A stretch of 64,000 nucleotides of DNA from Streptomyces sp. GS7. Its GTDB lineage: Bacteria > Actinomycetota > Actinomycetes > Streptomycetales > Streptomycetaceae. Below, in pieces: positions 1-64,000 of this stretch. The stretch is taken from NCBI RefSeq assembly GCF_009834125.1, contig NZ_CP047146.1:4023501-4087500 (forward strand), written 5' to 3'. How positions within the stretch are numbered: the first letter of the stretch is position 1; the number at the start of each line of letters is the position of its first letter. The notes under the pieces are model-generated. The model did not search any database. It was not told the DNA's origin and worked only from the letters and a program-made list of their open reading frames with translations. A program made the position numbers and the translations under genes.

Positions 1-2
1 GA

Positions 3-311
3 CTGCAGGAAATCGGTCTGCGGGCGGAGGCCGTCGCCCGCTTCCAGCGGATGCTCGCCGACACGGTCCTCGCCCACGCCGGCATGCGTGCCGGGTACGC
101 CGTACTGCCGCAGCACGTCAAGGACGGCGACGAGCAGGCATGGGCCGCCGCCTGCGCCACCCTCTCGCCCGAGCGGTACCCGGCCCTCACCGCCCACGTG
201 CCGTACCTCGCCAAGCAGGACGATGACAGAGTCCTCGACGCACTGCTGGAAGCCTTCTGGCTCGCGGTCGAGGCCACCGCAGACCCCACGCGCCCGAACT
301 CCGGGCGCTGA
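3..311 (+). CDS. TetR-family regulator, C-terminal part (cut by window start)
   Basis: The frame is open from the first bases of the window, so the N-terminal DNA-binding domain lies upstream. About 102 residues are visible. They are helical and resemble the ligand-binding half of TetR/AcrR regulators, with a stretch around AGYAVLPQHVKDGDEQAWAA and an acidic, leucine-rich last helix. An internal ATG at 51 is not the likely start, because coding continues upstream of it. Its target cannot be judged from this piece; the next gene on the same strand is a membrane protein about 190 bp away. Confidence 0.6.
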   Translation: MQEIGLRAEAVARFQRMLADTVLAHAGMRAGYAVLPQHVKDGDEQAWAAACATLSPERYPALTAHVPYLAKQDDDRVLDALLEAFWLAVEATADPTRPNSGR

Positions 312-393
312 ATCGCGGGCACCTCGCATGCGGACCCGCCCGATTCCGGGCCCGCCGCGCTGAGTTCGCCATGCCCGACTTCACCCACTCCGC

Positions 394-476
394 GGGCCCT
401 GACGGCCTGCGGTGAAGACCACCGGGACGGCCGGCTACGGCGTCCACACCAGTCCGCCCGCCCGGGTCACCCACCC
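394..476. repeat. Intergenic repeat, copy 1
   Basis: This stretch of about 83 bases resembles positions 1942-2036 at roughly 80 percent identity by eye. The shared core is GGCTACGGCG, then CCACACCAGTCCGCCCGCCC, then GGTCACCCA. The two copies lie on either side of the 503-1729 gene, in the same orientation. Function unknown. Confidence 0.6.
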
Positions 477-502
477 AGTACGAGACGAGAGCGAGACCCC
501 GC

Positions 503-1729
503 ATGGCCTCCGTCCAGCATCTACAGGACCCTCCAGGGGACCGTGTTCCGCCCGCGGACGACCCCCCGGCCTCGACGCCCGAGACCGGCCGCCGCGCCTC
601 GGCGAATCGGCTGATCGGCGTCGACCTGGCCCGCGGACTCGCGGTCTTCGGCATGTACGCCGCCCATGTCGGACCCTCCCCGGACCAGGGCGGGGTGACC
701 GGCTTCCTGATGGAACTGACCCATGGCAGGGCCTCGGCGCTCTTCGCCTTCCTGGCGGGCTTCGCCGTCGTCCTGATAACCGGGCGCAGCACGCCGAAGA
801 CCGGGCTCGCCGGCCGCCAGGCCGTCGCCAAGGTGGTGATCCGGGCAGTGATGCTGCTGGCGATGGGCACGGCACTGACCTCGACCGGCACCCCGGTCGA
901 GGTCATCCTGGCCTTCTACGGTGTCTACTTCCTGCTCGTGCTGCCGCTCTACCGCCTCCGCGCCAGGTCGCTTGCGGTGATCGCGGTGGGGACAGCCGTC
1001 GTCCTCCCCCAGCTGCTGTACATCGGGATGCAGGTGATCGGCGACGGTACGTACGATGACGGGAACCGCGGCCACGGTGGCGTCGACGGCATCATCTCCC
1101 TTCTCTTCTCCGGCAGTTACCCGGCCATCACATGGGTCCCCTTCGTCATCGCCGGCATGGCCGTCGCCCGCCTCGACCTGGCCTCCGCAGCGGTCCGCAT
1201 ACGGCTCGCGGTCTCCGGTGCCGCTCTCGCCGTCGCGGGCTACGGATGTTCCTGGCTGGCGCTGCACCTCGTCCCCGGTGCTCTCGACGCCCTCGTCCAG
1301 GTGGCCGGACCGGACGTGGCGAGCGCGTGGTGGTCCGACAGCGCCGGCTACCCGACGTACGACACCCCGGCCTGGATGCTGGTGGCTTCGCCGCACAGCG
1401 AGACCACCCTGTCCATCGTGGCCAACACCGGTGTGGCAATAGCCGTCCTGGCCACCTGCCTCATCGCCGTGGACGCCGTCCCGCGCCTGCGTTCCCTGGC
1501 CCGCCCGGTCATAGCGGTCGGGTCCATGTCGCTGACGGCGTATGTCCTCCACATCGCCGGCATCTGGCTCCTGGGCATCGAGGAACTGCCTGGACCGCCC
1601 CTGCCCGTCCTGTTCGGCTTCATCGGCGCCGTCATGGTGTTCGCCACCGTCTGGTCGCGGTTCTTCCGCCGCGGACCGCTCGAACAGCTGATGGCCAAGG
1701 CAACCGGCATCGCCCGGCACGTCCGGTAG
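503..1729 (+). CDS. Polytopic membrane protein, DUF1624/DUF418-like acyltransferase family
   Basis: This is a 408-residue integral membrane protein. After a hydrophilic start of about 35 residues comes the motif RLIGVDLARGLAVFGMYAAH, typical of the DUF1624/DUF418 group (heparan-alpha-glucosaminide acetyltransferase-like proteins). It is followed by about ten hydrophobic segments, a HGRASALFAFLAGFAVV loop and a late SLTAYVLHIAGI segment typical of DUF418. Length suits the family. Members are thought to move acyl groups across the membrane, but the substrate is unknown. No strong ribosome site precedes ATG 503, so a start shortly downstream is possible. It stands alone, flanked by the two intergenic repeat copies. 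Confidence 0.8.
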   Translation: MASVQHLQDPPGDRVPPADDPPASTPETGRRASANRLIGVDLARGLAVFGMYAAHVGPSPDQGGVTGFLMELTHGRASALFAFLAGFAVVLITGRSTPKTGLAGRQAVAKVVIRAVMLLAMGTALTSTGTPVEVILAFYGVYFLLVLPLYRLRARSLAVIAVGTAVVLPQLLYIGMQVIGDGTYDDGNRGHGGVDGIISLLFSGSYPAITWVPFVIAGMAVARLDLASAAVRIRLAVSGAALAVAGYGCSWLALHLVPGALDALVQVAGPDVASAWWSDSAGYPTYDTPAWMLVASPHSETTLSIVANTGVAIAVLATCLIAVDAVPRLRSLARPVIAVGSMSLTAYVLHIAGIWLLGIEELPGPPLPVLFGFIGAVMVFATVWSRFFRRGPLEQLMAKATGIARHVR

Positions 1730-1941
1730 CTCTGCGCACAGCACGGACGGGCATCGCGATCGCCGCCCACTCACGACGGCAGGCGTCATCTGCGGTACTT
1801 CCTAAGCTGGTTGTCCCCTGTGCGACCCCGGGCGAAGGGGAGACGGCAGGGAGGCAGGGCTGTGTCCAATGTGCCGTCGCCGAGACCGCTTCGGCGGTCT
1901 TCCGGCCCGAGCGTACGAGGCCCGACCCCAACAGGCTCCGC

Positions 1942-2036
1942 AGGCCCCGACGGCTTGCGGCGAGAAGCCCTGGGACGGGCGGCTACGGCGCCCACACCAG
2001 TCCGCCCGCCCGGCCCCGGCCGGGGTCACCCATCCC
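1942..2036. repeat. Intergenic repeat, copy 2, in the 1730-2205 gap
   Basis: This is the second copy of the element at 394-476. It carries a 12-base insertion (GGCCCCGGCCGG area) before the shared GGTCACCCA end. It occupies the middle of the 476-base gap between the membrane protein and the oxygenase; nothing else recognisable is seen in that gap. Confidence 0.6.
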
Positions 2037-2205
2037 CACGGACTCGCCTGGGACAAGGTGGTTGTCGGCGGACCGGGCCTGGTCTGCGGCTCCGCGGCGA
2101 CCAGCACCGGCGTTCGCCATGCCCTCGTCCGGGTGAGGGTGCCGCTGGCGGTGGCGGGTGACGGGTAAGGGTGTCGCCGAGAGAGCACTGACAAGGGAGG
2201 CGGAC

Positions 2206-3321
2206 ATGCCCGCAGGCCGGTGGACGGACGGACGACTCGACGCGTTGCGGCACACGGGAGACCCGTTGGCCGACGCCGCGATCAGCGAGACCTACGCACT
2301 GGGGCGGCAGGATCAGGTGCGCGCGTTGTTGCTCGGGTTCGGTCGCAACAGCGACGCGATCCCTGATGGCCTGCCGCCGCAGTTGCAGCGGTACTTCGAG
2401 GAGACCGCCGTGCTCCCCGACTGGGCGGATGCGGCGTTGCTGGACCGCAGCCATGTACTGCTGGGCCGCTACCAGTCGCAGATCGTGGCCACGCTGCTGT
2501 GCGGTTCGCTCCCGCTGTGCTACGGGTGTGGGAACGGGGCACAGGTGCTGGCGCGTTCGCAGCGGTTGACCTCCGGGGTGTACCGACGACTGATGGAGAC
2601 CGCGCAGTTCGTGGTCGACGTACTCGACAAGGGTGGCCTGGGCCCGAACGGCCGGGGCCTGCGCTCGGCGCAGAAGATCCGCCTGCTCCATGCCACCATG
2701 CGCTATCACGTCGGCCAGTTGGGCGACTGGGATGCCGGCGCATGGGGCCTTCCGGTCAACCAGGAGGACCTCGCCGGAACGCTGATGAGCTTCTCGGTGG
2801 AGATCCCGCGCGGCCTGGCACGGCTGGGCGTCGAGCTGCTGCCCGAGGACCGGGAGGCCCTCTTCCACACCTGGCGGGTGATCGGTCACGTTCTGGGCGT
2901 CACGGAGGAAGTCAACCCCGCGGCCTTCGACGACGGCGCTCGGATGTTCGACACCATCCTGGCGCGGCAGCAGTGTCCGACCGAGGCGGGGGCCGCGCTG
3001 ACCAAGGCGGTACTGGACTTCATCCGCGAGCTGCTGCCCGGACCGGCCTTCGCCGGTGTCGGCCCGACGCTGATCCGCCGTCTGATCGGCGACGAGGCCG
3101 CCGACCTCGTTCGGGTCCCGGCAGCCGACGTCACCAAGGCGCTGTTCCAGGCACAGTCCGCGTTGAACCTCGGCTACAGCAAGGGGAGTGACGCGGTGCC
3201 GGTAGCGGCGGACGCCGCCGGCGAGCTGGGGACGGTGATGTTCAAGTCGGGCCTCCGGCTGACCAACAAGGGCCGGCGCCACGAGTGGCAGGTGCCCACC
3301 GGACTCACCGCCTCGACCTGA
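2206..3321 (+). CDS. Oxygenase of the MpaB / latex-clearing (DUF2236) family
   Basis: The protein is 371 residues from ATG 2206. That start is chosen because GGGAGG lies 6-7 bases upstream; a 16-residue longer reading from 2158 lacks such a site. The family (ER-bound oxygenase MpaB/rubber oxygenase Lcp) comprises all-helical, b-type haem proteins that cleave carbon-carbon double bonds. The family signature is visible as KIRLLHATMRYHV near residues 157-169 (R-x-x-H-x-x-x-R), plus SVEIPRGLARLGVELLPED and the late helix RRLIGDEAADLVRVP. There is no twin-arginine or Sec signal, unlike secreted Lcp, so it probably acts inside the cell. Substrate unknown. Confidence 0.8.
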   Translation: MPAGRWTDGRLDALRHTGDPLADAAISETYALGRQDQVRALLLGFGRNSDAIPDGLPPQLQRYFEETAVLPDWADAALLDRSHVLLGRYQSQIVATLLCGSLPLCYGCGNGAQVLARSQRLTSGVYRRLMETAQFVVDVLDKGGLGPNGRGLRSAQKIRLLHATMRYHVGQLGDWDAGAWGLPVNQEDLAGTLMSFSVEIPRGLARLGVELLPEDREALFHTWRVIGHVLGVTEEVNPAAFDDGARMFDTILARQQCPTEAGAALTKAVLDFIRELLPGPAFAGVGPTLIRRLIGDEAADLVRVPAADVTKALFQAQSALNLGYSKGSDAVPVAADAAGELGTVMFKSGLRLTNKGRRHEWQVPTGLTAST

Positions 3322-3416
3322 CCGGGAGCGGAGCACAGGGCGACCGGGCACTTGCCACCCACCGGCCACCTGACGGCACCAGCAGCCGACGGGCTGGTAT
3401 CGGTCACCGGTATCGG

Positions 3417-6400
3417 TCAGTAGACATCGCGGACGTAGCGTTTGTCCGCGGAGAGGCGCCTGACGTAGGCGGTGGCCTCGTCGGTGGCCATGCCGCCGTG
3501 GGTGGCGGCGATCTCCTTGAGTGCCTGGTCGACGTCCTGAGCCATACGTCCGGCGTCGCCGCAGACGTAGAAGTGGGCGCCGTCCTGGAGCCACTGCCAC
3601 AGACGGGCCCCCTTTTCACGCATCCGGTCCTGGACGTAGATCTTGTTGCGCTGGTCGCGGGAGAAGGCGAGGTCGAGGCGGTCGAGGTGGCCGGATGCCT
3701 GGTACGTCTCCAGGTCCTCGCGGTAGTAGAAGTCGGTGGCCTGGCGCTGTTCGCCGAAGAAGAGCCAGTTGGGGCCGGTGTGGCCGCGGGCCCGGCGGTC
3801 TTCGAGGAAGCCGACGAAGGGGGCCACGCCCGTGCCGGGGCCGACCATGATCAAGGGTGTGGCGGGGTCGGCGGGCGGGCGGAAATGCGGTGAGCGCTGC
3901 ACGAAGACCCGTACCGGGCCGTCGTCCGCACAGTCGGCCAGGTAGGTCGAGCAGGTGCCCTTGCGGTCGCGGCCGCGGTCGTTGGTGTAGCGGACGACGG
4001 AGACGGTGAGGCGGACCTCGCTGGGGTGCGCGAGTGGGCTGGAGGAGATGGAGTACAGGCGGGGCTGGAGGCGCTTGAGTACGGAGGTCCATTCCGCGGC
4101 GGACGCGCGGACCGGGAACTCGGCGACGACGTCGGCGGCCTGGCGGCCCCAACTCCACTTCGCCAGCGCGTCCTTGTTGTCGGGCCGCAGCAGTCGCTTC
4201 AGGTCCTGGCTGCCGGTGCGGTCCGCCACGAATCTGAGCAGGTCGGTGGTGATGCGGGTGATGTCCAGTCGGGTGCGCAGGGCGTCTTCGAAGGGGATGG
4301 GTGCGCCGTCGCCGATGTCGACGGGTTCGTCAGGGGCCAGTCCGGTGAGGGCGAGCCATTCGGCCACGAGACCGGCGCCGTTGACCGGCCAGACGCCGAG
4401 GGCGTCACCGGCGTCGTAGGCGAGTTCGCCGTCGCGGGTGTCGAAGGCGAACTGCCGTACCTCCTTCTCGGAACCCGGCAGGCTCAGCAGCCGGTTGCCG
4501 ACGAGAAGGGTGGCGAACGGTGATGCCTTGGTGTGGCCGGCCGGTGCGGCAGCCGGTGGCGGGGAGGCGGTGGTGGGTGTGGCCGCGACGGCTGAGGCGG
4601 CGGCGGGTTCGGTGGCGGTCGTCGCGATCCCGCCCGTGGCCGGGGGTTGACCGTCTTCGGGGGTGGCCAGGGCGGTGACCACTTGGCCGAGCCACTGCTC
4701 GGCGGTCTCCTCGAAGTCGGGCTCGCAGTCGGTGCGGGCGACGAGCCGGGTGGCTCCGAGCGCGTCCAACCGTTCGTCGAGCCGGCGGCCGTGGCCGCAG
4801 AAGTCGTCGTAGTGGGAGTCGCCGAAGGCGAGGACCGCGTACCGGATTCCCTCCAGCGGCCCGGTGTCCGGGGCGGACAGCGCCTGCCAGAAGTCGGCGC
4901 CGTTGTCCGGGGCGTCGCCGTCGCCGAAGGTGCTGGTGACGATCAGCAGGTCGATGCCGGTGGCGAGTTGGGCGGGCACGACGTCGGTCATGGGCAGCAG
5001 TTCGGGGGTGCGACCCGCCTCGGTGAGGTGTGCGGCGGCCGTCGTGGCGAAATCCTCGGCGTTGCCGGTCTGCGACGCCCACAGGACGACCAGGCGACGG
5101 GCCGGTACCGCTGCGTCGGCTTCCGGCCCGGTGGTCTGCGCGGGCATGTGGGCGGGTGCGGTGATTGTGGGCGCCGCGGTGCGCGAGAACATGCCGGCGA
5201 GGACACCGTCCACCCACAGTGCCCGTTCGGGGGCGATGGGCGCGTCGGGAGGCAGTACGGGGACACGTCCGTCGGGCGGGGCCAGGGCGAGACCGGAGAG
5301 ATAGCCGGAGAGGTAGCGGCGCTCCGGCTCCGCCAGTGGAGCGGGGGCGAGGTCGCCGATGCCGAACAGTGCGGCGAGCGCGGGGACGGCGGAGTCCGAC
5401 CGGGCGGCTGCGCCGGCCGCGGCCGGTACGGGGGTCATGGGCTCTCCCCGGTGTGCGGTGTCCGCCGGGGCGGGCTCGGGCCGGGTGTCCGGGCGGGCCT
5501 CGGGGACGGGGGCGGTCGTCTTGGTGAGGGTGACGGCGCAGACCTTGAACTCGGGCTGGAAGGAGATCGGATCTACTGCGTCGTTGGTGACGGCGTTGAT
5601 GCTGAGGTATTCGCCGAACAGGTCGTTCCAGTGGAAGGGGGCGAAGCACGTGCCGGGCCGGACCCGGTCGGTGACCACGGCGGGAAGTACGGCTCGCCCG
5701 CGGCGGGAGGCGATCTCCACGTGGTCGCCCTCCGCGATCCCCAGTGCGTCGGCGTCCTCGGGATGGACTTCCACGAAAGGGCCGGGGTTGAGTCTGGCGA
5801 GTTTGGCGACCTTGCCGGTCTTGGTCATCGTGTGCCACTGGTGCTGCAGGCGGCCCGTGTCGAGCACGAACGGGTAGTCGTCGTCGGGGAGTTCGGCCGG
5901 CGGCAGGTGCGGACGTGCGTAGAACCGGGCGCGTCCGCTCGGGGTCGGGAAGGCCAGGCGGGGGCGTGTGCCGTCCTCGCGTTCCAGCAGTGCCTGGCTG
6001 ACGCCGTCGTTGAGGTAGCGGATCGGGTTGCGGTCCGGGCCGCCGGCGTCCGGTGCCGGCCACTGGACCGGGGTGGCGCGCAGCCGCTCGTAGCTCACCC
6101 CGCGCAGATCCCAGCCGGTCCGGGGATTCCACGCCTGCTTGAGCTCCTCGAACACCTCCTCCGCGGAGGCGTAGCCGAACGCGTCCGCGAAGCCCATCTC
6201 GCAGGCCACCCTGGCGATCAACTGCCAGTCGGGCAGCGCCTGTCCGGGCGGGTCGACGACCCCTTGTACGAGGGTGAGGTTGCGCTCGGAGTTGACCATG
6301 ACGCCGTCGGACTCCGCCCACAGCGTCGCGGGCAGCACGACATCGGCGTACGCATTGGTCTCGGTGTCGGCGAAGACGTCCTGCGTGATGACGAGTTCGG

Positions 6401-7694
6401 CGGCCTCCAGACCGGCGATGACGGTCTTGCGGTTGGCGACCGAGGCGACCGGGTTGGTACAGATGATCCAGCAGGCCTTGATGTCGCCGGCGGCCAGTCG
6501 CTCGAACATCTCGACGGTTCCGCGCCCGACTTCGGTACGCAGGGAGCCTTCGGGTATCCGCCACAGTCGCTCGACGAAGGCCCGCTCGGCGTCGACGAGC
6601 ACGGAGCGCTGTCCGGGCAGCCCCGGTCCCATGTACCCCATCTCCCGGCCGCCCATGGCGTTGGGCTGGCCGGTCAGCGAGAACGGACCGGACCCCGGAC
6701 GGCAGATGGCGCCGGTCGCGAGGTGCAGGTTGACCAGGGCGTTGGTGTTCCAGGTGCCGTGAGTGGACTGGTTCAGGCCCATGGTCCAGCAGCTCGTCCA
6801 GTCACCGGCCTCGCCGATCCACCGCGCGGCCTGCCGGATGTCGGCCTCGGCGAGCCCGGTGATCTCCGCGACCCGGTCGGGCGGGTAGTCCGCGAGGAAG
6901 CCGGGTATCTCCTCCCAGCCCTCGGTGAACTCGGCGATGAACTCCTCGTCGGTGTGGCCGTTCGCGACCAGCAGATGCAGCAGGCCGTTCAGCAGGGCGA
7001 GGTCGGTGCCGGGCCTGATCTGCAGGAAGAGGTCGGCCTTGTCGGCGGTGGCGTTGCGGCGCGGGTCGACGACGATCAGTTTGGCGCCGGTCTTGACCCG
7101 GTCCAGCATCCGCAGGAAGAGGATCGGGTGGCAGTCGGCCATGTTGGCGCCGATCACGAAGAACACGTCCGCGCTGTCGAAGTCCTGGTACGAGCCGGGC
7201 GGGCCGTCCGCACCCAGCGACAGCTTGTAACCGGATCCGGCGGAGGCCATGCACAGTCGTGAGTTGGACTCGATCTGGTGGGTGCGCACGAAGCCCTTGG
7301 CCAGCTTGTTCGCCAGGTACTGCGCCTCCAGGGACATCTGCCCGGACACGTAGAAGGACAACGCGTCCGGCCCGTGCGCGTCCAGGATCGCCCGCAGCCG
7401 CCCGGCGACCGCTGTGATGGCCTCGTCCACCTCCGTCTCGACCGTCTCGGCGCCACGCTCGGCACGTACCAGTGCCTTCTCCGCACGGCCGGGCGCGGCC
7501 ATCATGTCCGCGCTGGTCGCCCCCTTCGTGCACAGGCGGCCGAAGTTGGTGGGGTGTGCCTTGTCCCCGGACGCCTTCGTCGCGCGGCGGCGGCCGTCAG
7601 CGGGGTCCCGCGTCACGTCCAGGACGATCCCGCAGCCCACCCCGCAGTACGAGCAGACCGTGCGGACACCGCCGCCCTTCGAGCCAGATGCCAC
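3417..7694 (-). CDS. Assimilatory nitrate reductase fused to NADPH diflavin reductase
   Basis: One 1425-residue protein joins two enzymes. Residues 1-700 are a molybdopterin bis-guanine dinucleotide nitrate reductase of the NasA/NarB type: the [4Fe-4S] cysteines are in [15 protein letters not shown] with the fourth in [10 protein letters not shown], and the C-terminal dinucleotide-binding domain includes [19 protein letters not shown] proline-rich linker follows. From about residue 863 comes a flavodoxin domain ([31 protein letters not shown]), then a CysJ/P450-reductase FAD domain ([18 protein letters not shown]) and an NADPH site ([20 protein letters not shown]), ending in YVRDVY. The fusion lets NADPH reduce nitrate to nitrite without a separate electron carrier. 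No nitrite reductase or transporter lies beside it. The type is known in actinomycetes as bifunctional nitrate reductase/sulfite reductase flavoprotein. Confidence 0.93.
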
Positions 7695-8045
7695 CGAAAC
7701 CCCACCCCGCGGTGCGTGTGCCTTCCCGAACCGGGACCGCCCCGCAGGTGGCGGGCAGCCCTGTGACCAGCACCGTAGAAAGAGCGAATTTCCGGCCCGT
7801 CACACGACAGGAGCGTCCGGGGTTACGCCTCACGCACACGTCGCACCGGTGCCATGTGAGGCCAGCGCGTCCCTATGCCGCGGCGGCCCGCACCGGCGCA
7901 CGACCAGGGACGACGCGAGGACGGCTACGGCCGCGCCTGCGCCCGCGACCACGCCCTGCCACGACCGGAATCGCTCAGCAGTCGGGCGAGTCGGTGTCGC
8001 CGGGGCGCCGATGGCATCTGCCCGCCGGGTGCCGGAACCGGCACA
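7695..8045. other. Intergenic gap (351 bases)
   Basis: No gene is supported. On the minus strand about 7860-8030 reads as a short hydrophobic, alanine/valine-rich segment (WQGVVAGAGAAVAVLASSLV). It could be the end of a lost membrane protein, but there is no start codon or family match that I recognise. Confidence 0.4.
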
Positions 8046-8753
8046 TCAGGCGAGGTCGAGGAGCTGCTCGTAGAACCCGCCGAAGCCCCGTTCCCGGTCG
8101 ACCAGATGGAGTTCGAGGATCCAGTGGCAGGTCCGGCCCGCGCGGTCGGTGCGGCGCAACGGGGTGTTGTTCTCCGGGGTGATGTAGGAATCGGCCTTGG
8201 CGCCGTCGTTCGTCTCGTGCGGGAACTCGCCGACCAGGTGGCCGGCATGCCAGATGCCGATGGCCCAACCGGCCGCCGTGGCAAGGCGCTCGACCTCGGC
8301 GTACAGCTGACGGCCGGTGATGTCCGGCTGCGCGGTGAAGAAGGCACGGCCGGCGTCGAAGATGCGCGGCAGGTCCCGGCGGAGGCGGTGCTTGTGCGGA
8401 TCGTCCCCGAAGACATACGTGCGGCCGAAGTCCGCCTCGTACTCCTCGAAGATCGGCCCGAAGTCGGCGAAGGCGATGTCGCCGGGCCCGATGACCCGGT
8501 CCGGCGGATTGTCCCGGTACGGCAGGAGGGTGTTGGGCCCGGAGCGGATGATCCGCTTGTGCCAGTGCCTGGTGGTGCCGAACATCTCGTTGGCCAGGTC
8601 GCGGATCAGGTCGCTGACCTCGCGTTCACCCCGGCCGGGGGCCACCAACCCACGCCTCTCCACCTCGTGGAACAGCGCGACGGCCTTCTCCTGAGCCGCA
8701 ATCAGCCCCTCGACCCGCCGGGCCTCCTGCACATCCGCTGTCTCGTCGGTCAC
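8046..8753 (-). CDS. M24-family metallopeptidase (Xaa-Pro peptidase-like)
   Basis: The protein is 235 residues and has the pita-bread metallopeptidase fold without the N-terminal creatinase-like domain. The metal ligands can be followed in order: the aspartates in IAFADFGPIFEEY and EADFGRTYVFGDD, the histidine in GIWHAGHLVGEFPHE, the glutamate in HWILELHLVD and the last glutamate in GGFYEQLL. All five are present, so it should be active as a di-metal aminopeptidase or prolidase-type hydrolase in the cytoplasm. It stands alone, pointing toward the nitrate reductase gene. The natural substrate cannot be inferred. Confidence 0.85.
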   Translation of the reverse strand: MTDETADVQEARRVEGLIAAQEKAVALFHEVERRGLVAPGRGEREVSDLIRDLANEMFGTTRHWHKRIIRSGPNTLLPYRDNPPDRVIGPGDIAFADFGPIFEEYEADFGRTYVFGDDPHKHRLRRDLPRIFDAGRAFFTAQPDITGRQLYAEVERLATAAGWAIGIWHAGHLVGEFPHETNDGAKADSYITPENNTPLRRTDRAGRTCHWILELHLVDRERGFGGFYEQLLDLA

Positions 8754-9153
8754 GAGGACTCCTGGGCGTTGTCGGGTGTTGCCGGGTGTTGCGCCAGTCT
8801 CGATCGATCATCGTATCGGCGCGTCCGCCGAGGCAAGAGGATTCCTGCCGGATGCACAGCCATGCCGTGAGCATCCGGCACCTCTCAGGGCTGATCCTCC
8901 TCGAACAGGGGCCCTCACTCGGCGAGTTCGCCGATCACCACACACCCTCGCGAAGGACATCCGGGCGATGGCGACGATGCACGGGTGGGGGAGCGGCAGA
9001 CGGCCGACAGGGTTCCAGGAAGTCGCCGCCGATGCGGATCCGCTGGGGAGGCCGCCCGTTGCCGGCCGCAGTCGACGGGCCGGTGCCTCCCCAGCGGCTG
9101 CCTGGGCCGTACCGGGATGGGATGAGCGGAAGTCTGCGGAACTCCGTCGCCGA
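8754..9153. other. Intergenic gap (400 bases)
   Basis: Open frames are present on both strands, but none shows a recognisable domain or a convincing ribosome site. A minus-strand frame ending near 8917 closes with VVIGELAE and may be a decayed C-terminus. Nothing is called. Confidence 0.4.
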
Positions 9154-10167
9154 TCAGTCGCCTGCGCCGCCTGTGGCGGTCATGACGAGCACCAGCTTGC
9201 CCGCCGTCCGATTCGTCTCGCCGAGCTCGTGCGCCTTCGCGGCCTGCGCCATCGGGAACGTACCCGCGACCTCCGCGCGGAGCGCGCCCACCTCCGCAAG
9301 CTCGGCGATCGCCTTCATCCCCGCGTGATCGGCCTCGACGAGCAGCAGCTCCGTACGCACCCCGAGCCGGTCCGCCTCTTCGGCCAGCCCCTGCGCCGCG
9401 AAGGGCAGGATCGAGACCAGCAGGCCGCCACGGCGCAGCGTGCGCAGTGAACGCAGCTGGTACTCGCCGCCGATGGTGTCCAGGACGACGTCGACATCGT
9501 GGACGGCTTCGGCGAAGTCGGACTGCCGGTAGTCGATCACCTCGTCGGCACCGAGGCCGCGCACGAACGCGTGCTTGGCCGCGCTGGCCGTAGCGATCAC
9601 ATACGCGCCGCGCGCCTTGGCGATCTGTACGGCGAGGTGGCCCACGCCCCCGGCCGCGGCGTGGATCAGCACACGGTCCCCGGTCCGTATCGCGGCCGTG
9701 TCGGCAAGTGCCTGCCAGGCGGTCAGGGCGGCGAGCGGGAGTGCCCCGGCCTGGACGTGGTCGATCCCCGTGGGCTTGTGGGCGAAGGCGCGGGCGGGCC
9801 CGGTGACGTACTCGGCGTGGGAGCCCACACCGTGCGGATAGGGCAGCATCCCGAAGACCTCGTCGCCCGGCTTGAACAGGGTGACTCCGACTCCGACCGC
9901 CTCCACCACTCCGGAGACGTCCCACCCCAGTACGAACGGCGGCTCACCGAGGAAGATTTCGCGTGACCGGTGCTTCCAGTCGGTGGGGTTGACTCCTGCC
10001 GCGTGGACTCTGACGAGCACCTCGCTCAGACCGGGTTCCGGGCGCGCCACCTCCACTTCCTTCAGTACCTCGGGCCCGCCGAGGACGTCCTGGCTCATCG
10101 CCCGCATCGTGCCGTGCCCGGTCGTGACGTGCTCGGCGGTGGTCTTTTCCATGGTCTCTGCACTCAT
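9154..10167 (-). CDS. NADP-dependent medium-chain oxidoreductase (quinone reductase-like)
   Basis: The protein is 337 residues from ATG 10167; a second ATG 15 bases in is also possible. The open frame continues far upstream, but conserved sequence begins near GTMRAMSQDVLGGPEVLKEV. The GroES-like N-terminal domain contains VHAAGVNPTDWKHRSREIF and FVLGWDVSGVVEAVG. The Rossmann domain has VLIHAAAGGVGHLAVQIAKA, the AAxGGVG NADPH site of zinc-free quinone oxidoreductases. Cysteine zinc ligands are absent. It probably reduces quinones or alpha,beta-unsaturated carbonyls. It is divergent from the GlxA-type regulator at 10264 across a 96-base gap, which suggests control by that regulator. Confidence 0.88.
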   Translation of the reverse strand: MSAETMEKTTAEHVTTGHGTMRAMSQDVLGGPEVLKEVEVARPEPGLSEVLVRVHAAGVNPTDWKHRSREIFLGEPPFVLGWDVSGVVEAVGVGVTLFKPGDEVFGMLPYPHGVGSHAEYVTGPARAFAHKPTGIDHVQAGALPLAALTAWQALADTAAIRTGDRVLIHAAAGGVGHLAVQIAKARGAYVIATASAAKHAFVRGLGADEVIDYRQSDFAEAVHDVDVVLDTIGGEYQLRSLRTLRRGGLLVSILPFAAQGLAEEADRLGVRTELLLVEADHAGMKAIAELAEVGALRAEVAGTFPMAQAAKAHELGETNRTAGKLVLVMTATGGAGD

Positions 10168-10263
10168 GCGGTCCACACTGCCGCCCGGTGGCGGCACGGG
10201 CAATGGCATGATGGTCACTATTCGATAGGATCCTGCCAGCCAACCAAGAGGCGGGGAGGACCG
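10168..10263. promoter_or_regulatory. Shared divergent promoter, oxidoreductase / GlxA regulator
   Basis: The 96-base gap must hold both promoters. An 11-base imperfect palindrome CTATTCGATAG lies at 10218-10228. TAGGAT at 10226-10231 could be the minus-10 element of the regulator gene, although no good minus-35 is seen. GGGGAGGA at 10253-10260 is the ribosome site of the plus-strand gene. Confidence 0.4.
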
Positions 10264-11271
10264 ATGGGAAGGACCGGTCGTGTCATGGGCCAGACAGCGC
10301 AGCCGGAATCGACGCACCGCATCGCCGTCCTGGCGCTCGACGGGGTGTACCCGTTCGAACTCGGCATCCCCAACCGGGTCTTCGGCAGTGTGCACGGCCG
10401 CTACGAGCTGCTCACCTGCACCGCCGACGGCCGTCCGGTGCGCACCGACGCCGACTTCGAGATCGCCGTCGAGCACGGTCCCGAGGTGCTGCGCACCGCC
10501 GACACCGTGGTGATCCCGCCGTTCGACCTGGCACTGGCCACCGCCGAACTCCCTGAACCCGTTGCCCGGGCCCTCGCCATGATCCGCCCCGGCGCCCGGC
10601 TCATCTCCATCTGTACCGGTGCCTTCGTCCTCGCGGCAGCCGGACTGCTCGACGGCCGCCCCGCCACCACGCACTGGGCGCTCGCCGAGAGCTTCCGGCA
10701 GCGGTTCCCACAGGTTCGGCTCAACCCCGAGGTGCTCTTCATCGACGACGGCGACATCCTCACCTCGGCAGGCGCGGCCTCGGGCGTCGATGTGTGCCTG
10801 CACGTGGTGCGCACCGACCACGGAAGCCAGGTGGCCAACCATGTCGCCCGACTGTGCGTGGTGCCGCCGTGGCGGGAGGGCGGCCAGGCGCAGTACATCG
10901 AACACCCCGTCCCCGAACCCACCGCCGCCACAACGGCCGCCACCAGGCAGTGGGCGCTGGAGCACCTGCACCTGCCACTGACCCTGACCGAACTCGCAGG
11001 CCACGCGCAGATGAGCGTACGGACCTTCGCGCGACGCTTCCAGGACGAGGTCGGGACCAGTCCGGGACGGTGGCTCATCCAGCAGCGCGTCTCCCAGGCA
11101 CGCCAACTCCTCGAAACCAGCGACCTGTCCGTGGACCGGATCGCCGGCCAGGTCGGCTTCGCGACGGCCACTTCCCTCCGCCAGCACCTCCACGCCGCCA
11201 TCGGCGTACCCCCACTCACCTACCGGCGCACCTTCCATGCCACCCGCAAGGCCGAACCCGCCACCCGGTGA
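10264..11271 (+). CDS. GlxA-type transcriptional regulator (DJ-1/PfpI + AraC HTH)
   Basis: The protein is 335 residues. Start 10264 sits 3-4 bases after GGGGAGGA; an alternative ATG at 10285 is too far from that site. Residues 15-190 form a DJ-1/PfpI (class I glutamine-amidotransferase-like) sensor domain, with the nucleophile-elbow cysteine in ISICTGAFVLAAAGLLDGR followed by ATTHW. Residues 225-330 are an AraC/XylS double helix-turn-helix (HAQMSVRTFARRFQDEVG, GFATATSLRQHLHAAIGVPP). Such regulators often act on the divergent gene, here a quinone-reductase-like enzyme, so the ligand may be an electrophile or a substrate of that enzyme (inference). Confidence 0.92.
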   Translation: MGRTGRVMGQTAQPESTHRIAVLALDGVYPFELGIPNRVFGSVHGRYELLTCTADGRPVRTDADFEIAVEHGPEVLRTADTVVIPPFDLALATAELPEPVARALAMIRPGARLISICTGAFVLAAAGLLDGRPATTHWALAESFRQRFPQVRLNPEVLFIDDGDILTSAGAASGVDVCLHVVRTDHGSQVANHVARLCVVPPWREGGQAQYIEHPVPEPTAATTAATRQWALEHLHLPLTLTELAGHAQMSVRTFARRFQDEVGTSPGRWLIQQRVSQARQLLETSDLSVDRIAGQVGFATATSLRQHLHAAIGVPPLTYRRTFHATRKAEPATR

Positions 11272-11448
11272 ACGTCCGCGGTCTTTCTGACGGGGCCGCA
11301 GGGGTGGCTTCGTCGGCGTATGCGGTGGTGTTCCTGGAAGGGCTCGTGTGAGGAGGCCCTGGATCCAGATCACTGCGGCACTCTGGTGCCGCCCGGAGGG
11401 GGCATGCTCCCGGCTGTCGTGCCGGAGCGGGAGAGTAGGTTCGTGTTC

Positions 11449-12405
11449 ATGCAAGCGGTTGTGATCGACGGCAGGGGCGCGTTCCGGCTTGAACGGCGCG
11501 CTGATCCGGTGGCTGGGCCCGGCCTGGTGGCAGTGCGGGTCCGCGCCGCAGGGCTCAACGCGGCCGACCTCCAGCAGGCCCGGGGTGACTACCCGGCGCC
11601 GCCAGGCTGGCCGGCCGACATCCCCGGGCTGGAAATCGCCGGTGAGGTCGAGCAGGTCGGGGCGGGGGTCACGGGAGTGAGCGTCGGTGACCGGGTAATG
11701 GCCCTCGTGGGTGGCGGTGGCCATGCCGAGAGGATCGTGGTGCCCGCCGACTTGCTGCTTCCGATACCCGCGGGGTTGTCCTGGCGGGAGGCAGCAGGTT
11801 TCCCGGAGGCGTTCAGTACTGCTTGGGACGCACTGGTCGTCCAAGCCGGGGTTCGCGCAGGAGATCGGGTTCTGGTCACTGGAGCCGCGGGCGGGGTCGG
11901 TACGGCCATGGTGCAGGTGGCCGCCGTTTCCGGCGCCCATGTCGTGGCAACCGTGCGCCGGACCGAACTGCACGACCGAATGAAGGAACTCGCCCCCGTC
12001 GGCGGCAGCGTAGAGGTGGTGGTCCCTGGTGAGGAGAGCGGACGGGCGCCGTACGACGTCGTCGTCGAGCTGGTCGGCGGGGAGGACTGCCTGCGGCGGG
12101 TTGAACTGCTGCGTACTCGGGGGAGGATTCTCGTTGTGGGGGTCCAGGGCGGGTCGGTGGCCCCCTTGCGCATGTTCGACCTGATGCTTGCGCGCGCCCA
12201 GCTGATCGGCACCACCATTCGGGGCCGCTCCCACGCAGAGAAATCGCTCCTCGCGGCCACGGTGCGCACAAGTGTCGTCCCGCTGCTGGCCGACGGCAGG
12301 CTGCGGGTACCTGTCGACGCGGCCTTCCCACTGGACCGTCACGCCGACGCCTACGCCCGGTTGGCCGGCCCGGGGAAGTTCGGCAAGGTCGTCATGCTGC
12401 CCTGA
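11449..12405 (+). CDS. NADPH:quinone oxidoreductase-like protein (PIG3-like)
   Basis: The protein is 318 residues from ATG 11449 (MQAVVIDGRGAFRL). The reading frame is open to 11320 without family sequence. The GroES-like domain shows VRAAGLNAADLQQARGDYP and DIPGLEIAGEVEQVGAGV. The nucleotide-binding domain has VLVTGAAGGVGTAMVQVAAV. A late IGTTIRGRSHAEKSLLAATV segment and FGKVVMLP end are typical of the p53-inducible gene 3/QOR branch. Zinc ligands are absent. It is a soluble enzyme that probably reduces quinones or enones, and it sits 178 bp downstream of the GlxA-type gene on the same strand, so it may belong to the same response. Confidence 0.88.
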   Translation: MQAVVIDGRGAFRLERRADPVAGPGLVAVRVRAAGLNAADLQQARGDYPAPPGWPADIPGLEIAGEVEQVGAGVTGVSVGDRVMALVGGGGHAERIVVPADLLLPIPAGLSWREAAGFPEAFSTAWDALVVQAGVRAGDRVLVTGAAGGVGTAMVQVAAVSGAHVVATVRRTELHDRMKELAPVGGSVEVVVPGEESGRAPYDVVVELVGGEDCLRRVELLRTRGRILVVGVQGGSVAPLRMFDLMLARAQLIGTTIRGRSHAEKSLLAATVRTSVVPLLADGRLRVPVDAAFPLDRHADAYARLAGPGKFGKVVMLP

Positions 12406-12489
12406 CGGCACCACACCCCGGGCCCCACGAAGCGGTGCCCGGGGTGGTGGCTGCCGGTGCGGACGGCACCGGCGGCCACGGCCGTCCCA

Positions 12490-12963
12490 TCAGTGGAGCT
12501 GGCCGACCTGGTAGTCGCCGGCGGGCTGTTGGGTGATGACGTTCCCGCGGTTGAAGGCGTTGATGATGGCGATCTGGGCGACCAGGGCGGCGAGTTGGTC
12601 CTCGTCGTAGTGCTTGGCCGCGTTCGCCCACACCTCCTCCGGTACGCCTCCGGCCGCGTCCGCGATGCGGGTGCCCTGCTCCGCCAGCTCCAGCGCGGCG
12701 CGCTCGGCGTCGGTGAAGACCGTCGCCTCGCGCCAGGCTACGACCAGGTTGAGGCGCACCGAGGTCTCCCCGGCCGCGGCGGCTTCCTTGGTGTGCATGT
12801 CGATGCATCCGGCGCAGCCGTTGATCTGGCTGGCGCGGAGCATCACCAGTTCGCGCGTCGCGGCCGGCAGTGTCGAGTCCGCGAGCGCCTTGTGCGCCGC
12901 GATGATGTGCTTCATGGCCTTGGCGGCGGCCGGGCTGGTCATGAGGTTCAGTCGAGCTTCCAT
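12490..12963 (-). CDS. Carboxymuconolactone decarboxylase / AhpD-like peroxidase
   Basis: The protein is 157 residues from ATG 12963, preceded by AGGAG at good spacing; longer frames upstream are not needed. It is an AhpD-like alkylhydroperoxidase fold. The redox pair is visible in NGCAGCIDMHTKEAAAAGE (C-x-x-C-x-x-x-H), and the helix ELVMLRASQI precedes it as in the family. This subtype is about the usual length and is widely annotated as a carboxymuconolactone decarboxylase family protein. The C-x-x-C makes a peroxidase or disulfide-reductase role more likely than a ring-opening decarboxylase. It is convergent with the oxidoreductase gene to its left. Confidence 0.9.
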   Translation of the reverse strand: MEARLNLMTSPAAAKAMKHIIAAHKALADSTLPAATRELVMLRASQINGCAGCIDMHTKEAAAAGETSVRLNLVVAWREATVFTDAERAALELAEQGTRIADAAGGVPEEVWANAAKHYDEDQLAALVAQIAIINAFNRGNVITQQPAGDYQVGQLH

Positions 12964-13372
12964 GGTGCGCTCCTGCGTCGTTGTCGGTGGTGACATCGTC
13001 TTGGACGAAACAGCTCCCGCACGTTGTGACACGAACCAATGTGACCTGCGTCTCGCCACCGCGTACCGCGGCAGGGGCCAACCGCGAGGTCGTTCAGATC
13101 CGCTGTCGAGGGGTGGTGCCCGGCGCCGGGCGTCCCCAGTCACTCCGTGTTCGTGGCGTGAGTCGGGGCGGCGGACGCGAAGCCGGCTCCGTTGTTGACG
13201 GCCATTCGGCAATGAGGCCGTTCCGACACTCTTCCTTCACCACATCTCCCCGGGCATTTGCCGGTCGTTTTACCAGGTCAGGGGCACACTGGTCCGAATG
13301 ATGTTGCTGAACTGGGTCATCCAGCAACGCAACGGGCAATACCGGTACTTTCACTATCGCAGTGGGTGACTT

Positions 13373-14038
13373 GTGGCTGAACTGACTCTGTTCCTCCGGG
13401 AGTACGCGAGGACGCGTCAGGACGTGGGGGCGATCGCCCCGAGCAGCGCCCGGCTCGGCAGAGCCCTCACCCGATACGTGATCCCCAGCCCTGGTCGCCC
13501 CCGCGCGGTACTTGAGGTGGGGCCCGGCACCGGAGCGGTGACCCGGCACATCGCCGGTTCGCTCGGCCGACTGGACACCCTGGACCTGATCGAGGCCAAT
13601 CCGCGCTTCGCCGACCTGCTGCGCCAGACATATGCCGGTGATCCCAGGCTCCGGATCCGCACGGGCCTGGTGCAGGAACACGAACTCGGCTCCTACGACA
13701 CGATCGTGTGCGGCCTGCCGTTCGCCAACTTCGAGGCCCGGACCACGCAGGAGATCTTCGACCGGCTGCTCGGGGCCCTGCGGCCCGGCGGCACGCTGTC
13801 GTTCTTCGGCTATGTGGGAGGCGAGACGATGCGCCGGACGTTCGCCGACGCGGCGGACCGCGAGCGGACCTTCGCCGGTCTGGGCGTACTGCGCCGCATC
13901 CTGCGCCGGCACACCTTCCGTACGGAGACGGTGCTGGGGAACCTGCCGCCGGCCCGGGTCCATCATCTGGTGCCGGTGAGCCCACCGGTTCACCCCGAAC
14001 GCGAACGGTCCTGTGACTGCCGAGAGGCGTCCTCCTGA
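13373..14038 (+). CDS. Class I SAM methyltransferase (phospholipid N-methyltransferase-like)
   Basis: The protein is 221 residues with a GTG start. Motif I of class I SAM methyltransferases is AVLEVGPGTGAVTRHIAGSLG (residues 43-63), followed by the acidic strand end LDLIEANPRFADLL and a motif IV-like DTIVCGLPFANF. The N-terminal lead FLREYARTRQDVGAIAPSS is characteristic of PmtA-like phosphatidylethanolamine methyltransferases and the KsgA-related fold. A role in lipid methylation is therefore possible but not proven. The C-terminal tail after residue 205 is basic and probably unstructured. The gene stands alone. Confidence 0.8.
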   Translation: MAELTLFLREYARTRQDVGAIAPSSARLGRALTRYVIPSPGRPRAVLEVGPGTGAVTRHIAGSLGRLDTLDLIEANPRFADLLRQTYAGDPRLRIRTGLVQEHELGSYDTIVCGLPFANFEARTTQEIFDRLLGALRPGGTLSFFGYVGGETMRRTFADAADRERTFAGLGVLRRILRRHTFRTETVLGNLPPARVHHLVPVSPPVHPERERSCDCREASS

Positions 14039-14230
14039 CTGGTCCGACGTAGCGCGACCATCCACCACCGAGACCTGCTCGGGCCGGGCGTGTCCGGTGG
14101 GTGGTCGCGTGTTTCGGTGGAAACGCCGTCCAGTAGGCCGGTGAGATCTCGCCTTGTCTGTTGGGTCCGTCTTCGCAGGTCGGCCCGGCGGGGGCCGTAA
14201 CGCCACCGCCGGGCGCATCGTAGCCCCAGC

Positions 14231-14293
14231 CTATGCCGCGTTGACGACGTCGACGAATTGCGCGATGACGGGGTCGAGTTGATGAATCGTCAT
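14231..14293 (-). pseudogene. Remnant of an alpha/beta hydrolase N-terminus
   Basis: A 20-codon frame reads MTIHQLDPVIAQFVDVVNAA and then stops. It resembles the first helix of Aes-type alpha/beta hydrolases (LDP-x-IA-x-F-x-x-x-VNAA). No further hydrolase sequence follows, so this is probably a 5-prime stub. The surrounding 14039-14490 region holds no other gene. Confidence 0.35.
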
Positions 14294-14490
14294 GCGGGCC
14301 TCCGGCGACTGTGACGCGACGGGGGCTGTGGTTCCTCCCCGAGCCATGGGTCGACAGAACCGACAGAACCCCTCAATGGCGCGGATACGCCCAACGGTCG
14401 CCGCGTGCCCCAAGCTCAACTTCACGTGTCCGGTCGGCGCACGCCTCCGTAGTACCGACCAGGCGACCCTGAAGGGGTCTCATCGGCCTT

Positions 14491-15468
14491 CTACGCAGCC
14501 ACTCGTAGCAGTAGCTTGCCGGTGGTGGTCCGGCTACCCAGGAGCCGGTGCGCCTCGGCGGCTTCGGTGAGAGGGAATTCGGCGGTGACGGGGAGTTCCA
14601 CGGTGCCGTCGGAGACCGTACGGAAGGCTCGTTCGGCCAGTTCCCGCAGCGCCCCCGGGGCGGTGTGCGCCAGGGAGAGGATGGAGAAGCCCGCGACGGA
14701 GTGGCCTGTCGGGTAGAGCTCGGACTGGCCCACCTGCCAGGGTTCGGCCGAGGAGGCGTTACCGAAGGAGACCAGTCGGCCGAAGACGGCCAGCGAGGCC
14801 AGGCTGCGGCGGAAGGTGTCGCCGCCGACCGGGTCGAGGACGAGGTCGACGCCCCGGCCTGCCGTGGCACGGCGCACCTCGTCGGGGAAGTCGTCTGAGC
14901 CGAAGACCTCGTCGTAGCCGTACTTGAGGGCATGACCGGCTTTCGAGGGCCGGGAGACGACCCCGTACACCGCGCCCGCTCCGGCTGCCTTTGCCAACTG
15001 CCCGACGACCGTGCCGATTCCCCCGGCCGCTCCCTGGACGAGCACGCTCTCCCGCTCGCGCAGCCGTCCCACCTCGTGAAGCAGTGCATGGGCCGTCGGC
15101 AGCACGGTGGGCAGAGTGGCAGCGGTGCGCAGGTCCAGGCCGTCCTGTACGGGGAACACGGTCGCGGTGTCGGCGACCACGACTTCCGCGTACGCCCCGT
15201 GCGGCGTCAGAGCGGCCACCTCCTGGCCGGGATGGAACGCCGCCACCCCCTCGCCCACCGCACGGATGCGGCCGGACACCTCCAGGCCCGGCACGAACGG
15301 CAGCGTGGGCACACGGTAGCCCTCGGCCCGCGCCTTGAGATCGGCGAAGTTCACCCCGGCGAAGGCGACATCGATACTCACCTGCCCCGGGCCGGGCTCG
15401 GGTACCTCGACTTCCACCGCCGAAAGGACCTCCGGGCCGCCATACCGCTCAAACCGCACCACACGCAT
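14491..15468 (-). CDS. Medium-chain oxidoreductase, quinone reductase-like
   Basis: The protein is 325 residues from ATG 15468 (MRVVRFERYGGPEVL); a 5-residue longer start is possible. The N-terminal GroES-like domain contains FAGVNFADLKARAEGY and FVPGLEVSGRIRAVGEGV. The NADP site is VLVQGAAGGIGTVVGQLAKA. No zinc ligands are present. It belongs to the zinc-free quinone oxidoreductase branch and is a soluble NADPH-dependent reductase. It is divergent from the ArsR-type regulator at 15560, and both promoters share a 91-base gap with a clear repeat-based operator, so repression by that regulator is likely. Confidence 0.88.
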   Translation of the reverse strand: MRVVRFERYGGPEVLSAVEVEVPEPGPGQVSIDVAFAGVNFADLKARAEGYRVPTLPFVPGLEVSGRIRAVGEGVAAFHPGQEVAALTPHGAYAEVVVADTATVFPVQDGLDLRTAATLPTVLPTAHALLHEVGRLRERESVLVQGAAGGIGTVVGQLAKAAGAGAVYGVVSRPSKAGHALKYGYDEVFGSDDFPDEVRRATAGRGVDLVLDPVGGDTFRRSLASLAVFGRLVSFGNASSAEPWQVGQSELYPTGHSVAGFSILSLAHTAPGALRELAERAFRTVSDGTVELPVTAEFPLTEAAEAHRLLGSRTTTGKLLLRVAA

Positions 15469-15491
15469 ACGGACACACCTCACCGAGCCGA

Positions 15492-15541
15492 GTGTTCAAC
15501 GGACATCGAACACCCGGAGTGTATGATGCTCATCGAACACC
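15492..15541. promoter_or_regulatory. Probable operator between ArsR regulator and oxidoreductase
   Basis: GTGTTC at 15492-15497 and GAACAC at 15508-15513 form a perfect 6-base inverted repeat with a 10-base spacer. The right arm extended, CATCGAACACC (15504-15514), is repeated exactly at 15531-15541, 27 bases on. TATGAT at 15522-15527 between them fits a minus-10 box for the plus-strand gene. Repressor binding here would block both promoters. Confidence 0.6.
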
Positions 15542-15559
15542 AGGCAAGGGGGGAATGAC

Positions 15560-15910
15560 ATGGCAGACCGAACAACCCGAACCGCCGGCCGCCGGGCCGC
15601 CCCCGCGCACACCCACCCCGACGACGTCCCGTTGCAGACCGCACTGGCCGCGCTGGCCGACCCGGTGCGACTCCGACTGGTCCGTGAACTTGCCGGCAGC
15701 GACGACTGGACCCGTGCATGCGGCAGCTTCGACGTACCGGTACAGAAGGCCGCACTGAGTCACCACTTCTCCGTGCTGCGCCAGGCGGGCATCGTCGAGC
15801 AGCGCGACATGGGCCCGAAGCGGGTCAACCGGCTGCGCCGTGAGGAGTTCGACGCCCGCTTCCCCGGGCTCCTCGCCCTGGTCCTGCGCCCGGACCCGCT
15901 CGACCGCTGA
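15560..15910 (+). CDS. ArsR-family helix-turn-helix regulator
   Basis: The protein is 116 residues. A charged tail of about 20 residues leads into a winged helix-turn-helix: LAALADPVRLRLVRELAG, the recognition helix KAALSHHFSVLRQAGIVEQR, and the wing RDMGPKRVNRLRREEFDARF. The cysteine metal site (CxC in helix 3) seen in arsenic or cadmium sensors is missing; only one cysteine (C55) is present. It is therefore unlikely to be a metal sensor and more likely answers a small molecule or redox signal. It is divergent from the oxidoreductase at 14491 with the repeat operator between them. Confidence 0.9.
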   Translation: MADRTTRTAGRRAAPAHTHPDDVPLQTALAALADPVRLRLVRELAGSDDWTRACGSFDVPVQKAALSHHFSVLRQAGIVEQRDMGPKRVNRLRREEFDARFPGLLALVLRPDPLDR

Positions 15911-16141
15911 GCCCTCCGAGCGAACGGTGAGCTGTCCGCCCGGCCGGTGGACCACCGGAGGGACTCCGCCGGACCCCGTCCCGTCGGGGATGACTGTGCT
16001 GACTGCCGCCTCGCGCGTCTCCTCGTGGGTGGCGGCTTCACCCTGGGCTGCCTGACCAACTCGGTGAACCTATGCCGCCGCGGCACCAGCAGTCGGCGGA
16101 GACAAAGTGCCGGACGTGTGCTTCTGGTGCCGGATGGAGCC

Positions 16142-16684
16142 TCAACGCCGGGCGTGGCGGATCTCCAATCGCCCGAATCCCATGGCGCCGGAGATTCGGA
16201 TCTTCGGCCCGCCGGGGCCGGTACGCCGCGGGGTCTTGTAGCGCAGGTCCTTCCACTCAGTGTGCAAACCTTCGACGTCAACGACCGCGTCGCGCGGCAC
16301 CGTGATTTTGGCCCCGCCGGTTCCGAGTTGCAGCTCGATGTCGACGACCGGATGCTCGATGATCGCCCGGGACAGATCCAGACGCACCCTTCCGTAGGCG
16401 GACTCGACCTTGAGGATCCGAGGTACCCGCCATGCGCCGCGCCGCTGGATCCGTCCGCCGGCGGCGGCGATCGTCGACGTGGTGCCCGGGTGCTCCTCCG
16501 GGAGTGAGGCCAGGGCCGACACGAGCTCGCTGTGCGCCTTGGCGGTGAGCACCTGATCGAGGCGTTCGTCCAACTCCTCGTGCGAGACGAGCCCTTCGGT
16601 GTACGCCTCCTGCAGACGCTGCACGGCCGAGTCGCGGTCGTCTTCGCCGATCAGTGGCGGCGAGTCCTCCGGTAAGGGATTCAC
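16142..16684 (-). CDS. DUF1707 (SHOCT-like) protein with LiaF-type C-terminal domain
   Basis: The protein is 180 residues. Residues 12-65 match the DUF1707 helical domain (DRDSAVQRLQEAYTEGLVSH followed by EELDERLDQVLTAKAHSEL). Residues 90-178 resemble the beta-rich LiaF-like/DUF2154 domain, with VESAYGRVRLDLSRA and GGAKITVPRDAVVDVEG. Unlike many relatives it lacks membrane segments between the two parts. DUF1707 proteins are common in actinomycetes and are linked by family association to cell-envelope stress; the specific role is unknown. It is followed on the same strand by nothing in the 230-base gap to the ArsR gene. Confidence 0.85.
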   Translation of the reverse strand: MNPLPEDSPPLIGEDDRDSAVQRLQEAYTEGLVSHEELDERLDQVLTAKAHSELVSALASLPEEHPGTTSTIAAAGGRIQRRGAWRVPRILKVESAYGRVRLDLSRAIIEHPVVDIELQLGTGGAKITVPRDAVVDVEGLHTEWKDLRYKTPRRTGPGGPKIRISGAMGFGRLEIRHARR

Positions 16685-16693
16685 CGTTCCACC

Positions 16694-17560
16694 CTACTGC
16701 CGTACCGGCGAAGCGAACGCGTCAAGGTCCGTAGTGGGTAAGGCATCTGGTGGGGGCGGTCGACCACACAGGAGTCCTTCCATGAGGTCGATCTTGCTGG
16801 TGCGGCAGTAATCGGTGATGGTGGCGTCCAGGCGCCCGGTCTCGAAGTGCTTGTTGGCGGCCTGGCCGCCACGGCAGTAGGCGAAGTGGTCGCAGGTGGC
16901 GCGGCATGCGGTGATGCCCTGCAGGGCTTCTTGCACCCACGGTATGGATGGCGCACGGGCCAGGATGGTGTCCGGCGAGGCGGTGAGGATGTTGCCGGCG
17001 GTGAAGGGGCCGTGGCGAGGTGAGGAGAAGCCGGCCAGGTCCGGGTGAGTGGTACGACTTCTCCGTCCCACGTGATCAGTGGTAGCGGGCTGAACGGCCG
17101 GATAGCGGGTTCACCGGTGCGTCCGGCGAGTTCGGCCCACAGGCAGCCGAGAGCGTGGTCGAAGTCGCTTATGGGCAGGCCAGATTCGGCATGCCAGGCT
17201 GCTACCAATGCTGCCCCAGAAATCGGCGGTTCCGATACCAGGTTGACCTGGCTGGTGGACTCCTTTTCGTTCGGCGAGGTTCACGCCGAGAGCGCTGGCC
17301 CCCAGCTCGCGGGCGAAGGCGTACAGCCGGCATGCGGTGGCTGGTACGGGGTCGCGGACGACAGCGATAATGCCGAAAGGTATGCCGTGGTGCTGCAGGC
17401 GGCGGATGCCCTCCAAGGTGCGGCGGGTGGTGGGGCGCCCGGCGCTGTCGGCGCGCAGTGCGTTGTCCTGGCTCGGGCCGTCGATGCTGATCGTGACCTC
17501 CACCGAGCGCGCCGCGAGTAGTTCGCACCACTCGTCGTCCATGAGGGGGCGGTTGTCTGC
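16694..17560 (-). pseudogene. Decayed radical SAM/SPASM peptide maturase
   Basis: Three frames together read as the middle and end of a radical SAM/SPASM protein. From about 17556: DEWCELLAARSVEVTISIDG and GIRRLQHHGIPFGIIAVV (TIM-barrel strands). From about 17280, in a second frame, is AAWHAESGLPISDFDHALG. From about 17070, in a third, the SPASM cysteines appear in ACRATCDHFAYCRGG with NKHFETGRLDATITDYCRTSK. This last pattern is typical of GrrM/OscB-like cyclophane-forming maturases of ribosomal peptides. The N-terminal CxxxCxxC cluster is not found, and at least two frameshifts are needed, so it is not functional. No precursor peptide is visible nearby. Confidence 0.7.
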
Positions 17561-17816
17561 ACGGCGTGCCGCAGGGGATGGTCCGTCCAGGCGGCATCCG
17601 CGCAGACCTCGGCCGATTCCTGCCAGTCGGCGTTCAGTTCGCGCAGGTCGGCTGCCAGGCCAGCCGGTCGTACAACTCCCGGTCCGCCTCAGGCATCGCC
17701 GGGTTCGGGAGCTTCGCCGGCCTCCGGGAGCTGTTCGGGTGCGGTCCCGCGACGCCCGTCCGCGCAGGTGCGACCGCCGCCTGGCCGGGCTGGGGCGGAG
17801 CCGCTCGCTCACGGCG

Positions 17817-18491
17817 TCACCGGCTGAGGCGGAAGGTCTTCCCCTGGTGGCTCTTCGCGGAGCAGGACGCCTGCTCCTGCGCGGTCATCTTGCGGCTCTT
17901 GACGACCACGGCGTTGCTCACACCGTCCGTGGCGTTGGGCGCGGGGCCGGTGACGGTGTCCGGGACGTACCAGTAGTAGTGGCCCCACTTGGGGCTGTCG
18001 TAGTGCGTCTGCCAGGTGCCCGAGACGGTCTGCATCACCTGGGCGCGGGAGATCCAGCCGACCTCGCCCGGCTGCACCGTCATGTTCAGGGAGCTGGACT
18101 CGGAGTGGGAACTCGACCAGGTGTGGCTGTAGTTCGCCGTCACGCTGAGGTCGATGATGTCCGCGATCTTGCCGCCCACGGTGATGGACACGCCGACGGA
18201 GTCCGTGGAGCCCACGGTGTCGGACCAGGTCATCGACTGGGTCGCGGGCGAGGTACTGCAGTTGTAGAGCGAGTCGGAGACCTGGCGGAAGTCGCCGAGG
18301 TATGCCTTGCCGAGCACCGGGTCGTTGAAGCTGCACTTACCCAGGCCGGAGGCGCAGTCGGCTATGAGCTCCTTGCGGGTGGGGCCGCTGTCGGCCGCGG
18401 CGGGCAGGGCCATCGCCGCCACCATGCCCACCGCCGTCGCGGTCAGGGCTACCGCCCGGCCGCCGTGGCGCAGCGCTCTGTTCGTCGCCAT
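17817..18491 (-). CDS. Secreted beta-rich protein, possibly aerolysin/ETX-like
   Basis: The protein is 224 residues from ATG 18491; longer readings lack a signal. A Sec signal peptide is clear: the arginine-rich start ATNRALRHGGR, then a hydrophobic core, then ALPAAADS with probable cleavage after residue 33. The mature part has cysteines in DCASGLGKCSF, LYNCSTSPA and ASCSAKS that may form disulfides. The centre alternates Ser/Thr/Val (WSDTVGSTDSVGVSITVGGK, then SHTWSSSHSESSSLNMTV), like the amphipathic insertion strands of aerolysin/epsilon-toxin-type pore formers. It is followed by an aromatic KWGHYYWYVPDTV segment. The assignment to a pore-forming fold is inference from pattern only. Confidence 0.6.
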   Translation of the reverse strand: MATNRALRHGGRAVALTATAVGMVAAMALPAAADSGPTRKELIADCASGLGKCSFNDPVLGKAYLGDFRQVSDSLYNCSTSPATQSMTWSDTVGSTDSVGVSITVGGKIADIIDLSVTANYSHTWSSSHSESSSLNMTVQPGEVGWISRAQVMQTVSGTWQTHYDSPKWGHYYWYVPDTVTGPAPNATDGVSNAVVVKSRKMTAQEQASCSAKSHQGKTFRLSR

Positions 18492-19197
18492 GTCCGTTCC
18501 TCTCGATCCATGCGTGGGGGAGGGGCGATTGATGCCAATGTGCTTGGAATCGCCGCCCGTTGAGGAAGAGACTGATGTAAACCCATGCTCAAATATACCA
18601 AGAATGGGTAAAGTTGTAGTTGATCGTTCAGTCACCCCCGCTGTGATCTGCAAGCAAAGGGTTTGCTGTCTCGCAACCCGGTTGCGGACCTGCCTGTCCC
18701 TCAAGCGATTGACGCGCACTCAGCCGCCAGGGGACGCACCCGGCCGGCTTCTCCTCGCCCCGGCTGCGGCGATGACCACCGCCGCCTTCGAGGAGTTGCA
18801 CCATGGATGCCACCCGCGCCGACCGCTCAGCCGGAACGCGGCAGCCGACGGCGCGGTCATCCCGCTGCGCATGACCGCGCGCAAGCCCTGCGCCTCAGCG
18901 GCACACCGCAGTGACGGGAGCGACTGGCATGACGACAGTGGTGCGGGCTCGGATCTGTCGCCGATCCGGGTCCGTCGCGTCTCCGCGGGGACGGCGCACG
19001 CGTCGGTTCAACGATGCGCCGCCAGACGCAATTCGGCCTGCTGTCCGGCCGGCGCGGCGCGGTGGTGCCTATATGCGGATGGTCGGCAGCGGCTCGGCGG
19101 TTGACCGGGCGGGGCGTGAGGGGGCAATCCGGAATACACCTGGAACGTGCCGTAGGGCAGCCGTTGCGTGAAGTCGGGTTCCGGGCACGCCACGAAG
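18492..19197. other. Long gap without supported gene
   Basis: The region upstream of the secreted protein is locally AT-richer (18540-18660), consistent with its promoter: TATACCAAGAATGGG and GTAAAGTTGTAGTTGATC lie here. From 18770 to 19190 short open frames occur on both strands (for example ATG 18803, DATRADRSAGTRQ), but none shows a family match. Some may be decayed coding sequence. Confidence 0.4.
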
Positions 19198-19373
19198 ACG
19201 GCGTCGAGGTCCGAGGGCAGCGTGGGCGGGAAGGAGACCAATGTCTACAACCAGTTCATGAGAGACGAACTTCCCAAGTTCAGGCGAAGCACCCGGAGAT
19301 GAGCTGCAAAGGCGCGTTCGAAGGGGTGGCAGGGATGTGGAAGTCCTCGCCGGCCAACCCGAACAAGGCGTGA
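19198..19373 (+). pseudogene. Frameshifted YABBY/HMG-like domain remnant
   Basis: Frame 1 reads GGKETNVYNQFMRDELPKFR at about 19226-19285. After a one-base shift near 19285, frame 3 continues KHPEMSCKGAFEGVAGMWKS followed by SPANPNKA and TGA at 19373. Joined, this matches the HMG-like YABBY-domain pattern found in plants, fungi and some large DNA viruses: (P)YN-x-FM-x-x-x-LP-K-x-x-x-x-HP-x-x-x-x-K-x-AF-x-x-VA-x-x-WK. It would be a DNA-binding domain of about 45 residues. The upstream part is lysine/serine-rich without a clear start. One indel repairs it, so it is either a recent pseudogene or a sequencing error. Confidence 0.6.
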
Positions 19374-19541
19374 ACGAGCCTCGGAGTTCGCGTCGGTCGT
19401 CGGTCACCCCGGACGGGGTCGTGTTGCTTCGTCACTTCACTGACGGGCTCCGACGGGAGAATGTGACGGTTGGACGAAGAACCCCTGCTGGCCGACGGCT
19501 TGAGGAGCACGTGGACCCGCAGCGGGCCAGCCGCGTCGCGT

Positions 19542-20159
19542 TCAGCGGCACAGGGCGCGCTCCGCGGCGTCGGTGAGGATCGCGATGGCTTGATCGGGTT
19601 GCCGTTCCCGGCCGGTGCAGAGCAGATCGAAGCTGTCGAAGCTGGTCAGCAGCCACAGGACGTCGGACGCCTGCTCGGCGGTGAGGCCGTCGCGGAGCAC
19701 GCCCTGCTCGGACAGGCGAGTGGCGAGGCCCTTCATGCCCTCGGCGCGTCCGCGTTCCAGGCGCTGGACCGCGCCGCCGACCGCTTCGGCGTCCAGCTGG
19801 GCCATCGAGTACAGCGCGCGGAGCACGTCCCGGTGCGCCGCGTACATCAGCACGGTGCCGCTGATGCCGCCGCGCAGGCCCTCCCGGGCGTCCGGGTGGT
19901 GCGCCGCGCGCACCATGGCGGTGAAGCCGCCGCGTTGGAGCAGGTCCATGCCGAGCGCGTCGAACAGGCCCGCGCGTGAGCCGAAGGCGGTGTAGATGGT
20001 GGAGCGCGACACCTCCGCGAGCCGGGCGACCTTGTCCACGCTGACCGGTTCGGCCGGCGCGTCGGCCAAGCGCTGGTACACGGCGTCGAGGATGCGGCGC
20101 CGTGTCTCCTCCGCAGCCCGAGCGCGCAGTCGCTGCTCGTACTTCCGAGTCGGGGGCAT
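19542..20159 (-). CDS. TetR-family transcriptional regulator
   Basis: The protein is 205 residues from ATG 20159 (MPPTRKYEQRLRARAAEETR); a start three codons upstream is possible. The N-terminal helix-turn-helix is VDKVARLAEVSRSTIYTAFG followed by SRAGLFDALG. The ligand-binding half contains SGTVLMYAAHRDVLRALYSM and ends in AERALCR. It is divergent from the ABM-like/NmrA-like pair at 20261, with about 100 bases between, so that operon is the probable target. The gap contains ATACAAGCTGTCCGATGAAAT, which is AT-rich and promoter-like. Confidence 0.9.
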   Translation of the reverse strand: MPPTRKYEQRLRARAAEETRRRILDAVYQRLADAPAEPVSVDKVARLAEVSRSTIYTAFGSRAGLFDALGMDLLQRGGFTAMVRAAHHPDAREGLRGGISGTVLMYAAHRDVLRALYSMAQLDAEAVGGAVQRLERGRAEGMKGLATRLSEQGVLRDGLTAEQASDVLWLLTSFDSFDLLCTGRERQPDQAIAILTDAAERALCR

Positions 20160-20260
20160 GCTCCGCATCCTAGCATTCGCTTGACAGGCTGACTTCTGAA
20201 ATACAAGCTGTCCGATGAAATGAGGTCGGCCTCGGCCGACGCATGGAATCAGGGGGCGGT

Positions 20261-20572
20261 ATGCAGGTGATGGTCCGGTACACGTTCAGGCCGGAGCGAG
20301 TGGACGAGAGTGTGGCTCTGCTGCACGCTGTCCACGCAGACCTTGAGCGGGCCCGTCCGCGCGGCCAGCGGTATGAGACCTGCCGGCTCGACGGCAGCGG
20401 GAGCTTTCCGGCTCTGATCACCTCCGACGGCGACCCGGTGGCAGCCCCGCACCACCAGTTGGCCTCGTTCCACCGCTACCTCGCCGCTCTGAGTGAGGTG
20501 TGCTCCGAACAGCCAGTGGCGACCTGCGTGGACGAGGTCGGCTCCTATCGGCCATGGGAGACCTGGGCGTGA
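20261..20572 (+). CDS. Small ABM-like (dimeric alpha-beta barrel) protein
   Basis: The protein is 103 residues from ATG 20261 (MQVMVRYTFRPERVDESVAL), preceded by GGGGGCGG. The pattern of strand VMVRYTFRP, helix DESVALLHAVHADLERARP and strand QRYETCRLDGSGSFPALI fits the antibiotic-biosynthesis-monooxygenase/stress-responsive dimeric alpha-beta barrel. No cofactor motif is known for this fold; members can be quinone-forming monooxygenases or unknown. Its TGA overlaps the GTG of the next gene by four bases, so the two are co-translated. The pair is divergent from a TetR regulator. Confidence 0.7.
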   Translation: MQVMVRYTFRPERVDESVALLHAVHADLERARPRGQRYETCRLDGSGSFPALITSDGDPVAAPHHQLASFHRYLAALSEVCSEQPVATCVDEVGSYRPWETWA

Positions 20573-21417
20573 CGAAGATCCTTGTGACCGGTGCGACCGG
20601 CAATGTCGGCCGGCAGGTTGTCGCCCAACTCCTGACTGAGGGCATGGGAGCGCGGGCGCTCCTGCGTGGCACCGGGGCGGCCGGGCTCCCGGCGGGAGTG
20701 GAGGTCGCGCGCGGAGACCTGTCCGAACCGGGCACGCTGGACGCGGCTCTTGCGGGGATCGACCGGGTGTTCCTGATCTGGCCCTTCCTCACGACCGACG
20801 GCGCCCCCGCCGTGCTGAAGGCGATCGAAAGTCATGCCCGCCACGTCGTCTACCTCTCCTCGTCGGGTGTCCGCGAGGACGCCGAGCGGCAGAGCGACCC
20901 GATCAACCAACTCCACGCCGACATGGAGCGCCTGATCGAGCGCTCCGGACTGGGGCGAACCATCCTGCGATCGAGCACGATCGCCTCCAATGCCTTGGGC
21001 TGGGCCGGGCAGATCCGCAGTGGGGAGGTCGTGCGTGGTCCTGACATCGCACCCGCCGCGGTGATCCACGAGGGCGATGTCGCGGCCGTCGCGGTGCGCG
21101 CACTGGCCGACGATGGCGGCCAGGCGGACGCGCGGCACGTCCTGACTGGGCCTCAGATACTGAGTCGGGCCGAGCAGGTGTGGGCGATCGGGGAGGCTAT
21201 CGGCCGCCCGTTGCGCTTCGACGGGATTCCCGCCCATGCCGCACGACGGCAGATGCTTGCGGACGGGCGGCCACCGGCGCTGGTGGAGGCCCTGCTGGCC
21301 AGTGCCGAAACGCGGACCGCAGCGAACCTGATCTCGTCTGCCGTGGAAGAGGTCACGGGAGCGCCCGCGCGCACGTTCCGTCAATGGGCCTCCGACCACG
21401 CCGTCGACTTCCGTTGA
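20569..21417 (+). CDS. NmrA-like NAD(P)H-binding protein (atypical SDR)
   Basis: The protein is 282 residues from GTG 20569 (M/VTKILVTGATGNVGRQVVA); an ATG at 20554 would add five residues. The N-terminal Rossmann motif GATGNVG (G-x-x-G-x-x-G) is complete. VARGDLSEPGTLDAALAGID and VVYLSSSGVREDA follow, as in the NmrA/QOR2 branch of atypical short-chain dehydrogenases. A classical Y-x-x-x-K is not evident, as is usual for NmrA-like proteins, which may be sensors or azo/quinone reductases. It is coupled translationally to the ABM-like gene and probably controlled by the divergent TetR. Confidence 0.88.
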   Translation: MTKILVTGATGNVGRQVVAQLLTEGMGARALLRGTGAAGLPAGVEVARGDLSEPGTLDAALAGIDRVFLIWPFLTTDGAPAVLKAIESHARHVVYLSSSGVREDAERQSDPINQLHADMERLIERSGLGRTILRSSTIASNALGWAGQIRSGEVVRGPDIAPAAVIHEGDVAAVAVRALADDGGQADARHVLTGPQILSRAEQVWAIGEAIGRPLRFDGIPAHAARRQMLADGRPPALVEALLASAETRTAANLISSAVEEVTGAPARTFRQWASDHAVDFR

Positions 21418-21427
21418 GGCGTTCTGG

Positions 21428-21740
21428 TCACCGCATGACGACGATCGGCTTGCCTCGGACGTGGCTGTCGCTCAGATCCGCGTACACCCTGGGCGCGTCC
21501 GCCAGACGTAACGGCGGGAGGGGACGGCGGCGGCCACTGAGAGGTGGGCTGCGAAGCCGGCCAGGTCGCCGGGCAGCGCCTGCACCGTTCGTCTTCCGGC
21601 GCTGCGGTGGCGATGGCAAGGACCCGCGCGCCGGCCAGAAGCGGGACCAGGGCGCTGCCCACCCCTCCGGCCGCGCCAATCACCAGGACCGGGCCATCGG
21701 GCTTGAACTCCCCGGCCCGCACCACGGAGTGCGATACCTG
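21428..21740 (-). pseudogene. Fragment of a medium-chain oxidoreductase
   Basis: One minus frame carries the NADP site, EFKPDGPVLVIGAAGGVGSA followed by LVPLLAGARVLAIATAAPED. A second frame carries the C-terminal end, LADAPRVYADLSDSHVRGKP and IVVMR. The GroES-like domain is absent and the two parts are out of frame, with sequence missing between them. It is a non-functional relic of the quinone reductase family, unrelated in position to the intact copies further left. Confidence 0.7.
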
Positions 21741-21771
21741 ACCGCACGGTCCGTTGTGGTACGAGGGCGAC

Positions 21772-22262
21772 ATGATCCGAGCCGATGCCGTACGAAACCG
21801 GCGCCTGCGGCTCGGCTCCGCCGCGGCGGAGCCCGCCGAGCACGGTATGGACGTCTCGATCGCGCGGATCGCCACCCGCGCCGGGATCGGCAAGGGGACC
21901 GTGTTCCGTCACTCCGCCGGCAAGGAGCAGCTGGTGGCCGCCATCTTCACATGCCGGCGACCGCTCCGTCTGCCAGGTCACCGCCGCGATCTCGGTCAGC
22001 GAACCGAGCGTCAGATCCGCGAGCGAGCGCCTTGCGGGAGTGGCCGAGTGGCTCACCGCCAGGGCGCGGCGAGCCGGTGCCGTGCGCGAGGACGTGACGG
22101 GACACGACATCGTGCTGCTGCTCGGCGCTGCCTTTCAGGCGGCGCGGCCGGTGTGCGACGCGGTGCCGGGGCTGTGGCGGCGCCACCTCGACCTGATCCT
22201 CGACGGGCTGCGCCCGGAGGCCGCCCGTCCCCTGCCCGATCGGGCATGTCGAGTCGGCACTG
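21772..22262 (+). pseudogene. Frameshifted TetR-family regulator
   Basis: Frame 1 from ATG 21772 gives the DNA-binding part: VSIARIATRAGIGKGTVFRH and SAGKEQLVAAIF. From about 22020 the ligand-binding half continues in frame 2: GVAEWLTARARRAGAVREDV, GHDIVLLLGAAFQAARPVCD and RRHLDLILDGLRPEAA. A frameshift or small deletion lies between about 21950 and 22020. The end of the gene runs directly into the truncated TrmO-like gene, so a deletion probably joined them. Confidence 0.75.
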
Positions 22263-22619
22263 ACAGGCCGGGCGGAGGCACCCCGACAGCCCGACGAGGG
22301 AGCCCCCGACGCCTGGCTCGTCTTCGGCGTCCAGTACGTCCCCGCCCTGGACGGCCTCACCCCGGGCACCGACGCACTGCTGCTCACCTGGCTCGACCGC
22401 GCCGACCGCGACACGCTCTCGGTCCACCCGCGCGGCAACGCTGCCCTTCCGATCACCGGCGTCTTCGCCACCCGCTCGCCCGACCGCCCCAACCCGATCG
22501 GCCTGCACACCATCCGCATCCTGTCCGCCGCCGGCCCGCGCATCCACGTCCGCAACCTCGAAGCCCTCGACGGGACCCCGATCCTGGACGTCAAGCCCAT
22601 CCTCACGCCCCACCGCTGA
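22236..22619 (+). pseudogene. 5-prime truncated TrmO (tRNA t6A37 N6-methyltransferase)
   Basis: A frame without any start codon reads CPIGHVESALTGRAEAPRQP, then GAPDAWLVFGVQYVPALDGL and FATRSPDRPNPIGLHTIRIL, ending in LDGTPILDVKPILTPHR. This is the TsaA/TrmO family, whose SAM-binding signature includes the R-S-P-x-R-P-N-P-I-G loop. The stop TGA is at 22617-22619. The first beta strand begins abruptly inside TetR-derived sequence and the frame closes upstream at about 22190, so the native start has been lost. Confidence 0.8.
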
Positions 22620-22725
22620 CCGGACACTTCCGACCCTGTGGTGATGAGTTCTCCGTCACTGCCCTCACATCGGCGGCCTCTGGAGGCTCATCCGGGTGAG
22701 CCTTGACGAGGGGATGGAGTGACAG

Positions 22726-22896
22726 GTGAACGAGAACGAGCGGTTGGCCGAGCACTTCGAGCGGGAGCGCCCGCGGCTGCGTGCGGTGGCCCATCGGATG
22801 CCGGGTTCTGTGGCGGAGGCCGACGACGCGGTACAGGACGCCTGGCTTCGGCTGAGCCGGTCCGACGAGACCGCGGCGGTGCCTTCCTGGAGCTGA
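22726..22896 (+). pseudogene. ECF sigma factor, N-terminal fragment
   Basis: From GTG 22726 the frame reads ENERLAEHFERERPRLRAVA, then HRMPGSVAEADDAVQDAWLR and LSRSDE, and stops at 22896. This is the sigma region 2 start of SigJ-like ECF factors (region 2.1-2.2 with the EADDAVQDAWLRL helix). All later regions are absent, so this is a 56-residue stub that cannot act as a sigma factor. Confidence 0.8.
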
Positions 22897-23678
22897 AGCG
22901 AGCAAGGAAGGTCGCTCCGAACCACACGCGATTCCACCCGTCCGTACGCGAAACCCTCGGATCGCTGCTGCGTATGGATGCACATCCGTCCTTCGAGCTC
23001 TGCGCGTTCGGCGCCTGGGCAGGCGCCACGTAGCACAACCCGGCTATGCAGACGGTGAGTTGGCTCGAATTGGGTACGGACAGTTTGTCCGCGCACACTT
23101 TGCCCCCGGGCCTGATCGGCGGCGGCCAAGCCGTCGACCTTCCAGATGGCCACCCCGAGAGTCATGCCTGCACGTTGTTGTAGCCGTGGTCCATCGCCTT
23201 CTCGATCACGGTGCCGGACGCGGTGAAGGACGGTGCACCGACCAGCCGGTCCTGGTCGTCGGAGGGGGTGAGGGTGAGGCTGACGCCGGCCATCGACTCG
23301 GCCATGGTGTGCCCGGCCAGCCGGTGGGCGGCGGCCTCGTGGGAGGTTTTCGACGTGCCGTCCAGGCAGTCCAGCAGGGAAGCCCCCACCATCCCGTGGC
23401 GAGTTCGTCGCGCAGGGCGTCCTGCGGACGACCGTCAGGCAACTGGCTTGAAACCGATGTGCGGAGGGAACAGGCCGCCGCGAAGCCGCTGATCGTCCCG
23501 GAGACGGTGGTCAGCGATCGCGGAAGGGTGTTCCTCTCGTACCAGCGGGCTCCGGCGTCACGTCACGGGCCCGGCGCGGTAACTCCCCGCCTCGGAAAGG
23601 ACCTTGCGCCCCCCGGCAGTCCTGGCCAGAGCCGTCCCGTTGCTCCTACGATGCCAGGGAACAGGAGGGGGATTCGAC
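22897..23678. other. Decayed stretch with an integrase scrap
   Basis: No intact gene is supported over this 780-base stretch. A minus frame at 23162-23392 (GASLLDCLDGTSKTSHEAAA, then GTVIEKAMDHGYNNVQA) is fairly protein-like but belongs to no family I recognise; it may be a broken gene. A transposase scrap on the plus strand is listed separately. Confidence 0.4.
23450..23550 (+). pseudogene. Fragment of a DDE integrase/transposase core
   Basis: The frame reads ETDVRREQAAAKPLIVPETV and continues VSDRGRVFLSYQ. The pattern (A/K)P-x-IVPET-x-V-x-D-x-G-x-x-(F/Y)-x-S matches the strand carrying the second aspartate of Mu/TnsB-like rve integrase cores common in Streptomyces. Only about 33 codons survive. 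It marks past transposon activity just left of the accessory operon at 23679. Confidence 0.5.
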
Positions 23679-24629
23679 GTGGTACAGCGTGTGGGACGGG
23701 TGGAGTTCGGCGTCGCCTGGGTGATCAGAAACCTGGACGGGCTCGTCGCCGTGGGGCTCGGCCTGACCATCGGCCTGTTGCACATCTTGAGCGACGTCAT
23801 CAGCGACAAGGTGTCGTCGGGCGCGACGCTGCTGGTGCTTGGCACGCTCGCGGTCGGCTCGTTGACGGAGAGGGTGCGCCGCAAGTCCGACATCGAGGAG
23901 GCATCCGCGGACACCCGCCGCGCCCTGGAGGACCTCGCCATGGTCCGTTCCCTCTCGGGGCACCAGGTCGGCGACGCGCTGGAACGGGCCCGCGCACAGA
24001 CCAACCGGTGGTACTTCAAAGGCGGCACGGGCACCTACCTGCGCGCTGTCACGCTGCCCCGCTGCGTCGAGACCGCCACCCGCCAGCGCGCTCAGCTCAG
24101 CATCAAGATCGACATCATCAACCCGGCGGACGAGCATGCCTGCGCCGCCTACGCCCGCTTCCGCCAGACCTTCGCCCGCCGCCGCAACGACGACACGGCA
24201 CACGCCTGGACCGCGGACCGCACGCGCAAGGAGGCGTACGCCACGGTCCTGGCCGCCTGCTGGTTCCGTCAGCGGCTCGACACCCTGGAGATCAGCGTCC
24301 ATCTCTCCTCGGGTGTCCCCACCCTCCGCTTCGACCTCTCCGAGTCCTGCCTGATCATCACCCAGGACGACCCGAACCGCGTCAACCTCCTGGTCGCCCG
24401 CGACCAGCCGCTCTACGACTACTACGTCACCGAGCTGCACCAGAGCCGCGAACAGGCCGTTCGCCTCGACCTGCGCGGCGTTGCGCCCCTGGGCGACGAG
24501 CCGACCGTCGACGAGGTCCGCGCGGCCTTCGACGACGTCGACCTCCCCCTTCCCTCGGTGCTCAGCGACGCCGACGTCGCGGAGATCATCGAGAAAGCCC
24601 TGCACGCTGAGGATCCCTACCGGAGGTGA
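23679..24629 (+). CDS. Two-TM protein with C-terminal domain of unknown function
   Basis: The protein is 316 residues from GTG 23679, chosen because AGGAGGGGG lies 9 bases upstream. Residues 20-60 form two hydrophobic segments (LDGLVAVGLGLTIGLLHILS, then GATLLVLGTLAVGSL). A charged helix follows (RKSDIEEASADTRRALEDLA), then a soluble domain of about 215 residues with RWYFKGGTGTYLRAVTLPRC, IKIDIINPADEHACAAYARF and LYDYYVTELHQSREQAVRLD. I do not recognise the domain. A short 2TM anchor plus a cytosolic domain is a layout used by membrane effectors of nucleotide-signalling immunity systems, but that is only analogy. It is first of three tightly packed genes with the cupin-like and IMPase-like proteins. 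Confidence 0.8.
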   Translation: MVQRVGRVEFGVAWVIRNLDGLVAVGLGLTIGLLHILSDVISDKVSSGATLLVLGTLAVGSLTERVRRKSDIEEASADTRRALEDLAMVRSLSGHQVGDALERARAQTNRWYFKGGTGTYLRAVTLPRCVETATRQRAQLSIKIDIINPADEHACAAYARFRQTFARRRNDDTAHAWTADRTRKEAYATVLAACWFRQRLDTLEISVHLSSGVPTLRFDLSESCLIITQDDPNRVNLLVARDQPLYDYYVTELHQSREQAVRLDLRGVAPLGDEPTVDEVRAAFDDVDLPLPSVLSDADVAEIIEKALHAEDPYRR

Positions 24630-24648
24630 GACGCCTCCGGCGCGGCTC

Positions 24649-25308
24649 ATGGACTACGACACGCTCGACCGACTGCTCCGGCCCGGCGCCCCGGGGGAGG
24701 CACCCCGCGCCGGCGTCGCCGACGCCCTGGAGGACATCGCCTGCGGCAAAAGGGAGTTACGCGCGGTCCGGCACCCGCTCGGCTTCCTGTGCCTGCCGCT
24801 CGTCCGCGACGGCGTCCGCGGCGTCTGCGTCCACCTCTTCGGCACCGGCATCCACGCCGACCCCACCGCCGCCCCCATGCACGCCCATAGCTGGGAGCTG
24901 CGCAGCTACGTCCTCTACGGCCGGGTCGGCAACCTCCCGGTCGCCGTGACGGAGGAGGCGCGCAGCCCCACCCACCGGATCTTCGAGGTCTTCAGCGCTC
25001 CCTCGGGCGTCGACGAACTGCGGCCCACCTCCCGCCTGGTGCACTGCGAACCGGGCCCCGCCGTCTCCAGTGGCAGCGGCGAGACGTACAGCCTGCCGGC
25101 CGGGGAGTTCCACGCCACCGTCGTCGCGCGCGGGCAGCCCGCCGCCACCTTGGTGCTCGGCCGGTCGCTGCCCGGCTATACCGACCTCTCCCTGGGCCCG
25201 CTGCACGGCCGCGGCCACCGTACGGTGCGCCGGCGGTGCGGCGCGGAACACACCGAACGGACCGTCCGCACAGCACTCAGGAGGATCCATGCCGAGCAGC
25301 GCGACTGA
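24649..25308 (+). CDS. Cupin-like protein
   Basis: The protein is 219 residues from ATG 24649, only 19 bases after the preceding stop. The core PTAAPMHAHSWELRSYVLYG followed by RVGN resembles a cupin/cysteine-dioxygenase-type beta barrel: H-x-H then a glutamate in motif 1, and a later histidine in LPAGEFHATVVARGQPAATL as motif 2. A metal-binding role is therefore plausible. The first 60 residues are helical, with VADALEDIACGKRELRAVRH. Its last 20 bases overlap the next gene, indicating translational coupling. The reaction is unknown. Confidence 0.65.
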   Translation: MDYDTLDRLLRPGAPGEAPRAGVADALEDIACGKRELRAVRHPLGFLCLPLVRDGVRGVCVHLFGTGIHADPTAAPMHAHSWELRSYVLYGRVGNLPVAVTEEARSPTHRIFEVFSAPSGVDELRPTSRLVHCEPGPAVSSGSGETYSLPAGEFHATVVARGQPAATLVLGRSLPGYTDLSLGPLHGRGHRTVRRRCGAEHTERTVRTALRRIHAEQRD

Positions 25309-26131
25309 CCGGGACGTCGCACCGTACGCGAGCGAGACGCGGGTGGCCGTCGCCGCGGCGGAGGAGGCGGGGGCCCTGCTGCGCAGCCGCTTCGGCGCGG
25401 CGCGCGCGGTGGGCGTCAAGGATGCCGGGGGCGACGTCGTCACCGACCTCGACCTGGCCGCGGAGAAACTCATCCTCGCCCGCCTCCAGACGCACTTCCC
25501 GCGCGACCGGATCCTGTCCGAGGAGGCGGGCCTCCTCGACGCCGTCGGCCGCCGCACCTGGCTGGTGGATCCGCTCGACGGCAGCAACAACGTCGCGATC
25601 GGCCTGACCGCGTACGCCGTCGGCATCGGGCTGTGCGTGGACGACGCGCCGGTCGTCGGCGTGGTGCACGAACCGGTCACCGGCTTCACCTGGCGGGCCG
25701 TCCGCGGACAGGGCGCGTCCTGCGGCCTCGACCGGCTGCTGGGCCCGTCCGGCGCGGTGCCGCGCAGCGGGCCGGTGGTGGCCTGGACCCAGGGCCACGC
25801 GGTGGGCCGGACCGACCCGGTGGCCACAGGGCTGCGGAGCCAACTGGAGAGCAGTGCCCGGCGGGTGCTCCAGTTGTGGGCACCGCTGCTGGGCTGGAGC
25901 ATGCTGGCGCGCGGTGCGATCGACGGCTTCGTCGGCTACCGCGCGGAGGGCATCGACTTCCCCGCGGGCGCCCTGCTGGCCGCCGAGACGGGCGTGGAGT
26001 TCCGCACCCTGGCCGGCGGCCCCTTCACGGTGGGCTCGGGCGGCCCGGACACCGACCGCAGCTTCGTCGCCGCCCGCGGCGACACCCTGACGTTCCTGCT
26101 TGAGATGGTCGCACGCGCGCGGGTCGCCTGA
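25289..26131 (+). CDS. Inositol monophosphatase-fold phosphatase (CysQ/SuhB-like)
   Basis: The protein is 280 residues from ATG 25289 with CAGGAGGA just upstream, inside the end of the cupin-like gene. The lithium-sensitive, magnesium-dependent phosphatase signature is present in order: DAGGDVVTDLDLAAEKLILA (D-x-x-T-D), ILSEEAG (metal-binding glutamate), and LVDPLDGSNNVAIGLTAYAV (the D-P-x-D-G-[ST]-x-N motif). The late motif is WSMLARGAIDGFVGYRAEGI followed by DFPAGALLAAETG. Possible substrates are inositol phosphates or 3-prime-phosphoadenosine 5-prime-phosphate. Context with a 2TM protein and a cupin-like protein is not that of inositol or cysteine synthesis. Confidence 0.88.
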   Translation: MPSSATDRDVAPYASETRVAVAAAEEAGALLRSRFGAARAVGVKDAGGDVVTDLDLAAEKLILARLQTHFPRDRILSEEAGLLDAVGRRTWLVDPLDGSNNVAIGLTAYAVGIGLCVDDAPVVGVVHEPVTGFTWRAVRGQGASCGLDRLLGPSGAVPRSGPVVAWTQGHAVGRTDPVATGLRSQLESSARRVLQLWAPLLGWSMLARGAIDGFVGYRAEGIDFPAGALLAAETGVEFRTLAGGPFTVGSGGPDTDRSFVAARGDTLTFLLEMVARARVA

Positions 26132-26152
26132 GCGTGGGCCGGGGGCGGCCGT

Positions 26153-27340
26153 TCACCCCACCGCCAGCGCCACCGTCGCCGCCAGCGTCGCCGTCACGGC
26201 CAGGACGAACCCCGTCCCCATGAAGCGCCGCAGCGGGATGACCGTGCCCTGGCCGCGGCACCGCTCGAACCACAGCAGCGTCGCCAGCGACGCCCACGGC
26301 GTGACCAGCGGGCCGACGTTGGTCCCTATGAGCAGCGCCAGCAGCTGGTGGTAGTTGCCGACCGGCACCGCCGCCTCGCCCGCCATGTAGACCGGCAGGT
26401 TGTTGAGGGCGTTGGACAGACCCGCGCCCACGCCCGCCGAGCGGAGCATGCCGCCGAGGCCGCCGTCCGGCCCGACCGCCGCCGTCAGCAGCGTGTGCAG
26501 CCCGTGCGCGTTCACCGTCTCGACGACCAGGAACATCCCCGGCACCAGCACCAGCAGCCGCCACGGCACCAGCGACAACCGCAGCTCGGCGGGGCGCCGT
26601 ACCGCGAACGCGACGACCACGATCAGCATCGTGGTCAGCGACGCCGACCACAGCGGCACGTCCACGACGAGGATCGCCAGCAGGAAGCCGGCACACGCCA
26701 GCGCGCACACCCGGAACAGCACCGGATCGGCCGGCGCCCGCCGCTCGGGCGGTACGTACCCGTCGTGGCCCCGCCGTCCGCGCCGCCAGTAGAAGCCCCA
26801 CAGGCACGCCATCGTCACGGCGACCGCGGCCAGTTGGGGCGGGCCCATCGTGGCGGCCATCGCGGTGGGGGAGAGCCCGACCCGGTTCGACGCCAGCAGG
26901 TTCGTCAGGTTCGACACCGGCAGCAACAGGCTCGCGGTGTTGGCCAGCCAGACCGTCGTCATCGCCAGCGGCACCGGCGCGATGCCCACCCGCCCGGCCA
27001 GCGCCAGCATCACCGGCGTCAGCAGCACCGCCGTGGTATCCAGGTTCAGCGCCATGGTGGTGACCGACGCGAAGAGCACACACAGCCCGAACAGCCGTGG
27101 ATAGCTGCCCTTTCCGGTCCGCGCCACCCAGGACGCCACCGCGTCGAACACCTCCGCCCGGCCGGTCAGTTCGGCCATCACGATGACCGTCGACAGGAAG
27201 ACCAGCAGCGGCCCGATACGCGCCATCGCTTCCCCGGCGGGCGCGGCAGGCAGCAGCCCCGTGGCCAAACACACCAGGCCGCAGGCGAGCAGCCCGGCGG
27301 CGAGCCAGTCCAGGGGATGCACACGCTTGAGGAATCGCAC
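26153..27340 (-). CDS. Ion transporter of the SLC13/ArsB (IT) superfamily
   Basis: The protein is 395 residues from GTG 27340 (VRFLKRVHPLDWLAAGLLA). Other in-frame starts up to 27484 exist, but the extra sequence is not membrane-like. About eleven hydrophobic segments are seen. IT-superfamily landmarks include IVMAELTGRAEVFDAVASWV, the first-half hairpin VTTMALNLDTTAVLLTPVML followed by TTVWLANTASLLLPVSNLTN, and the second-half repeat SNALNNLPVYMAGEAA with IGTNVGPLVTPWASLATLLW. Such proteins move arsenite, citrate, dicarboxylates or sodium; the substrate cannot be decided. It is convergent with the phosphatase gene (21-base gap) and divergent from the large TIR gene. Confidence 0.85.
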   Translation of the reverse strand: MRFLKRVHPLDWLAAGLLACGLVCLATGLLPAAPAGEAMARIGPLLVFLSTVIVMAELTGRAEVFDAVASWVARTGKGSYPRLFGLCVLFASVTTMALNLDTTAVLLTPVMLALAGRVGIAPVPLAMTTVWLANTASLLLPVSNLTNLLASNRVGLSPTAMAATMGPPQLAAVAVTMACLWGFYWRRGRRGHDGYVPPERRAPADPVLFRVCALACAGFLLAILVVDVPLWSASLTTMLIVVVAFAVRRPAELRLSLVPWRLLVLVPGMFLVVETVNAHGLHTLLTAAVGPDGGLGGMLRSAGVGAGLSNALNNLPVYMAGEAAVPVGNYHQLLALLIGTNVGPLVTPWASLATLLWFERCRGQGTVIPLRRFMGTGFVLAVTATLAATVALAVG

Positions 27341-27559
27341 GCCCGCAAGCGTCGCACACGCGGCCGGACGGGGAGGGGGAGAGCGGGGCCAGGGGTTCGA
27401 CTCCCGGCCGTCGCGGAAGGTCGCACGGCCCGCGCCGGACGTGCCCCAGCTGCCCATTCGCACCCCAACACCCGTATCGCTCATACTCTTTGACAGATAC
27501 CTCGCCTGATCCTTTCAATCGCCCTGCCCTGCCCTCCCCCGACCTCTTACGATGGGGAC

Positions 27560-30500
27560 ATGGTGACTGACGGGGAACTGCTCGGCCGGACACGTGACTT
27601 GGACTTCTTCATCAGCTACTCGCCCGCCGACGAACAATGGGCGTCCTGGATCGCGTGGACCCTGGAGGAAGCCGGGTACCGCACCGTCATCCAGGCGTGG
27701 GACTTCGTCGCCGGCACCAACTTCATCGACTTCATGGACCGCGGTGTCAGCGAATCCGTCGCCGTCATCGCCGTCCTCTCCGGCCACTACGGCCGCTCCA
27801 CCTACGGCCGCATGGAATGGCAGGCCGCGCTCCGCGCCGAACCGGAGCAGCCCGAACGCAAGCTGCTCACCGTCCGCGTCGAGGACGTCCCCATCGAGGG
27901 CCTCCTCGCCACCATCACCTACGTCGACCTGGTCGGCGTCCCCGACGCCGCGACCGCCCGCAGCATGCTGCTCACCCGTGTCGGCCAGGCCGTCGAGGGC
28001 CGCGCCCGCCCCGGCCGCCGCCCCGGCTACCCCGGCTCCGCCACCGCCAGCGGCTCCTTGCAACTGCCCGGGCCCGCCACCGCCGCCGACGACCGGCAAC
28101 GGCCGCTCGGCCGTACCGGCTGGTCCGGCCGCCGCCGCCCCGCCCGGGCGCCCCGCTACCCGCAGGCTCCCGGTGCGGCTCGCGACCAGGGCGCCCTGAC
28201 GGTCCTGCACCTCGCCGGCCCCGACTTCGGCCGCGGCCGCGAACCCGACGCGCTGCGCCGGGAGATCCGCGGCGATCTCGTCGAGCTGAAGGACGCCGGC
28301 GCCCCGGCGCCCGACCTCCTCGTCGTCACCGGTGACCTCACCGCCTCCGGCAGCCCCCGCGAATGCGACCAGGCCCTCAGCTTCCTCACCGGGCTGCGCT
28401 CCCAGCTCGACCTGCCGCCGCAGCGGGTCATCGTCGTCCCCGGAAACCAGGACGTCAGTCAGGCTGCCTGCCGCGGATACTTCCACACCTGCGAGGCCGA
28501 CGAGATCCCGCCGCAGCCCCCGTACTGGCCCAAGTGGCGCCACTACACCCGCCTTTTCCGAGGCCTCTACGAGGGCCTCGACACCGTCTTCGACAGCGAC
28601 CAGCCCTGGACCCTCTTCCCGGTGCCCGAACTCCACACCGTCGTGGCCGGGTTCAACTCCTCCATCGCCGCCAGCCACCGCCCCGACGACCAGTACGGCT
28701 TCCTCGGCCGCGACCAGGCCGCCTGGTTCGCCGAGGCACTGCGCGGCTATGAGGAGGAGGGCTGGCTGCGCATCGGCGCGCTCCGCCACCCGCTCACCGG
28801 CCGCCGCCGCCCCCAGGACGCCCCCGGCGGCCCCGGCACGCTCCGCGACGTCGACACGTTCACCCGCCTCGCCGCGCCCCGCCTCCACTTCGTCCTGCAC
28901 GGCCCCAGCGGCGGCCCCCGCACCACCGGCGGCGAGCCTGCCCACGACCACCTGCCGCTCCAGAACGGCACCCTGCCGCTGTACGGTTCGGTCGCCCCCG
29001 CCCGGTTCGAGCTGCTGCGCGTCACCGCCGACGGCGTCACCCGCTGGACCGGCGACGGTGGCACCGAACCGGCTGTCTTCCCCGTCGCCTGGCACGGCGC
29101 CGGACGGATCTTCACCCGGCCCGGTGACCCCGCGGCCTCGCCCGCCGCCGTCCCGCCCTCCGACAACCGCGCCGTCGACGAGCCCGCCGACTCCCTCGCC
29201 GAACGCGTCAAGGAGGTCTGCCGCGCTCGCCAGGAAGGCGTCCGCCTCCGCGACGTTCCCCGCGCGGCCCCTGACGACCTCGCCCAGATCATGGTCACCT
29301 GGAGCGATGAGGGCGTCGTACGCCAGCACCGCATCGCCGTCCACCCCGGCACCCCCACCGACGCCGAACTCGACCGCTTTCTCGCCCAGGCCCACGCCAC
29401 CGACACCGGTTCCGAGGCCGAGCTGGTCCACGACGGCCCGCCGCCCGAGCAGTCCCTGCGCGAACGCGCCGGGCGCCGCGGCGTCCGCGTCCGCAGCTTC
29501 CTGGAGTTCCAGGGCCTCCTCGACCTGCGCACCTACGTCACCGCCCAGACCGCCCAGCTGAGCAACGACGACCGCTACGCCCCCGACCTCTACCTCCCGC
29601 AGCGCTACCGCGACGCCGAACGCCCCGACGCCGACGAGCGAGACAACCTCGTCGAAGCCATGCTGCAGCTGCTGGAGACCGACCACGGCCGCTTTCTGCT
29701 GCTCCTCGGCGACTTCGGACACGGCAAGACCTTCGCCCTGCGCGAGCTGGCCCGCCGCATACCCGAACGCCTCCCGCACCTCACCCCGCTGCTCATCCCG
29801 CTGCACACCCTCGACCGCGCCCACAGCCTCGAAGGGCTCGTCGCCGCGCACCTCGCCGGCCACGACGTCGACACCATCGACCTGCGCGCCCTGCGCTACA
29901 TGCTCGGCCAGGGCCGCGTCGTCCTCCTCTTCGACGGCTTCGACGAACTCGTCAACCGCGTCAGCTACGACCGCGCCGCCGACCACCTCCAAGTCCTCCT
30001 CAACGCCGCCGTCGACAGCGCCAAGATCGTGGTCAGCAGCCGCACCCAGCACTTCAAGTCGCACGACCAGATCCTCACCGCTCTCGGCGAACGCGTCGGC
30101 CTGCTCCCGCAGCGCCGCATCCTCGCCGTCGAGGGCTTCGTCCCCGAACAGGTCCGCGCCTACCTCGTCAACCGCTACGGCGACGAGGAGACCGCCGACC
30201 GCCGCTTCGAACTCCTCGGCAACATCCCCGACCTGCTCGCCCTGTGCGCCAACCCCCGGCTGCTCAGTTTCGTCGCCGACCTCGACCCCGACCAGCTGCG
30301 CGCCGTGGCGGGCGCGGGGCGCGCCCTGAGCCCCGCCCGGCTCTACGAGGACGTGTTCACCGCCTGGCTCGCCCACGAGGAACGCCGCGGTCAGGGCGGC
30401 CCCGGCGCCGCCCCCGGCCTCACCCTCGACCACCTCTGGGCCGCCGTCACCGCCCTCGCCCGCCGCCTGTGGGAGACCGGCCGCAACGCCCTGCACCTCG

Positions 30501-33379
30501 ACGAGCTGACCGACACCGTCGCCACCGCCCTCGCAGGACTCGCCGGCACCACCCTCACCACCCAGGAGAGCGCCCAGGCCGTCGGCGCCGGAAGCCTGCT
30601 GATCCGCACCGACGACGGCCTGTTCCAGTTCATTCACGGCTCCGTCGTCGAATGGCTGATCGCCCGCGAGGCCGCCGACCGCCTCGCCGAAGGCGACAGC
30701 ACCCTGCTCGCCGCCCGCCCGCTGAGCGCCCTCGCCGTCGAGTTCTTCTGCGACCTCGCCGACCACGACCTCAGTACCGCCTGGGTCCGCACCGTCCTCA
30801 ACGCCCCCGGGCCCGGCGTCAGTGACGCGGCCCGCGCCAACGCCGTCCGCGTCATCGACCGGCTCCGCGTCCCCGCCGGCGCCGACCTGCGTGCCGCCCG
30901 TCTCTCCGGCGAGGACCTCTCCGGCCGCGACCTCTCCGGCGTCGATCTCACCGGCGCCGACCTCACCGACACCCGCCTCATCGGCGCCAACCTCTCCGGC
31001 GCCGTGCTGCGCGACACCCGCCTCAACGGCGCCCGCCTCGACCACGCCGACCTCTCCGGCGCCGACCTCTCCGGCGCCGACCTGCGCGGCGCCCGTCTCA
31101 CCCGCGCCGACCTGCGCGGCGCCCGCCTGACCCGCAGCCGCTGGCACCGTGCCGCGCTCATCGACCCGCTCACCGACCCGCAAGTCCGCGCCGCCCCCGA
31201 ACTGCGTACCGCCGCCCTCGCCCCCGGCATGCCCGTCGAGGTCGGCTTCCGCCCCGCCGCCGTCGGCGTCCCGTACGGCTTCGACATGCGCACCAGCCGG
31301 CTGCCCGAACCCGTCTCATACAGCCCCGGGGGCGAACTCCTCGCCGTGGGCACCGAGGACGGCGGCGTGCTCGTCTGCGCCGCCGACACCGGCCGCGCGC
31401 TGCGCACTCTGCACGGCCACGAAGGCCGCGTCTACGCCGTGAAGTTCCGCTCCCGGGTCCTCGCCACCGGCAGCTCCGACGGCACCGTACGCCTGTGGGA
31501 CCCGGTCTCCGGACGCCAGCTGCACCGCCTGGACGTCCACCCCGGCGGCGTCTGGCCGGTCTCCCTCGACGACGCCGGGACCCTCGTCGCCACCGGCGAC
31601 GCCGACGGCCTGGTCACCCTCTGGGACACCGCCACCGGCGAACCGCTGCACCGGCTCCCCGGCCACACCGCCCCCGTCTACACCGCGGTGTTCAGCGCCG
31701 ACGGGCACACCCTCGTCACCGGCGACGCCGCCGCCAACCTCCGCATCTGGGACACCCGCACAGGAGAGTGCACCGGCAGCCTCGACGGCCACGAAGGCGC
31801 CGTGTTCCGCGCCCGGTTCAGCCCCGACGGCACCCTCCTGGCCACCGGCGACCACGGCGCCGACGGCCACGGCACGGTCCGCGTATGGCACCTCGCCGAC
31901 CGCCGCCTGCTCCACACCTTCACGGGCCACACCGGCCGCGTCTACACCCTCGACTTCCACCCCGAGGGCGTCCTCCTGGTGAGCGGCGACACCGACGGCC
32001 AGGTCCGGCTGTGGGACCCGGTCGTCGGCGCCCCCGCCGGAGCCCTGGAGCGGTGCACCGGCGCCGTCTACCAGGTGATGTTCGGCAACGGCGGACGACT
32101 CCTCGCCGCCTGCGACAGCGACGGCACCGTCCGCCTGTGGCGCGTCGCACTCTCCGGCGGCCACCGCGCCATCAGCCTGCTGCGCCAGCAGCCCGTCGAA
32201 CACCGCGGCTCCGCCTGGGCCTGCCGCTTCCGCCCGCAGGACAGCCAGCTCGTCACCGTCGGCAACGACGGCGGCGCCCAGATCTGGAACGCCGACACCG
32301 GCCAGGGCCAGCGCATCCTGCGCGGCCACGGCCGCCGGGTCAACACCGTCGCCTTCAGCGCCGACGGCACCCGCCTCGCCACCAGCGGCAACGACGGAAT
32401 CGTCCGTCTCTGGGACGCCCACACCGGCCGCCGTACCGTTGAACTCACCGGCCACGGCGACCGGTTGGTCTCCGCGGTCTTCAGCCCCGCCGGACCGCTA
32501 CTCGGCACCGCCAGCAACGACGGCGACGTCTACCTGTGGAACGCCGTGACCGGCGAGTACCTCCGCGAGATCGACGTCGAAACCGACCACACCTGGGCCG
32601 AGGCGTTCAGTGTCGACGGCACGCTGCTCGCCACCGCCAACGACGACGACTCCGTGCGCCTGTGGTGGCGCGCCACCGGCGCCCATGTCGTCACCCTCGC
32701 CGACCACCGGGGCCGGGTGCGGTCCATCGCCTTCCGCGGCGACGGCACCGCCCTCGCCACCGGGTGCGACGACGGCCGGGTCCGCCTCTGGCACCAGGAG
32801 AGCGGCCGCCTGGAGGCCGAACTCGACGGCCACGACGACCGCGTATACGCCGTCGCCTTCGGCTCCGACAGCGACTGGTTGGCCAGCGCCTCCTGGGACG
32901 GCACCGCCGTCATCTGGCGCGACGGCGCCCCCCGCCATGTCCTGGCCGGACACCACGGACGGCTCTGGACGGCCGTCGCCCACCCCCGGCTGCCGCTGCT
33001 CGCCACCGCCGGCGACGACCGCGTCATCTGCCTCTGGGACGCCCGCACCGGCACCCGCACCGCCCGCCTCACCGGCCACACCGGGCGTGTCTTCTCCCTC
33101 GCCTTCAGCCCTGACGGCACCCGCCTGGCCAGCGGCAGCGAGGACGGCACGGTCCGCCTGTGGAACGTCCCCGCACCGGACGGCCAGCCCGCCCTGCACG
33201 CCACGCTCATCGGCGTCCCCGGCGGCTGGGCGGCGCTGACCCCCGAGGGCGGCTACAAGTACGAGGGCGAGGTGACCGGCGAGTTCTGGCACGTCGTCGG
33301 CATGGCCCGCTTCACCCCCGGCGAACTGGACGAGTATGTTCCCGGCGTCCACCGCCTCCCGCTCGACGCGGAGTTGTGA
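27560..33379 (+). CDS. TIR / pseudo-phosphoesterase / NACHT / pentapeptide / WD40 conflict protein
   Basis: A single 1939-residue protein. Residues 12-150 form a TIR domain (LDFFISYSPADEQWASWIAW) with a glutamate (E86 in YGRMEWQAAL) at the usual NADase position. Residues 212-500 resemble a calcineurin-like phosphoesterase, but key metal ligands are changed: HLAGPDFG instead of HxSDxH, VPGNQDV instead of GNHD, LHGPSG instead of GHxH; only TGDLT (D259) is normal. A NACHT-type NTPase follows, with Walker A GDFGHGKT (717-724) and Walker B VVLLFDGFDEL (D792). About 17 pentapeptide units (A/D-L/x) span 1110-1195. About 15 WD40 repeats (LWD ends) span 1250-1875, enough for two seven-blade propellers. 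This is the architecture of STAND/NACHT conflict or immune sensors: propellers sense, NACHT oligomerises, TIR degrades NAD or makes a signal. Role in defence is inference. Confidence 0.93.
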   Translation: MVTDGELLGRTRDLDFFISYSPADEQWASWIAWTLEEAGYRTVIQAWDFVAGTNFIDFMDRGVSESVAVIAVLSGHYGRSTYGRMEWQAALRAEPEQPERKLLTVRVEDVPIEGLLATITYVDLVGVPDAATARSMLLTRVGQAVEGRARPGRRPGYPGSATASGSLQLPGPATAADDRQRPLGRTGWSGRRRPARAPRYPQAPGAARDQGALTVLHLAGPDFGRGREPDALRREIRGDLVELKDAGAPAPDLLVVTGDLTASGSPRECDQALSFLTGLRSQLDLPPQRVIVVPGNQDVSQAACRGYFHTCEADEIPPQPPYWPKWRHYTRLFRGLYEGLDTVFDSDQPWTLFPVPELHTVVAGFNSSIAASHRPDDQYGFLGRDQAAWFAEALRGYEEEGWLRIGALRHPLTGRRRPQDAPGGPGTLRDVDTFTRLAAPRLHFVLHGPSGGPRTTGGEPAHDHLPLQNGTLPLYGSVAPARFELLRVTADGVTRWTGDGGTEPAVFPVAWHGAGRIFTRPGDPAASPAAVPPSDNRAVDEPADSLAERVKEVCRARQEGVRLRDVPRAAPDDLAQIMVTWSDEGVVRQHRIAVHPGTPTDAELDRFLAQAHATDTGSEAELVHDGPPPEQSLRERAGRRGVRVRSFLEFQGLLDLRTYVTAQTAQLSNDDRYAPDLYLPQRYRDAERPDADERDNLVEAMLQLLETDHGRFLLLLGDFGHGKTFALRELARRIPERLPHLTPLLIPLHTLDRAHSLEGLVAAHLAGHDVDTIDLRALRYMLGQGRVVLLFDGFDELVNRVSYDRAADHLQVLLNAAVDSAKIVVSSRTQHFKSHDQILTALGERVGLLPQRRILAVEGFVPEQVRAYLVNRYGDEETADRRFELLGNIPDLLALCANPRLLSFVADLDPDQLRAVAGAGRALSPARLYEDVFTAWLAHEERRGQGGPGAAPGLTLDHLWAAVTALARRLWETGRNALHLDELTDTVATALAGLAGTTLTTQESAQAVGAGSLLIRTDDGLFQFIHGSVVEWLIAREAADRLAEGDSTLLAARPLSALAVEFFCDLADHDLSTAWVRTVLNAPGPGVSDAARANAVRVIDRLRVPAGADLRAARLSGEDLSGRDLSGVDLTGADLTDTRLIGANLSGAVLRDTRLNGARLDHADLSGADLSGADLRGARLTRADLRGARLTRSRWHRAALIDPLTDPQVRAAPELRTAALAPGMPVEVGFRPAAVGVPYGFDMRTSRLPEPVSYSPGGELLAVGTEDGGVLVCAADTGRALRTLHGHEGRVYAVKFRSRVLATGSSDGTVRLWDPVSGRQLHRLDVHPGGVWPVSLDDAGTLVATGDADGLVTLWDTATGEPLHRLPGHTAPVYTAVFSADGHTLVTGDAAANLRIWDTRTGECTGSLDGHEGAVFRARFSPDGTLLATGDHGADGHGTVRVWHLADRRLLHTFTGHTGRVYTLDFHPEGVLLVSGDTDGQVRLWDPVVGAPAGALERCTGAVYQVMFGNGGRLLAACDSDGTVRLWRVALSGGHRAISLLRQQPVEHRGSAWACRFRPQDSQLVTVGNDGGAQIWNADTGQGQRILRGHGRRVNTVAFSADGTRLATSGNDGIVRLWDAHTGRRTVELTGHGDRLVSAVFSPAGPLLGTASNDGDVYLWNAVTGEYLREIDVETDHTWAEAFSVDGTLLATANDDDSVRLWWRATGAHVVTLADHRGRVRSIAFRGDGTALATGCDDGRVRLWHQESGRLEAELDGHDDRVYAVAFGSDSDWLASASWDGTAVIWRDGAPRHVLAGHHGRLWTAVAHPRLPLLATAGDDRVICLWDARTGTRTARLTGHTGRVFSLAFSPDGTRLASGSEDGTVRLWNVPAPDGQPALHATLIGVPGGWAALTPEGGYKYEGEVTGEFWHVVGMARFTPGELDEYVPGVHRLPLDAEL

Positions 33380-33382
33380 GAC

Positions 33383-34110
33383 ACGTCGGCCTCCTCCGGG
33401 ACCAGCTGCCCCTTGTTCTCGCCCTTGCGGACCCAGCCGTCGGCGATGCGGCCCTGGGCAAGTCCGTTCTGCGCGGCGGAGAGATGCTGGCGGGCGAGGC
33501 GGCGGGCGGTGTCCTCGGAGGACTTGAGCGCCATTACGCACATCATGCGGGCCAAGTGGCGATCGCTGTCGTTGACGAGGTTCATGCGGCCGCCAGTGGT
33601 GCCTGTGACGGGACGCTTGACGTATTTCGACGATGTCGATGAGGTCTTCGAGGTCCCGCGGCTGGCGGACGAGGCGGTCGAGGTCGTAGAAGATGACGCC
33701 GTCGATAACGCCGTGTGCGAGGTCGGCGAGGAGCAGTCGGAACTCGGGTCGCAGGACGATCCAGTCGATGGCGCCGTCGGGCTTGACGACTGATCCGGTC
33801 GATGGCGCCGTCGGGCTTGACGACATCGCGCTTTTTGAACGCTGAGGTGTCGTTCTCCCGGTAGATCTTCGCGGAGGGGCCCCAGCGTAGGCGGGTTCGG
33901 CTGTCTTCGGCGTCTTCGAGCTGGCGGTCGACGCCTGCTTCGAAGCCGAAGCGGTCGGAGGAGATGCGGAGCTAGGCGCCTGGGCGTTTCGGGGCGTACG
34001 CGGCCAGGTGGTCGTGGAGGTCGAGGGTGACCTGGCCTCCCCGGGCGTGTGCGGGAACGTCGAAGTCGTCCCAGACGGCTGGGGCTGTGGTCGGGGCGGT
34101 GGACACGGTG
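33383..34110 (-). pseudogene. Decayed serine recombinase (resolvase domain)
   Basis: Read across frames on the minus strand: RISSDRFGFEAGVDRQLEDA, KIYRENDTSAFKKRDVVKPD, then GVIDGVIFYDLDRLVRQPRD and LEDLIDIVE. In another frame follow GTTGGRMNLVNDSDRHLARM, LKSSEDTARRLARQHLSAAQ and VRKGENKGQLVPEEAD. These are the catalytic resolvase domain and the start of the recombinase domain of a large serine recombinase. A stop precedes LRISSD, at least two frameshifts occur (one at the tandem duplication 33765-33824), and the C-terminal half is gone: the relic ends four bases from the stop of the TIR-NACHT gene. Confidence 0.8.
33765..33824. repeat. 26-bp direct duplication inside the recombinase relic
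   Basis: TCGATGGCGCCGTCGGGCTT plus GACGAC at 33765-33790 is repeated exactly at 33799-33824, a period of 34 bases. The extra 34 bases shift the recombinase frame, so this duplication is one of the inactivating lesions. Confidence 0.85.
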
Positions 34111-34229
34111 TCGGCTCCTGGTGCTCGTCGGCTCCGATACCGGGCACTGTCCGTCGCACTCAGGGGTTTGGGGGTGCCGTGGATCCGCTGTAGGACCCGC
34201 GCCCGCCCGGGTGGATACTGACCACCACC

Positions 34230-34376
34230 ATGCGCATCGACTTTGATCCCGCTGACATGTCCCGCAACGAGTTCTACAGGCTGCTGACCGCGACGGTGGT
34301 GCCACGGCCGATCGCCTGGGTGTCGACCTACGATCCATACAGTGATTCAGCGAACCTTGCCCCTGCGAGGTTCTGA
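34230..34376 (+). pseudogene. Flavin reductase family, N-terminal fragment
   Basis: From ATG 34230 the frame gives MRIDFDPADMSRNEFYRLLT, then ATVVPRPIAWVSTYDPYSDS and ANLAPARF, and stops. This is the conserved start of flavin reductase-like FMN-binding split-barrel proteins (R-P-I-A-W-V-S-T ... N-L-A-P). Normal proteins are about 200 residues; here only 48 remain. The following 34377-34655 region has no supported gene, though a frame there (AYHQQTKNLLASHSPRQCGS, minus strand) could be transposase debris. Confidence 0.75.
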
Positions 34377-34655
34377 GGAAAGTGGTACCGGCCTGGGTGA
34401 CGTTGGCCCGGGTGAGAGAGCTCGGCAATGACCGGCAGTGAGCCGCACTGCCTCGGTGAGTGGCTCGCCAGCAGGTTCTTGGTCTGTTGGTGGTACGCGA
34501 CCTCCCCCTACTCCGACCTGCCGCAACGGGTGGAAATGCCCGATGTGAAGCCGAGTTGGTCCGCACCTGGCCCGGATCTTGGTACGTGGTGCCGGCGGGG
34601 GGAGCTTCCCGCGGTACTCCATGGCAATGTTGCGGCCGCCGTCCAGCCACCCGGG

Positions 34656-36935
34656 TCAGCCCGACTTCGGCGGCTTCTGCGCGTCGAAAGCGAACAGTGT
34701 GTTCTTGGCCGCGGCCACGATCACCGCACGCCCCGCAAGAGTCACCCGCGGGCTTGCGCCCGACCCGCCCGTCAAACCATCGGCCTGCGGATCTGTTGTC
34801 CACAGGGGTTTGCCATCGTGCGGCGACAGCGCGACCACCCGGCCGGTGGCCGAGCTGAAATACAGTGTGTCGGCTCCCGCAACAGGACCCGACGCGCCCT
34901 CCACGCCAGTCTGCCGCGACCACTTCTGCCGGCCGGTCGCGGGGTCGAGTGCTGTGACGAGACCGGTCTGCCCGCTCACGTAGACGGTGTTGTCCGCCAT
35001 CCCGGGCGTCCCTGCGTATGTCTTGGCCAGTCGGGAGTACGTGACCTTCCGCGAGGCCGGGTCGACCTGTGCCACCCCGTTGTAGCCGGCCGGATCCGTT
35101 CCCTCCATGTGTATCTGCAGGAGTACGAGCCTGCCGTAGGCGACGCCCATCGGCACGGCGGGGCCGTTGACCGCGATGGGCCTGCCCAGTGTCCCCGAGG
35201 CGCGGTCGACCGGGTACAGGGTGGGGTGGCGCACCGCAAAAGCATTCACTTCCGCATTCGTCGCGCACATCGCGACGAGCTGTGCGCCCATCGGCACGGG
35301 AGCGCACTGCGTACCCGCAGGGAATGGCGACGTCCATGTGACCTGACCGCTGTGCGCGTTGCGGGCCTCGAAGCGGGAGTTGGAAGCGTCGACCGTCACG
35401 ACGTCGGAGCCGATCACAATGGCGTCCTGAGTCCGATTCGTGACGGCCGTCGACTGGGCGCCGGACGGTACGGACCACAGCTCGCGGCCGTTGTTCGCGT
35501 CGAGGGCCACCACCTCGCTGTGAGGGTCCTTCGGGGCGTCCTGGGCGGCGAAGCGGTAGCCGAGCACCGTGTCGTCGGTGGCGCCCACCAGGTGAATGCC
35601 GTCGACGGGGACGCCGGGGCTCTTCGCCGTCCACACCCGCGAGCCGTCCTTGGCCCTGATACGGGTCGCGACAACACCGCCGCCCCCGCAGAACAGCGCG
35701 TCGCCGTGCGCGACGCAACGCAGTTCGTCGGGGATGTCTGGGCGACCGCCCGGCACGGTCTCGTGCCACGGCTTGAAGCCGTCCGGAAGTGCGGCACCTG
35801 ACGCCGCAAGGCTGTTGCCCTTGTCGCCGCCGCTGTTCCCCCCGAAGCCGCCCGCCGTGAGTGCGGCGACTCCTCCACCGATCGCTGCCACCGTGACCGC
35901 GACCGCGGCCGCGAGCATGGGGCGCCATCGGCGACGCAGTCGGGCGCCGACGGGGGTGTCGGCGCTCCCCGTATCGGGATCGGCCGGGGTGGTGGTCGGG
36001 GTTGCAGGTGTCGGGGTGGCTGGCGTCGGGGTTGCAGGTGTCGGGGTGGCTGGCGTCGCGACGTGATGCTGGGTGATCATGTCGCGGGTGCGGCCCGTGC
36101 CAACGCCGCTCGCGTCGGTCTGGCCGAGGTCGGCCGGCAGGTCCCGTAGCAGCACGAGGAGTTCGTCCGCCGAGGGGCGCCCGTTGGGCTCCTTGGTCAG
36201 GCACGACTCGACGACCGTGCGCAAGGCCACCGGCACGTCATCGAGCGACGGCTCCTCGTGCACCACCTGATACGCAGCTATGTACGGGCTGTCCGCGTCG
36301 AAGGGCCCGTGGCCCGTCGCTGCGTACGCCAGCAGCGTCCCCAGCGAGAAGACATCGGACTGCGGCCCCACACCGCGCGGCGCCTGCAACTGCTCCGGCG
36401 ACATGAAGGGCGGCGTACCGATGACCCGCCCTGTATTCGTCAGTGTCTGCTGGTCCACGGCGCGCGAAATGCCGAAGTCGATGACGCGTGGGCCCTCGGG
36501 CGAGAGCACGACGTTCGAGGGCTTCAGGTCACGGTGGACGACCCCCACCCGGTGGATGTCCCGCAGCGCCTCCGCCAGCCCGATGGCGAGCCTCCTCAGC
36601 TCCGCTCCGCTCAGCGGGCCCTTCGTGGCGATGCGCCGGGCGAGCGTGTGCCCCTGGATATAGGTCGTCGCCATCCACGGCTGCTCGGCCTCAGGGGCGG
36701 CGTCGACCACGGCGGCAGTGAACGCGCCGCTCACCCGCCTCGCCGCCGTTACCTCCCGCTGGAAGCGGATGCGGAACTCGTCGTCCGCCGCGAACTGAGG
36801 GTGGATCAGTTTGATGGCGACAGGTCGCCCCGAACTCGTACGGGCGAGAAAGACCGTGCCCATGCCGCCCGAGCCGAGCCGCGCCTCAAGCGGATAACCG
36901 CCGATCTCGGCTGGATCACCTGCGCGCAGCGACAC
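34656..36935 (-). CDS. Receptor-like Ser/Thr protein kinase with PQQ beta-propeller
   Basis: The protein is 759 residues from GTG 36935; GGGAGG and GGGAAGA precede it. The kinase domain covers 15-275: glycine loop ARLGSGGMGTVFLARTSSGR, VAIKLIHP lysine, catalytic VVHRDLKPSNVVLS, DFGIS, and MSPEQLQA. A proline/threonine linker with (TPATP)n units follows, then one membrane segment MLAAAVAVTVAAIGGGVAAL (about 348-367) and an extracellular PQQ-type propeller of about 370 residues (DGSRVWTAKSPGVPVDGI, LDANNGRELWSVPSGAQS, LDPATGRQKWSRQTG). It is of the PknB/PknD type, in which the propeller senses an external ligand and the kinase phosphorylates cytosolic targets. All catalytic residues are present. 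It stands alone next to an IS element. Confidence 0.93.
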   Translation of the reverse strand: MSLRAGDPAEIGGYPLEARLGSGGMGTVFLARTSSGRPVAIKLIHPQFAADDEFRIRFQREVTAARRVSGAFTAAVVDAAPEAEQPWMATTYIQGHTLARRIATKGPLSGAELRRLAIGLAEALRDIHRVGVVHRDLKPSNVVLSPEGPRVIDFGISRAVDQQTLTNTGRVIGTPPFMSPEQLQAPRGVGPQSDVFSLGTLLAYAATGHGPFDADSPYIAAYQVVHEEPSLDDVPVALRTVVESCLTKEPNGRPSADELLVLLRDLPADLGQTDASGVGTGRTRDMITQHHVATPATPTPATPTPATPTPATPTTTPADPDTGSADTPVGARLRRRWRPMLAAAVAVTVAAIGGGVAALTAGGFGGNSGGDKGNSLAASGAALPDGFKPWHETVPGGRPDIPDELRCVAHGDALFCGGGGVVATRIRAKDGSRVWTAKSPGVPVDGIHLVGATDDTVLGYRFAAQDAPKDPHSEVVALDANNGRELWSVPSGAQSTAVTNRTQDAIVIGSDVVTVDASNSRFEARNAHSGQVTWTSPFPAGTQCAPVPMGAQLVAMCATNAEVNAFAVRHPTLYPVDRASGTLGRPIAVNGPAVPMGVAYGRLVLLQIHMEGTDPAGYNGVAQVDPASRKVTYSRLAKTYAGTPGMADNTVYVSGQTGLVTALDPATGRQKWSRQTGVEGASGPVAGADTLYFSSATGRVVALSPHDGKPLWTTDPQADGLTGGSGASPRVTLAGRAVIVAAAKNTLFAFDAQKPPKSG
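35998..36058. repeat. 30-bp tandem repeat encoding the kinase linker
   Basis: Two full units of GGGGTTGCAGGTGTCGGGGT followed by GGCTGGCGTC plus partial units encode the repeated TPATPTPATP linker of the kinase. The tandem unit can change linker length by slippage in steps of ten residues. Confidence 0.8.
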
Positions 36936-37100
36936 TCTTCCCGACCTCCCGTCCCCCGTGCACCTCTGCCACCACGGGCCTGCGTACCTGTCCTGTACAC
37001 AAACTAGCCGCAGGGCAGTACAGCAGAGCAAAGCGGGTGACGAACAGGGACCCCGGGGCTGCTCCCGTGCCGCACACGACGGAGCCCCGCCAAGAGGAGT

Positions 37101-37200
37101 GCGGATTCCGGAGGTTGGTGCACACCGTGGTCGGTTGATCAGGCCGCGAGGGTGGATTCCAGGGGTTGTTGCCACACGTGGTTGGTTGATCAGGCCGTGA
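37101..37200. repeat. 51-bp imperfect tandem repeat upstream of the kinase
   Basis: Two units each contain GGATTCC (37103 and 37154) and GGTTGATCAGGCCG (37133 and 37184), with a constant 51-base spacing. They lie between the kinase gene and the left end of the IS3-like element. The function is unknown; they could be regulator sites. Confidence 0.7.
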
Positions 37201-37231
37201 GCAGTGGACCGCTCCGGGATCGGTGGAGGCT

Positions 37232-38099
37232 CTATACGTTGACTCCAGCTGCCGGTCGGGGCTGGTGTTGAGCGTGGTGGTTGGTCTCGTACTCATGGGG
37301 CGGGATGTCGCTGGTCGCGCTGTGGAGGCGCTGGTTGTTGTACCAGTCGACCCATTCCGCGGTGCCGAGCTCGACGTCGGCGAGGCCGTGGCAGGGCCTG
37401 CGGGGTTTGATCAGCTCCGTTTTGTAGAGGCCGATCTGGGACTCCATGAGCGCGTTGTCCAGGGCGTCGCCGGCGGTGCCGATCGAGGCGTCGATGCTGG
37501 CCTCGATCAGGTGCGCGGTGAACGCGAAAGACGTGTACTGCCCGCATCCGAATGATGAACCAGCCCTGGTCCAGCGGGAGTTCCGTGGCCCGCTTGCTGG
37601 TCGCCGCGGACCAGCCGACGATCGCCCGGGAGAACACGTCCACGACGAATGCGACGTAGACGATCCCGGACCAGGTGGCGAGGTAGGTGAAGTCCGCGAC
37701 CCGTCGTTCGTTCGGCCTGGAGGCGGTGAAGTTGCGTTGCAGCAGGTCAGTCGCCCGTTCATGCCCATCGTCGCGCAGGGTGGTTCGGATCTTCTTGTCA
37801 CGACGGGCGCCTTCCAGGCCGAGCTCGCGCATCAGCCGGGCGACCGTGCAGCGGGCCGCGACCATGCCCTCGCGATGCAGCTGCCGCCAGACCTTCCGGA
37901 CTCCGTAGACGCCGTAGTTGTCGGCATGCACCCGACTGATGTGCGCGTTTGGCTCCGTGTCCCGCATCGCGCGGGCGCTGGGAGCGTGGTTCTTGGTGGC
38001 GTAGTAGGTGCTCGTTGCGATCTTCAGTCCGTGGCCGGAGAGCACACGGCAGATCGGCTCGACCCCGAACACCTTCTTGAATTCGTCGATGAACGCTAC
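37232..38099 (-). pseudogene. IS3 transposase OrfB, frameshifted with internal deletion
   Basis: The N-terminal half is readable (ICRVLSGHGLKIATSTYYAT, YGVYGVRKVWRQLHREGMVA, first DDE aspartate in RRVADFTYLATWSGIVYVAF). After KRATELPLD about 30 residues are missing. The second catalytic region VHHSDAGS is followed by a frameshift near 37550, then QYTSFAFTAHLIEASIDASI, the catalytic glutamate region DNALMESQIGLYKTELIK and EWVDWYNNQRLHSA. The catalytic triad is intact in pieces, but no single product can be made. Confidence 0.85.
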
Positions 38100-38424
38100 G
38101 AGCGCTTTGACGGCCGGTCGAGCTCGGCCGCGAAGAAAGCCGACGCCGCCTTCAAGATCTCGTTCGCCCGCCGCAGTTCGGTGTTCTCCGCCTGCAGACG
38201 CTTGATCTCCGCGGTTTCCTCGGACGTGGTGCCGGGCCGCTGGCCCGCGTCCACCTCGGCCTTGCGGACCCAGGTCCGCACCGTCTCGGCCGCACCGATG
38301 CCCAGCTTCGCCGCGACCGCCTTCATCGCGGCCCACTCGGTCGGGTAGTTCGGACGGATCTCCGCGACCATGCGCACCGCACGCTCGCGAAGCTCGGCAG
38401 GGTAAGGGGACGGACGTGCGATGA
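38096..38424 (-). pseudogene. IS3 transposase OrfA with lost start codon
   Basis: Reads IARPSPYPAELRERAVRMVA, then EWAAMKAVAAKLGIGAAETV and RTWVRKAEVDAGQRPGTTSE, and a leucine-zipper-like IKRLQAENTELRRANEILKA. The family start is MARPSPYP; here the first codon reads ATC (38422-38424), so the native ATG is gone. A GTG at 38377 could still give a shorter protein lacking part of the helix-turn-helix. It overlaps OrfB by four bases as usual for IS3 programmed frameshifting. Confidence 0.8.
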
Positions 38425-38500
38425 CTCGATCCTCTCAGGGAATCGAGCCTCCATCAGACCCGGAGCGGTTCACTTTGGCGGCGTCGGCGTCGCCAGGTTT

Positions 38501-39373
38501 CTAGGCCGTGGCGGTGCGGTAGAACTCGGCTGCCGTGACGGTGGCGGGGACATGGAGTTCGGCGGCGACCTCGGTGATCGCGCTGTCGCCGACCGCGAGG
38601 TCGGCTTGGCCGTCGGTGGTGAAGTATGGCGCGATGAACGTCTCGTAGTGGGCTCGGACTTCGTCCTCGGTCTGTCCGCCGAGGAACGTCCGCATGTGCC
38701 GCACGGTGGTGTCGGGGTCGTCGTGGATCACCTGCAGGGCGCGCCGGTGGGCTCGTACGACGGCCTGGACCGCTGGGTCGTCCGGGTCGATGTAGGTGGG
38801 GTCGACGGCCACGCCCACGGTGGGGATCTGGAAGTGGTCGCCGACCCAGGCCGGCACTTGCCAGCCGTGCTCGGCGGCGACCGCCTCGGGCGCCATGGTG
38901 CTGCCGACGTAGGCGGCGTCGATCGTGCCCTCGCGCAGCCGGCGCAGGTCCATGCCGTAGTCGCCGGGCGAGCGGACGACGGTGTCGACGTCGCGGTCGG
39001 GGTCGAGGCCGGCCTTGCGCAGCACGATCCGGGCGAAGCACCCGGGTGGGGTGTGGGGGGCGTGTACCGCCAGTCGTTGGCCGGCCAGGTCGGTCAGGGA
39101 GGTCAGGCCGTGGCGGGCCAGGAACCAGAACAGCGGGTGGTGGGTGTTGACGTCAAGGGCGACCCACGGGATGCCGTCGGTCAGGCGGGAGAGCAGCGCC
39201 CGGCCGAGCCCGATGGTGGCGCAGCGGCGCAGCCGTTCGATGTCCCAGGTGCAGCCGTCGCGCAGTGCGACGTGGACGCCCTCGTCGGCGTAGTAGTCCT
39301 GCTGGTCGGCGATGTAGGCGGCCAGTTCCTCGTGCAGGCCCCGCCCGACGTAGGCGAGATCGATCCTGTACAT
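38501..39373 (-). CDS. ABC-type substrate-binding protein (NMT1/SsuA-like) without signal peptide
   Basis: The protein is 290 residues from ATG 39373 (MYRIDLAYVGRGLHEELAAY). It is a periplasmic-binding-protein type 2 fold of the NMT1/THI5-SsuA group: an early DYYADEGVHVALRDG, a hinge strand LTDLAGQRLAVHAPHTPPG, DVDTVVRSPGDYGMDLRRLR and the EGTIDAAYVGSTMAPEAVAA segment. Neither signal peptide nor lipobox is present, and no permease or ATPase gene is close. It may therefore be a cytosolic enzyme or sensor of this fold (like 4,5-dihydroxyphthalate decarboxylase) rather than a transport component. It lies downstream of the SDR gene on the same strand with a 53-base gap. Confidence 0.75.
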   Translation of the reverse strand: MYRIDLAYVGRGLHEELAAYIADQQDYYADEGVHVALRDGCTWDIERLRRCATIGLGRALLSRLTDGIPWVALDVNTHHPLFWFLARHGLTSLTDLAGQRLAVHAPHTPPGCFARIVLRKAGLDPDRDVDTVVRSPGDYGMDLRRLREGTIDAAYVGSTMAPEAVAAEHGWQVPAWVGDHFQIPTVGVAVDPTYIDPDDPAVQAVVRAHRRALQVIHDDPDTTVRHMRTFLGGQTEDEVRAHYETFIAPYFTTDGQADLAVGDSAITEVAAELHVPATVTAAEFYRTATA

Positions 39374-39426
39374 GAAGCTGTTCCTTTGGTGCTGAGGTGA
39401 TGGTCCGGCGGATACCGGTCGGGTTG

Positions 39427-40182
39427 TCAGTCCATCGACATTCCGCCGTTGACCGCGGCCGTGGTGCCGGTCATGAAGCAGTTGTCCTCACTGGCGTAGA
39501 AGGCGACCGCTTGGGCGACGTCGGCTGGGCGTGCCAGGCGGCCCATGGGGGTGAGGGCCACCTGCCGTTGCTTGATCTTCTCGTCGAGCGCAGACCCCAT
39601 GCGAGTGTCCTCCACCGGGCCGGCTGCGACGATGTTGACCGTGATGCCCTGCGGGCCCAGTTCCTGGGCGAGGTAGCGGGCGAACTGCTCCAGGGCGGCC
39701 TTGGCCGCGCCCAGTGCGATCATGCCCGTCCGGGGCCGGCGGCTGAGGCCGGTGCTGATGTAGACGATGCGTCCCCAGCCCTGTTCGCTCATGGCGGGCA
39801 GGACGGCCTTGGTGACCGCGAACGCCGCGTGCATCTCGGCGTCGATCTTGCCGCCCAGCTCCTCCCACGTCATGTCCTGGAACGACTTGACCGCATACGG
39901 GATCAGCGCGTTGTGCACGAGCACGTCGATGCCGCCCCACGCCGCCTGGACCTGCTCGACCATGCTCTCGACGGCCGCTGCCTCGCGCACGTCGGCCTGC
40001 ACGGCCATGGCCTGCCCGTCTGCGGCCTCGATGTCGGCCACGACCTCGTCGGCCGCCTTGGTGCTGCGCAGATAGTTGACCACCACGCGCATCCCTCGCG
40101 CGGCAAGGAGACCCGCGGTGGCCGCACCGATTCCCCTGCTGGCTCCTGTCACCAATGCCACCCGGCCGTCTGCCCCAGTCAC
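39427..40182 (-). CDS. Short-chain dehydrogenase/reductase lacking the catalytic tyrosine
   Basis: The protein is 251 residues. The NAD(P) motif VALVTGASRGIGAATAGLLA (T-G-x-x-x-G-x-G) and the helix-4 region VLVHNALIPYAV (N-A-x replacing NNAG) are FabG-like. At the active site IVYISTGLSRRPRTG is followed by MIALGAAKAALEQFARYLAQ: the lysine of AAKAAL is present, but the tyrosine four residues before it is replaced, so Y-x-x-x-K is absent. The C-terminal GRLARPADVAQAVAFYASED and TGTTAAVNGGMSMD are normal. It may be catalytically altered. Its start overlaps the preceding gene by four bases (ATGA). Confidence 0.85.
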   Translation of the reverse strand: MTGADGRVALVTGASRGIGAATAGLLAARGMRVVVNYLRSTKAADEVVADIEAADGQAMAVQADVREAAAVESMVEQVQAAWGGIDVLVHNALIPYAVKSFQDMTWEELGGKIDAEMHAAFAVTKAVLPAMSEQGWGRIVYISTGLSRRPRTGMIALGAAKAALEQFARYLAQELGPQGITVNIVAAGPVEDTRMGSALDEKIKQRQVALTPMGRLARPADVAQAVAFYASEDNCFMTGTTAAVNGGMSMD

Positions 40183-40508
40183 GAGCCCACCTCCTGATCA
40201 TCATCGCGGGTCGTCGGAAAGACCGCCCGGAGTCCTGCGCCGTCGGTGCCGGGGTCTGCTGAGCGGATCGCCCCGTAGAGCACGGTGTCGACGGTCGCCC
40301 GCGGCAGATCTGCCGCAGCCCAGTCCAGTTCGCGCGGCAACTGCGAGTTGAGTAGCCGCTCCAACGCGCCGCGAGTGATCTCACCGAGCAGCTCAGGCGG
40401 CGCCGACGGCAGTCCCCGACGGTGCCCGTCCCGGAGCAGCTCGTCGAGCCGCCCGTAGACCACCGCGTCCACACGCAGCTCCAGCGGGTACTTCCTCGGG
40501 GCAGGCAT
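40179..40508 (-). CDS. Chimera of IS3 OrfA start and a TetR-like C-terminal domain
   Basis: The protein is 109 residues from ATG 40508, with GAGAGGAG upstream. The first 11 residues, MPAPRKYPLEL, are the conserved start of IS3-type OrfA proteins. From residue 13 the sequence switches to VDAVVYGRLDELLRDGHRRG, ELLGEITRGALERLLNSQLP and RELDWAAADLPRATVDTVLY, which looks like a TetR ligand-binding domain whose DNA-binding part is missing. An IS insertion followed by deletion seems to have replaced the native 5-prime end and to supply the ribosome site and perhaps the promoter (TTGACA at about 40546-40551) for the downstream SDR and SBP genes. Confidence 0.6.
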   Translation of the reverse strand: MPAPRKYPLELRVDAVVYGRLDELLRDGHRRGLPSAPPELLGEITRGALERLLNSQLPRELDWAAADLPRATVDTVLYGAIRSADPGTDGAGLRAVFPTTRDDDQEVGS

Positions 40509-40645
40509 CGTCTGGGCTCCTCTCACGAAACCCATCTGACCCTCTGTCAACACCTTCCGCATCTCGGGGGGAAGCTCACCAAAGCGGGCGGGACGTCGAC
40601 CAGAACCAGTCCGCGCCCTCACATCAGGACTGATCCCTTACCTGA

Positions 40646-40940
40646 CTCCGCCCCCGGACTGCGGCTGACGAGCCGACCGGGCACGTACGCATCGGCTACG
40701 CCCGCGCATTCACCGTCCGCCAGTCCCTCGACACCCAACTCGACTCCCTCACCGACGCCGGCGTCACCCGGATCTTCCCCGAGAAGATCTCCACCCGCGC
40801 CACCAGACGGCCGGAACTGGAGAGGGCGGTCACCTTCGCCCGCGAGGTCCGCGGCTCCGGGTTGCGCGTCACTCTCGTCGTCCACGAGCGCAAGCGGCTC
40901 GGCCGTGGCATCGACCTGGCCACCCTCGCCTGGTCTGGAG
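40646..40940 (+). pseudogene. Resolvase/invertase N-terminal fragment
   Basis: The frame is open from just after TGA 40643-40645 and has no start codon. It reads GHVRIGYARAFTVRQSLDTQ, LDSLTDAGVTRIFPEKISTR, ATRRPELERAVTFAREVRGS and LVVHERKRLGRGIDLATLA. This is the catalytic domain of Tn3/Hin-type serine resolvases; the catalytic serine in the usual R-V-S-T is replaced (YARAFTVRQSL). After LATLA a deletion and frameshift remove the rest. It is inactive. Confidence 0.75.
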
Positions 40941-41062
40941 TTCGACCCCGGGGGACAACGGAACAGCGGTTGGCGCTAAAGCGGCACCTTCAAGGGCGAG
41001 CTGATCGATCGAGGCTAGTGCCCAGGGACTTTTCAGGGACTTTCCGCCGCGTGAGTAGGGAA

Positions 41063-41105
41063 GGCCCTGACAGCGCTTAAAGAAGCGAAATCGCTAGTCA
41101 GGGCC
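41063..41105. terminator. Stem-loop, probable terminator
   Basis: GGCCCTGACAGCG (41063-41075) pairs with CGCT-A-GTCAGGGCC (41092-41105) with one bulge, leaving a 16-base loop. The 9-base outer stem is perfect. It sits just beyond the end of the sdaA tail on the minus strand, as a terminator of that lost gene would. Confidence 0.65.
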
Positions 41106-41112
41106 GGTTTCC

Positions 41113-41193
41113 TCAATACTCGATGATGTTCACCGCCAGCCCGCCCCGCGCCGTCTCCTTGTACTTGACGCGCATGTGGCCCTCATGCCCGCA
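41113..41193 (-). pseudogene. sdaA: 3-prime tail of L-serine dehydratase
   Basis: The minus strand reads GHMRVKYKETARGGLAVNII followed by EY and TGA (41113-41115). This is the conserved C-terminus of bacterial L-serine ammonia-lyases (M-K-x-K-Y-K-E-T-x-R-G-G-L-A-V-N). The sequence upstream of about 41193 is unrelated. Only the last 26 codons remain. Confidence 0.65.
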
Positions 41194-41353
41194 GCAGGTT
41201 TAGCCTGAGCGGGCTCAAATGGTGTATGCGCAAGGCGCCGCTGTCGCTCCCGTGAGCCGTCCGTCTGTCGATGCCAAGGCTCGGCATGCCCGTCCATTAG
41301 GTTCGGCCGGGATCTGTGGTTAACCTTCAGCCGGCAATGGCAAGGAGGGAACG

Positions 41354-41528
41354 ATGGACCGTCGATACGTGGGTATCAACGACGCTGCGCAGTACCTCGA
41401 CACGACGCCCCGCTGGATGTACCGAAGAGTCTCGCCGGCACGGGATTCCGCGGTACTAATTCGGTGGCAAGCGGAAGTTCCGGATCGAAGATCTGGACCG
41501 GTGGGCGGAACAGCAAAGGGTCACCTGA
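41354..41528 (+). pseudogene. Excisionase-like protein, frameshifted
   Basis: From ATG 41354, preceded by AAGGAGGG, the frame reads MDRRYVGINDAAQYLDTTPR then WMYRRV, the start of a MerR-like excisionase helix-turn-helix. The rest lies in another frame: RHGIPRY, a stop, then FGGKRKFRIEDLDRWAEQQR and VT with TGA at 41526-41528. One indel plus one stop separate the two halves. It is probably the former partner of the integrase at 41566. Confidence 0.75.
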
Positions 41529-41561
41529 AGGGGGCCGAGCATCAGCTCGGCCCCCTTCAGG
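41524..41561. terminator. Perfect 17-bp stem-loop between xis and int relics
   Basis: CCTGAAGGGGGCCGAGC (41524-41540), loop ATCA, GCTCGGCCCCCTTCAGG (41545-41561). The hairpin is very stable, with a 4-base loop, between two convergent genes, so it can serve as a bidirectional terminator. No T-run follows, as is usual in high-GC actinomycetes. Confidence 0.85.
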
Positions 41562-41565
41562 CGTG

Positions 41566-42201
41566 TTAAAGGCCCTCGTTGAGAACCTTGGCGGCCCGGC
41601 CGATGGAGGCAGGCATGAGGTGTCGATAGATGCGGAACGTCATGCCGATGTTCTTGTGGCCCATCCATTCGGCCACGTCCGTGATGGGGATGCCCTTGGA
41701 GAGGCAGTTGGACGCGAAGTAGTGGCGGAGAGAATACGGGTTGAGCTTCCGGGTGATGCCGGCCCTCTTCCTTGCTGCGTCCCATGTCGCGAGCCCTACG
41801 TCCCCCTCCTCCATCGACATGATGAAGTCCTCGACAACGGTCGAGGTGAAGGTGTTGATTCGACGTGACTCCAATGCCGGGAGGATCTGGCCCTGAAGCA
41901 ATGTATTGACGGTCCGGGTGCTTCCCGCCGTGTAGTGGCGCTGTCGGGCCAGCCATGCCGACGCGTACTCACCGAAGCGTTGCTTTCCGAGCTCCCGTTT
42001 CAGCTCGGCCTGCTGCCGGGGAGTGTTGCGCTTTTCGTTGTAGATCTCTGTGAGGCGATCCAGGGCGCCCTGCTGTGTGGAATAGCCCGTCTCTTCACGC
42101 TGCCGGCCGGAAGCATCGCGGTAGCGGATGGCGTACGGGTGCGCGCATCGGCCTTGCCTGGTGCAGGAGCAGGTCTTGAAAGAGCTGCTCCCATTGGCCA
42201 C
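41566..42201 (-). pseudogene. Tyrosine integrase with internal deletion
   Basis: An uninterrupted frame of 211 residues from GTG 42201 (VANGSSSFKTCSCTRQGRCA), but too short for the roughly 400-residue family. The N-terminal arm-binding part is seen (YAIRYRDASGRQREETGYST), then the core-binding helix region (YASAWLARQRHYTAGSTRTV, NTFTSTVVEDFIMSMEEGDV). It jumps directly to the C-terminal catalytic piece LNPYSLRHYFASNCLSKGIP, VAEWMGHKNIGMTFRIYRHL. The R-H-x-x-R partner RHYFAS, GH and the tyrosine Y of FRIYRH remain, but the first arginine and the lysine region are deleted. Recombination activity is unlikely. Confidence 0.8.
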
Positions 42202-42339
42202 ATCCTCCCGCCACGCCCGCTCCCTTCTGCCGTCGCGCGCCACTGTGACGTCCTGGCCTACGGTCTGGTTCCTGGCCGTTCCTACTCAGATGACGTGGGG
42301 TGTGTTCAGTGGGTGCCGGAACTCACCGCCACCGCCCGG

Positions 42340-42858
42340 TCGGCGAACCACTGCTTCCCGCCGACCCGTTGCTCAGGGCTGCGGCCTGCGCGGCCCTGGA
42401 TGTACCCGAGTTCAACGGCCACTGGATGGACGGCCACTTCACCTCGGCGACGCGGTACACCTGGGCGCGGCCATGTCCCTGCGCGGCGGGTTTGCGGCCC
42501 CGTCCTGCAGGTTGCCGACCCTCCCGAACTCCCGCATCCGATGGGCCTGTCTGAAAGATCTGGTCTCCGCGCTCGTACGGGCAGACCGTGTGGCTCCGAG
42601 GTGTCCGGACGTACCCTCACGACCGCCAACCCGCCCGACGGGAGCCGTCCCTAGCGTGATCTACCCGCCGTAAGGGGTCCTGGTGGACTTCGGGGCGGCG
42701 GTCGTCGAACAGCCGCGGGCGGTCGACGGCCTGCTCGGCGTGCGACCCGTGGTCACTGCCACTCTGTCGGCGGGCCAACGGACAACCGGACCACTGACCG
42801 TGCCGTCAGGGCCCGCTCTCTCGCCGGTCGACCGCCCTTTGCGAAACCTGGAGGAGCT
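42340..42858 (+). pseudogene. Decayed E2 acyltransferase (2-oxo acid dehydrogenase type)
   Basis: Three frames give successive parts of an E2 catalytic domain: LLPADPLLRAAACAALDVPE with FNGHWMDGHF; then GDAVHLGAAMSLRGG and VLQVADPPELPHPMGLSE with SEVSGRTLT; then VIYPP, a stop, and VVEQPRAVDGLLGVRPVVTA with TLSAGQRTTG ending in PLRNLEEL. The catalytic D-H-R-x-x-D-G is degenerated to GQRTTGP, confirming loss of function. Its last codons overlap the start of the ACP-like gene (CTGTGAAG), as in intact E2-ACP operons of streptomycete dormancy clusters. Confidence 0.7.
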
Positions 42859-43215
42859 GTGAAGCGTGCCGAAGCACTGGAGATGGTGAAGGAATCGCAG
42901 GCCGAGATCGACCCGGACGCCGACTTCACGAAGCTGGGGCCTGGCGACACGCTCCGGGATGCTCTGGAACTCCACTCGCTCGACTTCCTCAGCTTCATCG
43001 AGATCCTAGGCAAACGTGGCGCGGTCAGGACCGATGACGAGGACACCCCACACCTCAGTAAACTGGTGGACAGCGGCGCCCCCCTCGTGGCCCGCGCGGA
43101 GCATAGGCCATGGTCGAACGTGTCGGGACGCCTTCGCTCATCGTGCTCGTGGGGTACGCGACAGCACGTTCCACCAGGGAGATCGTGGCCGAAACCGAAA
43201 GGAGCCGGCCGATGA
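42859..43215 (+). CDS. Acyl-carrier-protein-like protein
   Basis: The protein is 118 residues with GTG start directly after GGAGGAG. Residues 1-75 match a short acyl carrier protein: KRAEALEMVKESQAEIDPDA, FTKLGPGDTLRDALELHSLD and FLSFIEILGKR. The phosphopantetheine serine is in LHSLDF, where the usual preceding aspartate is histidine, so modification may be impaired. After DDEDTPHLSKLVDSGAPLVA the sequence is basic and probably a read-through tail. The stop TGA overlaps ATG 43212 of the CBS gene. It may be the leftover of an E1-E2-ACP unit. Confidence 0.6.
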   Translation: MKRAEALEMVKESQAEIDPDADFTKLGPGDTLRDALELHSLDFLSFIEILGKRGAVRTDDEDTPHLSKLVDSGAPLVARAEHRPWSNVSGRLRSSCSWGTRQHVPPGRSWPKPKGAGR

Positions 43216-43658
43216 ACGTCTCAAAGTTGATGAGCGCTCCGGCGGTGGCCGTTCCGGTCGGGACGGACCTACGGGAGGTGGCCCGCCAGATGGAGGAGTA
43301 CGGGGTCGGTTGCCTGGTGGTCACGGACGGCGGGAGGCTGCAAGGCATCGTCACCGACCGCGACCTCGCGGTGCGCATGCTGGCCAGGGGACTGGACGCG
43401 GGGGAGCGGGTGGATGCGGTGATGACCCTGCCCGTGATCACGGTGGACGTGAACGACGACGTTTACGACGCATACCGCGCGTTCCGCAACTCCGGGGTTC
43501 GCCGCCTGCCCGTACTGGATGGGCACCGGCCCGTGGGCATGCTGACCGTGGACGACCTGCTCATGGACGTCTTCCAGCGGGTGGGTGATCTGCTGGGCCC
43601 GGTTGCCTGGAGCATGGTGGAGGGATCGTCCGGGTCGTGCACCACGGATCAGAGCTGA
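43212..43658 (+). CDS. CBS-domain pair protein
   Basis: The protein is 148 residues from ATG 43212, with AAAGGAG 8 bases upstream; longer readings are not supported. Two CBS repeats make one Bateman module: KLMSAPAVAVPVGTDLREVA with GCLVVTDGGRLQGIVTDRDL, and AVMTLPVITVDVNDDVYDAY with RLPVLDGHRPVGMLTVDDLL. Both have the G-x-x-T-x-x-D end that contacts adenine nucleotide ribose. No catalytic domain is attached, so it probably senses AMP/ATP and acts on a partner. Stand-alone CBS proteins of this type are frequent in actinobacterial dormancy regulons. Confidence 0.92.
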   Translation: MNVSKLMSAPAVAVPVGTDLREVARQMEEYGVGCLVVTDGGRLQGIVTDRDLAVRMLARGLDAGERVDAVMTLPVITVDVNDDVYDAYRAFRNSGVRRLPVLDGHRPVGMLTVDDLLMDVFQRVGDLLGPVAWSMVEGSSGSCTTDQS

Positions 43659-43915
43659 GTGCCCGCCTGCGGCGTGTCCGCGCACGATGGTCACGGTAAG
43701 TCCGTCCACAGCGCCGGCCATTTCCGGTGACCGTGCGGAGCAGTTTGGGGGCACCGGGCTGTGTCGCCCAAGCCGAGCGAGCAGCCGCCGATGGGACGGG
43801 ACGTACCTCCGGACGGGTGTGACCGCACGGGTGTCGTCACCGGGGTTGGTCGCCTCGATATGACGGGCGTCGGTCGCCGGATGCGGCGTCCTGTGGCCGC
43901 CGTGACGATGAGGGC

Positions 43916-44820
43916 ATGGTTCCCGTCCCTGCCGCCGACCGTTTCGGCGCCTTCCGGGCTCTCGCCGACCGGCGGGGGAGGCCCGGAGGCCGGTTGATGG
44001 GATTCCTGGCCCGGACCAGGCCAGGCACGACGGACAGCTCTGGTACTTGGGCGCCGGCCGTCGCGGTCGGTGTCGGCCTGCCGGCCGTCGCCGCGCGCGA
44101 GCCGGCCGGGCACCACGCAGACCTGGCCACCCCGCACTGCCGCCGCCATGTACGGGTGTGCGTCGCCACGGCTTGCTGCGCCGCGAGGGTGGCCGGCACT
44201 TCGCGGAGGCGGAGCGCGAGCTGGGCGTCGACGACGGAAGCGCCGCCGCCGGCGGGTCGGTCTCGCTCCAGGCAGTCCGCTGCCTTGGGCACTGCTATAC
44301 CGGGCCCGCCGCCCTTGACGGTGAGACGCCGTGGCCCTGCCCGGACGCCGACCGGCCGGGCGAGGCCAAGCTGTACACGGGACGGTTCGCCACCGCGGAC
44401 GGGCGCGCACACCTCGCGTCCTGCCCCTATCTGCCCCCGGGTGAGCAGGCCGCCGACGACTACCCGCTGATCACGGTTACACGGCGGCGGCCGGCCCACT
44501 CCAACTCCGGCAGCATGACCCGGCGTACGACCAACCTCCTGCTGGAATCCGCCGACTGGCTGGACCTCCACCCCGATGACGCGGACCGCTACGGCCTGCG
44601 CGACGGTGATCCGGTCAAGGTCGAAAGCCGCCACGGCGAGGCCAGGCTCCTCGCGCGGGTCAGCGGTGAGGTGAACCCGGGTCAGGTCTTCAGCGCGTTC
44701 CACTTCCCGGCGAACGGAGTGAACCGGCTGACCTCCAGCCACGCGGACCCAGTGCGGGCCCTTCGGTGGCGTGCTCAGCGTGGCCATGATCTCCCAGGTC
44801 GTCACGTTGACGCCGCACAA
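43916..44820 (+). pseudogene. Formate dehydrogenase remnant: NuoE-like piece joined to FdhF C-terminus
   Basis: From ATG 43916 a frame gives GHHADLATPHCRRHVRVCVA with TACCAAR. After a frameshift near 44175 it continues REGGRHFAEAERELGVDDGS, SVSLQAVRCLGHCYTGPAAL: the thioredoxin-like [2Fe-2S] NuoE/FdhG subunit. Without a break this joins GEAKLYTGRFATADGRAHLA, YPLITVTRRRPAHSNSGSMT, RTTNLLLESADWLDLHPDDA and FSAFHFPANGVNRLTSSHAD, the molybdopterin dinucleotide-binding end of a formate dehydrogenase alpha subunit. The NuoF-like gene and most of FdhF must have been deleted between them. Confidence 0.75.
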
Positions 44821-44964
44821 CGCGCATACCGAACCGTGACGTCATGCCTCCAGCGAAGGCTGGTGTCTTCCGCCGGCGCCATGTTGGCTCCGTCCGCGGC
44901 CCTCTCCGAGCGGTCCGGGACGTGCGCCGCCGCCGTGGGCGCCGCGGGTGACGAGCGTGTCGTC

Positions 44965-45480
44965 ATGCCTCTCAACCACTACGTGAAGTCCTGCGACGAG
45001 ATCACGCCCGTCCCTCGACCGGACAAGGAGCGGAAGGATCTCTACGCATCTGTCCTGGACCAGACGGCTCTGCGCGCGGTGTACGAGCTCTTCAGCGCCG
45101 ATACCGAGCACGTCGTGCGATCCATTGCGTTGAACGGGCGTGTAGCCACGATCGACCGGGCCACCGGACGGGAGGTGCCCCCGTGCCTCGTCAGCCTCCA
45201 GACAGTTCGGGACGAGTTCGAACAGCTTGTGCTCACACAGGTGGATCCGCGTGCCTGCCTGAAGCGGCCGCGCTCACTGGTCTCGCTGAACCCGTAGAAG
45301 CCGGAGCCCGGTTGTCCGTTCGTCACTTTCGATCTGAGCGGGTTCCGGCTCATGGACAGCATGGACGCGGTGGCTGGACTCGACCGTCGCCGGGCGCTGA
45401 TGGACCTGACGCCAACGGAGTTCGAGCAACCGGTGAGGCAGCTCTTCCGGTCGAGGCCGCGAACGGCAGTACTTTGCGGA
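44965..45480 (+). pseudogene. Mrr-type restriction endonuclease, truncated
   Basis: From ATG 44965: ITPVPRPDKERKDLYASVLD, LFSADTEHVVRSIALNGRVA, TIDRATGREVPPCLVSLQTV and VDPRACLKRPRSLVS. After a stop at 45295 the same frame goes on with FVTFDLSGFRLMDSMDAVAG and LMDLTPTEFEQPVRQLFRSR. The order matches the N-terminal region and the L-T-P-x-E-F-E entry helix of Mrr-like restriction endonucleases that cut modified DNA. The catalytic D-(Q/E)-x-K core should follow but is absent. The remaining sequence to 45615 shows no gene. Confidence 0.55.
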
Positions 45481-45615
45481 TGTCTGGTCCGCTGTGCTGC
45501 ATGGCGGGCCGACCGCTGTCCATGGGCCACCGCCGAGGCCGCGAGGTCGGATCGTTGTCGGGGATCCAGCGGCAGCGGTCCAGGCGGTCAGGCATCGTAG
45601 GACGGGGAACCGTTG

Positions 45616-46002
45616 TTACTCGGCGGGTGTGCAGAAGCCCATGACCCGCTCGACGCCGGCCCGGTTGTACCAGCTGCGGTCGAACAGCACGATCTCGCCG
45701 GTTGCGGGAAGGTGTTGGGTGTAGCGCTGGAAGTACCACTGGGGGCGTTCGCGCTCGGTGGGTGGGGGCAGCGCGACGATGTGGGGCACCCGGGGGTTGA
45801 GGTATGCGGTCACTCGCTTGATGGTGCTGCCCTTCCCGGCTGCGTCCCGCCCTTCGAAGACGACGACGAGCCGGGCGCCCTTGGCGCGGACCCACTCCTG
45901 GAGCTTCACCCGCTCCGTCTGCAGGCGGTACAGCTGGTGTTCGTACCGTGCCTTCGACAGCTTCCGCGTTCCGCGGCTCCTGCCTTCCTGGCCGTCCGCC
46001 AT
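45616..46002 (-). pseudogene. Polyphosphate kinase 2, C-terminally truncated
   Basis: The protein is 128 residues from ATG 46002. The PPK2 P-loop kinase start is well kept: [20 protein letters not shown], Walker [41 protein letters not shown] and Walker [20 protein letters not shown]. It stops at CTPAE, where the family continues for another 120-150 residues including the lid module. It is therefore unlikely to make or use polyphosphate. It is divergent from the CBS-BON gene and shares its GGGCC palindrome region. Confidence 0.85.
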
Positions 46003-46088
46003 GTACCGACGGTCGGAGCGCTGGGCCGGTGCGGGCGGGCAGTGTGGCCAAAGCGGGTCCGCCGGAGCTGCGGCGTAGGGCAGGGGAA

Positions 46089-46104
46089 AGGGCCGGACGG
46101 CCCT
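46089..46104. promoter_or_regulatory. GGGCC-N4-GGCCC palindrome, site 1
   Basis: AGGGCC-GGAC-GGCCCT, a perfect 6+6 inverted repeat. It lies 103 bases upstream of the CBS-BON start at 46207 and 87 bases upstream of the divergent PPK2 start. The same pattern recurs at other stress genes of this island; it is likely the operator of a DevR/OsdR-type response regulator (inference). Confidence 0.6.
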
Positions 46105-46206
46105 GTGCGGACGAGTTGGTGCGTCGCAGGCTGAGGAGTGATGTCGGACCGGGAGCACCCGCACGGCAACCGTGTGCCGCGGAGCTGGTCCCGAGGAGGC
46201 GCCACC

Positions 46207-46890
46207 ATGCCGAACACTCCGCACGGGGTCAGCGATGTCATGACGCAGCCTGTGGCAGCCGTGGACCGTGAAGCCGGCTTCAAGACGATCGTCGAGACCA
46301 TGCAGCGGTGGCGGGTGAGCGCCCTGCCGGTGCTCTCGGCGGAGCGGCGGGTGGTCGGCGTGGTGTCCGAGGCCGATCTGCTGCCCAAAGAAGGGTTCCG
46401 GGAGGCGGACGCGGACCGGCTTGAACGTCTGCGGCTGTCCGACGACGTACGCCGGGCGGAAGCCCTGACGGCGGGCGAGCTGATGACCAGCCCCGCGGTG
46501 ACGGTGCACGGCGATGCGGCCCTGGCCCAGGCGGCGCGGACGATGGCCACGGCCTCGGTCAAACGTCTGCCGGTCGTGGACGGCAACGGCCTGCTGGTGG
46601 GCATTGTCAGCCGTGCCGACCTGCTGAAGGTGTTCCTGCGGTCCGATGAGGACCTTGCGGAGGAGGTGCGGCGGGTGCTCGTGACGTTCTTCGCCGCGCC
46701 GACGAAGGGTCTGCACGTCGAGGTTGGGGACGGCGTGGTCACGCTGAGCGGGCGGATGCGGGACCGGTCGCTGGTGCCTGTGGTGGCGCGTCTGGTGCGC
46801 GGTATCGAGGGGGTGGTGGACGTGGAGTACGACGTAACGGGTGTCGCGCCGGTACGGGTCGGTCCGTCAACGGAGGGCTCGTCGCTGTGA
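46207..46890 (+). CDS. CBS-BON domain stress protein
   Basis: The protein is 227 residues from ATG 46207, with GAGGAGG 7 bases upstream. It has two CBS repeats ([76 protein letters not shown]) followed by a BON domain ([52 protein letters not shown]). The linker of the two CBS units is about 40 residues. BON domains bind membranes or partners, and CBS pairs bind adenine nucleotides, so a sensor of energy state is likely. It is paralogous to the 48060 gene (same order, about 65 percent alike by eye). Confidence 0.93.
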
Positions 46891-46927
46891 CGGCTCGCCG
46901 AGAGGCGCGTGGTGCCTGCGCGAGTGC

Positions 46928-47812
46928 TCAGCCGTGCGGGACGACGGCGACCGGGGCGAGGCAGTGGTGCAGGACGGCGTGGGCGATGTGCCCGATGTGA
47001 GACGGAGCCGGCCGTGCCGTGCGGCGGTGACGCCCGATGACGACGAGTGCCGCGTGGGTGGCGGCATCGAGCAGGTGGTGGGCCGGCTCGCCGATGACAG
47101 CCTGCGCCGCCAACTCCACGCCCGGGTATCTTTCCTGCCACGGTCGCAGCGCCTGGCGCACGGAGTCCCGCTCGCCGGCCGAGAGGTCGGAGCCGAACCT
47201 CAGCGCCGCACCGAGGCCGTAGAGGTGATACGGCGGTGGGTTCCAGCCGTGCACCACCACCAAGGGCGCGGCGCGCACGGCCGCGGTCTCGAAGGCGAAA
47301 CCGATCACCTCGTTGCAGGGGCGGCTGAGATCCAGGCCGAGGACTACCGGAAGGGGCGGTCCTGGTTCTGCACCGGGAGGTGGTTGTTCCACTGAGCGCC
47401 CGGCCCGGACGAGGACGACGGGCGCTTCCGCGTGGGCGACGGTGGCCATACTCACCGAGCCGAGCAGGAAGCCGGTGAGTCTCCCTGCACCGACTGTGCC
47501 GATCACCAGCATCTCGGCGTCCTTCGCGGCCTGGCACAGCACATCCCGTGGTGGGCCGACGACGAAGTCCGCCGTGATGTCGAGGTCCGGGTGGAGCTGC
47601 CGCAGTCGATCGGTCAGCTCCTGGGGACCCCCCTGCGACCAGCGGCGGGCGGCCTCCGGCCCGGCGGGTGGGGCGTGGGAGTGGGGTTGCCGCTCCCAGG
47701 CGTGGAGCAGCCGCAACGGCAGGTCCCTGAGCACCGCCTCGCGGGCGCCCCAGTCCGCGGCGGCCAGGCTCGCGGGCGAGCCGTCCACACCGACGGCAAC
47801 GGGGCGCGACAT
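46928..47812 (-). CDS. Universal stress protein, two UspA domains
   Basis: The protein is 294 residues from ATG 47812 with GGGAGG upstream. The first UspA domain starts RPVAVGVDGSPASLAAADWG and has the ATP loop VIGTVGAGRLTGFLLGSVSM (G-x-x-G-x(9)-G-S). The second starts LPVVLGLDLSRPCNEVIGFA, where the usual VGVDGS aspartate loop is changed, and ends VVIGRHRRTARPAPSHIGHI, a degenerate ATP loop. So only the first half looks able to bind ATP. Tandem USPs are typical DevR/OsdR-regulon members in actinobacteria. It is divergent from the CBS-BON gene at 48060; two palindromes lie between. Confidence 0.92.
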   Translation of the reverse strand: MSRPVAVGVDGSPASLAAADWGAREAVLRDLPLRLLHAWERQPHSHAPPAGPEAARRWSQGGPQELTDRLRQLHPDLDITADFVVGPPRDVLCQAAKDAEMLVIGTVGAGRLTGFLLGSVSMATVAHAEAPVVLVRAGRSVEQPPPGAEPGPPLPVVLGLDLSRPCNEVIGFAFETAAVRAAPLVVVHGWNPPPYHLYGLGAALRFGSDLSAGERDSVRQALRPWQERYPGVELAAQAVIGEPAHHLLDAATHAALVVIGRHRRTARPAPSHIGHIAHAVLHHCLAPVAVVPHG

Positions 47813-47882
47813 GCCCCACCTCCCAGACGATGGATGAGCGCGTCGTCGCTCCCAGACTGCGCGGTGTGCTCGCCTCGCGGGA

Positions 47883-47982
47883 GGGGCCGCTGGGCCCGAG
47901 GGAGGTCTGGTCGGCCCCCGCGCGGGGCCGGAGCTGCGACGCGTGCGCCGGTCGGTCGGCGGAGGTAGGGCCGTACGGCCCC
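47883..47982. promoter_or_regulatory. Two GGGCC-N4-GGCCC palindromes, sites 2 and 3
   Basis: Site 2: GGGGCC-GCTG-GGCCC at 47883-47897, 71 bases from the USP start on the minus strand. Site 3: AGGGCC-GTAC-GGCCCC at 47967-47982, 78 bases from the CBS-BON start on the plus strand. One site serves each divergent promoter, at similar distance. Confidence 0.6.
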
Positions 47983-48059
47983 TGCCGGAGGCGGACGGCC
48001 AACCGCACGCTGAAGGTGTGTCGCAGCCCGGTAGAGCGGTCGCAGGAGGAGGCGGCGTC

Positions 48060-48734
48060 ATGGCGCACACCCCGCACACGGTCAGCGACGTGATGACCCG
48101 GACGGTGGTCGCCGTCGGTCAGGAGGCCCGCTTCAAGGAGATCGTCGAGACCATGGAGCAGTGGCAGGTGAGCGCCCTGCCGGTGCTCGCGGGGGAGGGG
48201 CGAGTGATCGGCGTGGTCTCCGAGGCCGACCTGCTGCCCAAGGAGGAGTTCCGGGACGCGGCACCGGACCGGATGGAGCAGCGGCAACGTCTGGCGGACC
48301 TGCGCAAGGCCGGCGGTCTCACGGCGGGCGAGTTGATGAGCACCCCGGCGCTGACGGTGCGCGCGGACGAGACCATCGCCCAGGCGGCACGCACGATGGC
48401 GCGCAAGTCGGTCAAGCGGCTGCCCGTCGTCGACAGCCACGGCATGCTGCAGGGCGTCGTCAGCCGCGCGGACCTGCTGAAGGTCTTCCTGCGCTCCGAC
48501 GAGGACCTGGCGGCGGAAGTACGGACGGAGATCGTCGACCGGCTGTTCACCGGGACTGCGCAGAAGGTCGAAGTGAGCGTCGAGGAGGGCGTGGTGACGT
48601 TGCGCGGACCGATCCGCGACACTGCGCTGCTGCCAGTCCTGTCCCGCCTGGTGCGGGCGGTCGAGGGCGTGGTGGACGTGACGTTCGACGTCCGCACGGC
48701 TCCGACGACGGAGAAGCGCACGGTGGCCGGCTGA
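48060..48734 (+). CDS. CBS-BON domain stress protein, second copy
   Basis: The protein is 224 residues from ATG 48060 after GCAGGAGGAGG. Domain order equals the 46207 paralogue: CBS 1 ([36 protein letters not shown]), CBS 2 ([40 protein letters not shown]), BON (VEVSVEEGVVTLRGPIRDTA, AVEGVVDVTFDV). Nucleotide-contacting G-x-V-S-x-A-D ends are complete in both CBS units. Duplication together with the neighbouring USP and PPK2 genes suggests an old block copy within the island. Confidence 0.93.
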   Translation: MAHTPHTVSDVMTRTVVAVGQEARFKEIVETMEQWQVSALPVLAGEGRVIGVVSEADLLPKEEFRDAAPDRMEQRQRLADLRKAGGLTAGELMSTPALTVRADETIAQAARTMARKSVKRLPVVDSHGMLQGVVSRADLLKVFLRSDEDLAAEVRTEIVDRLFTGTAQKVEVSVEEGVVTLRGPIRDTALLPVLSRLVRAVEGVVDVTFDVRTAPTTEKRTVAG

Positions 48735-48831
48735 GGGAAGGCGTCGGTGCGCGGAATGCATGGCAGGCGGCGGGACGCACGGGAACGACCGTCGCGGAGG
48801 CGCGGCCAGGCCCGGGGAAGGACGAGGTGCG

Positions 48832-50530
48832 ATGACGGAAACGGCGTCCGTGGTCCGCGCGGTGCGCGCTGCTCGCCGACGGGAGTACGGTCCGGCTGCG
48901 TCCCGCGTGCCCGGAGGACCGCGCGCAGGTGCTGCGCTTCTACGGCGAGATGTCGGCGGACAGCCTGCGCCGCCGGTTCTTCGTGGTGAGCCGCCGCTCC
49001 GGTGAACGGGCGGCCGACCGGCTCTGCGTGCCCGACACCCCCGGACACCGCACTTTGGCCGCCTTCCAGGGCGACCGGCTGGTCGGTGTCGCCGAGTACG
49101 AGACCGGCGACGCTCCGACCACCGCCGATATCGCCCTGGCGGTCGCCGACGACTGCCACCGCCGCGGCGTGGGCACCCTGCTGCTGGAGCACCTCGTGCA
49201 CACCGCCCGCGAGAACGGCGTCACCGCCTTCACCGCCGACCTGCTCGCGGACAACCACCCCATCCACCGCGTCCTGGCCGATCTCGGGCTGCGCGTCACC
49301 CGGCGGTACGAGGGCACCACAGTGCACGGTGTCATCCGCCTCGAACCCGACGAGAGGTATCTGTCCGCCGTGGATCTGCGGGGGCGCACCGCCGACACCG
49401 CGAGCCTGCGCCCGTTGCTGCGGCCCCGCTCGGTCGCGGTCGTCGGAGCCGGGACCCGACCCGGGTCGGTGGGGCGGGCGGTCCTGCGCAACCTGCGCGG
49501 CGGCCACTTCCGCGGGCTCCTCCACGCGGTCAACCCGCATGCCCACGCGGTCCTGCACGTCCCCGCGTTCTCGTCCGTCGGCGACCTGCCGGCGCCGCCC
49601 GACCTCGCCGTCATCGCCGTACCGGCGGCGGACGTCCCCGGCGTCGCGGCGCAGTGCGGCCGGGCCGGGGTGAAGGCGCTGGTGGTGGTGACCGCCGGCC
49701 TGGACGCGGACCGGACCGCGGAGTTGACGGCGGCCTGCCGCCGCTGGGGCATGCGGATGGTCGGACCCAACTGCCTGGGCATCGCCAACACGGAACCGGG
49801 CGTCCGGCTCGACGCGACCTTCGCCGTCGGCCGGCCGCTGTCCGGCACCGCCGGTGTCGCCGTGCAGTCCGGGGGTGTCGGCATCGCGCTCCTCGACGGG
49901 CTCTCCCGCCTCGGCATCGGCGTCTCCAGCTTCGTCTCGCTCGGTGACAAGCGCGATGTCAGCGGCAACGACCTCCTCCAGTGGTGGGAGTGCGACGAGC
50001 GCACCGAACTGGCCCTGCTGCATCTGGAGTCGTTCGGGAACCCCCGGGCCTTCTCCCGTACGGCCCGGCGCGTCACCCGGCGCATGCCGGTGCTCACCGT
50101 CGACGCCGGACGGTCGGCGGCCGGCCGCCGGGCCGCCGCCTCGTACACCGCCGCCGCGCCCACGCCCACCATGACCCGTAGGGCGCTGTTCACCCAGGCC
50201 GGTATCACCGCCGCCCACACCCTCGGGGAACTCCTGGACACCGCGGCGCTGCTGCACTCCCAGCCGCTGCCCGCGGGCGAGCGGGTCGCCGTGATCTCCA
50301 ACGCCGGTGGGGCCGGCGTCCTGGCTGCCGACGCCTGCGCCGACGCGGGGCTGGCCGTACCGGAACTTCCCACGGGGCTCGCTCAGGAACTGCTCGCCAT
50401 GCTTCCAGCAGGCGCCGGTACCGGAAACCCCCCGGTCATCGCGCGGCCCGACGGCAGCACCGTCGTGGACGCCCGGGTGCGACTGTTGCCGCGCCGGGCG
50501 ACCGACCCCTATCTGCGCCGGCTCCCGTGA
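48832..50530 (+). pseudogene. GNAT + acyl-CoA synthetase-like protein, frameshifted and internally deleted
   Basis: ATG 48832 opens MTETASVVRAVRAA, but the GNAT domain (LLADGSTVRLRPACPEDRAQ, LRFYGEMSADSLRRRFFVVS) is in the next frame after a shift near 48865. GTG 48929 could still start a 533-residue product. GNAT acetyl-CoA loop: DDCHRRGVGTLLLEHLVHTA. The CoA-binding domain follows (RPRSVAVVGAGTRPGSVGRA, GPNCLGIANTEPGVRLDATF) and the ligase domain (VAVQSGGVGIALLDGLSRLG). At AGAGTGNPPVI it jumps to ARPDGSTVVDARVRLLPRRA, the far C-terminus of the ATP-grasp domain. About 300 residues are lost. Intact relatives are lysine acetyltransferases (Pat) or ADP-forming acyl-CoA synthetases. Confidence 0.75.
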
Positions 50531-50572
50531 GGCCGGCGGCGGACGGCGGGACGCGCGCAGGAGGGAACCGAG

Positions 50573-51165
50573 ATGAAGCGGCGACGGGTCGGGGTGGTCA
50601 TGACCGGCGACGTCGTCTGCGCGCACGGCGGGACGTAGGCCGCTGAACTGGCGCGGTTGACGGCTGAGTTCGGCATCAGCGGCGTGCCGGTGGTCCACCG
50701 CGACGACAAGGTGCTCGGGGTCGCCTCGGCCACGGACCTGGAACGTGCGCGCCGGACGGGCGACGGCTCTCCAGACCGCTCCGCGCAGATCTGATGTCCA
50801 GCCCCGCCCACACCATCCGCGTCGGCGACTCGGTCGTCAGAGCCGCCCGTCTGATGTCCTCGTACCGCATCGAGCGACTCCCGGTCGTGGAGGAGGAGGC
50901 CCGCCTCGTCGGCATGCTCACCCGGCGCGATGTTCTCAGGGTCTTTGCCCGCTCCGACGAGGAGATCCGTGACGAGGCCATCGACGAGATCGTGGTGCGG
51001 ACGATGTGGCTGAACACGGCTGGCGTCTGCGTCTCCGTCCGGGACGGTGTGGTGATTGTCGGAAGGGTCCCTGGAAAGCAGTGGCCAGGTGGCTGCCCTG
51101 GTCCGGATGATGCGGCAGATCGACGGCGTGACCGCGGTGGTCGACCGGCTCAACCACCGGCGGGC
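50573..51165 (+). pseudogene. Third CBS-BON gene, broken
   Basis: ATG 50573 reads MKRRRVGVVMTGDVVCAHGG, then a TAG at about 50636, then LARLTAEFGISGVPVVHRDD and VLGVASATDLERARRTGDGS. After a frameshift CBS 2 continues from 50794 (AARLMSSYRIERLPVVEEEA, LVGMLTRRDVLRVFARSDEE). A second frameshift separates the BON halves GVCVSVRDGVVIV and SLESSGQVAALVRMMRQIDG, VTAVVDRLNHR. Three lesions in a gene whose two paralogues are intact. Confidence 0.8.
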
Positions 51166-51242
51166 GGGGCCCTGGCGGGGGCCGGAGCGGGATCCGGAGG
51201 GCGATGCGCCACCGCCACTACCGTCGTTCCTTCGCCGTACCG

Positions 51243-51258
51243 CGGGCCGTTCGGCCCG
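51243..51258. promoter_or_regulatory. GGGCC-N4-GGCCC palindrome, site 4
   Basis: CGGGCC-GTTC-GGCCCG, a perfect 6+6 inverted repeat 108 bases upstream of the Hsp20 start, about the same distance as sites 1 and 5 from their genes. Confidence 0.6.
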
Positions 51259-51365
51259 GGGCCCAGCGCCCATCGGCTCATTGGCCGACAAGGAGCCGGG
51301 GAGCAGGCTCGACGGCAAGGGGCAGGGTTCCACCGCCCTGGGGCCATCTTGACTGAGGAGCAACG

Positions 51366-51800
51366 ATGGGCAACGTACTGCAACGGCACCCGGCACGCAC
51401 CCTCTCGATGCAGGACGTGTTCGACCGGCTGGAAGGCGGGATCCTCGGAGGGCCGTGGCACTTCGGCACACACGAGATCCGCATCGAAGAACACCTGGCA
51501 GAGGACGCGTACCAGGTCAAGGCGGAGCTGCCGGGCATCGACCCGGAGAAGAACCTGGAGATCGACGTCACGGGTGACTTCCTGACCATCCGCGCCGAGC
51601 GCGAGGAGCGCACGGAGACCAAGGAGAGCTCGGAGTTCCACTACGGCTCGTTCGCACGCGCGGTGCGGCTGCCCGCCGGGGCCCGCGGCGACAGGGCGAC
51701 CGCCGACTACTCCGACGGCATCCTCACCGTCCGGGTACCGCTGGAGGCGGCGAAGGGCGAGACCACCAAGATCCCCGTCACCCGGACCCGGCCCAGCTGA
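51366..51800 (+). CDS. Hsp20 / alpha-crystallin small heat-shock protein
   Basis: The protein is 144 residues with GAGGAGCAACG just before ATG 51366. The alpha-crystallin domain spans about 40-135: IRIEEHLAEDAYQVKAELPG, LEIDVTGDFLTIRAEREERT, FHYGSFARAVRLPAGARGDR, and the classic A-x-Y-x-D-G-I-L-T-V-x-V end (ADYSDGILTVRVPLEAAKGE). A short C-terminal TKIPVTRTRPS carries an I-x-V tail for oligomer formation. This acidic, HspX-like type is induced with hypoxia genes in mycobacteria, in agreement with the neighbouring palindrome. Confidence 0.95.
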   Translation: MGNVLQRHPARTLSMQDVFDRLEGGILGGPWHFGTHEIRIEEHLAEDAYQVKAELPGIDPEKNLEIDVTGDFLTIRAEREERTETKESSEFHYGSFARAVRLPAGARGDRATADYSDGILTVRVPLEAAKGETTKIPVTRTRPS

Positions 51801-51831
51801 GTCGCAAGGCGACGGAACAGGAAAAGAAGGC

Positions 51832-51873
51832 CAGGGCCGAGGCGCGATCCCAGAGCGATCACCACCGGCCCTG
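51832..51873. terminator. Inverted repeat between convergent Hsp20 and DUF1876 genes
   Basis: CAGGGCCG (51832-51839) and CGGCCCTG (51866-51873) can form an 8-base stem with a 26-base loop. The position between two gene ends suggests a weak bidirectional terminator. Confidence 0.35.
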
Positions 51874-51875
51874 CG

Positions 51876-52151
51876 TCACGTGGTCACCTTCGTCGAGCGC
51901 CGCAGCGACTCCCGTACGCCCTCCAGGTCGTCGGACGCGGTGCGCGCCAGTTGTCCGGCCAGGTCGCTCATCGCGCGGCTGGCGGCCAGTTCGTCACCGA
52001 TCTCGGGGACGTTCGGGTCCTGCGGATTGCACCGGGCGGTGCCGTGCCCGGTGAGCATGGTGGCCCCGGTGTCGAGAACCACATGGGCCTTCGTGGTGCT
52101 CCCCTCCTCGAAGAGGTGCAGCCGTACCTTCCACTCGACGGTCCTGGCCAT
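51876..52151 (-). CDS. DUF1876 domain protein
   Basis: The protein is 91 residues from ATG 52151, with AGGAGGT upstream on the coding strand. It matches the DUF1876 pattern ARTVEWKVRLHLFEEGSTTK, AHVVLDTGATMLTGHGTARC and IGDELAASRAMSDLAGQLAR. The fold is a small alpha/beta domain reminiscent of double-stranded RNA-binding proteins. Function unknown; family members are repeatedly located in DevR/OsdR-type regulons beside USPs and hydrogenase genes, as here. It is convergent with Hsp20. Confidence 0.88.
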   Translation of the reverse strand: MARTVEWKVRLHLFEEGSTTKAHVVLDTGATMLTGHGTARCNPQDPNVPEIGDELAASRAMSDLAGQLARTASDDLEGVRESLRRSTKVTT

Positions 52152-52281
52152 GACATACCTCCTGTGGCGACCTCCAGGATCGGCCCGCGCCACGGGAGCG
52201 CGACAGGGCTGAAGCGCCTTCTCCCATGAGCCGGCCGGCCCTTCGTCCTCTCGCCTCGCGACGGCGGGACGGACGCTGACC

Positions 52282-52788
52282 TCAGCCTTCGCCATCCGCC
52301 GCTCCACCGCAGTGCACGAGGTCGTGCTCGATCCGTGCGACCAGCGGGGGAACGGCGGCGGCGACCGACGGCGACAGGGTGGTGCCCGGCCCGGTGTCCG
52401 CGGCTTCCACCGCGTAGACAAGCAGTTCCCCCGGCAGCCGACCTAGTACACGAGCCAGCTCCACGGCATCGCCCAGGGTGAAACCATGCGAACTGGTCTC
52501 GCTCCAGGGGCTGCGGGAGAGCGCGTCGTGAATGCGGAACCGGTGGACGTGGCCTGGCCGGGACGGACGGGAACGGGCCGCGTCCACGACGATCGCCCGG
52601 TCCGCACCCTCCCAGGCACTGATGAGCCGGGCGGGTTCCCCATCGGTGCGGAACAGAGCGACGCCGCGGGGGAGCCGGCGCCGCGCGAGTTCGGCCACCA
52701 CCGCCCACCCCACGCCGTCATCGCGACGGTGGTCGTTGCCGATGCCGATCACGGCGATCCGTGTGGGGGAGCCGGAGGAACGATCCAT
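52282..52788 (-). CDS. [NiFe]-hydrogenase maturation protease
   Basis: The protein is 168 residues from ATG 52788. It is the HyaD/HycI/HoxW fold: RIAVIGIGNDHRRDDGVGWA carries the nickel-binding acidic residue of G-N-x-x-x-x-D-D-G-x-G. RAIVVDAARSRPSRPGHVHR carries the second (V-D-A) and SSHGFTLGDAVELARVLGRL the histidine (S-S-H). It cleaves the C-terminal peptide of the hydrogenase large subunit after nickel insertion. It is divergent from the hydrogenase operon at 52964 (175-base gap), so supply of the protease is probably tied to the same regulator. No other Hyp maturation genes are in the window. Confidence 0.92.
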   Translation of the reverse strand: MDRSSGSPTRIAVIGIGNDHRRDDGVGWAVVAELARRRLPRGVALFRTDGEPARLISAWEGADRAIVVDAARSRPSRPGHVHRFRIHDALSRSPWSETSSHGFTLGDAVELARVLGRLPGELLVYAVEAADTGPGTTLSPSVAAAVPPLVARIEHDLVHCGGAADGEG

Positions 52789-52963
52789 GCCGTCCGTCCT
52801 TCCCCGCCCCGGCCGCCGCGGAGCCGTCCGAAGGCGCCCCCGGGGGCCGTCCGAGGTACAGGCAGCGCTGTATGGAGCACACCTCCGATCTGTCGGCCCC
52901 TGCAGAGATGGTGACCGGCCACATACTGACCGCGTTGGAGTGATCTGCACCGGAAGGCGGCCG

Positions 52964-54118
52964 ATGACGGGCGAGGCACCCACCGCGGTGATCGGGACCG
53001 ACGGGATGGCAGCACTGATCCGGATCCTCGCCGCGCGAGGCCGTACCGTCATCGGCCCTACCGCGCGCGACGGAGCGATCGTGCTGGCCGAACTCACCGA
53101 CGGCGACGAACTGCCCTACGGCTGGGGCGTGGAGTTGGAGGCCGGGCACTACCGTGTGCGGCCCCGCGAGGACGGAGCGGCGTTCGCGCACAGCGCCGGA
53201 CCTCAGTCGTGGAAGACCTACCTGCACCCGCAGCGCGAGCGGCAGTGGAGCGCCGACCGCGGATCCGACGGCGCCTGGGTCGTGACCGACGACGACACCC
53301 CGCCGCCGTCGTACGCCTTCCTCGGCGTCCGGCCCTGCGACCTGCGGGCGATCGCCGTGCAGGACCGGGTACTGGCCGGCGGGCCGCACACGGACAGCCG
53401 GTACCGAGCCCGTCGCGAACGGGCCTTCCTGGTCGCCGTGGAGTGCACCGAACCAGGTGCCACCTGCTTCTGTACCTCGATGGGCGCCGGCCCAGCCGCC
53501 GACGGCGGCTACGACTTGGCGCTGACCGAGGTCGTCGACGACAGCGGCCACCGCTTCTGGGCGCGGGCCGGTAGCGACGAGGGCGCATCGGTACTGGCCG
53601 AACTGCCGCAGCTGCCGGCCGACGCGTCGCTCGCCACCGTGGCACGGGAGAAGGTCGCTGCGGCGGCCGACCGGATGGGCCGCACCATGCCCGAGGTGGA
53701 CCTTCAGGTGCTGATGCGCGAGACCCTGGACGCCGACCGCTGGAACGACGTCGCCGCACGTTGCCTGAGCTGCGGCAACTGCACCATGGCCTGTCCGACC
53801 TGCTTCTGTACCTCGGCTGAGGACGTGACCGACCTGACGGGCGACCACGCCGAGCGGTGGCGGCGCTGGGAATCCTGTTTCGACCTGGAGTTCACCCATC
53901 TCCCGGGCGGGCCGGTCCGCGCCTCCGGCCGCAGCCGCTACCGGCAGTGGGCCACCCACAAACTCGGCACGTGGTTCGACCAGTTCGGCAGCTCGGGATG
54001 CGTGGGCTGCGGGCGGTGCATCGTCTGGTGCCCGGTCGGCATCGACATCACCGAGGAAGCCCACGCGCTGAACGCGGAGCGCGCGGCGGGCGGCGGGCCA
54101 AGGGAGGACACTTCGTGA
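52964..54118 (+). CDS. hydB: Hydrogenase (group 3b-type) beta subunit, iron-sulfur protein
   Basis: The protein is 384 residues from ATG 52964 with GGAAGGCGG upstream. It resembles HydB of sulfhydrogenase and AsrA of anaerobic sulfite reductase: a first half with YAFLGVRPCDLRAIAVQDRV and VECTEPGATCFCTSMGAGPA, a second half with two [4Fe-4S] ferredoxin motifs ARCLSCGNCTMACPTCFCTS and GCVGCGRCIVWCPVGIDITE. It passes electrons between the NAD(P)-linked gamma subunit and the delta/alpha hydrogenase dimer. It is the first gene of the operon; its stop overlaps the next start by four bases. Gene symbol by analogy with the Pyrococcus hydBGDA order. Confidence 0.88.
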   Translation: MTGEAPTAVIGTDGMAALIRILAARGRTVIGPTARDGAIVLAELTDGDELPYGWGVELEAGHYRVRPREDGAAFAHSAGPQSWKTYLHPQRERQWSADRGSDGAWVVTDDDTPPPSYAFLGVRPCDLRAIAVQDRVLAGGPHTDSRYRARRERAFLVAVECTEPGATCFCTSMGAGPAADGGYDLALTEVVDDSGHRFWARAGSDEGASVLAELPQLPADASLATVAREKVAAAADRMGRTMPEVDLQVLMRETLDADRWNDVAARCLSCGNCTMACPTCFCTSAEDVTDLTGDHAERWRRWESCFDLEFTHLPGGPVRASGRSRYRQWATHKLGTWFDQFGSSGCVGCGRCIVWCPVGIDITEEAHALNAERAAGGGPREDTS

Positions 54119-54600
54119 CCACTGACCGACCCGGCTTTTTCGGTGCACTGCCGCCCGTACACCGTGACCGGCTGCTCGCCTTCGCCCGCGAGGTCTCCTT
54201 CCCGGCGGGATTGCGGATCTTCGACGAAGGCGGTGTGGCCGACCGGTTCTGGGTCATCCGCTCCGGGACCGTGGCCCTCGACGTGTACGAGCCGGGCCGC
54301 GGCACGGCTGTCGTCGAAACCCTCGGTGAAGGTGAACTCCTCGGCTGGTCCTGGCTGTTCGCGCCCTACCACTGGCATCTCGGCGCGCAGACCCGCGCCC
54401 CGGTATCGGCGTACGAGTTCGATGCCCGGGAGGTCCGGGACGCGATCGACGCGGACCCGGCCTTCGGGCTGGCGGTCACCCGGTGCGTCGCCGCGGTGGC
54501 GATCGGCCGGCGGCTGCGTGCCTGCCGTACCCGCCTGCTGGACCTGTACGGCCCGCCCGGCGACGTGCGGCAGGCCGGGGCCGGGGAAGTGGCGCCGTGA
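54115..54600 (+). CDS. Cyclic nucleotide-binding (Crp-like sensor) domain protein
   Basis: The protein is 161 residues from GTG 54115 (GTGA overlap). It is one cNMP-binding beta-roll: FPAGLRIFDEGGVADRFWVI, RSGTVALDVYEPGRGTAVVE, TLGEGELLGWSWLFAPYHWH. The usual phosphate-binding cassette G-E-x(2)-G/A-L-x(5)-R-x-A becomes GEGELLGWSWLF, without the arginine, so the ligand may not be cAMP. There is no DNA-binding helix-turn-helix; about 35 helical residues follow the roll. Located inside the hydrogenase operon between beta and gamma genes, it probably adjusts activity or assembly of the enzyme (inference). Confidence 0.85.
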   Translation: MTTDRPGFFGALPPVHRDRLLAFAREVSFPAGLRIFDEGGVADRFWVIRSGTVALDVYEPGRGTAVVETLGEGELLGWSWLFAPYHWHLGAQTRAPVSAYEFDAREVRDAIDADPAFGLAVTRCVAAVAIGRRLRACRTRLLDLYGPPGDVRQAGAGEVAP

Positions 54601-55421
54601 CCGCGGCCCGCCCCGACGCGGTGCCGGTCGTGTACCGGGTGGCCGGGCGCACCGACGAGACCTCCGACACCGCGGAGATCGTCCTCGATCCGGTGGCCGC
54701 GCCGCTGCCGCCGTTCGTCCCGGGCCAGTTCGCCATGGTGTACGCCTTCGGCATCGGTGACATCCCGCTCTCGGCGAGTGGTGTGGACGGCCACCGGCTG
54801 ACCCACACCGTCCGCGCGGTCGGCGCGGTCTCGCGTGCCCTGCAGGGCCTGCCGCCCGGCGCGACGGTCGGGGTCCGCGGGCCGTTCGGCATCGGATGGG
54901 AGCTGTTCGCCGCCCAAGGACGCGACGTGTTGGTCGTCGCCGGGGGACTGGGCCTGGCACCCCTGCGCCCGCTGGTCCGCGCCGTGCTCGCCGCACGCCG
55001 GCAGTACGGGCGGCTGACCGTCCTCATTGGCGCCCGTACCCCCGGTGACCTGCTCTGCACCCGGGACCTCGATGACTGGCGGGCCGCCGGTGCGCGGGTC
55101 GAGGTGACCGTCGATCGGCCCGATGACAGCTGGCAGGGGGACGTAGGAGTCGTCACGGGCCTGCTGGACCGGTCGGAGTTCGACCCCGCGAACACGGCGG
55201 CCTTCGTCTGCGGACCGGAGGTGATGATGCGGGCCACCGCCCGTGACCTCGTCCACCGCGGACTCGCCCCGCACCGGGTCCGGATCTCCTTGGAACGCAC
55301 CATGCACTGCGGCACCGGCCACTGCGGGCACTGCCAGCTCGGTCCGCTGTTGCTGTGCCGCGACGGCCCGGTCGTCCCCTGGGATATCGCCGAACCCCTG
55401 CTCTCGGTAAGGGAGTTGTGA
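54597..55421 (+). CDS. hydG: Hydrogenase gamma subunit, FAD/NAD(P) reductase
   Basis: The protein is 274 residues from GTG 54597 (four-base overlap). It is a ferredoxin-NADP reductase/PyrK-like protein. The FAD domain includes [20 protein letters not shown], the nucleotide site [20 protein letters not shown], and the C-terminal [2Fe-2S] cluster cysteines [20 protein letters not shown] with C near LLCRDGP. It exchanges electrons with NAD(P)H, which is the hallmark of group 3b hydrogenases. The next gene begins one base after its stop. Confidence 0.9.
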
Positions 55422-55422
55422 G

Positions 55423-56241
55423 ATGACGGTCACCCCCGATCCGGCCAACCCCGATCCGGCCGTGCCCGTTCGACGCCCGGAGCTGGCGGTGTGGAAGTTC
55501 GCCTCGTGCGACGGCTGCCAGCTCACGCTGCTCGACTGCGAGGACGAACTCCTCGGCATCGCCGAACAGGTCCGGATCACCCATTTCCTGGAGGCGTCCA
55601 GCGCCCCCGGACCGGGCCCCTACGACCTGTCCCTGGTCGAGGGATCGGTCACCACACCGCAGGACGCCGAACGGATCCGCCGCATCCGCGCCGCCTCCCG
55701 CCGCCTCGTCACCATCGGCGCCTGCGCCACCGCCGGCGGCGTCCAGGCGCTGCGCAACTACGCCGATGTCGCCGAGTTCCGGGCCGCGGTCTACGCCCGG
55801 CCCGACTACATCGAAACCCTCGCGACCTCCACCCCCATCAGCGCCCACGTCCCCGTCGACTTCGAACTGCGCGGCTGCCCCATCGACCGCGGCCAGCTCG
55901 TCGAGGTCATCACCGCCCACCTCGCCGGACGCACCCCCGACGTCCCCGCCCACAGCGTGTGCTTCGAATGCAAGCGCCGCGGCACGGTCTGCGTCACCGT
56001 CGCCCACGGCACCCCCTGCCTGGGACCGGTCACCCACGCCGGATGCGGTGCGCTCTGCCCCGCGTACGACCGGGGCTGCTACGGCTGCTTCGGCCCGTCG
56101 GACTCCGTCAACTTCCCCTCGTTCATCCCACTGCTCCGCCGCGACGGCATGGACACCCTCGATGTGGTGCGGGTGCTGCGCACCTTCAACACCGCCGCAC
56201 CGGAATTCGACGCGGAGTCGCGGAAGGAGGCCCGGCAGTGA
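55423..56241 (+). CDS. hydD: Hydrogenase delta (small) subunit
   Basis: The protein is 272 residues. The proximal cluster motif is [20 protein letters not shown] (C-x-x-C) with [20 protein letters not shown] and [20 protein letters not shown] supplying the other ligands. The C-terminal part is rich in cysteine ([57 protein letters not shown]), holding further Fe-S clusters as in methyl-viologen-type and sulfhydrogenase small subunits. No twin-arginine signal is present, so the complex is cytosolic. It overlaps the large-subunit start by four bases. Confidence 0.92.
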
Positions 56242-57608
56242 CGCACCGGGAGACCAAGGTGCTGCGCGTGGACTCGCTCGCCCGTGTGGAGGGCGAGGGC
56301 GCGCTGCACCTGCGCCTCGACGGCGGCCGGGTCACCGAGGCGCACCTGAAGATCTACGAACCACCCCGGTTCTTCGAGGCGTTCCTGCGCGGTCGCTCCC
56401 ACATGGAGCCGCCCGACATCACCTCCCGGGTCTGCGGAATCTGCCCGGTCGCCTACCAGATGAGCGCCTGCCGCGCCATCGAGGACGCCTGCGGCGTCAC
56501 CGTGGAGGGACAGCTCGCCGCCCTGCGCCGGCTGCTCTACTGCGGCGAGTGGATCGAGAGCCAGACCCTCCACATCTACCTGCTGCACGCTCCCGACTTC
56601 CTCGGCCACGACAGCGTCATCGACCTCGCCCGCACCCATCCCGCCCACGTCGAACGCGGGTTGGCCCTCAAGCAGACCGGCAACGCCGTCATGGAACTGC
56701 TCGGCGGGCGCGCCATCCACCCCGTCAACGTCCGCCTCGGCGGCTTCCACCGCGTACCGGCCAAAGGGGAACTACGGCCACTGGCGGAACGGTTGCGGCG
56801 GGCCCGCGACGCCGCGGAGGCCACCGTGCGCTGGGTGGCCGGCTTCGACTTCCCCGACGCTGGCTGCGACCACGACTTCCTCGCACTGGCCGAACCCGGC
56901 ACCTACGCGATCGGGGCCGGCACCCCCACCGCGATGCCGGCCCCGGGCAGCGCGGGCCTGCCGCCGGACAGTGACCGCGCGCTGTCCCTGCGCACCTTCC
57001 CGGTCCGCGACTTTCCCGAGCACGTGATCGAGACCCAGGTCCCGCACTCCACCGCCCTGCACTCACGGCTCGACGGGGGCCGCCACCTGACCGGCACGCT
57101 CGCCCGCTACGCCATCAGCGGCCGGTGGCTGCCGCCCGACGTGCTCCGCACCGCCCGCGAGGCCGGGCTCGGCGACCCCCGCGAGGGGACGGTGTGCCGC
57201 AACCCCTTCCGCAGCATCATCGTCCGCGCCGTCGAGGTGCTCTACGCCGTCGGCGAGGCGCTGCGCCTCATCGACGCCTACGAGCCGCCGCCCCGCCCGT
57301 ACATCGACGTCCCTCCGCGGGCGGCCACCGGCCACGGCGCGACCGAGGCACCCCGCGGCCTCCTCTACCACCGCTACACCCTCGACGCCGGCGGGACCGT
57401 CACCGATGCCGCCCTGGTCCCGCCGACCGCCCAGAACCAGGCCGCGATCGAACACGAACTGCGCCGCGCCGTGCAGCACCGCCTGGACTCCGGCGGTCAC
57501 CCCACCGACGCCGAGCTGACCGCGCTGTGCGAACGGGTCATCCGCAACCACGATCCGTGCATCTCCTGCTCCACCCACTTCCTCGACCTGACAGTCGAGC
57601 GGGAGTGA
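56238..57608 (+). CDS. hydA: [NiFe]-hydrogenase alpha (large) subunit
   Basis: The protein is 456 residues from GTG 56238. It carries the active site. L1 motif: [20 protein letters not shown] (C66, C69). L2 motif: [15 protein letters not shown] (C441, C444, H447). Other conserved parts are [20 protein letters not shown] and [17 protein letters not shown]. All four nickel-binding cysteines are present. Nine residues follow H447, the tail expected to be removed by the protease encoded at 52282. The set of alpha, beta, gamma and delta subunits defines a bidirectional NADP-linked group 3b enzyme, which may recycle reductant under oxygen limitation. It ends the operon; 155 bases separate it from the USP gene. 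Confidence 0.95.
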
Positions 57609-57763
57609 CCGCCGGAAGATCCCAGGCTGGGGCGAAGGGGGGCCTCCAGACCTCGTGGGGGCCCACCCGGCCCTGGCGGAGCCGGTACCCGCGCGCCAGG
57701 CTTGGAAGCACAGGGTTCCGGTCGGGCCCCCTCCGGCGGCCCGTCTCCGGAAGGAGATGAAGC

Positions 57764-58642
57764 ATGAGCAGCTACGACGCGCGCAACCCCGTGATGGTCG
57801 GAGTCTCCCACTCGCCGACGGCCGCGACTGCGGTGGCATGGGCGGCGGACGCGGCGGCTCGGCGTGGCCGGGAGCTGTGCCTGGTGCACGCCCAGGAATG
57901 GCCCGCCGGAGCCGCGCCGAAGGATCGGCATGATGCACCGGATCAGGCTTGGGCCTCGCATTTCCGGGCCTCGGGACGGGACCTGTTGCAGCACTGCAAG
58001 GACGCCGCGGCCGAGCAGGTTCCCGGTCTGCGGATCACGACGCGTCTGGAGGACGGCCACCCGGCGGCTGTGCTGCGGGAGGCCGCGGAGGACGCCGCCC
58101 TGCTGGTGGTCGGCACCCACCAAGTGTCCGGTCCAGGGGAGGCGGTCACCTTCACCACGGTCGGCCGGTCCCTCGTCGGGCACCCTCCGTGCCCGGTGGC
58201 GCTGGTCGTCGGTGACACCTCGTGCTACGACCCCCTCGGGCCGGTGATGGTCGGGGTGGACGGTTCTCCGGCATCGGCTCCGGCGGTGGCCTTCGCCTTC
58301 GAGGAAGCCGCGTTGAGCGAGGCGGACCTGCTCGCGGTGCAGGTGCGACGGCCGCGCCGTGGCGACTGGCCGGACGCCGTCCAGGAGTCCTTCATCGACG
58401 TGTCGGAGGCACTTGCCGGGTGGCGCGAGAAGTACCCGCAGGTCGTGGTGCGGGAAAAGGTGGTGATGGGCCAGCCCGCGGTGCAGCTGGCCGAGGAGGC
58501 TGCCGCGGCACGCTGCCTGGTGGTGGGCTCCCGTGGGCTGGGCGGTTTCCGCGGGATGGTGCTGGGCTCCACCAGCCGCACGCTGGCACACTTCGCGCCG
58601 GGGCCGCTGGCGGTGGTGCCCCAGGCGGCCCGTACGGACTGA
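57764..58642 (+). CDS. Universal stress protein, two UspA domains
   Basis: The protein is 292 residues with CGGAAGGAGATGAAGC before ATG 57764. The first domain (NPVMVGVSHSPTAATAVAWA) has a changed ATP loop (VVGTHQVSGPGEAVTFTTVG). The second (GPVMVGVDGSPASAPAVAFA) has the complete loop VVGSRGLGGFRGMVLGSTSR. So the ATP-competent half is the second, the reverse of the 46928 protein. Upstream, GGGCC-CACCC-GGCCC (57659-57673) looks like a variant of the island palindrome, with a 5-base centre, 91 bases from the start. It is probably co-regulated with the hydrogenase operon. Confidence 0.92.
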   Translation: MSSYDARNPVMVGVSHSPTAATAVAWAADAAARRGRELCLVHAQEWPAGAAPKDRHDAPDQAWASHFRASGRDLLQHCKDAAAEQVPGLRITTRLEDGHPAAVLREAAEDAALLVVGTHQVSGPGEAVTFTTVGRSLVGHPPCPVALVVGDTSCYDPLGPVMVGVDGSPASAPAVAFAFEEAALSEADLLAVQVRRPRRGDWPDAVQESFIDVSEALAGWREKYPQVVVREKVVMGQPAVQLAEEAAAARCLVVGSRGLGGFRGMVLGSTSRTLAHFAPGPLAVVPQAARTD

Positions 58643-58656
58643 GGAGCGGGCCGGGG

Positions 58657-60110
58657 CTACCACGCAGCGGTTGCCGGGCGCTGGGAGTCAGCCCCGGGGG
58701 TCCGCCAGGCAATCCCACCGAAGACCAGCGCCGTCGTCGTCGCGATCAGCGGTGTCCGCAAGCCTTTCCGAAGCCTGGGGCTGGCACCGTCCGCTCTGCG
58801 CAGCCAGGGGTGCGTGCGGGCGCGGTGCTGGTCTCGGCATGCCCCGTCGGTGTGTTCGGGGGAGGCGCCGGCGGGGGCTGCCGTCCCGCGGGCGTTGTCG
58901 GCCGCCCGGTGGGGACCTGGTGGACGAACTCCGGTTGTGTCGTGGGGTCGGCTGGTCCAGCCGGCGATCTTCTTGGCTGCGAGGAGGCCCGACCGGTAGG
59001 CGCCGTGGACGGTGGCGTGGTCCTTGCGGTCCGTCGCCTCGCCGGCGAAGTGCACACGGCCGTCCACACTGGCCGCGAGCTGGTCACGCATGTCGGACGT
59101 GGCGCCGAGCTTGGTGAACGAGTACGAGCCATGTGCGTACGGGTCGGAGGCACAGCGGGTGATCTGGTAGCCCGTCGGCGCGGGGATGCCGCTGCCGTAG
59201 ATGGTCTTCAGGGTGCTCATGGCACTGTCGACGATCTCGGTGGCGCTCCAACTCCCGATGGTGCGGCCGAAGTCGGCGGCATTGAAGCCGAGCAGCGCCG
59301 GCTGGCCGGTGAGGCGGGCGACGTTGACCCACTGTGCCCACCGTCCGTACTCGTCGACGTCCGGCACGTACTCCAGCCAGCCGGTGTCCGCCCAGAACAC
59401 CTTGGGGAAGCGAAGGTAGCACTTGTTGAGCACGCCCATGCCGAGCTTGCTGACAGCGGTGGTCTTGGGCTGGGGCAGACCGGGGCCGAACGTGACCGCT
59501 CCGCTTTGCAGCACACCCAGCGGCAGCGTCACCACCACGTGGTCGGCTTGGAAGGCGCCTTTGTGGGTAGTGACCGTCACACTGTTCGAAAGGTCGGACC
59601 AGCCCAGCGCGTTCTGGACGACGCTACGGATTGAGGCATCCTCGTCGTCCTCCTTCTGGAATGAGGACAGCGCCTTGGCGGTGGCCTCCTGCCAGCGTTG
59701 GAGCGCCTGGGCCTGCGCGCCCTCGATCTCCCGGCCGTCGGCTAGGTAGTCGGTAGCGCTGTCGAGGTCGGTCACCACTGTCTTCGCGCCGGCCTTCTTG
59801 GCCAGATCGGTGATCGGGTTCTCGTCGATGCCGTGGATCCAGGACGCGCCGAGATCGAGCGGCACACCGGACCACTGTTGACTGGTCCAGATGCGCCCGC
59901 CGATCCGGTCCCGCGCTTCGAGCACCGACACGTCGTGGCCCTTGTCGGCCAGGTAGCGGGCGGCGCCCAGACCGCTGATCCCGGCGCCGACGACATCTCC
60001 TTCTTGCGCCCGGACGGGCCCGGCGTGCCGTTCTCGTCCCCGTCGTCCCCGTTGCCGTCGCAGGCGGACAGGGAGGCGAGAAGGGCGAGACTGGGCAGGC
60101 CCAGGTCCAC
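58657..60110 (-). pseudogene. Flavin monoamine oxidase (lipoprotein type), broken
   Basis: The start region from GTG 60110 gives the end of a lipoprotein signal (LPSLALLASLSACDGNGDDG). After a frameshift near 60000 comes the FAD domain: VVGAGISGLGAARYLADKGH, VLEARDRIGGRIWTSQQWSG, LGASWIHGIDENPITDLAKK. Between NALGWSDLSN and SVTVTTHKGAFQADHVVVTL some 50 residues are missing. The substrate and C-terminal FAD parts continue (FPKVFWADTGWLEYVPDVDE, VHFAGEATDRKDHATVHGAY), followed by an unrelated read-through tail from about 58960. It is related to secreted amine oxidases; not functional. Confidence 0.8.
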
Positions 60111-60122
60111 GCTCTGCGAGAA

Positions 60123-60290
60123 ATGTCGCCCGGCCAGGACTCGGGACTGCTACGCAAGGACATGCCGGCCGCCTGGCTGACCTCGACGTTCTGCGGCCTG
60201 GCCGAAACCGCATGGGAGCTGACACTCGAAGGCCACATGGGCTCCCGTCAGGCCCCGGACTTCATCACCTCGATCCTGCTGCACGGCGGG
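60123..60290 (+). pseudogene. TetR C-terminal fragment
   Basis: The frame reads GLLRKDMPAAWLTSTFCGLA, ETAWELTLEGHMGSRQAPDF and ITSILLHGGV. This resembles the last two helices of TetR regulators (D-M-P-A-A-W-L ... E-G-H). No DNA-binding part precedes it. Confidence 0.5.
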
Positions 60291-61004
60291 GTGCCTGACC
60301 ACGCCTCAGGCGATCGAGGGCGGACACGGGACGCTCGCACCGGTCGACCCTCGCGCGTGAGGCCGCGTTGCCGGCCTGTGGCCGTGAACGTGCGCACCCT
60401 CGGCCCGCTGTTCCTGAATCCAATCCAACAGGCGGCCTGTAGCTGCGCCTTCACCCGCAGCACCCGTACCGCGACGAACCGGCGGGCGGCTTCATGGCGG
60501 CGACCGCTTCGGACGAACGACAAGAACTCGACAGCCAACTCGCCCCATCGCCTACGAAGCAGCCTCCGGAACAACGTCGCGCAGGCCCGCCTTGGCGGTT
60601 CACTACGGAGCAAGTCCGTTGCGTACTCCGGCGGTTCGAGACCAACGACGTCGGAGAGTTCACCCGCCGACAGGCACCATTCGGTGCCTGAAAGGACGGA
60701 GGTGACGACCCGTTCCCGGTGGCCGTAGCGGCCGTGGGGTTCGTCGGCCCGCGTCGCTTTGGCCTGTCCTTCGGGAAGGCCAACCGGGAATCCGCGCCCA
60801 AGGTGGTCGTGTACGCGGCCACGCTGCTGGCCGACTTGACGCGACATGGACTGATCGACGCCGGCACGGTCCGGCCCGTTGAACGGTCCGGGGCCGTGGA
60901 CTTCTTCCAGGGCCTATGTGAAGCCCTGATCAACGAGGCAGCTGCCTTCACTCTGACCGATCGGACAGGACTTGGAGCGGCAGGCATTGGCACGCGCCTG
61001 CCGC
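60291..61004. other. Gap with unassigned coding-like sequence
   Basis: Between 60719 and about 60960 the plus strand has a strongly GC3-biased frame (FVGPRRFGLSFGKANRESAP, KVVVYAATLLADLTRHGLID, VDFFQGLCEALINEAAAFTL) that looks like real protein but belongs to no family I recognise. It has no convincing start and then runs into the end of the DUF2231 gene, so it is probably a fragment. The rest (60291-60718) shows nothing convincing. Confidence 0.4.
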
Positions 61005-61556
61005 TCACCGGCCTCCGGTTTCGGGTGTGCTCGTGGTGGAGAAGTTGTTGTGCCAGGCGGCCCGCGCTCCCGAATCCCCGATGCGATAGGTCTGCACGAC
61101 CGCACCGGCCCCCAGCACCAGCGACACCACTACCGCAGCCGCCTTCAGGGCACCCCGTGCGCGTGTACCTGGCTGTTCTCCCTCGGCCACTGCGGCCGGG
61201 GAGCCGGTGCCGGCCAGGGGAGCGGCCCCGGTGCGGCGCTGCATCCACCACAGAGCCACCGCCAGCGCGAACAGGCCCACCGTCCATGGCAAGAGGCCAT
61301 CCCCCAGCTCGGCATGCTGGCGTACCAGAGGGTCGCGGGGGACGTGGTGTTTGAGCCACTCTCCCGCGTGGGTGGTGACCGGCACGCTGACCAGCGTCAC
61401 CACGGCCAGCGCCGGAAGGGCGAGTCCGAACCGCTGGGTCAGGCGGGGCCACGCGGCGCATGACACCAGTGCAAGCGCGGTAAGTGGCACGAGGATGACC
61501 ACGACGTGAACGAAGAGCGCATGCGCGGGTATCCCGTTGATCATCGTAGGGCCCAT
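61005..61556 (-). CDS. DUF2231 membrane protein
   Basis: The protein is 183 residues. DUF2231 pattern: INGIPAHALFVHVVVILVPL at the start, then four hydrophobic segments (ALALVSCAAWPRL, FGLALPALAVVTLVSVPVTT, LPWTVGLFALAVALWWM, GALKAAAVVVSLVLGAGAVV) and the typical H-A-G-E/H-A-E-L-G-D loop (THAGEWLKHHV, VRQHAELGDGL). The closing V-Q-T-Y-R-I-G-D-S-G-A-R-A-A-W is also family-typical. Histidine placement suggests haem or metal contact, but no function is established. The position in the island suggests a link to respiration or redox. Confidence 0.88.
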   Translation of the reverse strand: MGPTMINGIPAHALFVHVVVILVPLTALALVSCAAWPRLTQRFGLALPALAVVTLVSVPVTTHAGEWLKHHVPRDPLVRQHAELGDGLLPWTVGLFALAVALWWMQRRTGAAPLAGTGSPAAVAEGEQPGTRARGALKAAAVVVSLVLGAGAVVQTYRIGDSGARAAWHNNFSTTSTPETGGR

Positions 61557-61737
61557 GGCCTCTCCCTGCTTCTGAAGTAGCTGGCGGGCCGCAATCTACT
61601 ACAGACGTGTAGACGCTTATAGCCGGTCCACGGCATCCAGATCCCCTCGAACTGCCCCCGCAGACACCCCTGTTAGGGGGGCGAACTCCTCGACCGGAAA
61701 CGAGCGTGAAGCGGCCCAGACCGCCTGTACCGCTGGC

Positions 61738-62165
61738 CTACTGAATGAGGTCGTCGAGCAGCCCCTTCCCCTGGTAGGTCTTCTTGTGCGTGAGCAGGAC
61801 ATCGAGGTGTTCCATCAGCTCGCTGCGCGCTGCCAGGGCCTGGTCCGGGGCGCCGACGAACAGCAGATGGAGACGGGATTCGAAGAAGTCCCAGCAGAGG
61901 GGGGAGGTGGCGCAGGGCCTCGAAACGCGGGCCAGGTGAAGGGAAGTCGGGATGCTGGCGGTCAGTGGAGATTCGTGGATCGCTCAGCGGTCGCCGGGCG
62001 GCTTCGTAGCCGGTCACGGGCCAGACTTCACGCCCGTCGCAGAGCCGCACCCGGGACAACGGTCCCTGGGCGGCGAGGGGAAGTAGCTACCAGGCGGCTC
62101 GTACGGGCACGTGCGGTTCTGCGGGAAGGCGAGCACACCCGGGTCCGGCACGATCAGCCTCTCAA
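61738..62165 (-). pseudogene. Cytochrome P450, N-terminal and middle remnants
   Basis: From about 62165: VPDPGVLAFPQNRTCPYEPP and GSYFPSPPR; after a shift, SRVRLCDGREVWPVTGYEAA, RRPLSDPRISTDRQHPDFPS and FEALRHLPPLLG; after another shift, FESRLHLLFVGAPDQALAAR and SELMEHLDVLLTHKKTYQGK with GLLDDLIQ and a stop at 61738-61740. This is the substrate-entry end of a bacterial P450. The I-helix, ExxR and haem cysteine regions are all missing. Confidence 0.7.
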
Positions 62166-62419
62166 GCGGCGAAGGGGATCTCGCGTGCAGGCCGAGGCTA
62201 GCCACCACCCTGCGGCAAACCCCGGGCACATCACGAGGTCCCGATCCAGCCGGCCGCCAGCTCCGCAGCGTTCCAGACCACGGAACCAAGGCCGTTCCCG
62301 CACGCCGGGCCGACACACGCGCCCCTGGCAGAACCGGCTGCTGCCGCCTTCGACTGCAAGAGTTTCCCCGGGGGCGATCTCGGTGGCAGCTGGGAGCAGG
62401 TCGGCCCAGTGGGCGAGCC

Positions 62420-62526
62420 CTCGTAGACCGGGTCCTCGTCCCGGATCGTGAGGGCAGCTTCCTCGGCGGCCCAGCCCTCCGCGCGCCGCCTGGGCCGTCG
62501 ATGCCAACGACCAGTGGCGTACTCAT
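62420..62526 (-). pseudogene. Universal stress protein start, decayed
   Basis: ATG 62526 opens MSTPLVVGIDGPGG, the first strand and loop of a UspA domain, with a frameshift directly after it; the next frame shows AWAAEEAALTIRDEDPVYEG. Nothing beyond is recognisable down to the P450 remnant, so the region 62166-62420 is decayed sequence. Confidence 0.45.
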
Positions 62527-62549
62527 ACAGTTCACCGCCTCACCAAGTG

Positions 62550-62668
62550 CACGGGCCAGTGGGCCGTGATGCGCTGCGGTGCTCGACCGTGGCACCCACC
62601 GTCCCGTCCTCGTCCGCTCGCGGCACCTCGCACGGAGATCGAACGGCCGTGCAGGGCCATGCGGCCCT
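62550..62668. promoter_or_regulatory. Two GGGCC-N4-GGCC palindromes, sites 5 and 6
   Basis: Site 5: CAGGGCC-ATGC-GGCCCTG at 62652-62669, a perfect 7+7 inverted repeat, 108 bases upstream of the USP start at 62777. Site 6: GGGCC-AGTG-GGCCG at 62553-62566, with one mismatch, close to the dead divergent USP at 62526. The arrangement copies that at 47883-47982. Confidence 0.6.
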
Positions 62669-62776
62669 GGTGCCATCGACGGCCGGCCCATGCGCCGTGC
62701 CACCCGCGCACGAGACGCTGAGGGCGAGGCGGCAGGGCGGGTCGCTGCCGCCGGAAAGCCAGGAGGCGGAGGTCCC

Positions 62777-63229
62777 ATGAGCGGAGAGTCGAGGGAGCGG
62801 GGCCGCATCGTCGTGGGCGTCGACGGCTCGGAATCCTCGGAGGAGGCCCTGCGCTGGGCAGTGCGCCAAGCAGAGCTGACCGACAGCACCGTCGACGCGG
62901 TGACGGCATGGGAGTATCCGCCGCTGTACGGATCGATCGGCTGGATCGACGCACCGCAGGAACTGGCCAGCGATATGAAAGCCGCGGCGAGCCAAGCCCT
63001 CGACCATGCCGTCAAGGAGGCCGTGGCGCCGGAGCAACAGGCCCGGATCCACAGCGTCCTGGCGTACGGCACGCCTGCCGCGGTGCTGCTCGACCAGGCA
63101 AGGGGCGCCGATCTGCTGGTGGTCGGCAGCCGCGGTCACGGAGGCTTCGCCGGCGCTCTTCTGGGTTCCGTCGGTCAGCACTGCACCCAGCACGCACCGT
63201 GCCCGGTTGTCGTCGTTCGGCGTCAGTAG
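62777..63229 (+). CDS. Universal stress protein, single UspA domain
   Basis: The protein is 150 residues from ATG 62777 with AGGAGGCGGAGG upstream. It is one complete UspA domain: IVVGVDGSESSEEALRWAVR at the start and the ATP loop LLVVGSRGHGGFAGALLGSV, then TQHAPCPVVVVRR. Compared with the tandem USPs in this island it is the short form with full ATP-binding motif. Its stop overlaps the end of the convergent USP gene by seven bases. Perfect palindrome 5 lies 108 bases upstream. Confidence 0.93.
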   Translation: MSGESRERGRIVVGVDGSESSEEALRWAVRQAELTDSTVDAVTAWEYPPLYGSIGWIDAPQELASDMKAAASQALDHAVKEAVAPEQQARIHSVLAYGTPAAVLLDQARGADLLVVGSRGHGGFAGALLGSVGQHCTQHAPCPVVVVRRQ

Positions 63230-64000
63230 CCGTCTTTCCGTGGCTGCGGTACGGCGATGACGGGACATTGTGCGTAGCGCAGCACGCCCTGGCTCACCGA
63301 GCCGAGCAGCAAGCCGGTGAAGCCGCCGTGCCCGCGGGTTCCCACCACCAGGCACAGGGCGTGGGCCGACGCCTTGGCGAGTTCTTCCACCGGGTGGCCG
63401 AGGACGACCTCGTGGTGCAGTTCCACTTCGGGGTAGGTCGCGGTGCGGCCTGCCACGGTCTCGGACAGGAGGCTGCGGCATTCGCTTTCCACGGTGTGCG
63501 CGTCCCGCCCACGGAACCGCTCCGGGCTCTGTACGTACACGGCTCTCAGGACGGCGCCATGCAGGGCGGCGTGCTGGAAGGCGACGTCCACGGCAGCTGC
63601 GGAGTGCGCGCTGCCGTCGACCCCGACGACGACGTACGACGGGTCCTGGGTGATGTGTTCCGGTTCGGGTACCACGACAACCGGGCAGGAGGCATGAGCC
63701 ATGACGGGTAGCGCGATGGACGCCGAAGTGAAGACTTCCTCCACCCGGCCCAGGTGACGGGAACCCAGTACCACCTCGGCGGCCTCACGGGCCTGTTCCC
63801 GCAGGACCCATGCCGGTGTGCCCTCGGCCAGCAGAGCCGAGAGCGGCACCTGCGGTTGCCGGTCCTCGACGAACGCCACCGCGCCCTGGAGCACGCGCTC
63901 GCCGGCTTCGTGCAGTGCCCGGTTCCACTCCTCCCATGACGGGTGTACTTCAGTCTTCCGGTAGCCACCGGTGGGTACTCCCTCGGCGTGGACCAGGCAC
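63223..64000 (-). CDS. Universal stress protein, two UspA domains (cut by window end)
   Basis: At least 258 residues are visible; the start lies beyond base 64000. The end of domain 1 reads VCLVHAEGVPTGGYRKTEVH, VPLSALLAEGTPAWVLREQA, VVLGSRHLGRVEEVFTSASI with a degenerate ATP loop. Domain 2 is complete: YVVVGVDGSAHSAAAVDVAF and CLVVGTRGHGGFTGLLLGSV, ending QCPVIAVPQPRKDGY. As in the 57764 protein, the second half keeps the ATP motif. It is convergent with the single-domain USP, overlapping it by seven bases. Confidence 0.92.
   Translation of the reverse strand, partial: CLVHAEGVPTGGYRKTEVHPSWEEWNRALHEAGERVLQGAVAFVEDRQPQVPLSALLAEGTPAWVLREQAREAAEVVLGSRHLGRVEEVFTSASIALPVMAHASCPVVVVPEPEHITQDPSYVVVGVDGSAHSAAAVDVAFQHAALHGAVLRAVYVQSPERFRGRDAHTVESECRSLLSETVAGRTATYPEVELHHEVVLGHPVEELAKASAHALCLVVGTRGHGGFTGLLLGSVSQGVLRYAQCPVIAVPQPRKDGY

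Follow-up and report, generated by a model that had tools for sequence, protein, structure and literature searches.

A five-gene locus with a TIR-NACHT-WD40 protein

The window, a stretch of 64,000 nucleotides of Streptomyces sp. GS7 (contig NZ_CP047146.1, positions 4,023,501 to 4,087,500), contains a large gene, here called E, and the smaller genes A, B, C and D upstream of it (Table 1). The host genome is a single contig of 9.07 Mb. Gene E had originally been predicted to encode one 1939-residue protein with TIR, phosphoesterase-like, NACHT, pentapeptide and WD40 parts, and Pfam searches with the whole protein and with pieces of it bore out all five. The Metallophos match was weak (about residues 243-337, 3.4e-5, 24.8 bits against a cut-off of 21.5), and the WD40 region was matched in 13 stretches (E 2e-112). 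The predicted number of about 15 WD40 repeats held up: 14 of 16 [LIV]W matches were retained (two dropped by spacing), and one degenerate first blade was added by eye. A sixth part, the NA-iREase3 domain, had escaped the first reading, as had the loss of the active site in the phosphoesterase region and the presence of four companions upstream of E.

Table 1. Genes of the cassette and domains of gene E, in window coordinates
Feature	Position	Strand	Description
Gene A	23679-24629	+	316 aa; hydrophobic N-terminal helices and PLD-superfamily-fold domain, no HKD
Gene B	24649-25308	+	219 aa; cupin-like, invariant HxHSW and GxFH (three-His site)
Gene C	25289-26131	+	280 aa; inositol monophosphatase family (PF00459 in homologues); overlaps end of B by 20 bp
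Gene D	26153-27484	-	ArsB/CitMHS-type transporter, divergent from E; coordinates of the longest ORF, with the true start probably internal
Gene E	27560-33379	+	ATG start, 1939 aa; TIR, pseudo-phosphoesterase, NA-iREase3, NACHT, pentapeptide, WD40
E, TIR domain	27605-27946	+	Residues 16-129; Glu86 codon 27815-27817; Pfam TIR_2, E 5e-34
E, calcineurin-like fold, metal ligands lost	28190-29089	+	About residues 211-510
E, NACHT-associated inactive restriction endonuclease NA-iREase3 (PF22739)	29189-29527	+	Residues 544-656; Pfam 8e-40
E, NACHT NTPase	29693-30172	+	Residues 712-871; Pfam 4e-11
E, Walker A	29708-29731	+	
E, Walker B	29924-29947	+	
E, pentapeptide repeats	30881-31168	+	About residues 1108-1203; Pfam 1.4e-32
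E, WD40 blades (~15)	31310-33175	+	Residues 1251-1872
E, C-terminal tail	33176-33376	+	Residues 1873-1939; median identity 0.68 to homologues

Active-site motifs of gene E

We examined the motifs of E in an alignment with 120 homologues (121 rows). The N-terminal region is a TIR domain with a glutamate at position 86, as had been claimed, and passed the profile check proposed for it. All 120 rows covering position 86 have glutamate, and in a weak match to a TLR15/TLR2 chain (E 0.008) this residue pairs with the Glu of "YEL". We take this column to be the catalytic position of TIR NADases; to our knowledge, TLR TIR domains with the same Glu are not known as NADases. The predicted NACHT domain likewise has both Walker motifs intact (Walker A GDFGHGKT, residues 717-724; Walker B LLFDGFDE, residues 789-796), with K723, T724, D792 and E796 invariant in 121 of 121 rows. 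The intact Walker motifs and the C-terminal WD40 repeat sensor place E among the NLR-like STAND/NACHT proteins, in agreement with the original prediction, and the sequence supports a TIR domain at the effector position of such a protein.

Calcineurin-like phosphoesterases carry the metal-ligand motifs DxH, GD, GNH, H and GHxH. The region between TIR and NACHT has a calcineurin-like fold, with D259 and H410 invariant in the 121 rows. The aspartate of DxH is replaced by G220 in 121/121 rows, and no row has His at the histidine position of this motif; at GHxH all 121/121 rows show GP, again with no His in place of the second H; GNH is mostly lost, with N in 11 and H in 10 of the 121 rows. The missing metal ligands rule out an active calcineurin-like phosphoesterase, and on these motifs the domain is a pseudoenzyme. 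Hence, of the phosphoesterase-like domain predicted at this place the fold stands, and its active site is degenerate.

Companion genes and possible expression signals

PLD enzymes carry the motif HxK(x)4D. Gene A, for which we picked by eye a GTG start with GGAGG upstream, has the PLD-superfamily fold and lacks the enzyme motif, since none of the histidines is conserved among 69 A sequences (best column 52/69; no invariant or near-invariant His in 40 rows), and we ruled it out as a PLD enzyme. In gene B, H53, H55 and H130 are invariant, no family matched above the cut-off, a weak Pfam cupin match (E 0.05) appeared in one of two B sequences tested, and some UniRef names read cysteine dioxygenase or cupin. 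Neither A nor B matched profiles of solved structures (PDB) at E 1. Gene C belongs to the inositol monophosphatase family: its homologues in loci L033 and L080 matched PF00459 at 1e-34 to 1e-37, and the metal-site residues E67, D83, D86 and D212 are at least 97% conserved. It missed all cut-offs of the listed NCBIfam equivalogs. A search of A, B, C and D against PADLOC at 0.01 (B and C from L033) gave 0 matches, and E had only partial matches, to larger models.

The heptamer TACGATG lies 12 bases before the ATG of E in the window (27540-27560) and in several relatives, and the same CTCCTACGATG-like element precedes A (about 23645-23660). Of 75 loci scored for E, 16 have the heptamer ahead of the gene; for A the figure is 28 of 68, and close relatives are not independent in either count. 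Across 1.63 Mb of locus sequence there are 51 plus-strand copies, 44 of them at these sites. The exact heptamer was absent from 59/75 (E) and 40/68 (A) loci, some of which have variants by eye. This arrangement suggests that the E mRNA may be leaderless and that the A and E units have a similar promoter type. A tRNA T-arm-like sequence, GGTTCGACTCCC, lies between D and E (about 27390-27410); the pattern GGTTCGANTCCC occurs on the plus strand in the window and in one other of 81 loci (L079, at a different place). No tRNA gene was called in the window, and Rfam at the gathering threshold gave no match in 22000-36000.

Conservation of gene E and divergent relatives

A homologue search with residues 1-1240 of E yielded 758 proteins at E <= 1e-10 among 7988 candidates scored; the statistics given here refer to the best 120, that is, the closest ones. 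Their lengths are 1927-2023 aa in 119 cases and 1735 aa in one, so that the architecture is conserved far beyond chance. The named homologues come from Streptomyces, Kitasatospora and Embleya, and the nearest protein among the matches listed (96%) is from Streptomyces noursei. The domain order, which had been called unusual, is thus no peculiarity of E; it is a trait of a family whose best 120 listed members are nearly all full-length.

Median identities to the homologues in the 121-row alignment were 0.77 for TIR, 0.68 for the phosphoesterase region, 0.61 for NA-iREase, 0.75 each for NACHT and the pentapeptide repeats, and 0.695 for WD40, indicating that the sensor is conserved about as much as the rest of E. 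The dN/dS of WD40 was 0.24-0.28 compared with 0.11-0.22 for the other folded domains and 0.29 for the linker and C-tail, none of them near 1. A fast-evolving sensor is unsupported by these values. Recognition of a phage protein by the repeats had been suggested; since the WD40 region is not hypervariable, a fast-evolving phage protein as ligand gains no positive support.

Two relatives differ in their parts. The protein of L110:5265-11027 (minus strand) has a trypsin-like region (H, D and GxSGSP motifs by eye) in place of the N-terminal TIR, followed by degenerate phosphoesterase, NA-iREase, NACHT, pentapeptide and WD40 regions, and the 19 kb fetched there contained no match to A-D. L111:6365-13921 encodes an HTH-TIR-NA-iREase-NACHT protein (HTH by eye) in which the phosphoesterase domain is absent. 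Divergent from this very divergent E are A-like and B-like genes (28-31% identity), adjoined by a gene for a stand-alone metallophosphoesterase whose motifs look intact by eye.

Linkage of the companions to gene E

We assembled the best 80 of 178 stretches encoding an E relative, with up to 10 kb of flank, which together with the window gave 81 loci. By gene clustering, wide conservation was confined to genes upstream of E; no conserved downstream partner appeared among the 25 largest clusters listed, lineage-limited ones excepted. Companions were scored by tblastn in the 71 loci with >4.3 kb upstream. All four were present in 68 of these, two lacked A, and one lacked A and B. Order and orientation were identical in 67 of the 68, the exception being L070, with A-B-C on the opposite side of E; nine loci have a C-D gap of 0.7-2.9 kb.

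A set of 41 genomes contained E in 7, B in 6 and A in 5; A never occurred without E, and B also appeared weakly in one E-less genome (G003). Within 150 genomes of the genus, E and A were each found in 11 and both in 10 (Fisher p 1e-13, with related genomes not being independent). E without A was found in G010, apparently the strain of loci L073/L112, where a frame shift splits E and B is missing too. A without E was found in G065, where B accompanies A. In 296 genomes of the class, A was present in 13 and the E core in 24, so E relatives often occur without A. Of the 13 A genomes, eight carry E within about 20 kb on the contig of A; in two, A and E fall on separate contigs, and the remaining three (G307, G415, G389) show no linked E. 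A-B without nearby E (G065, G307, G415) and A-B-C without nearby E (G389) suggest that A-B(-C) may have a job of its own. The A-B pairs of three genomes, with no C, D or E in the fetched stretch, lie at L115:8296-9922, L118:8900-10565 and L119:8810-10367, the latter two near polA-, coaE- and uvrB-like genes by eye.

A lies 10-17 kb from the E core in G180, G247, G317 and G352. In the loci from G247 and G352 (L116 and L117), other genes, about 6 and 12 kb of them respectively, separate A-B-C from the D-E that comes after. L121:2442-9298 (minus strand) has A-B-C-E contiguous on one strand, E starting head to tail where C ends, and after E a different ArsB-like transporter that is only distantly D-like (31-34% to D). 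From these split and contiguous loci we conclude that, by gene order, the cassette consists of an A-B-C block and a D-E block, which as a rule are joined. Those loci that break the linkage count against a strict dependence of E and A-D on each other.

Flanks of the cassette

We compared the window with seven relatives of 90-94% DNA identity (L019, L020, L021, L022, L024, L025 and L071) over about 5 kb upstream and 7 kb downstream of each. Similarity begins at 23446-23615 and ends at 33379-33394, so the shared segment appears to span essentially the A promoter to the E stop. Outside the cassette there were weak or short matches to L022 (12507-12974, 72%) and L025 (34116-34328, 77%), and a kinase gene (34653-36874) is common to the window and L022 at 88% DNA identity. 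This gene weakens the idea that the cassette always sits at a new site; that of L022 may be the same as the window's. In the L019 genome (S. noursei A-2-1) the cassette is 94% identical, and the best listed matches to the window flanks (10.3 kb up, 5.5 kb down), chosen among 40 candidates scored, were 75% over ~440 bases, 69% over ~730 bases and shorter pieces, indicating a different setting there. The cassette ends share no 12-base direct or inverted repeat, which, with no tRNA gene called in the window, led us to reject transposon ends or an attachment site.

Directly 3' of E lies a decayed serine recombinase on the minus strand (about 33400-34159, ORF 32498-34159; Resolvase PF00239 1.7e-6; broken by eye). 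It is followed at 34656-37175 (minus strand) by the gene shared with L022, for a Ser/Thr kinase with a C-terminal PQQ-type propeller (Pkinase 4e-41, PQQ_2 6e-26); its matches to PADLOC PD-T4-6 kinase models were strong but generic. Two fragments, both read by eye on the minus strand, make the downstream side resemble mobile-element debris: one is like the orfA of an IS3-type transposase (38096-38377), the other like a tyrosine integrase (41566-42243).

A survey of the homologues for a phage-defence-island context had been proposed. We scanned 108 of 153 candidate flanking ORFs (180-900 aa, at most the three nearest of each locus), taken from 37 loci between L019 and L063 after exclusion of six close relatives and of all loci above L079; the ORFs came from a GC model and some may be spurious. 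At 1e-20, 11 PADLOC models were matched: an adenosine-deaminase-type model by six members and the other ten by one each, seven of these being PD-T4-6 kinase models. By Pfam (first 25 of 78 families) they belong to ordinary families of metabolism, transport and regulation. Among the 108 sampled genes we saw no defence island, a statement about visibility and not a rate, and we dropped the idea. The homologues are not always in a housekeeping context either, as the flanks are ordinary yet vary.

Proposed function

Our explanation starts from the domain order, the intact TIR glutamate and Walker motifs, the degenerate phosphoesterase and the conserved company of A-D, as read from the alignments. 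On balance, we find it somewhat probable that E is a bacterial NLR and the output protein of the five-gene cassette, with conflict or programmed death as its likeliest role. The WD40 propellers would bind a ligand and free an autoinhibited NACHT domain, which would bind nucleotide and oligomerise, while the pentapeptide stalk, NA-iREase and pseudo-phosphoesterase would form a rigid scaffold or act as adaptors that bind ligands. Once clustered, the TIR domains would cleave NAD+ or make an NAD-derived signal, and the cell or hyphal compartment would stop or die. A (predicted to be membrane-anchored), B and C would form a linked companion operon supplying, sensing or clearing a small molecule or membrane state, and D would act as the transporter divergent from E; the target of the conflict would be a phage or other invader. 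The roles of A-D are the weakest step. The patchy distribution, the compact transferable unit and the N-terminal exchange in the trypsin-like relative (by eye) fit a conflict system, and the cassette has the look of a self-destruct or alarm system of bacteria that has so far gone undescribed. Against this explanation speak the TLR TIR domains, which carry the Glu and are not known as NADases, A-B(-C) without E, E relatives without A, the relative at L110 with no A-D match in 19 kb, the ordinary sampled flanks, the non-diversifying WD40 sensor and the lack of PADLOC matches for A-D.

Several of these points would also follow if E were a self-contained NLR and A-B-C-D independent metabolic neighbours moving along by chance, an alternative that we consider doubtful but the most serious. 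It would account for A-B or A-B-C without linked E in four genomes, for the E core being found in 24 of 296 genomes and A in only 13, for the other genes (about 6 and 12 kb) splitting A-B-C from D-E in L116 and L117, and for the frame-shifted E kept in one strain after loss of A and B. It sits poorly with the retention of all four companions in 68/71 loci, with the patchy joint occurrence of A and E in 10 of 150 genomes (each in 11), with the contiguous A-B-C-E of L121 and with the A-like and B-like genes that still adjoin the very divergent E of L111. We think it unlikely that the locus is a metabolic or developmental signalling module, in which B, C and D would handle a small molecule (thiol, phosphate ester or oxyanion), E would read its level and TIR chemistry would give a development or stress signal. 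B (cupin-like), C (phosphatase family) and D (transporter) do appear metabolic, the sensor is conserved about like the remaining E, and the sampled flanks are ordinary; a very patchy occurrence (11/150), a compact transferable unit and N-terminal exchange would be unusual for a core developmental regulator.

Two further readings, both improbable in our view, concern the output of E. The TIR domain could be an adaptor for TIR-TIR recruitment without NADase activity, a distinction that sequence alone cannot draw, and the TLR TIR domain with the same Glu, which is not known as a NADase, would be a precedent. The N-terminal effector position within one protein and the swap for a trypsin-like, enzyme-type region in a relative (by eye) suggest a catalytic output instead. 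Equally speculative is an NLR circuit with a second-messenger branch: TIR clusters formed by ligand-driven E would make an NAD-derived messenger, A would be its membrane-anchored receptor and convert it into a membrane response, C (with B) would destroy or edit it and reset the system, and the dead cyclic-nucleotide-phosphodiesterase fold in E would bind nucleotide as a brake. If this holds, a single accessory operon would supply an NLR with both its receptor and its off-switch.

Returning to the conflict-system explanation, its interest lies in a large TIR-NLR tied to four companions in a compact, apparently transferable 9.8-kb unit of antibiotic-producing actinomycetes, with an enzyme fold, the pseudo-phosphoesterase, that evolution has switched off and yet keeps under selection. 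Should the companions prove necessary, the cassette would offer a tractable system for studying how NLRs employ pseudoenzymes and accessory genes in sensing, firing and resetting.

Comparison with known systems

Bacterial NLR-like proteins and TIR effectors are already known, and bacterial NLRs have usually been described as single genes. Among the papers listed in searches of the open-access literature, none was recognisable as describing the five-gene cassette, and the layout of an NLR accessory operon with receptor and off-switch was not found there. Rv0805-type cyclic-nucleotide phosphodiesterases (PDB 2hy1), known as class III, share the fold of the E domain, in which DxH and GHxH are lost in all 121 rows. 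Compared with the PLD superfamily (SauUSI, NucT, Nuc, the FAM83B DUF1669 domain), A lacks HKD and has an N-terminal hydrophobic segment. B resembles cysteine-dioxygenase-like cupins in its invariant H-x-H and later H, and differs in having the weak Pfam cupin match alone and no PDB profile match.

Kaur et al. 2020 (PMC7159879), on NTP-dependent conflict systems of multicellular prokaryotes, actinobacterial systems included, describe TIR and calcineurin-type effectors, and pentapeptide and propeller repeats as in E. Their calcineurin domains are predicted phosphodiesterases, in contrast to the pseudoenzyme in E, and the main text contains neither "cupin" nor "inositol" (0 occurrences). The bNACHT25-type NLR-related antiphage proteins (PMC12169576) have the same NLR-type layout, with a central NACHT joining detection to response. 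The cassette, whose antiphage role is predicted, differs from them in its WD40 and pentapeptide sensor side, in a pair of enzyme domains, both apparently dead, that separates TIR from NACHT, and in the linked genes A-D.
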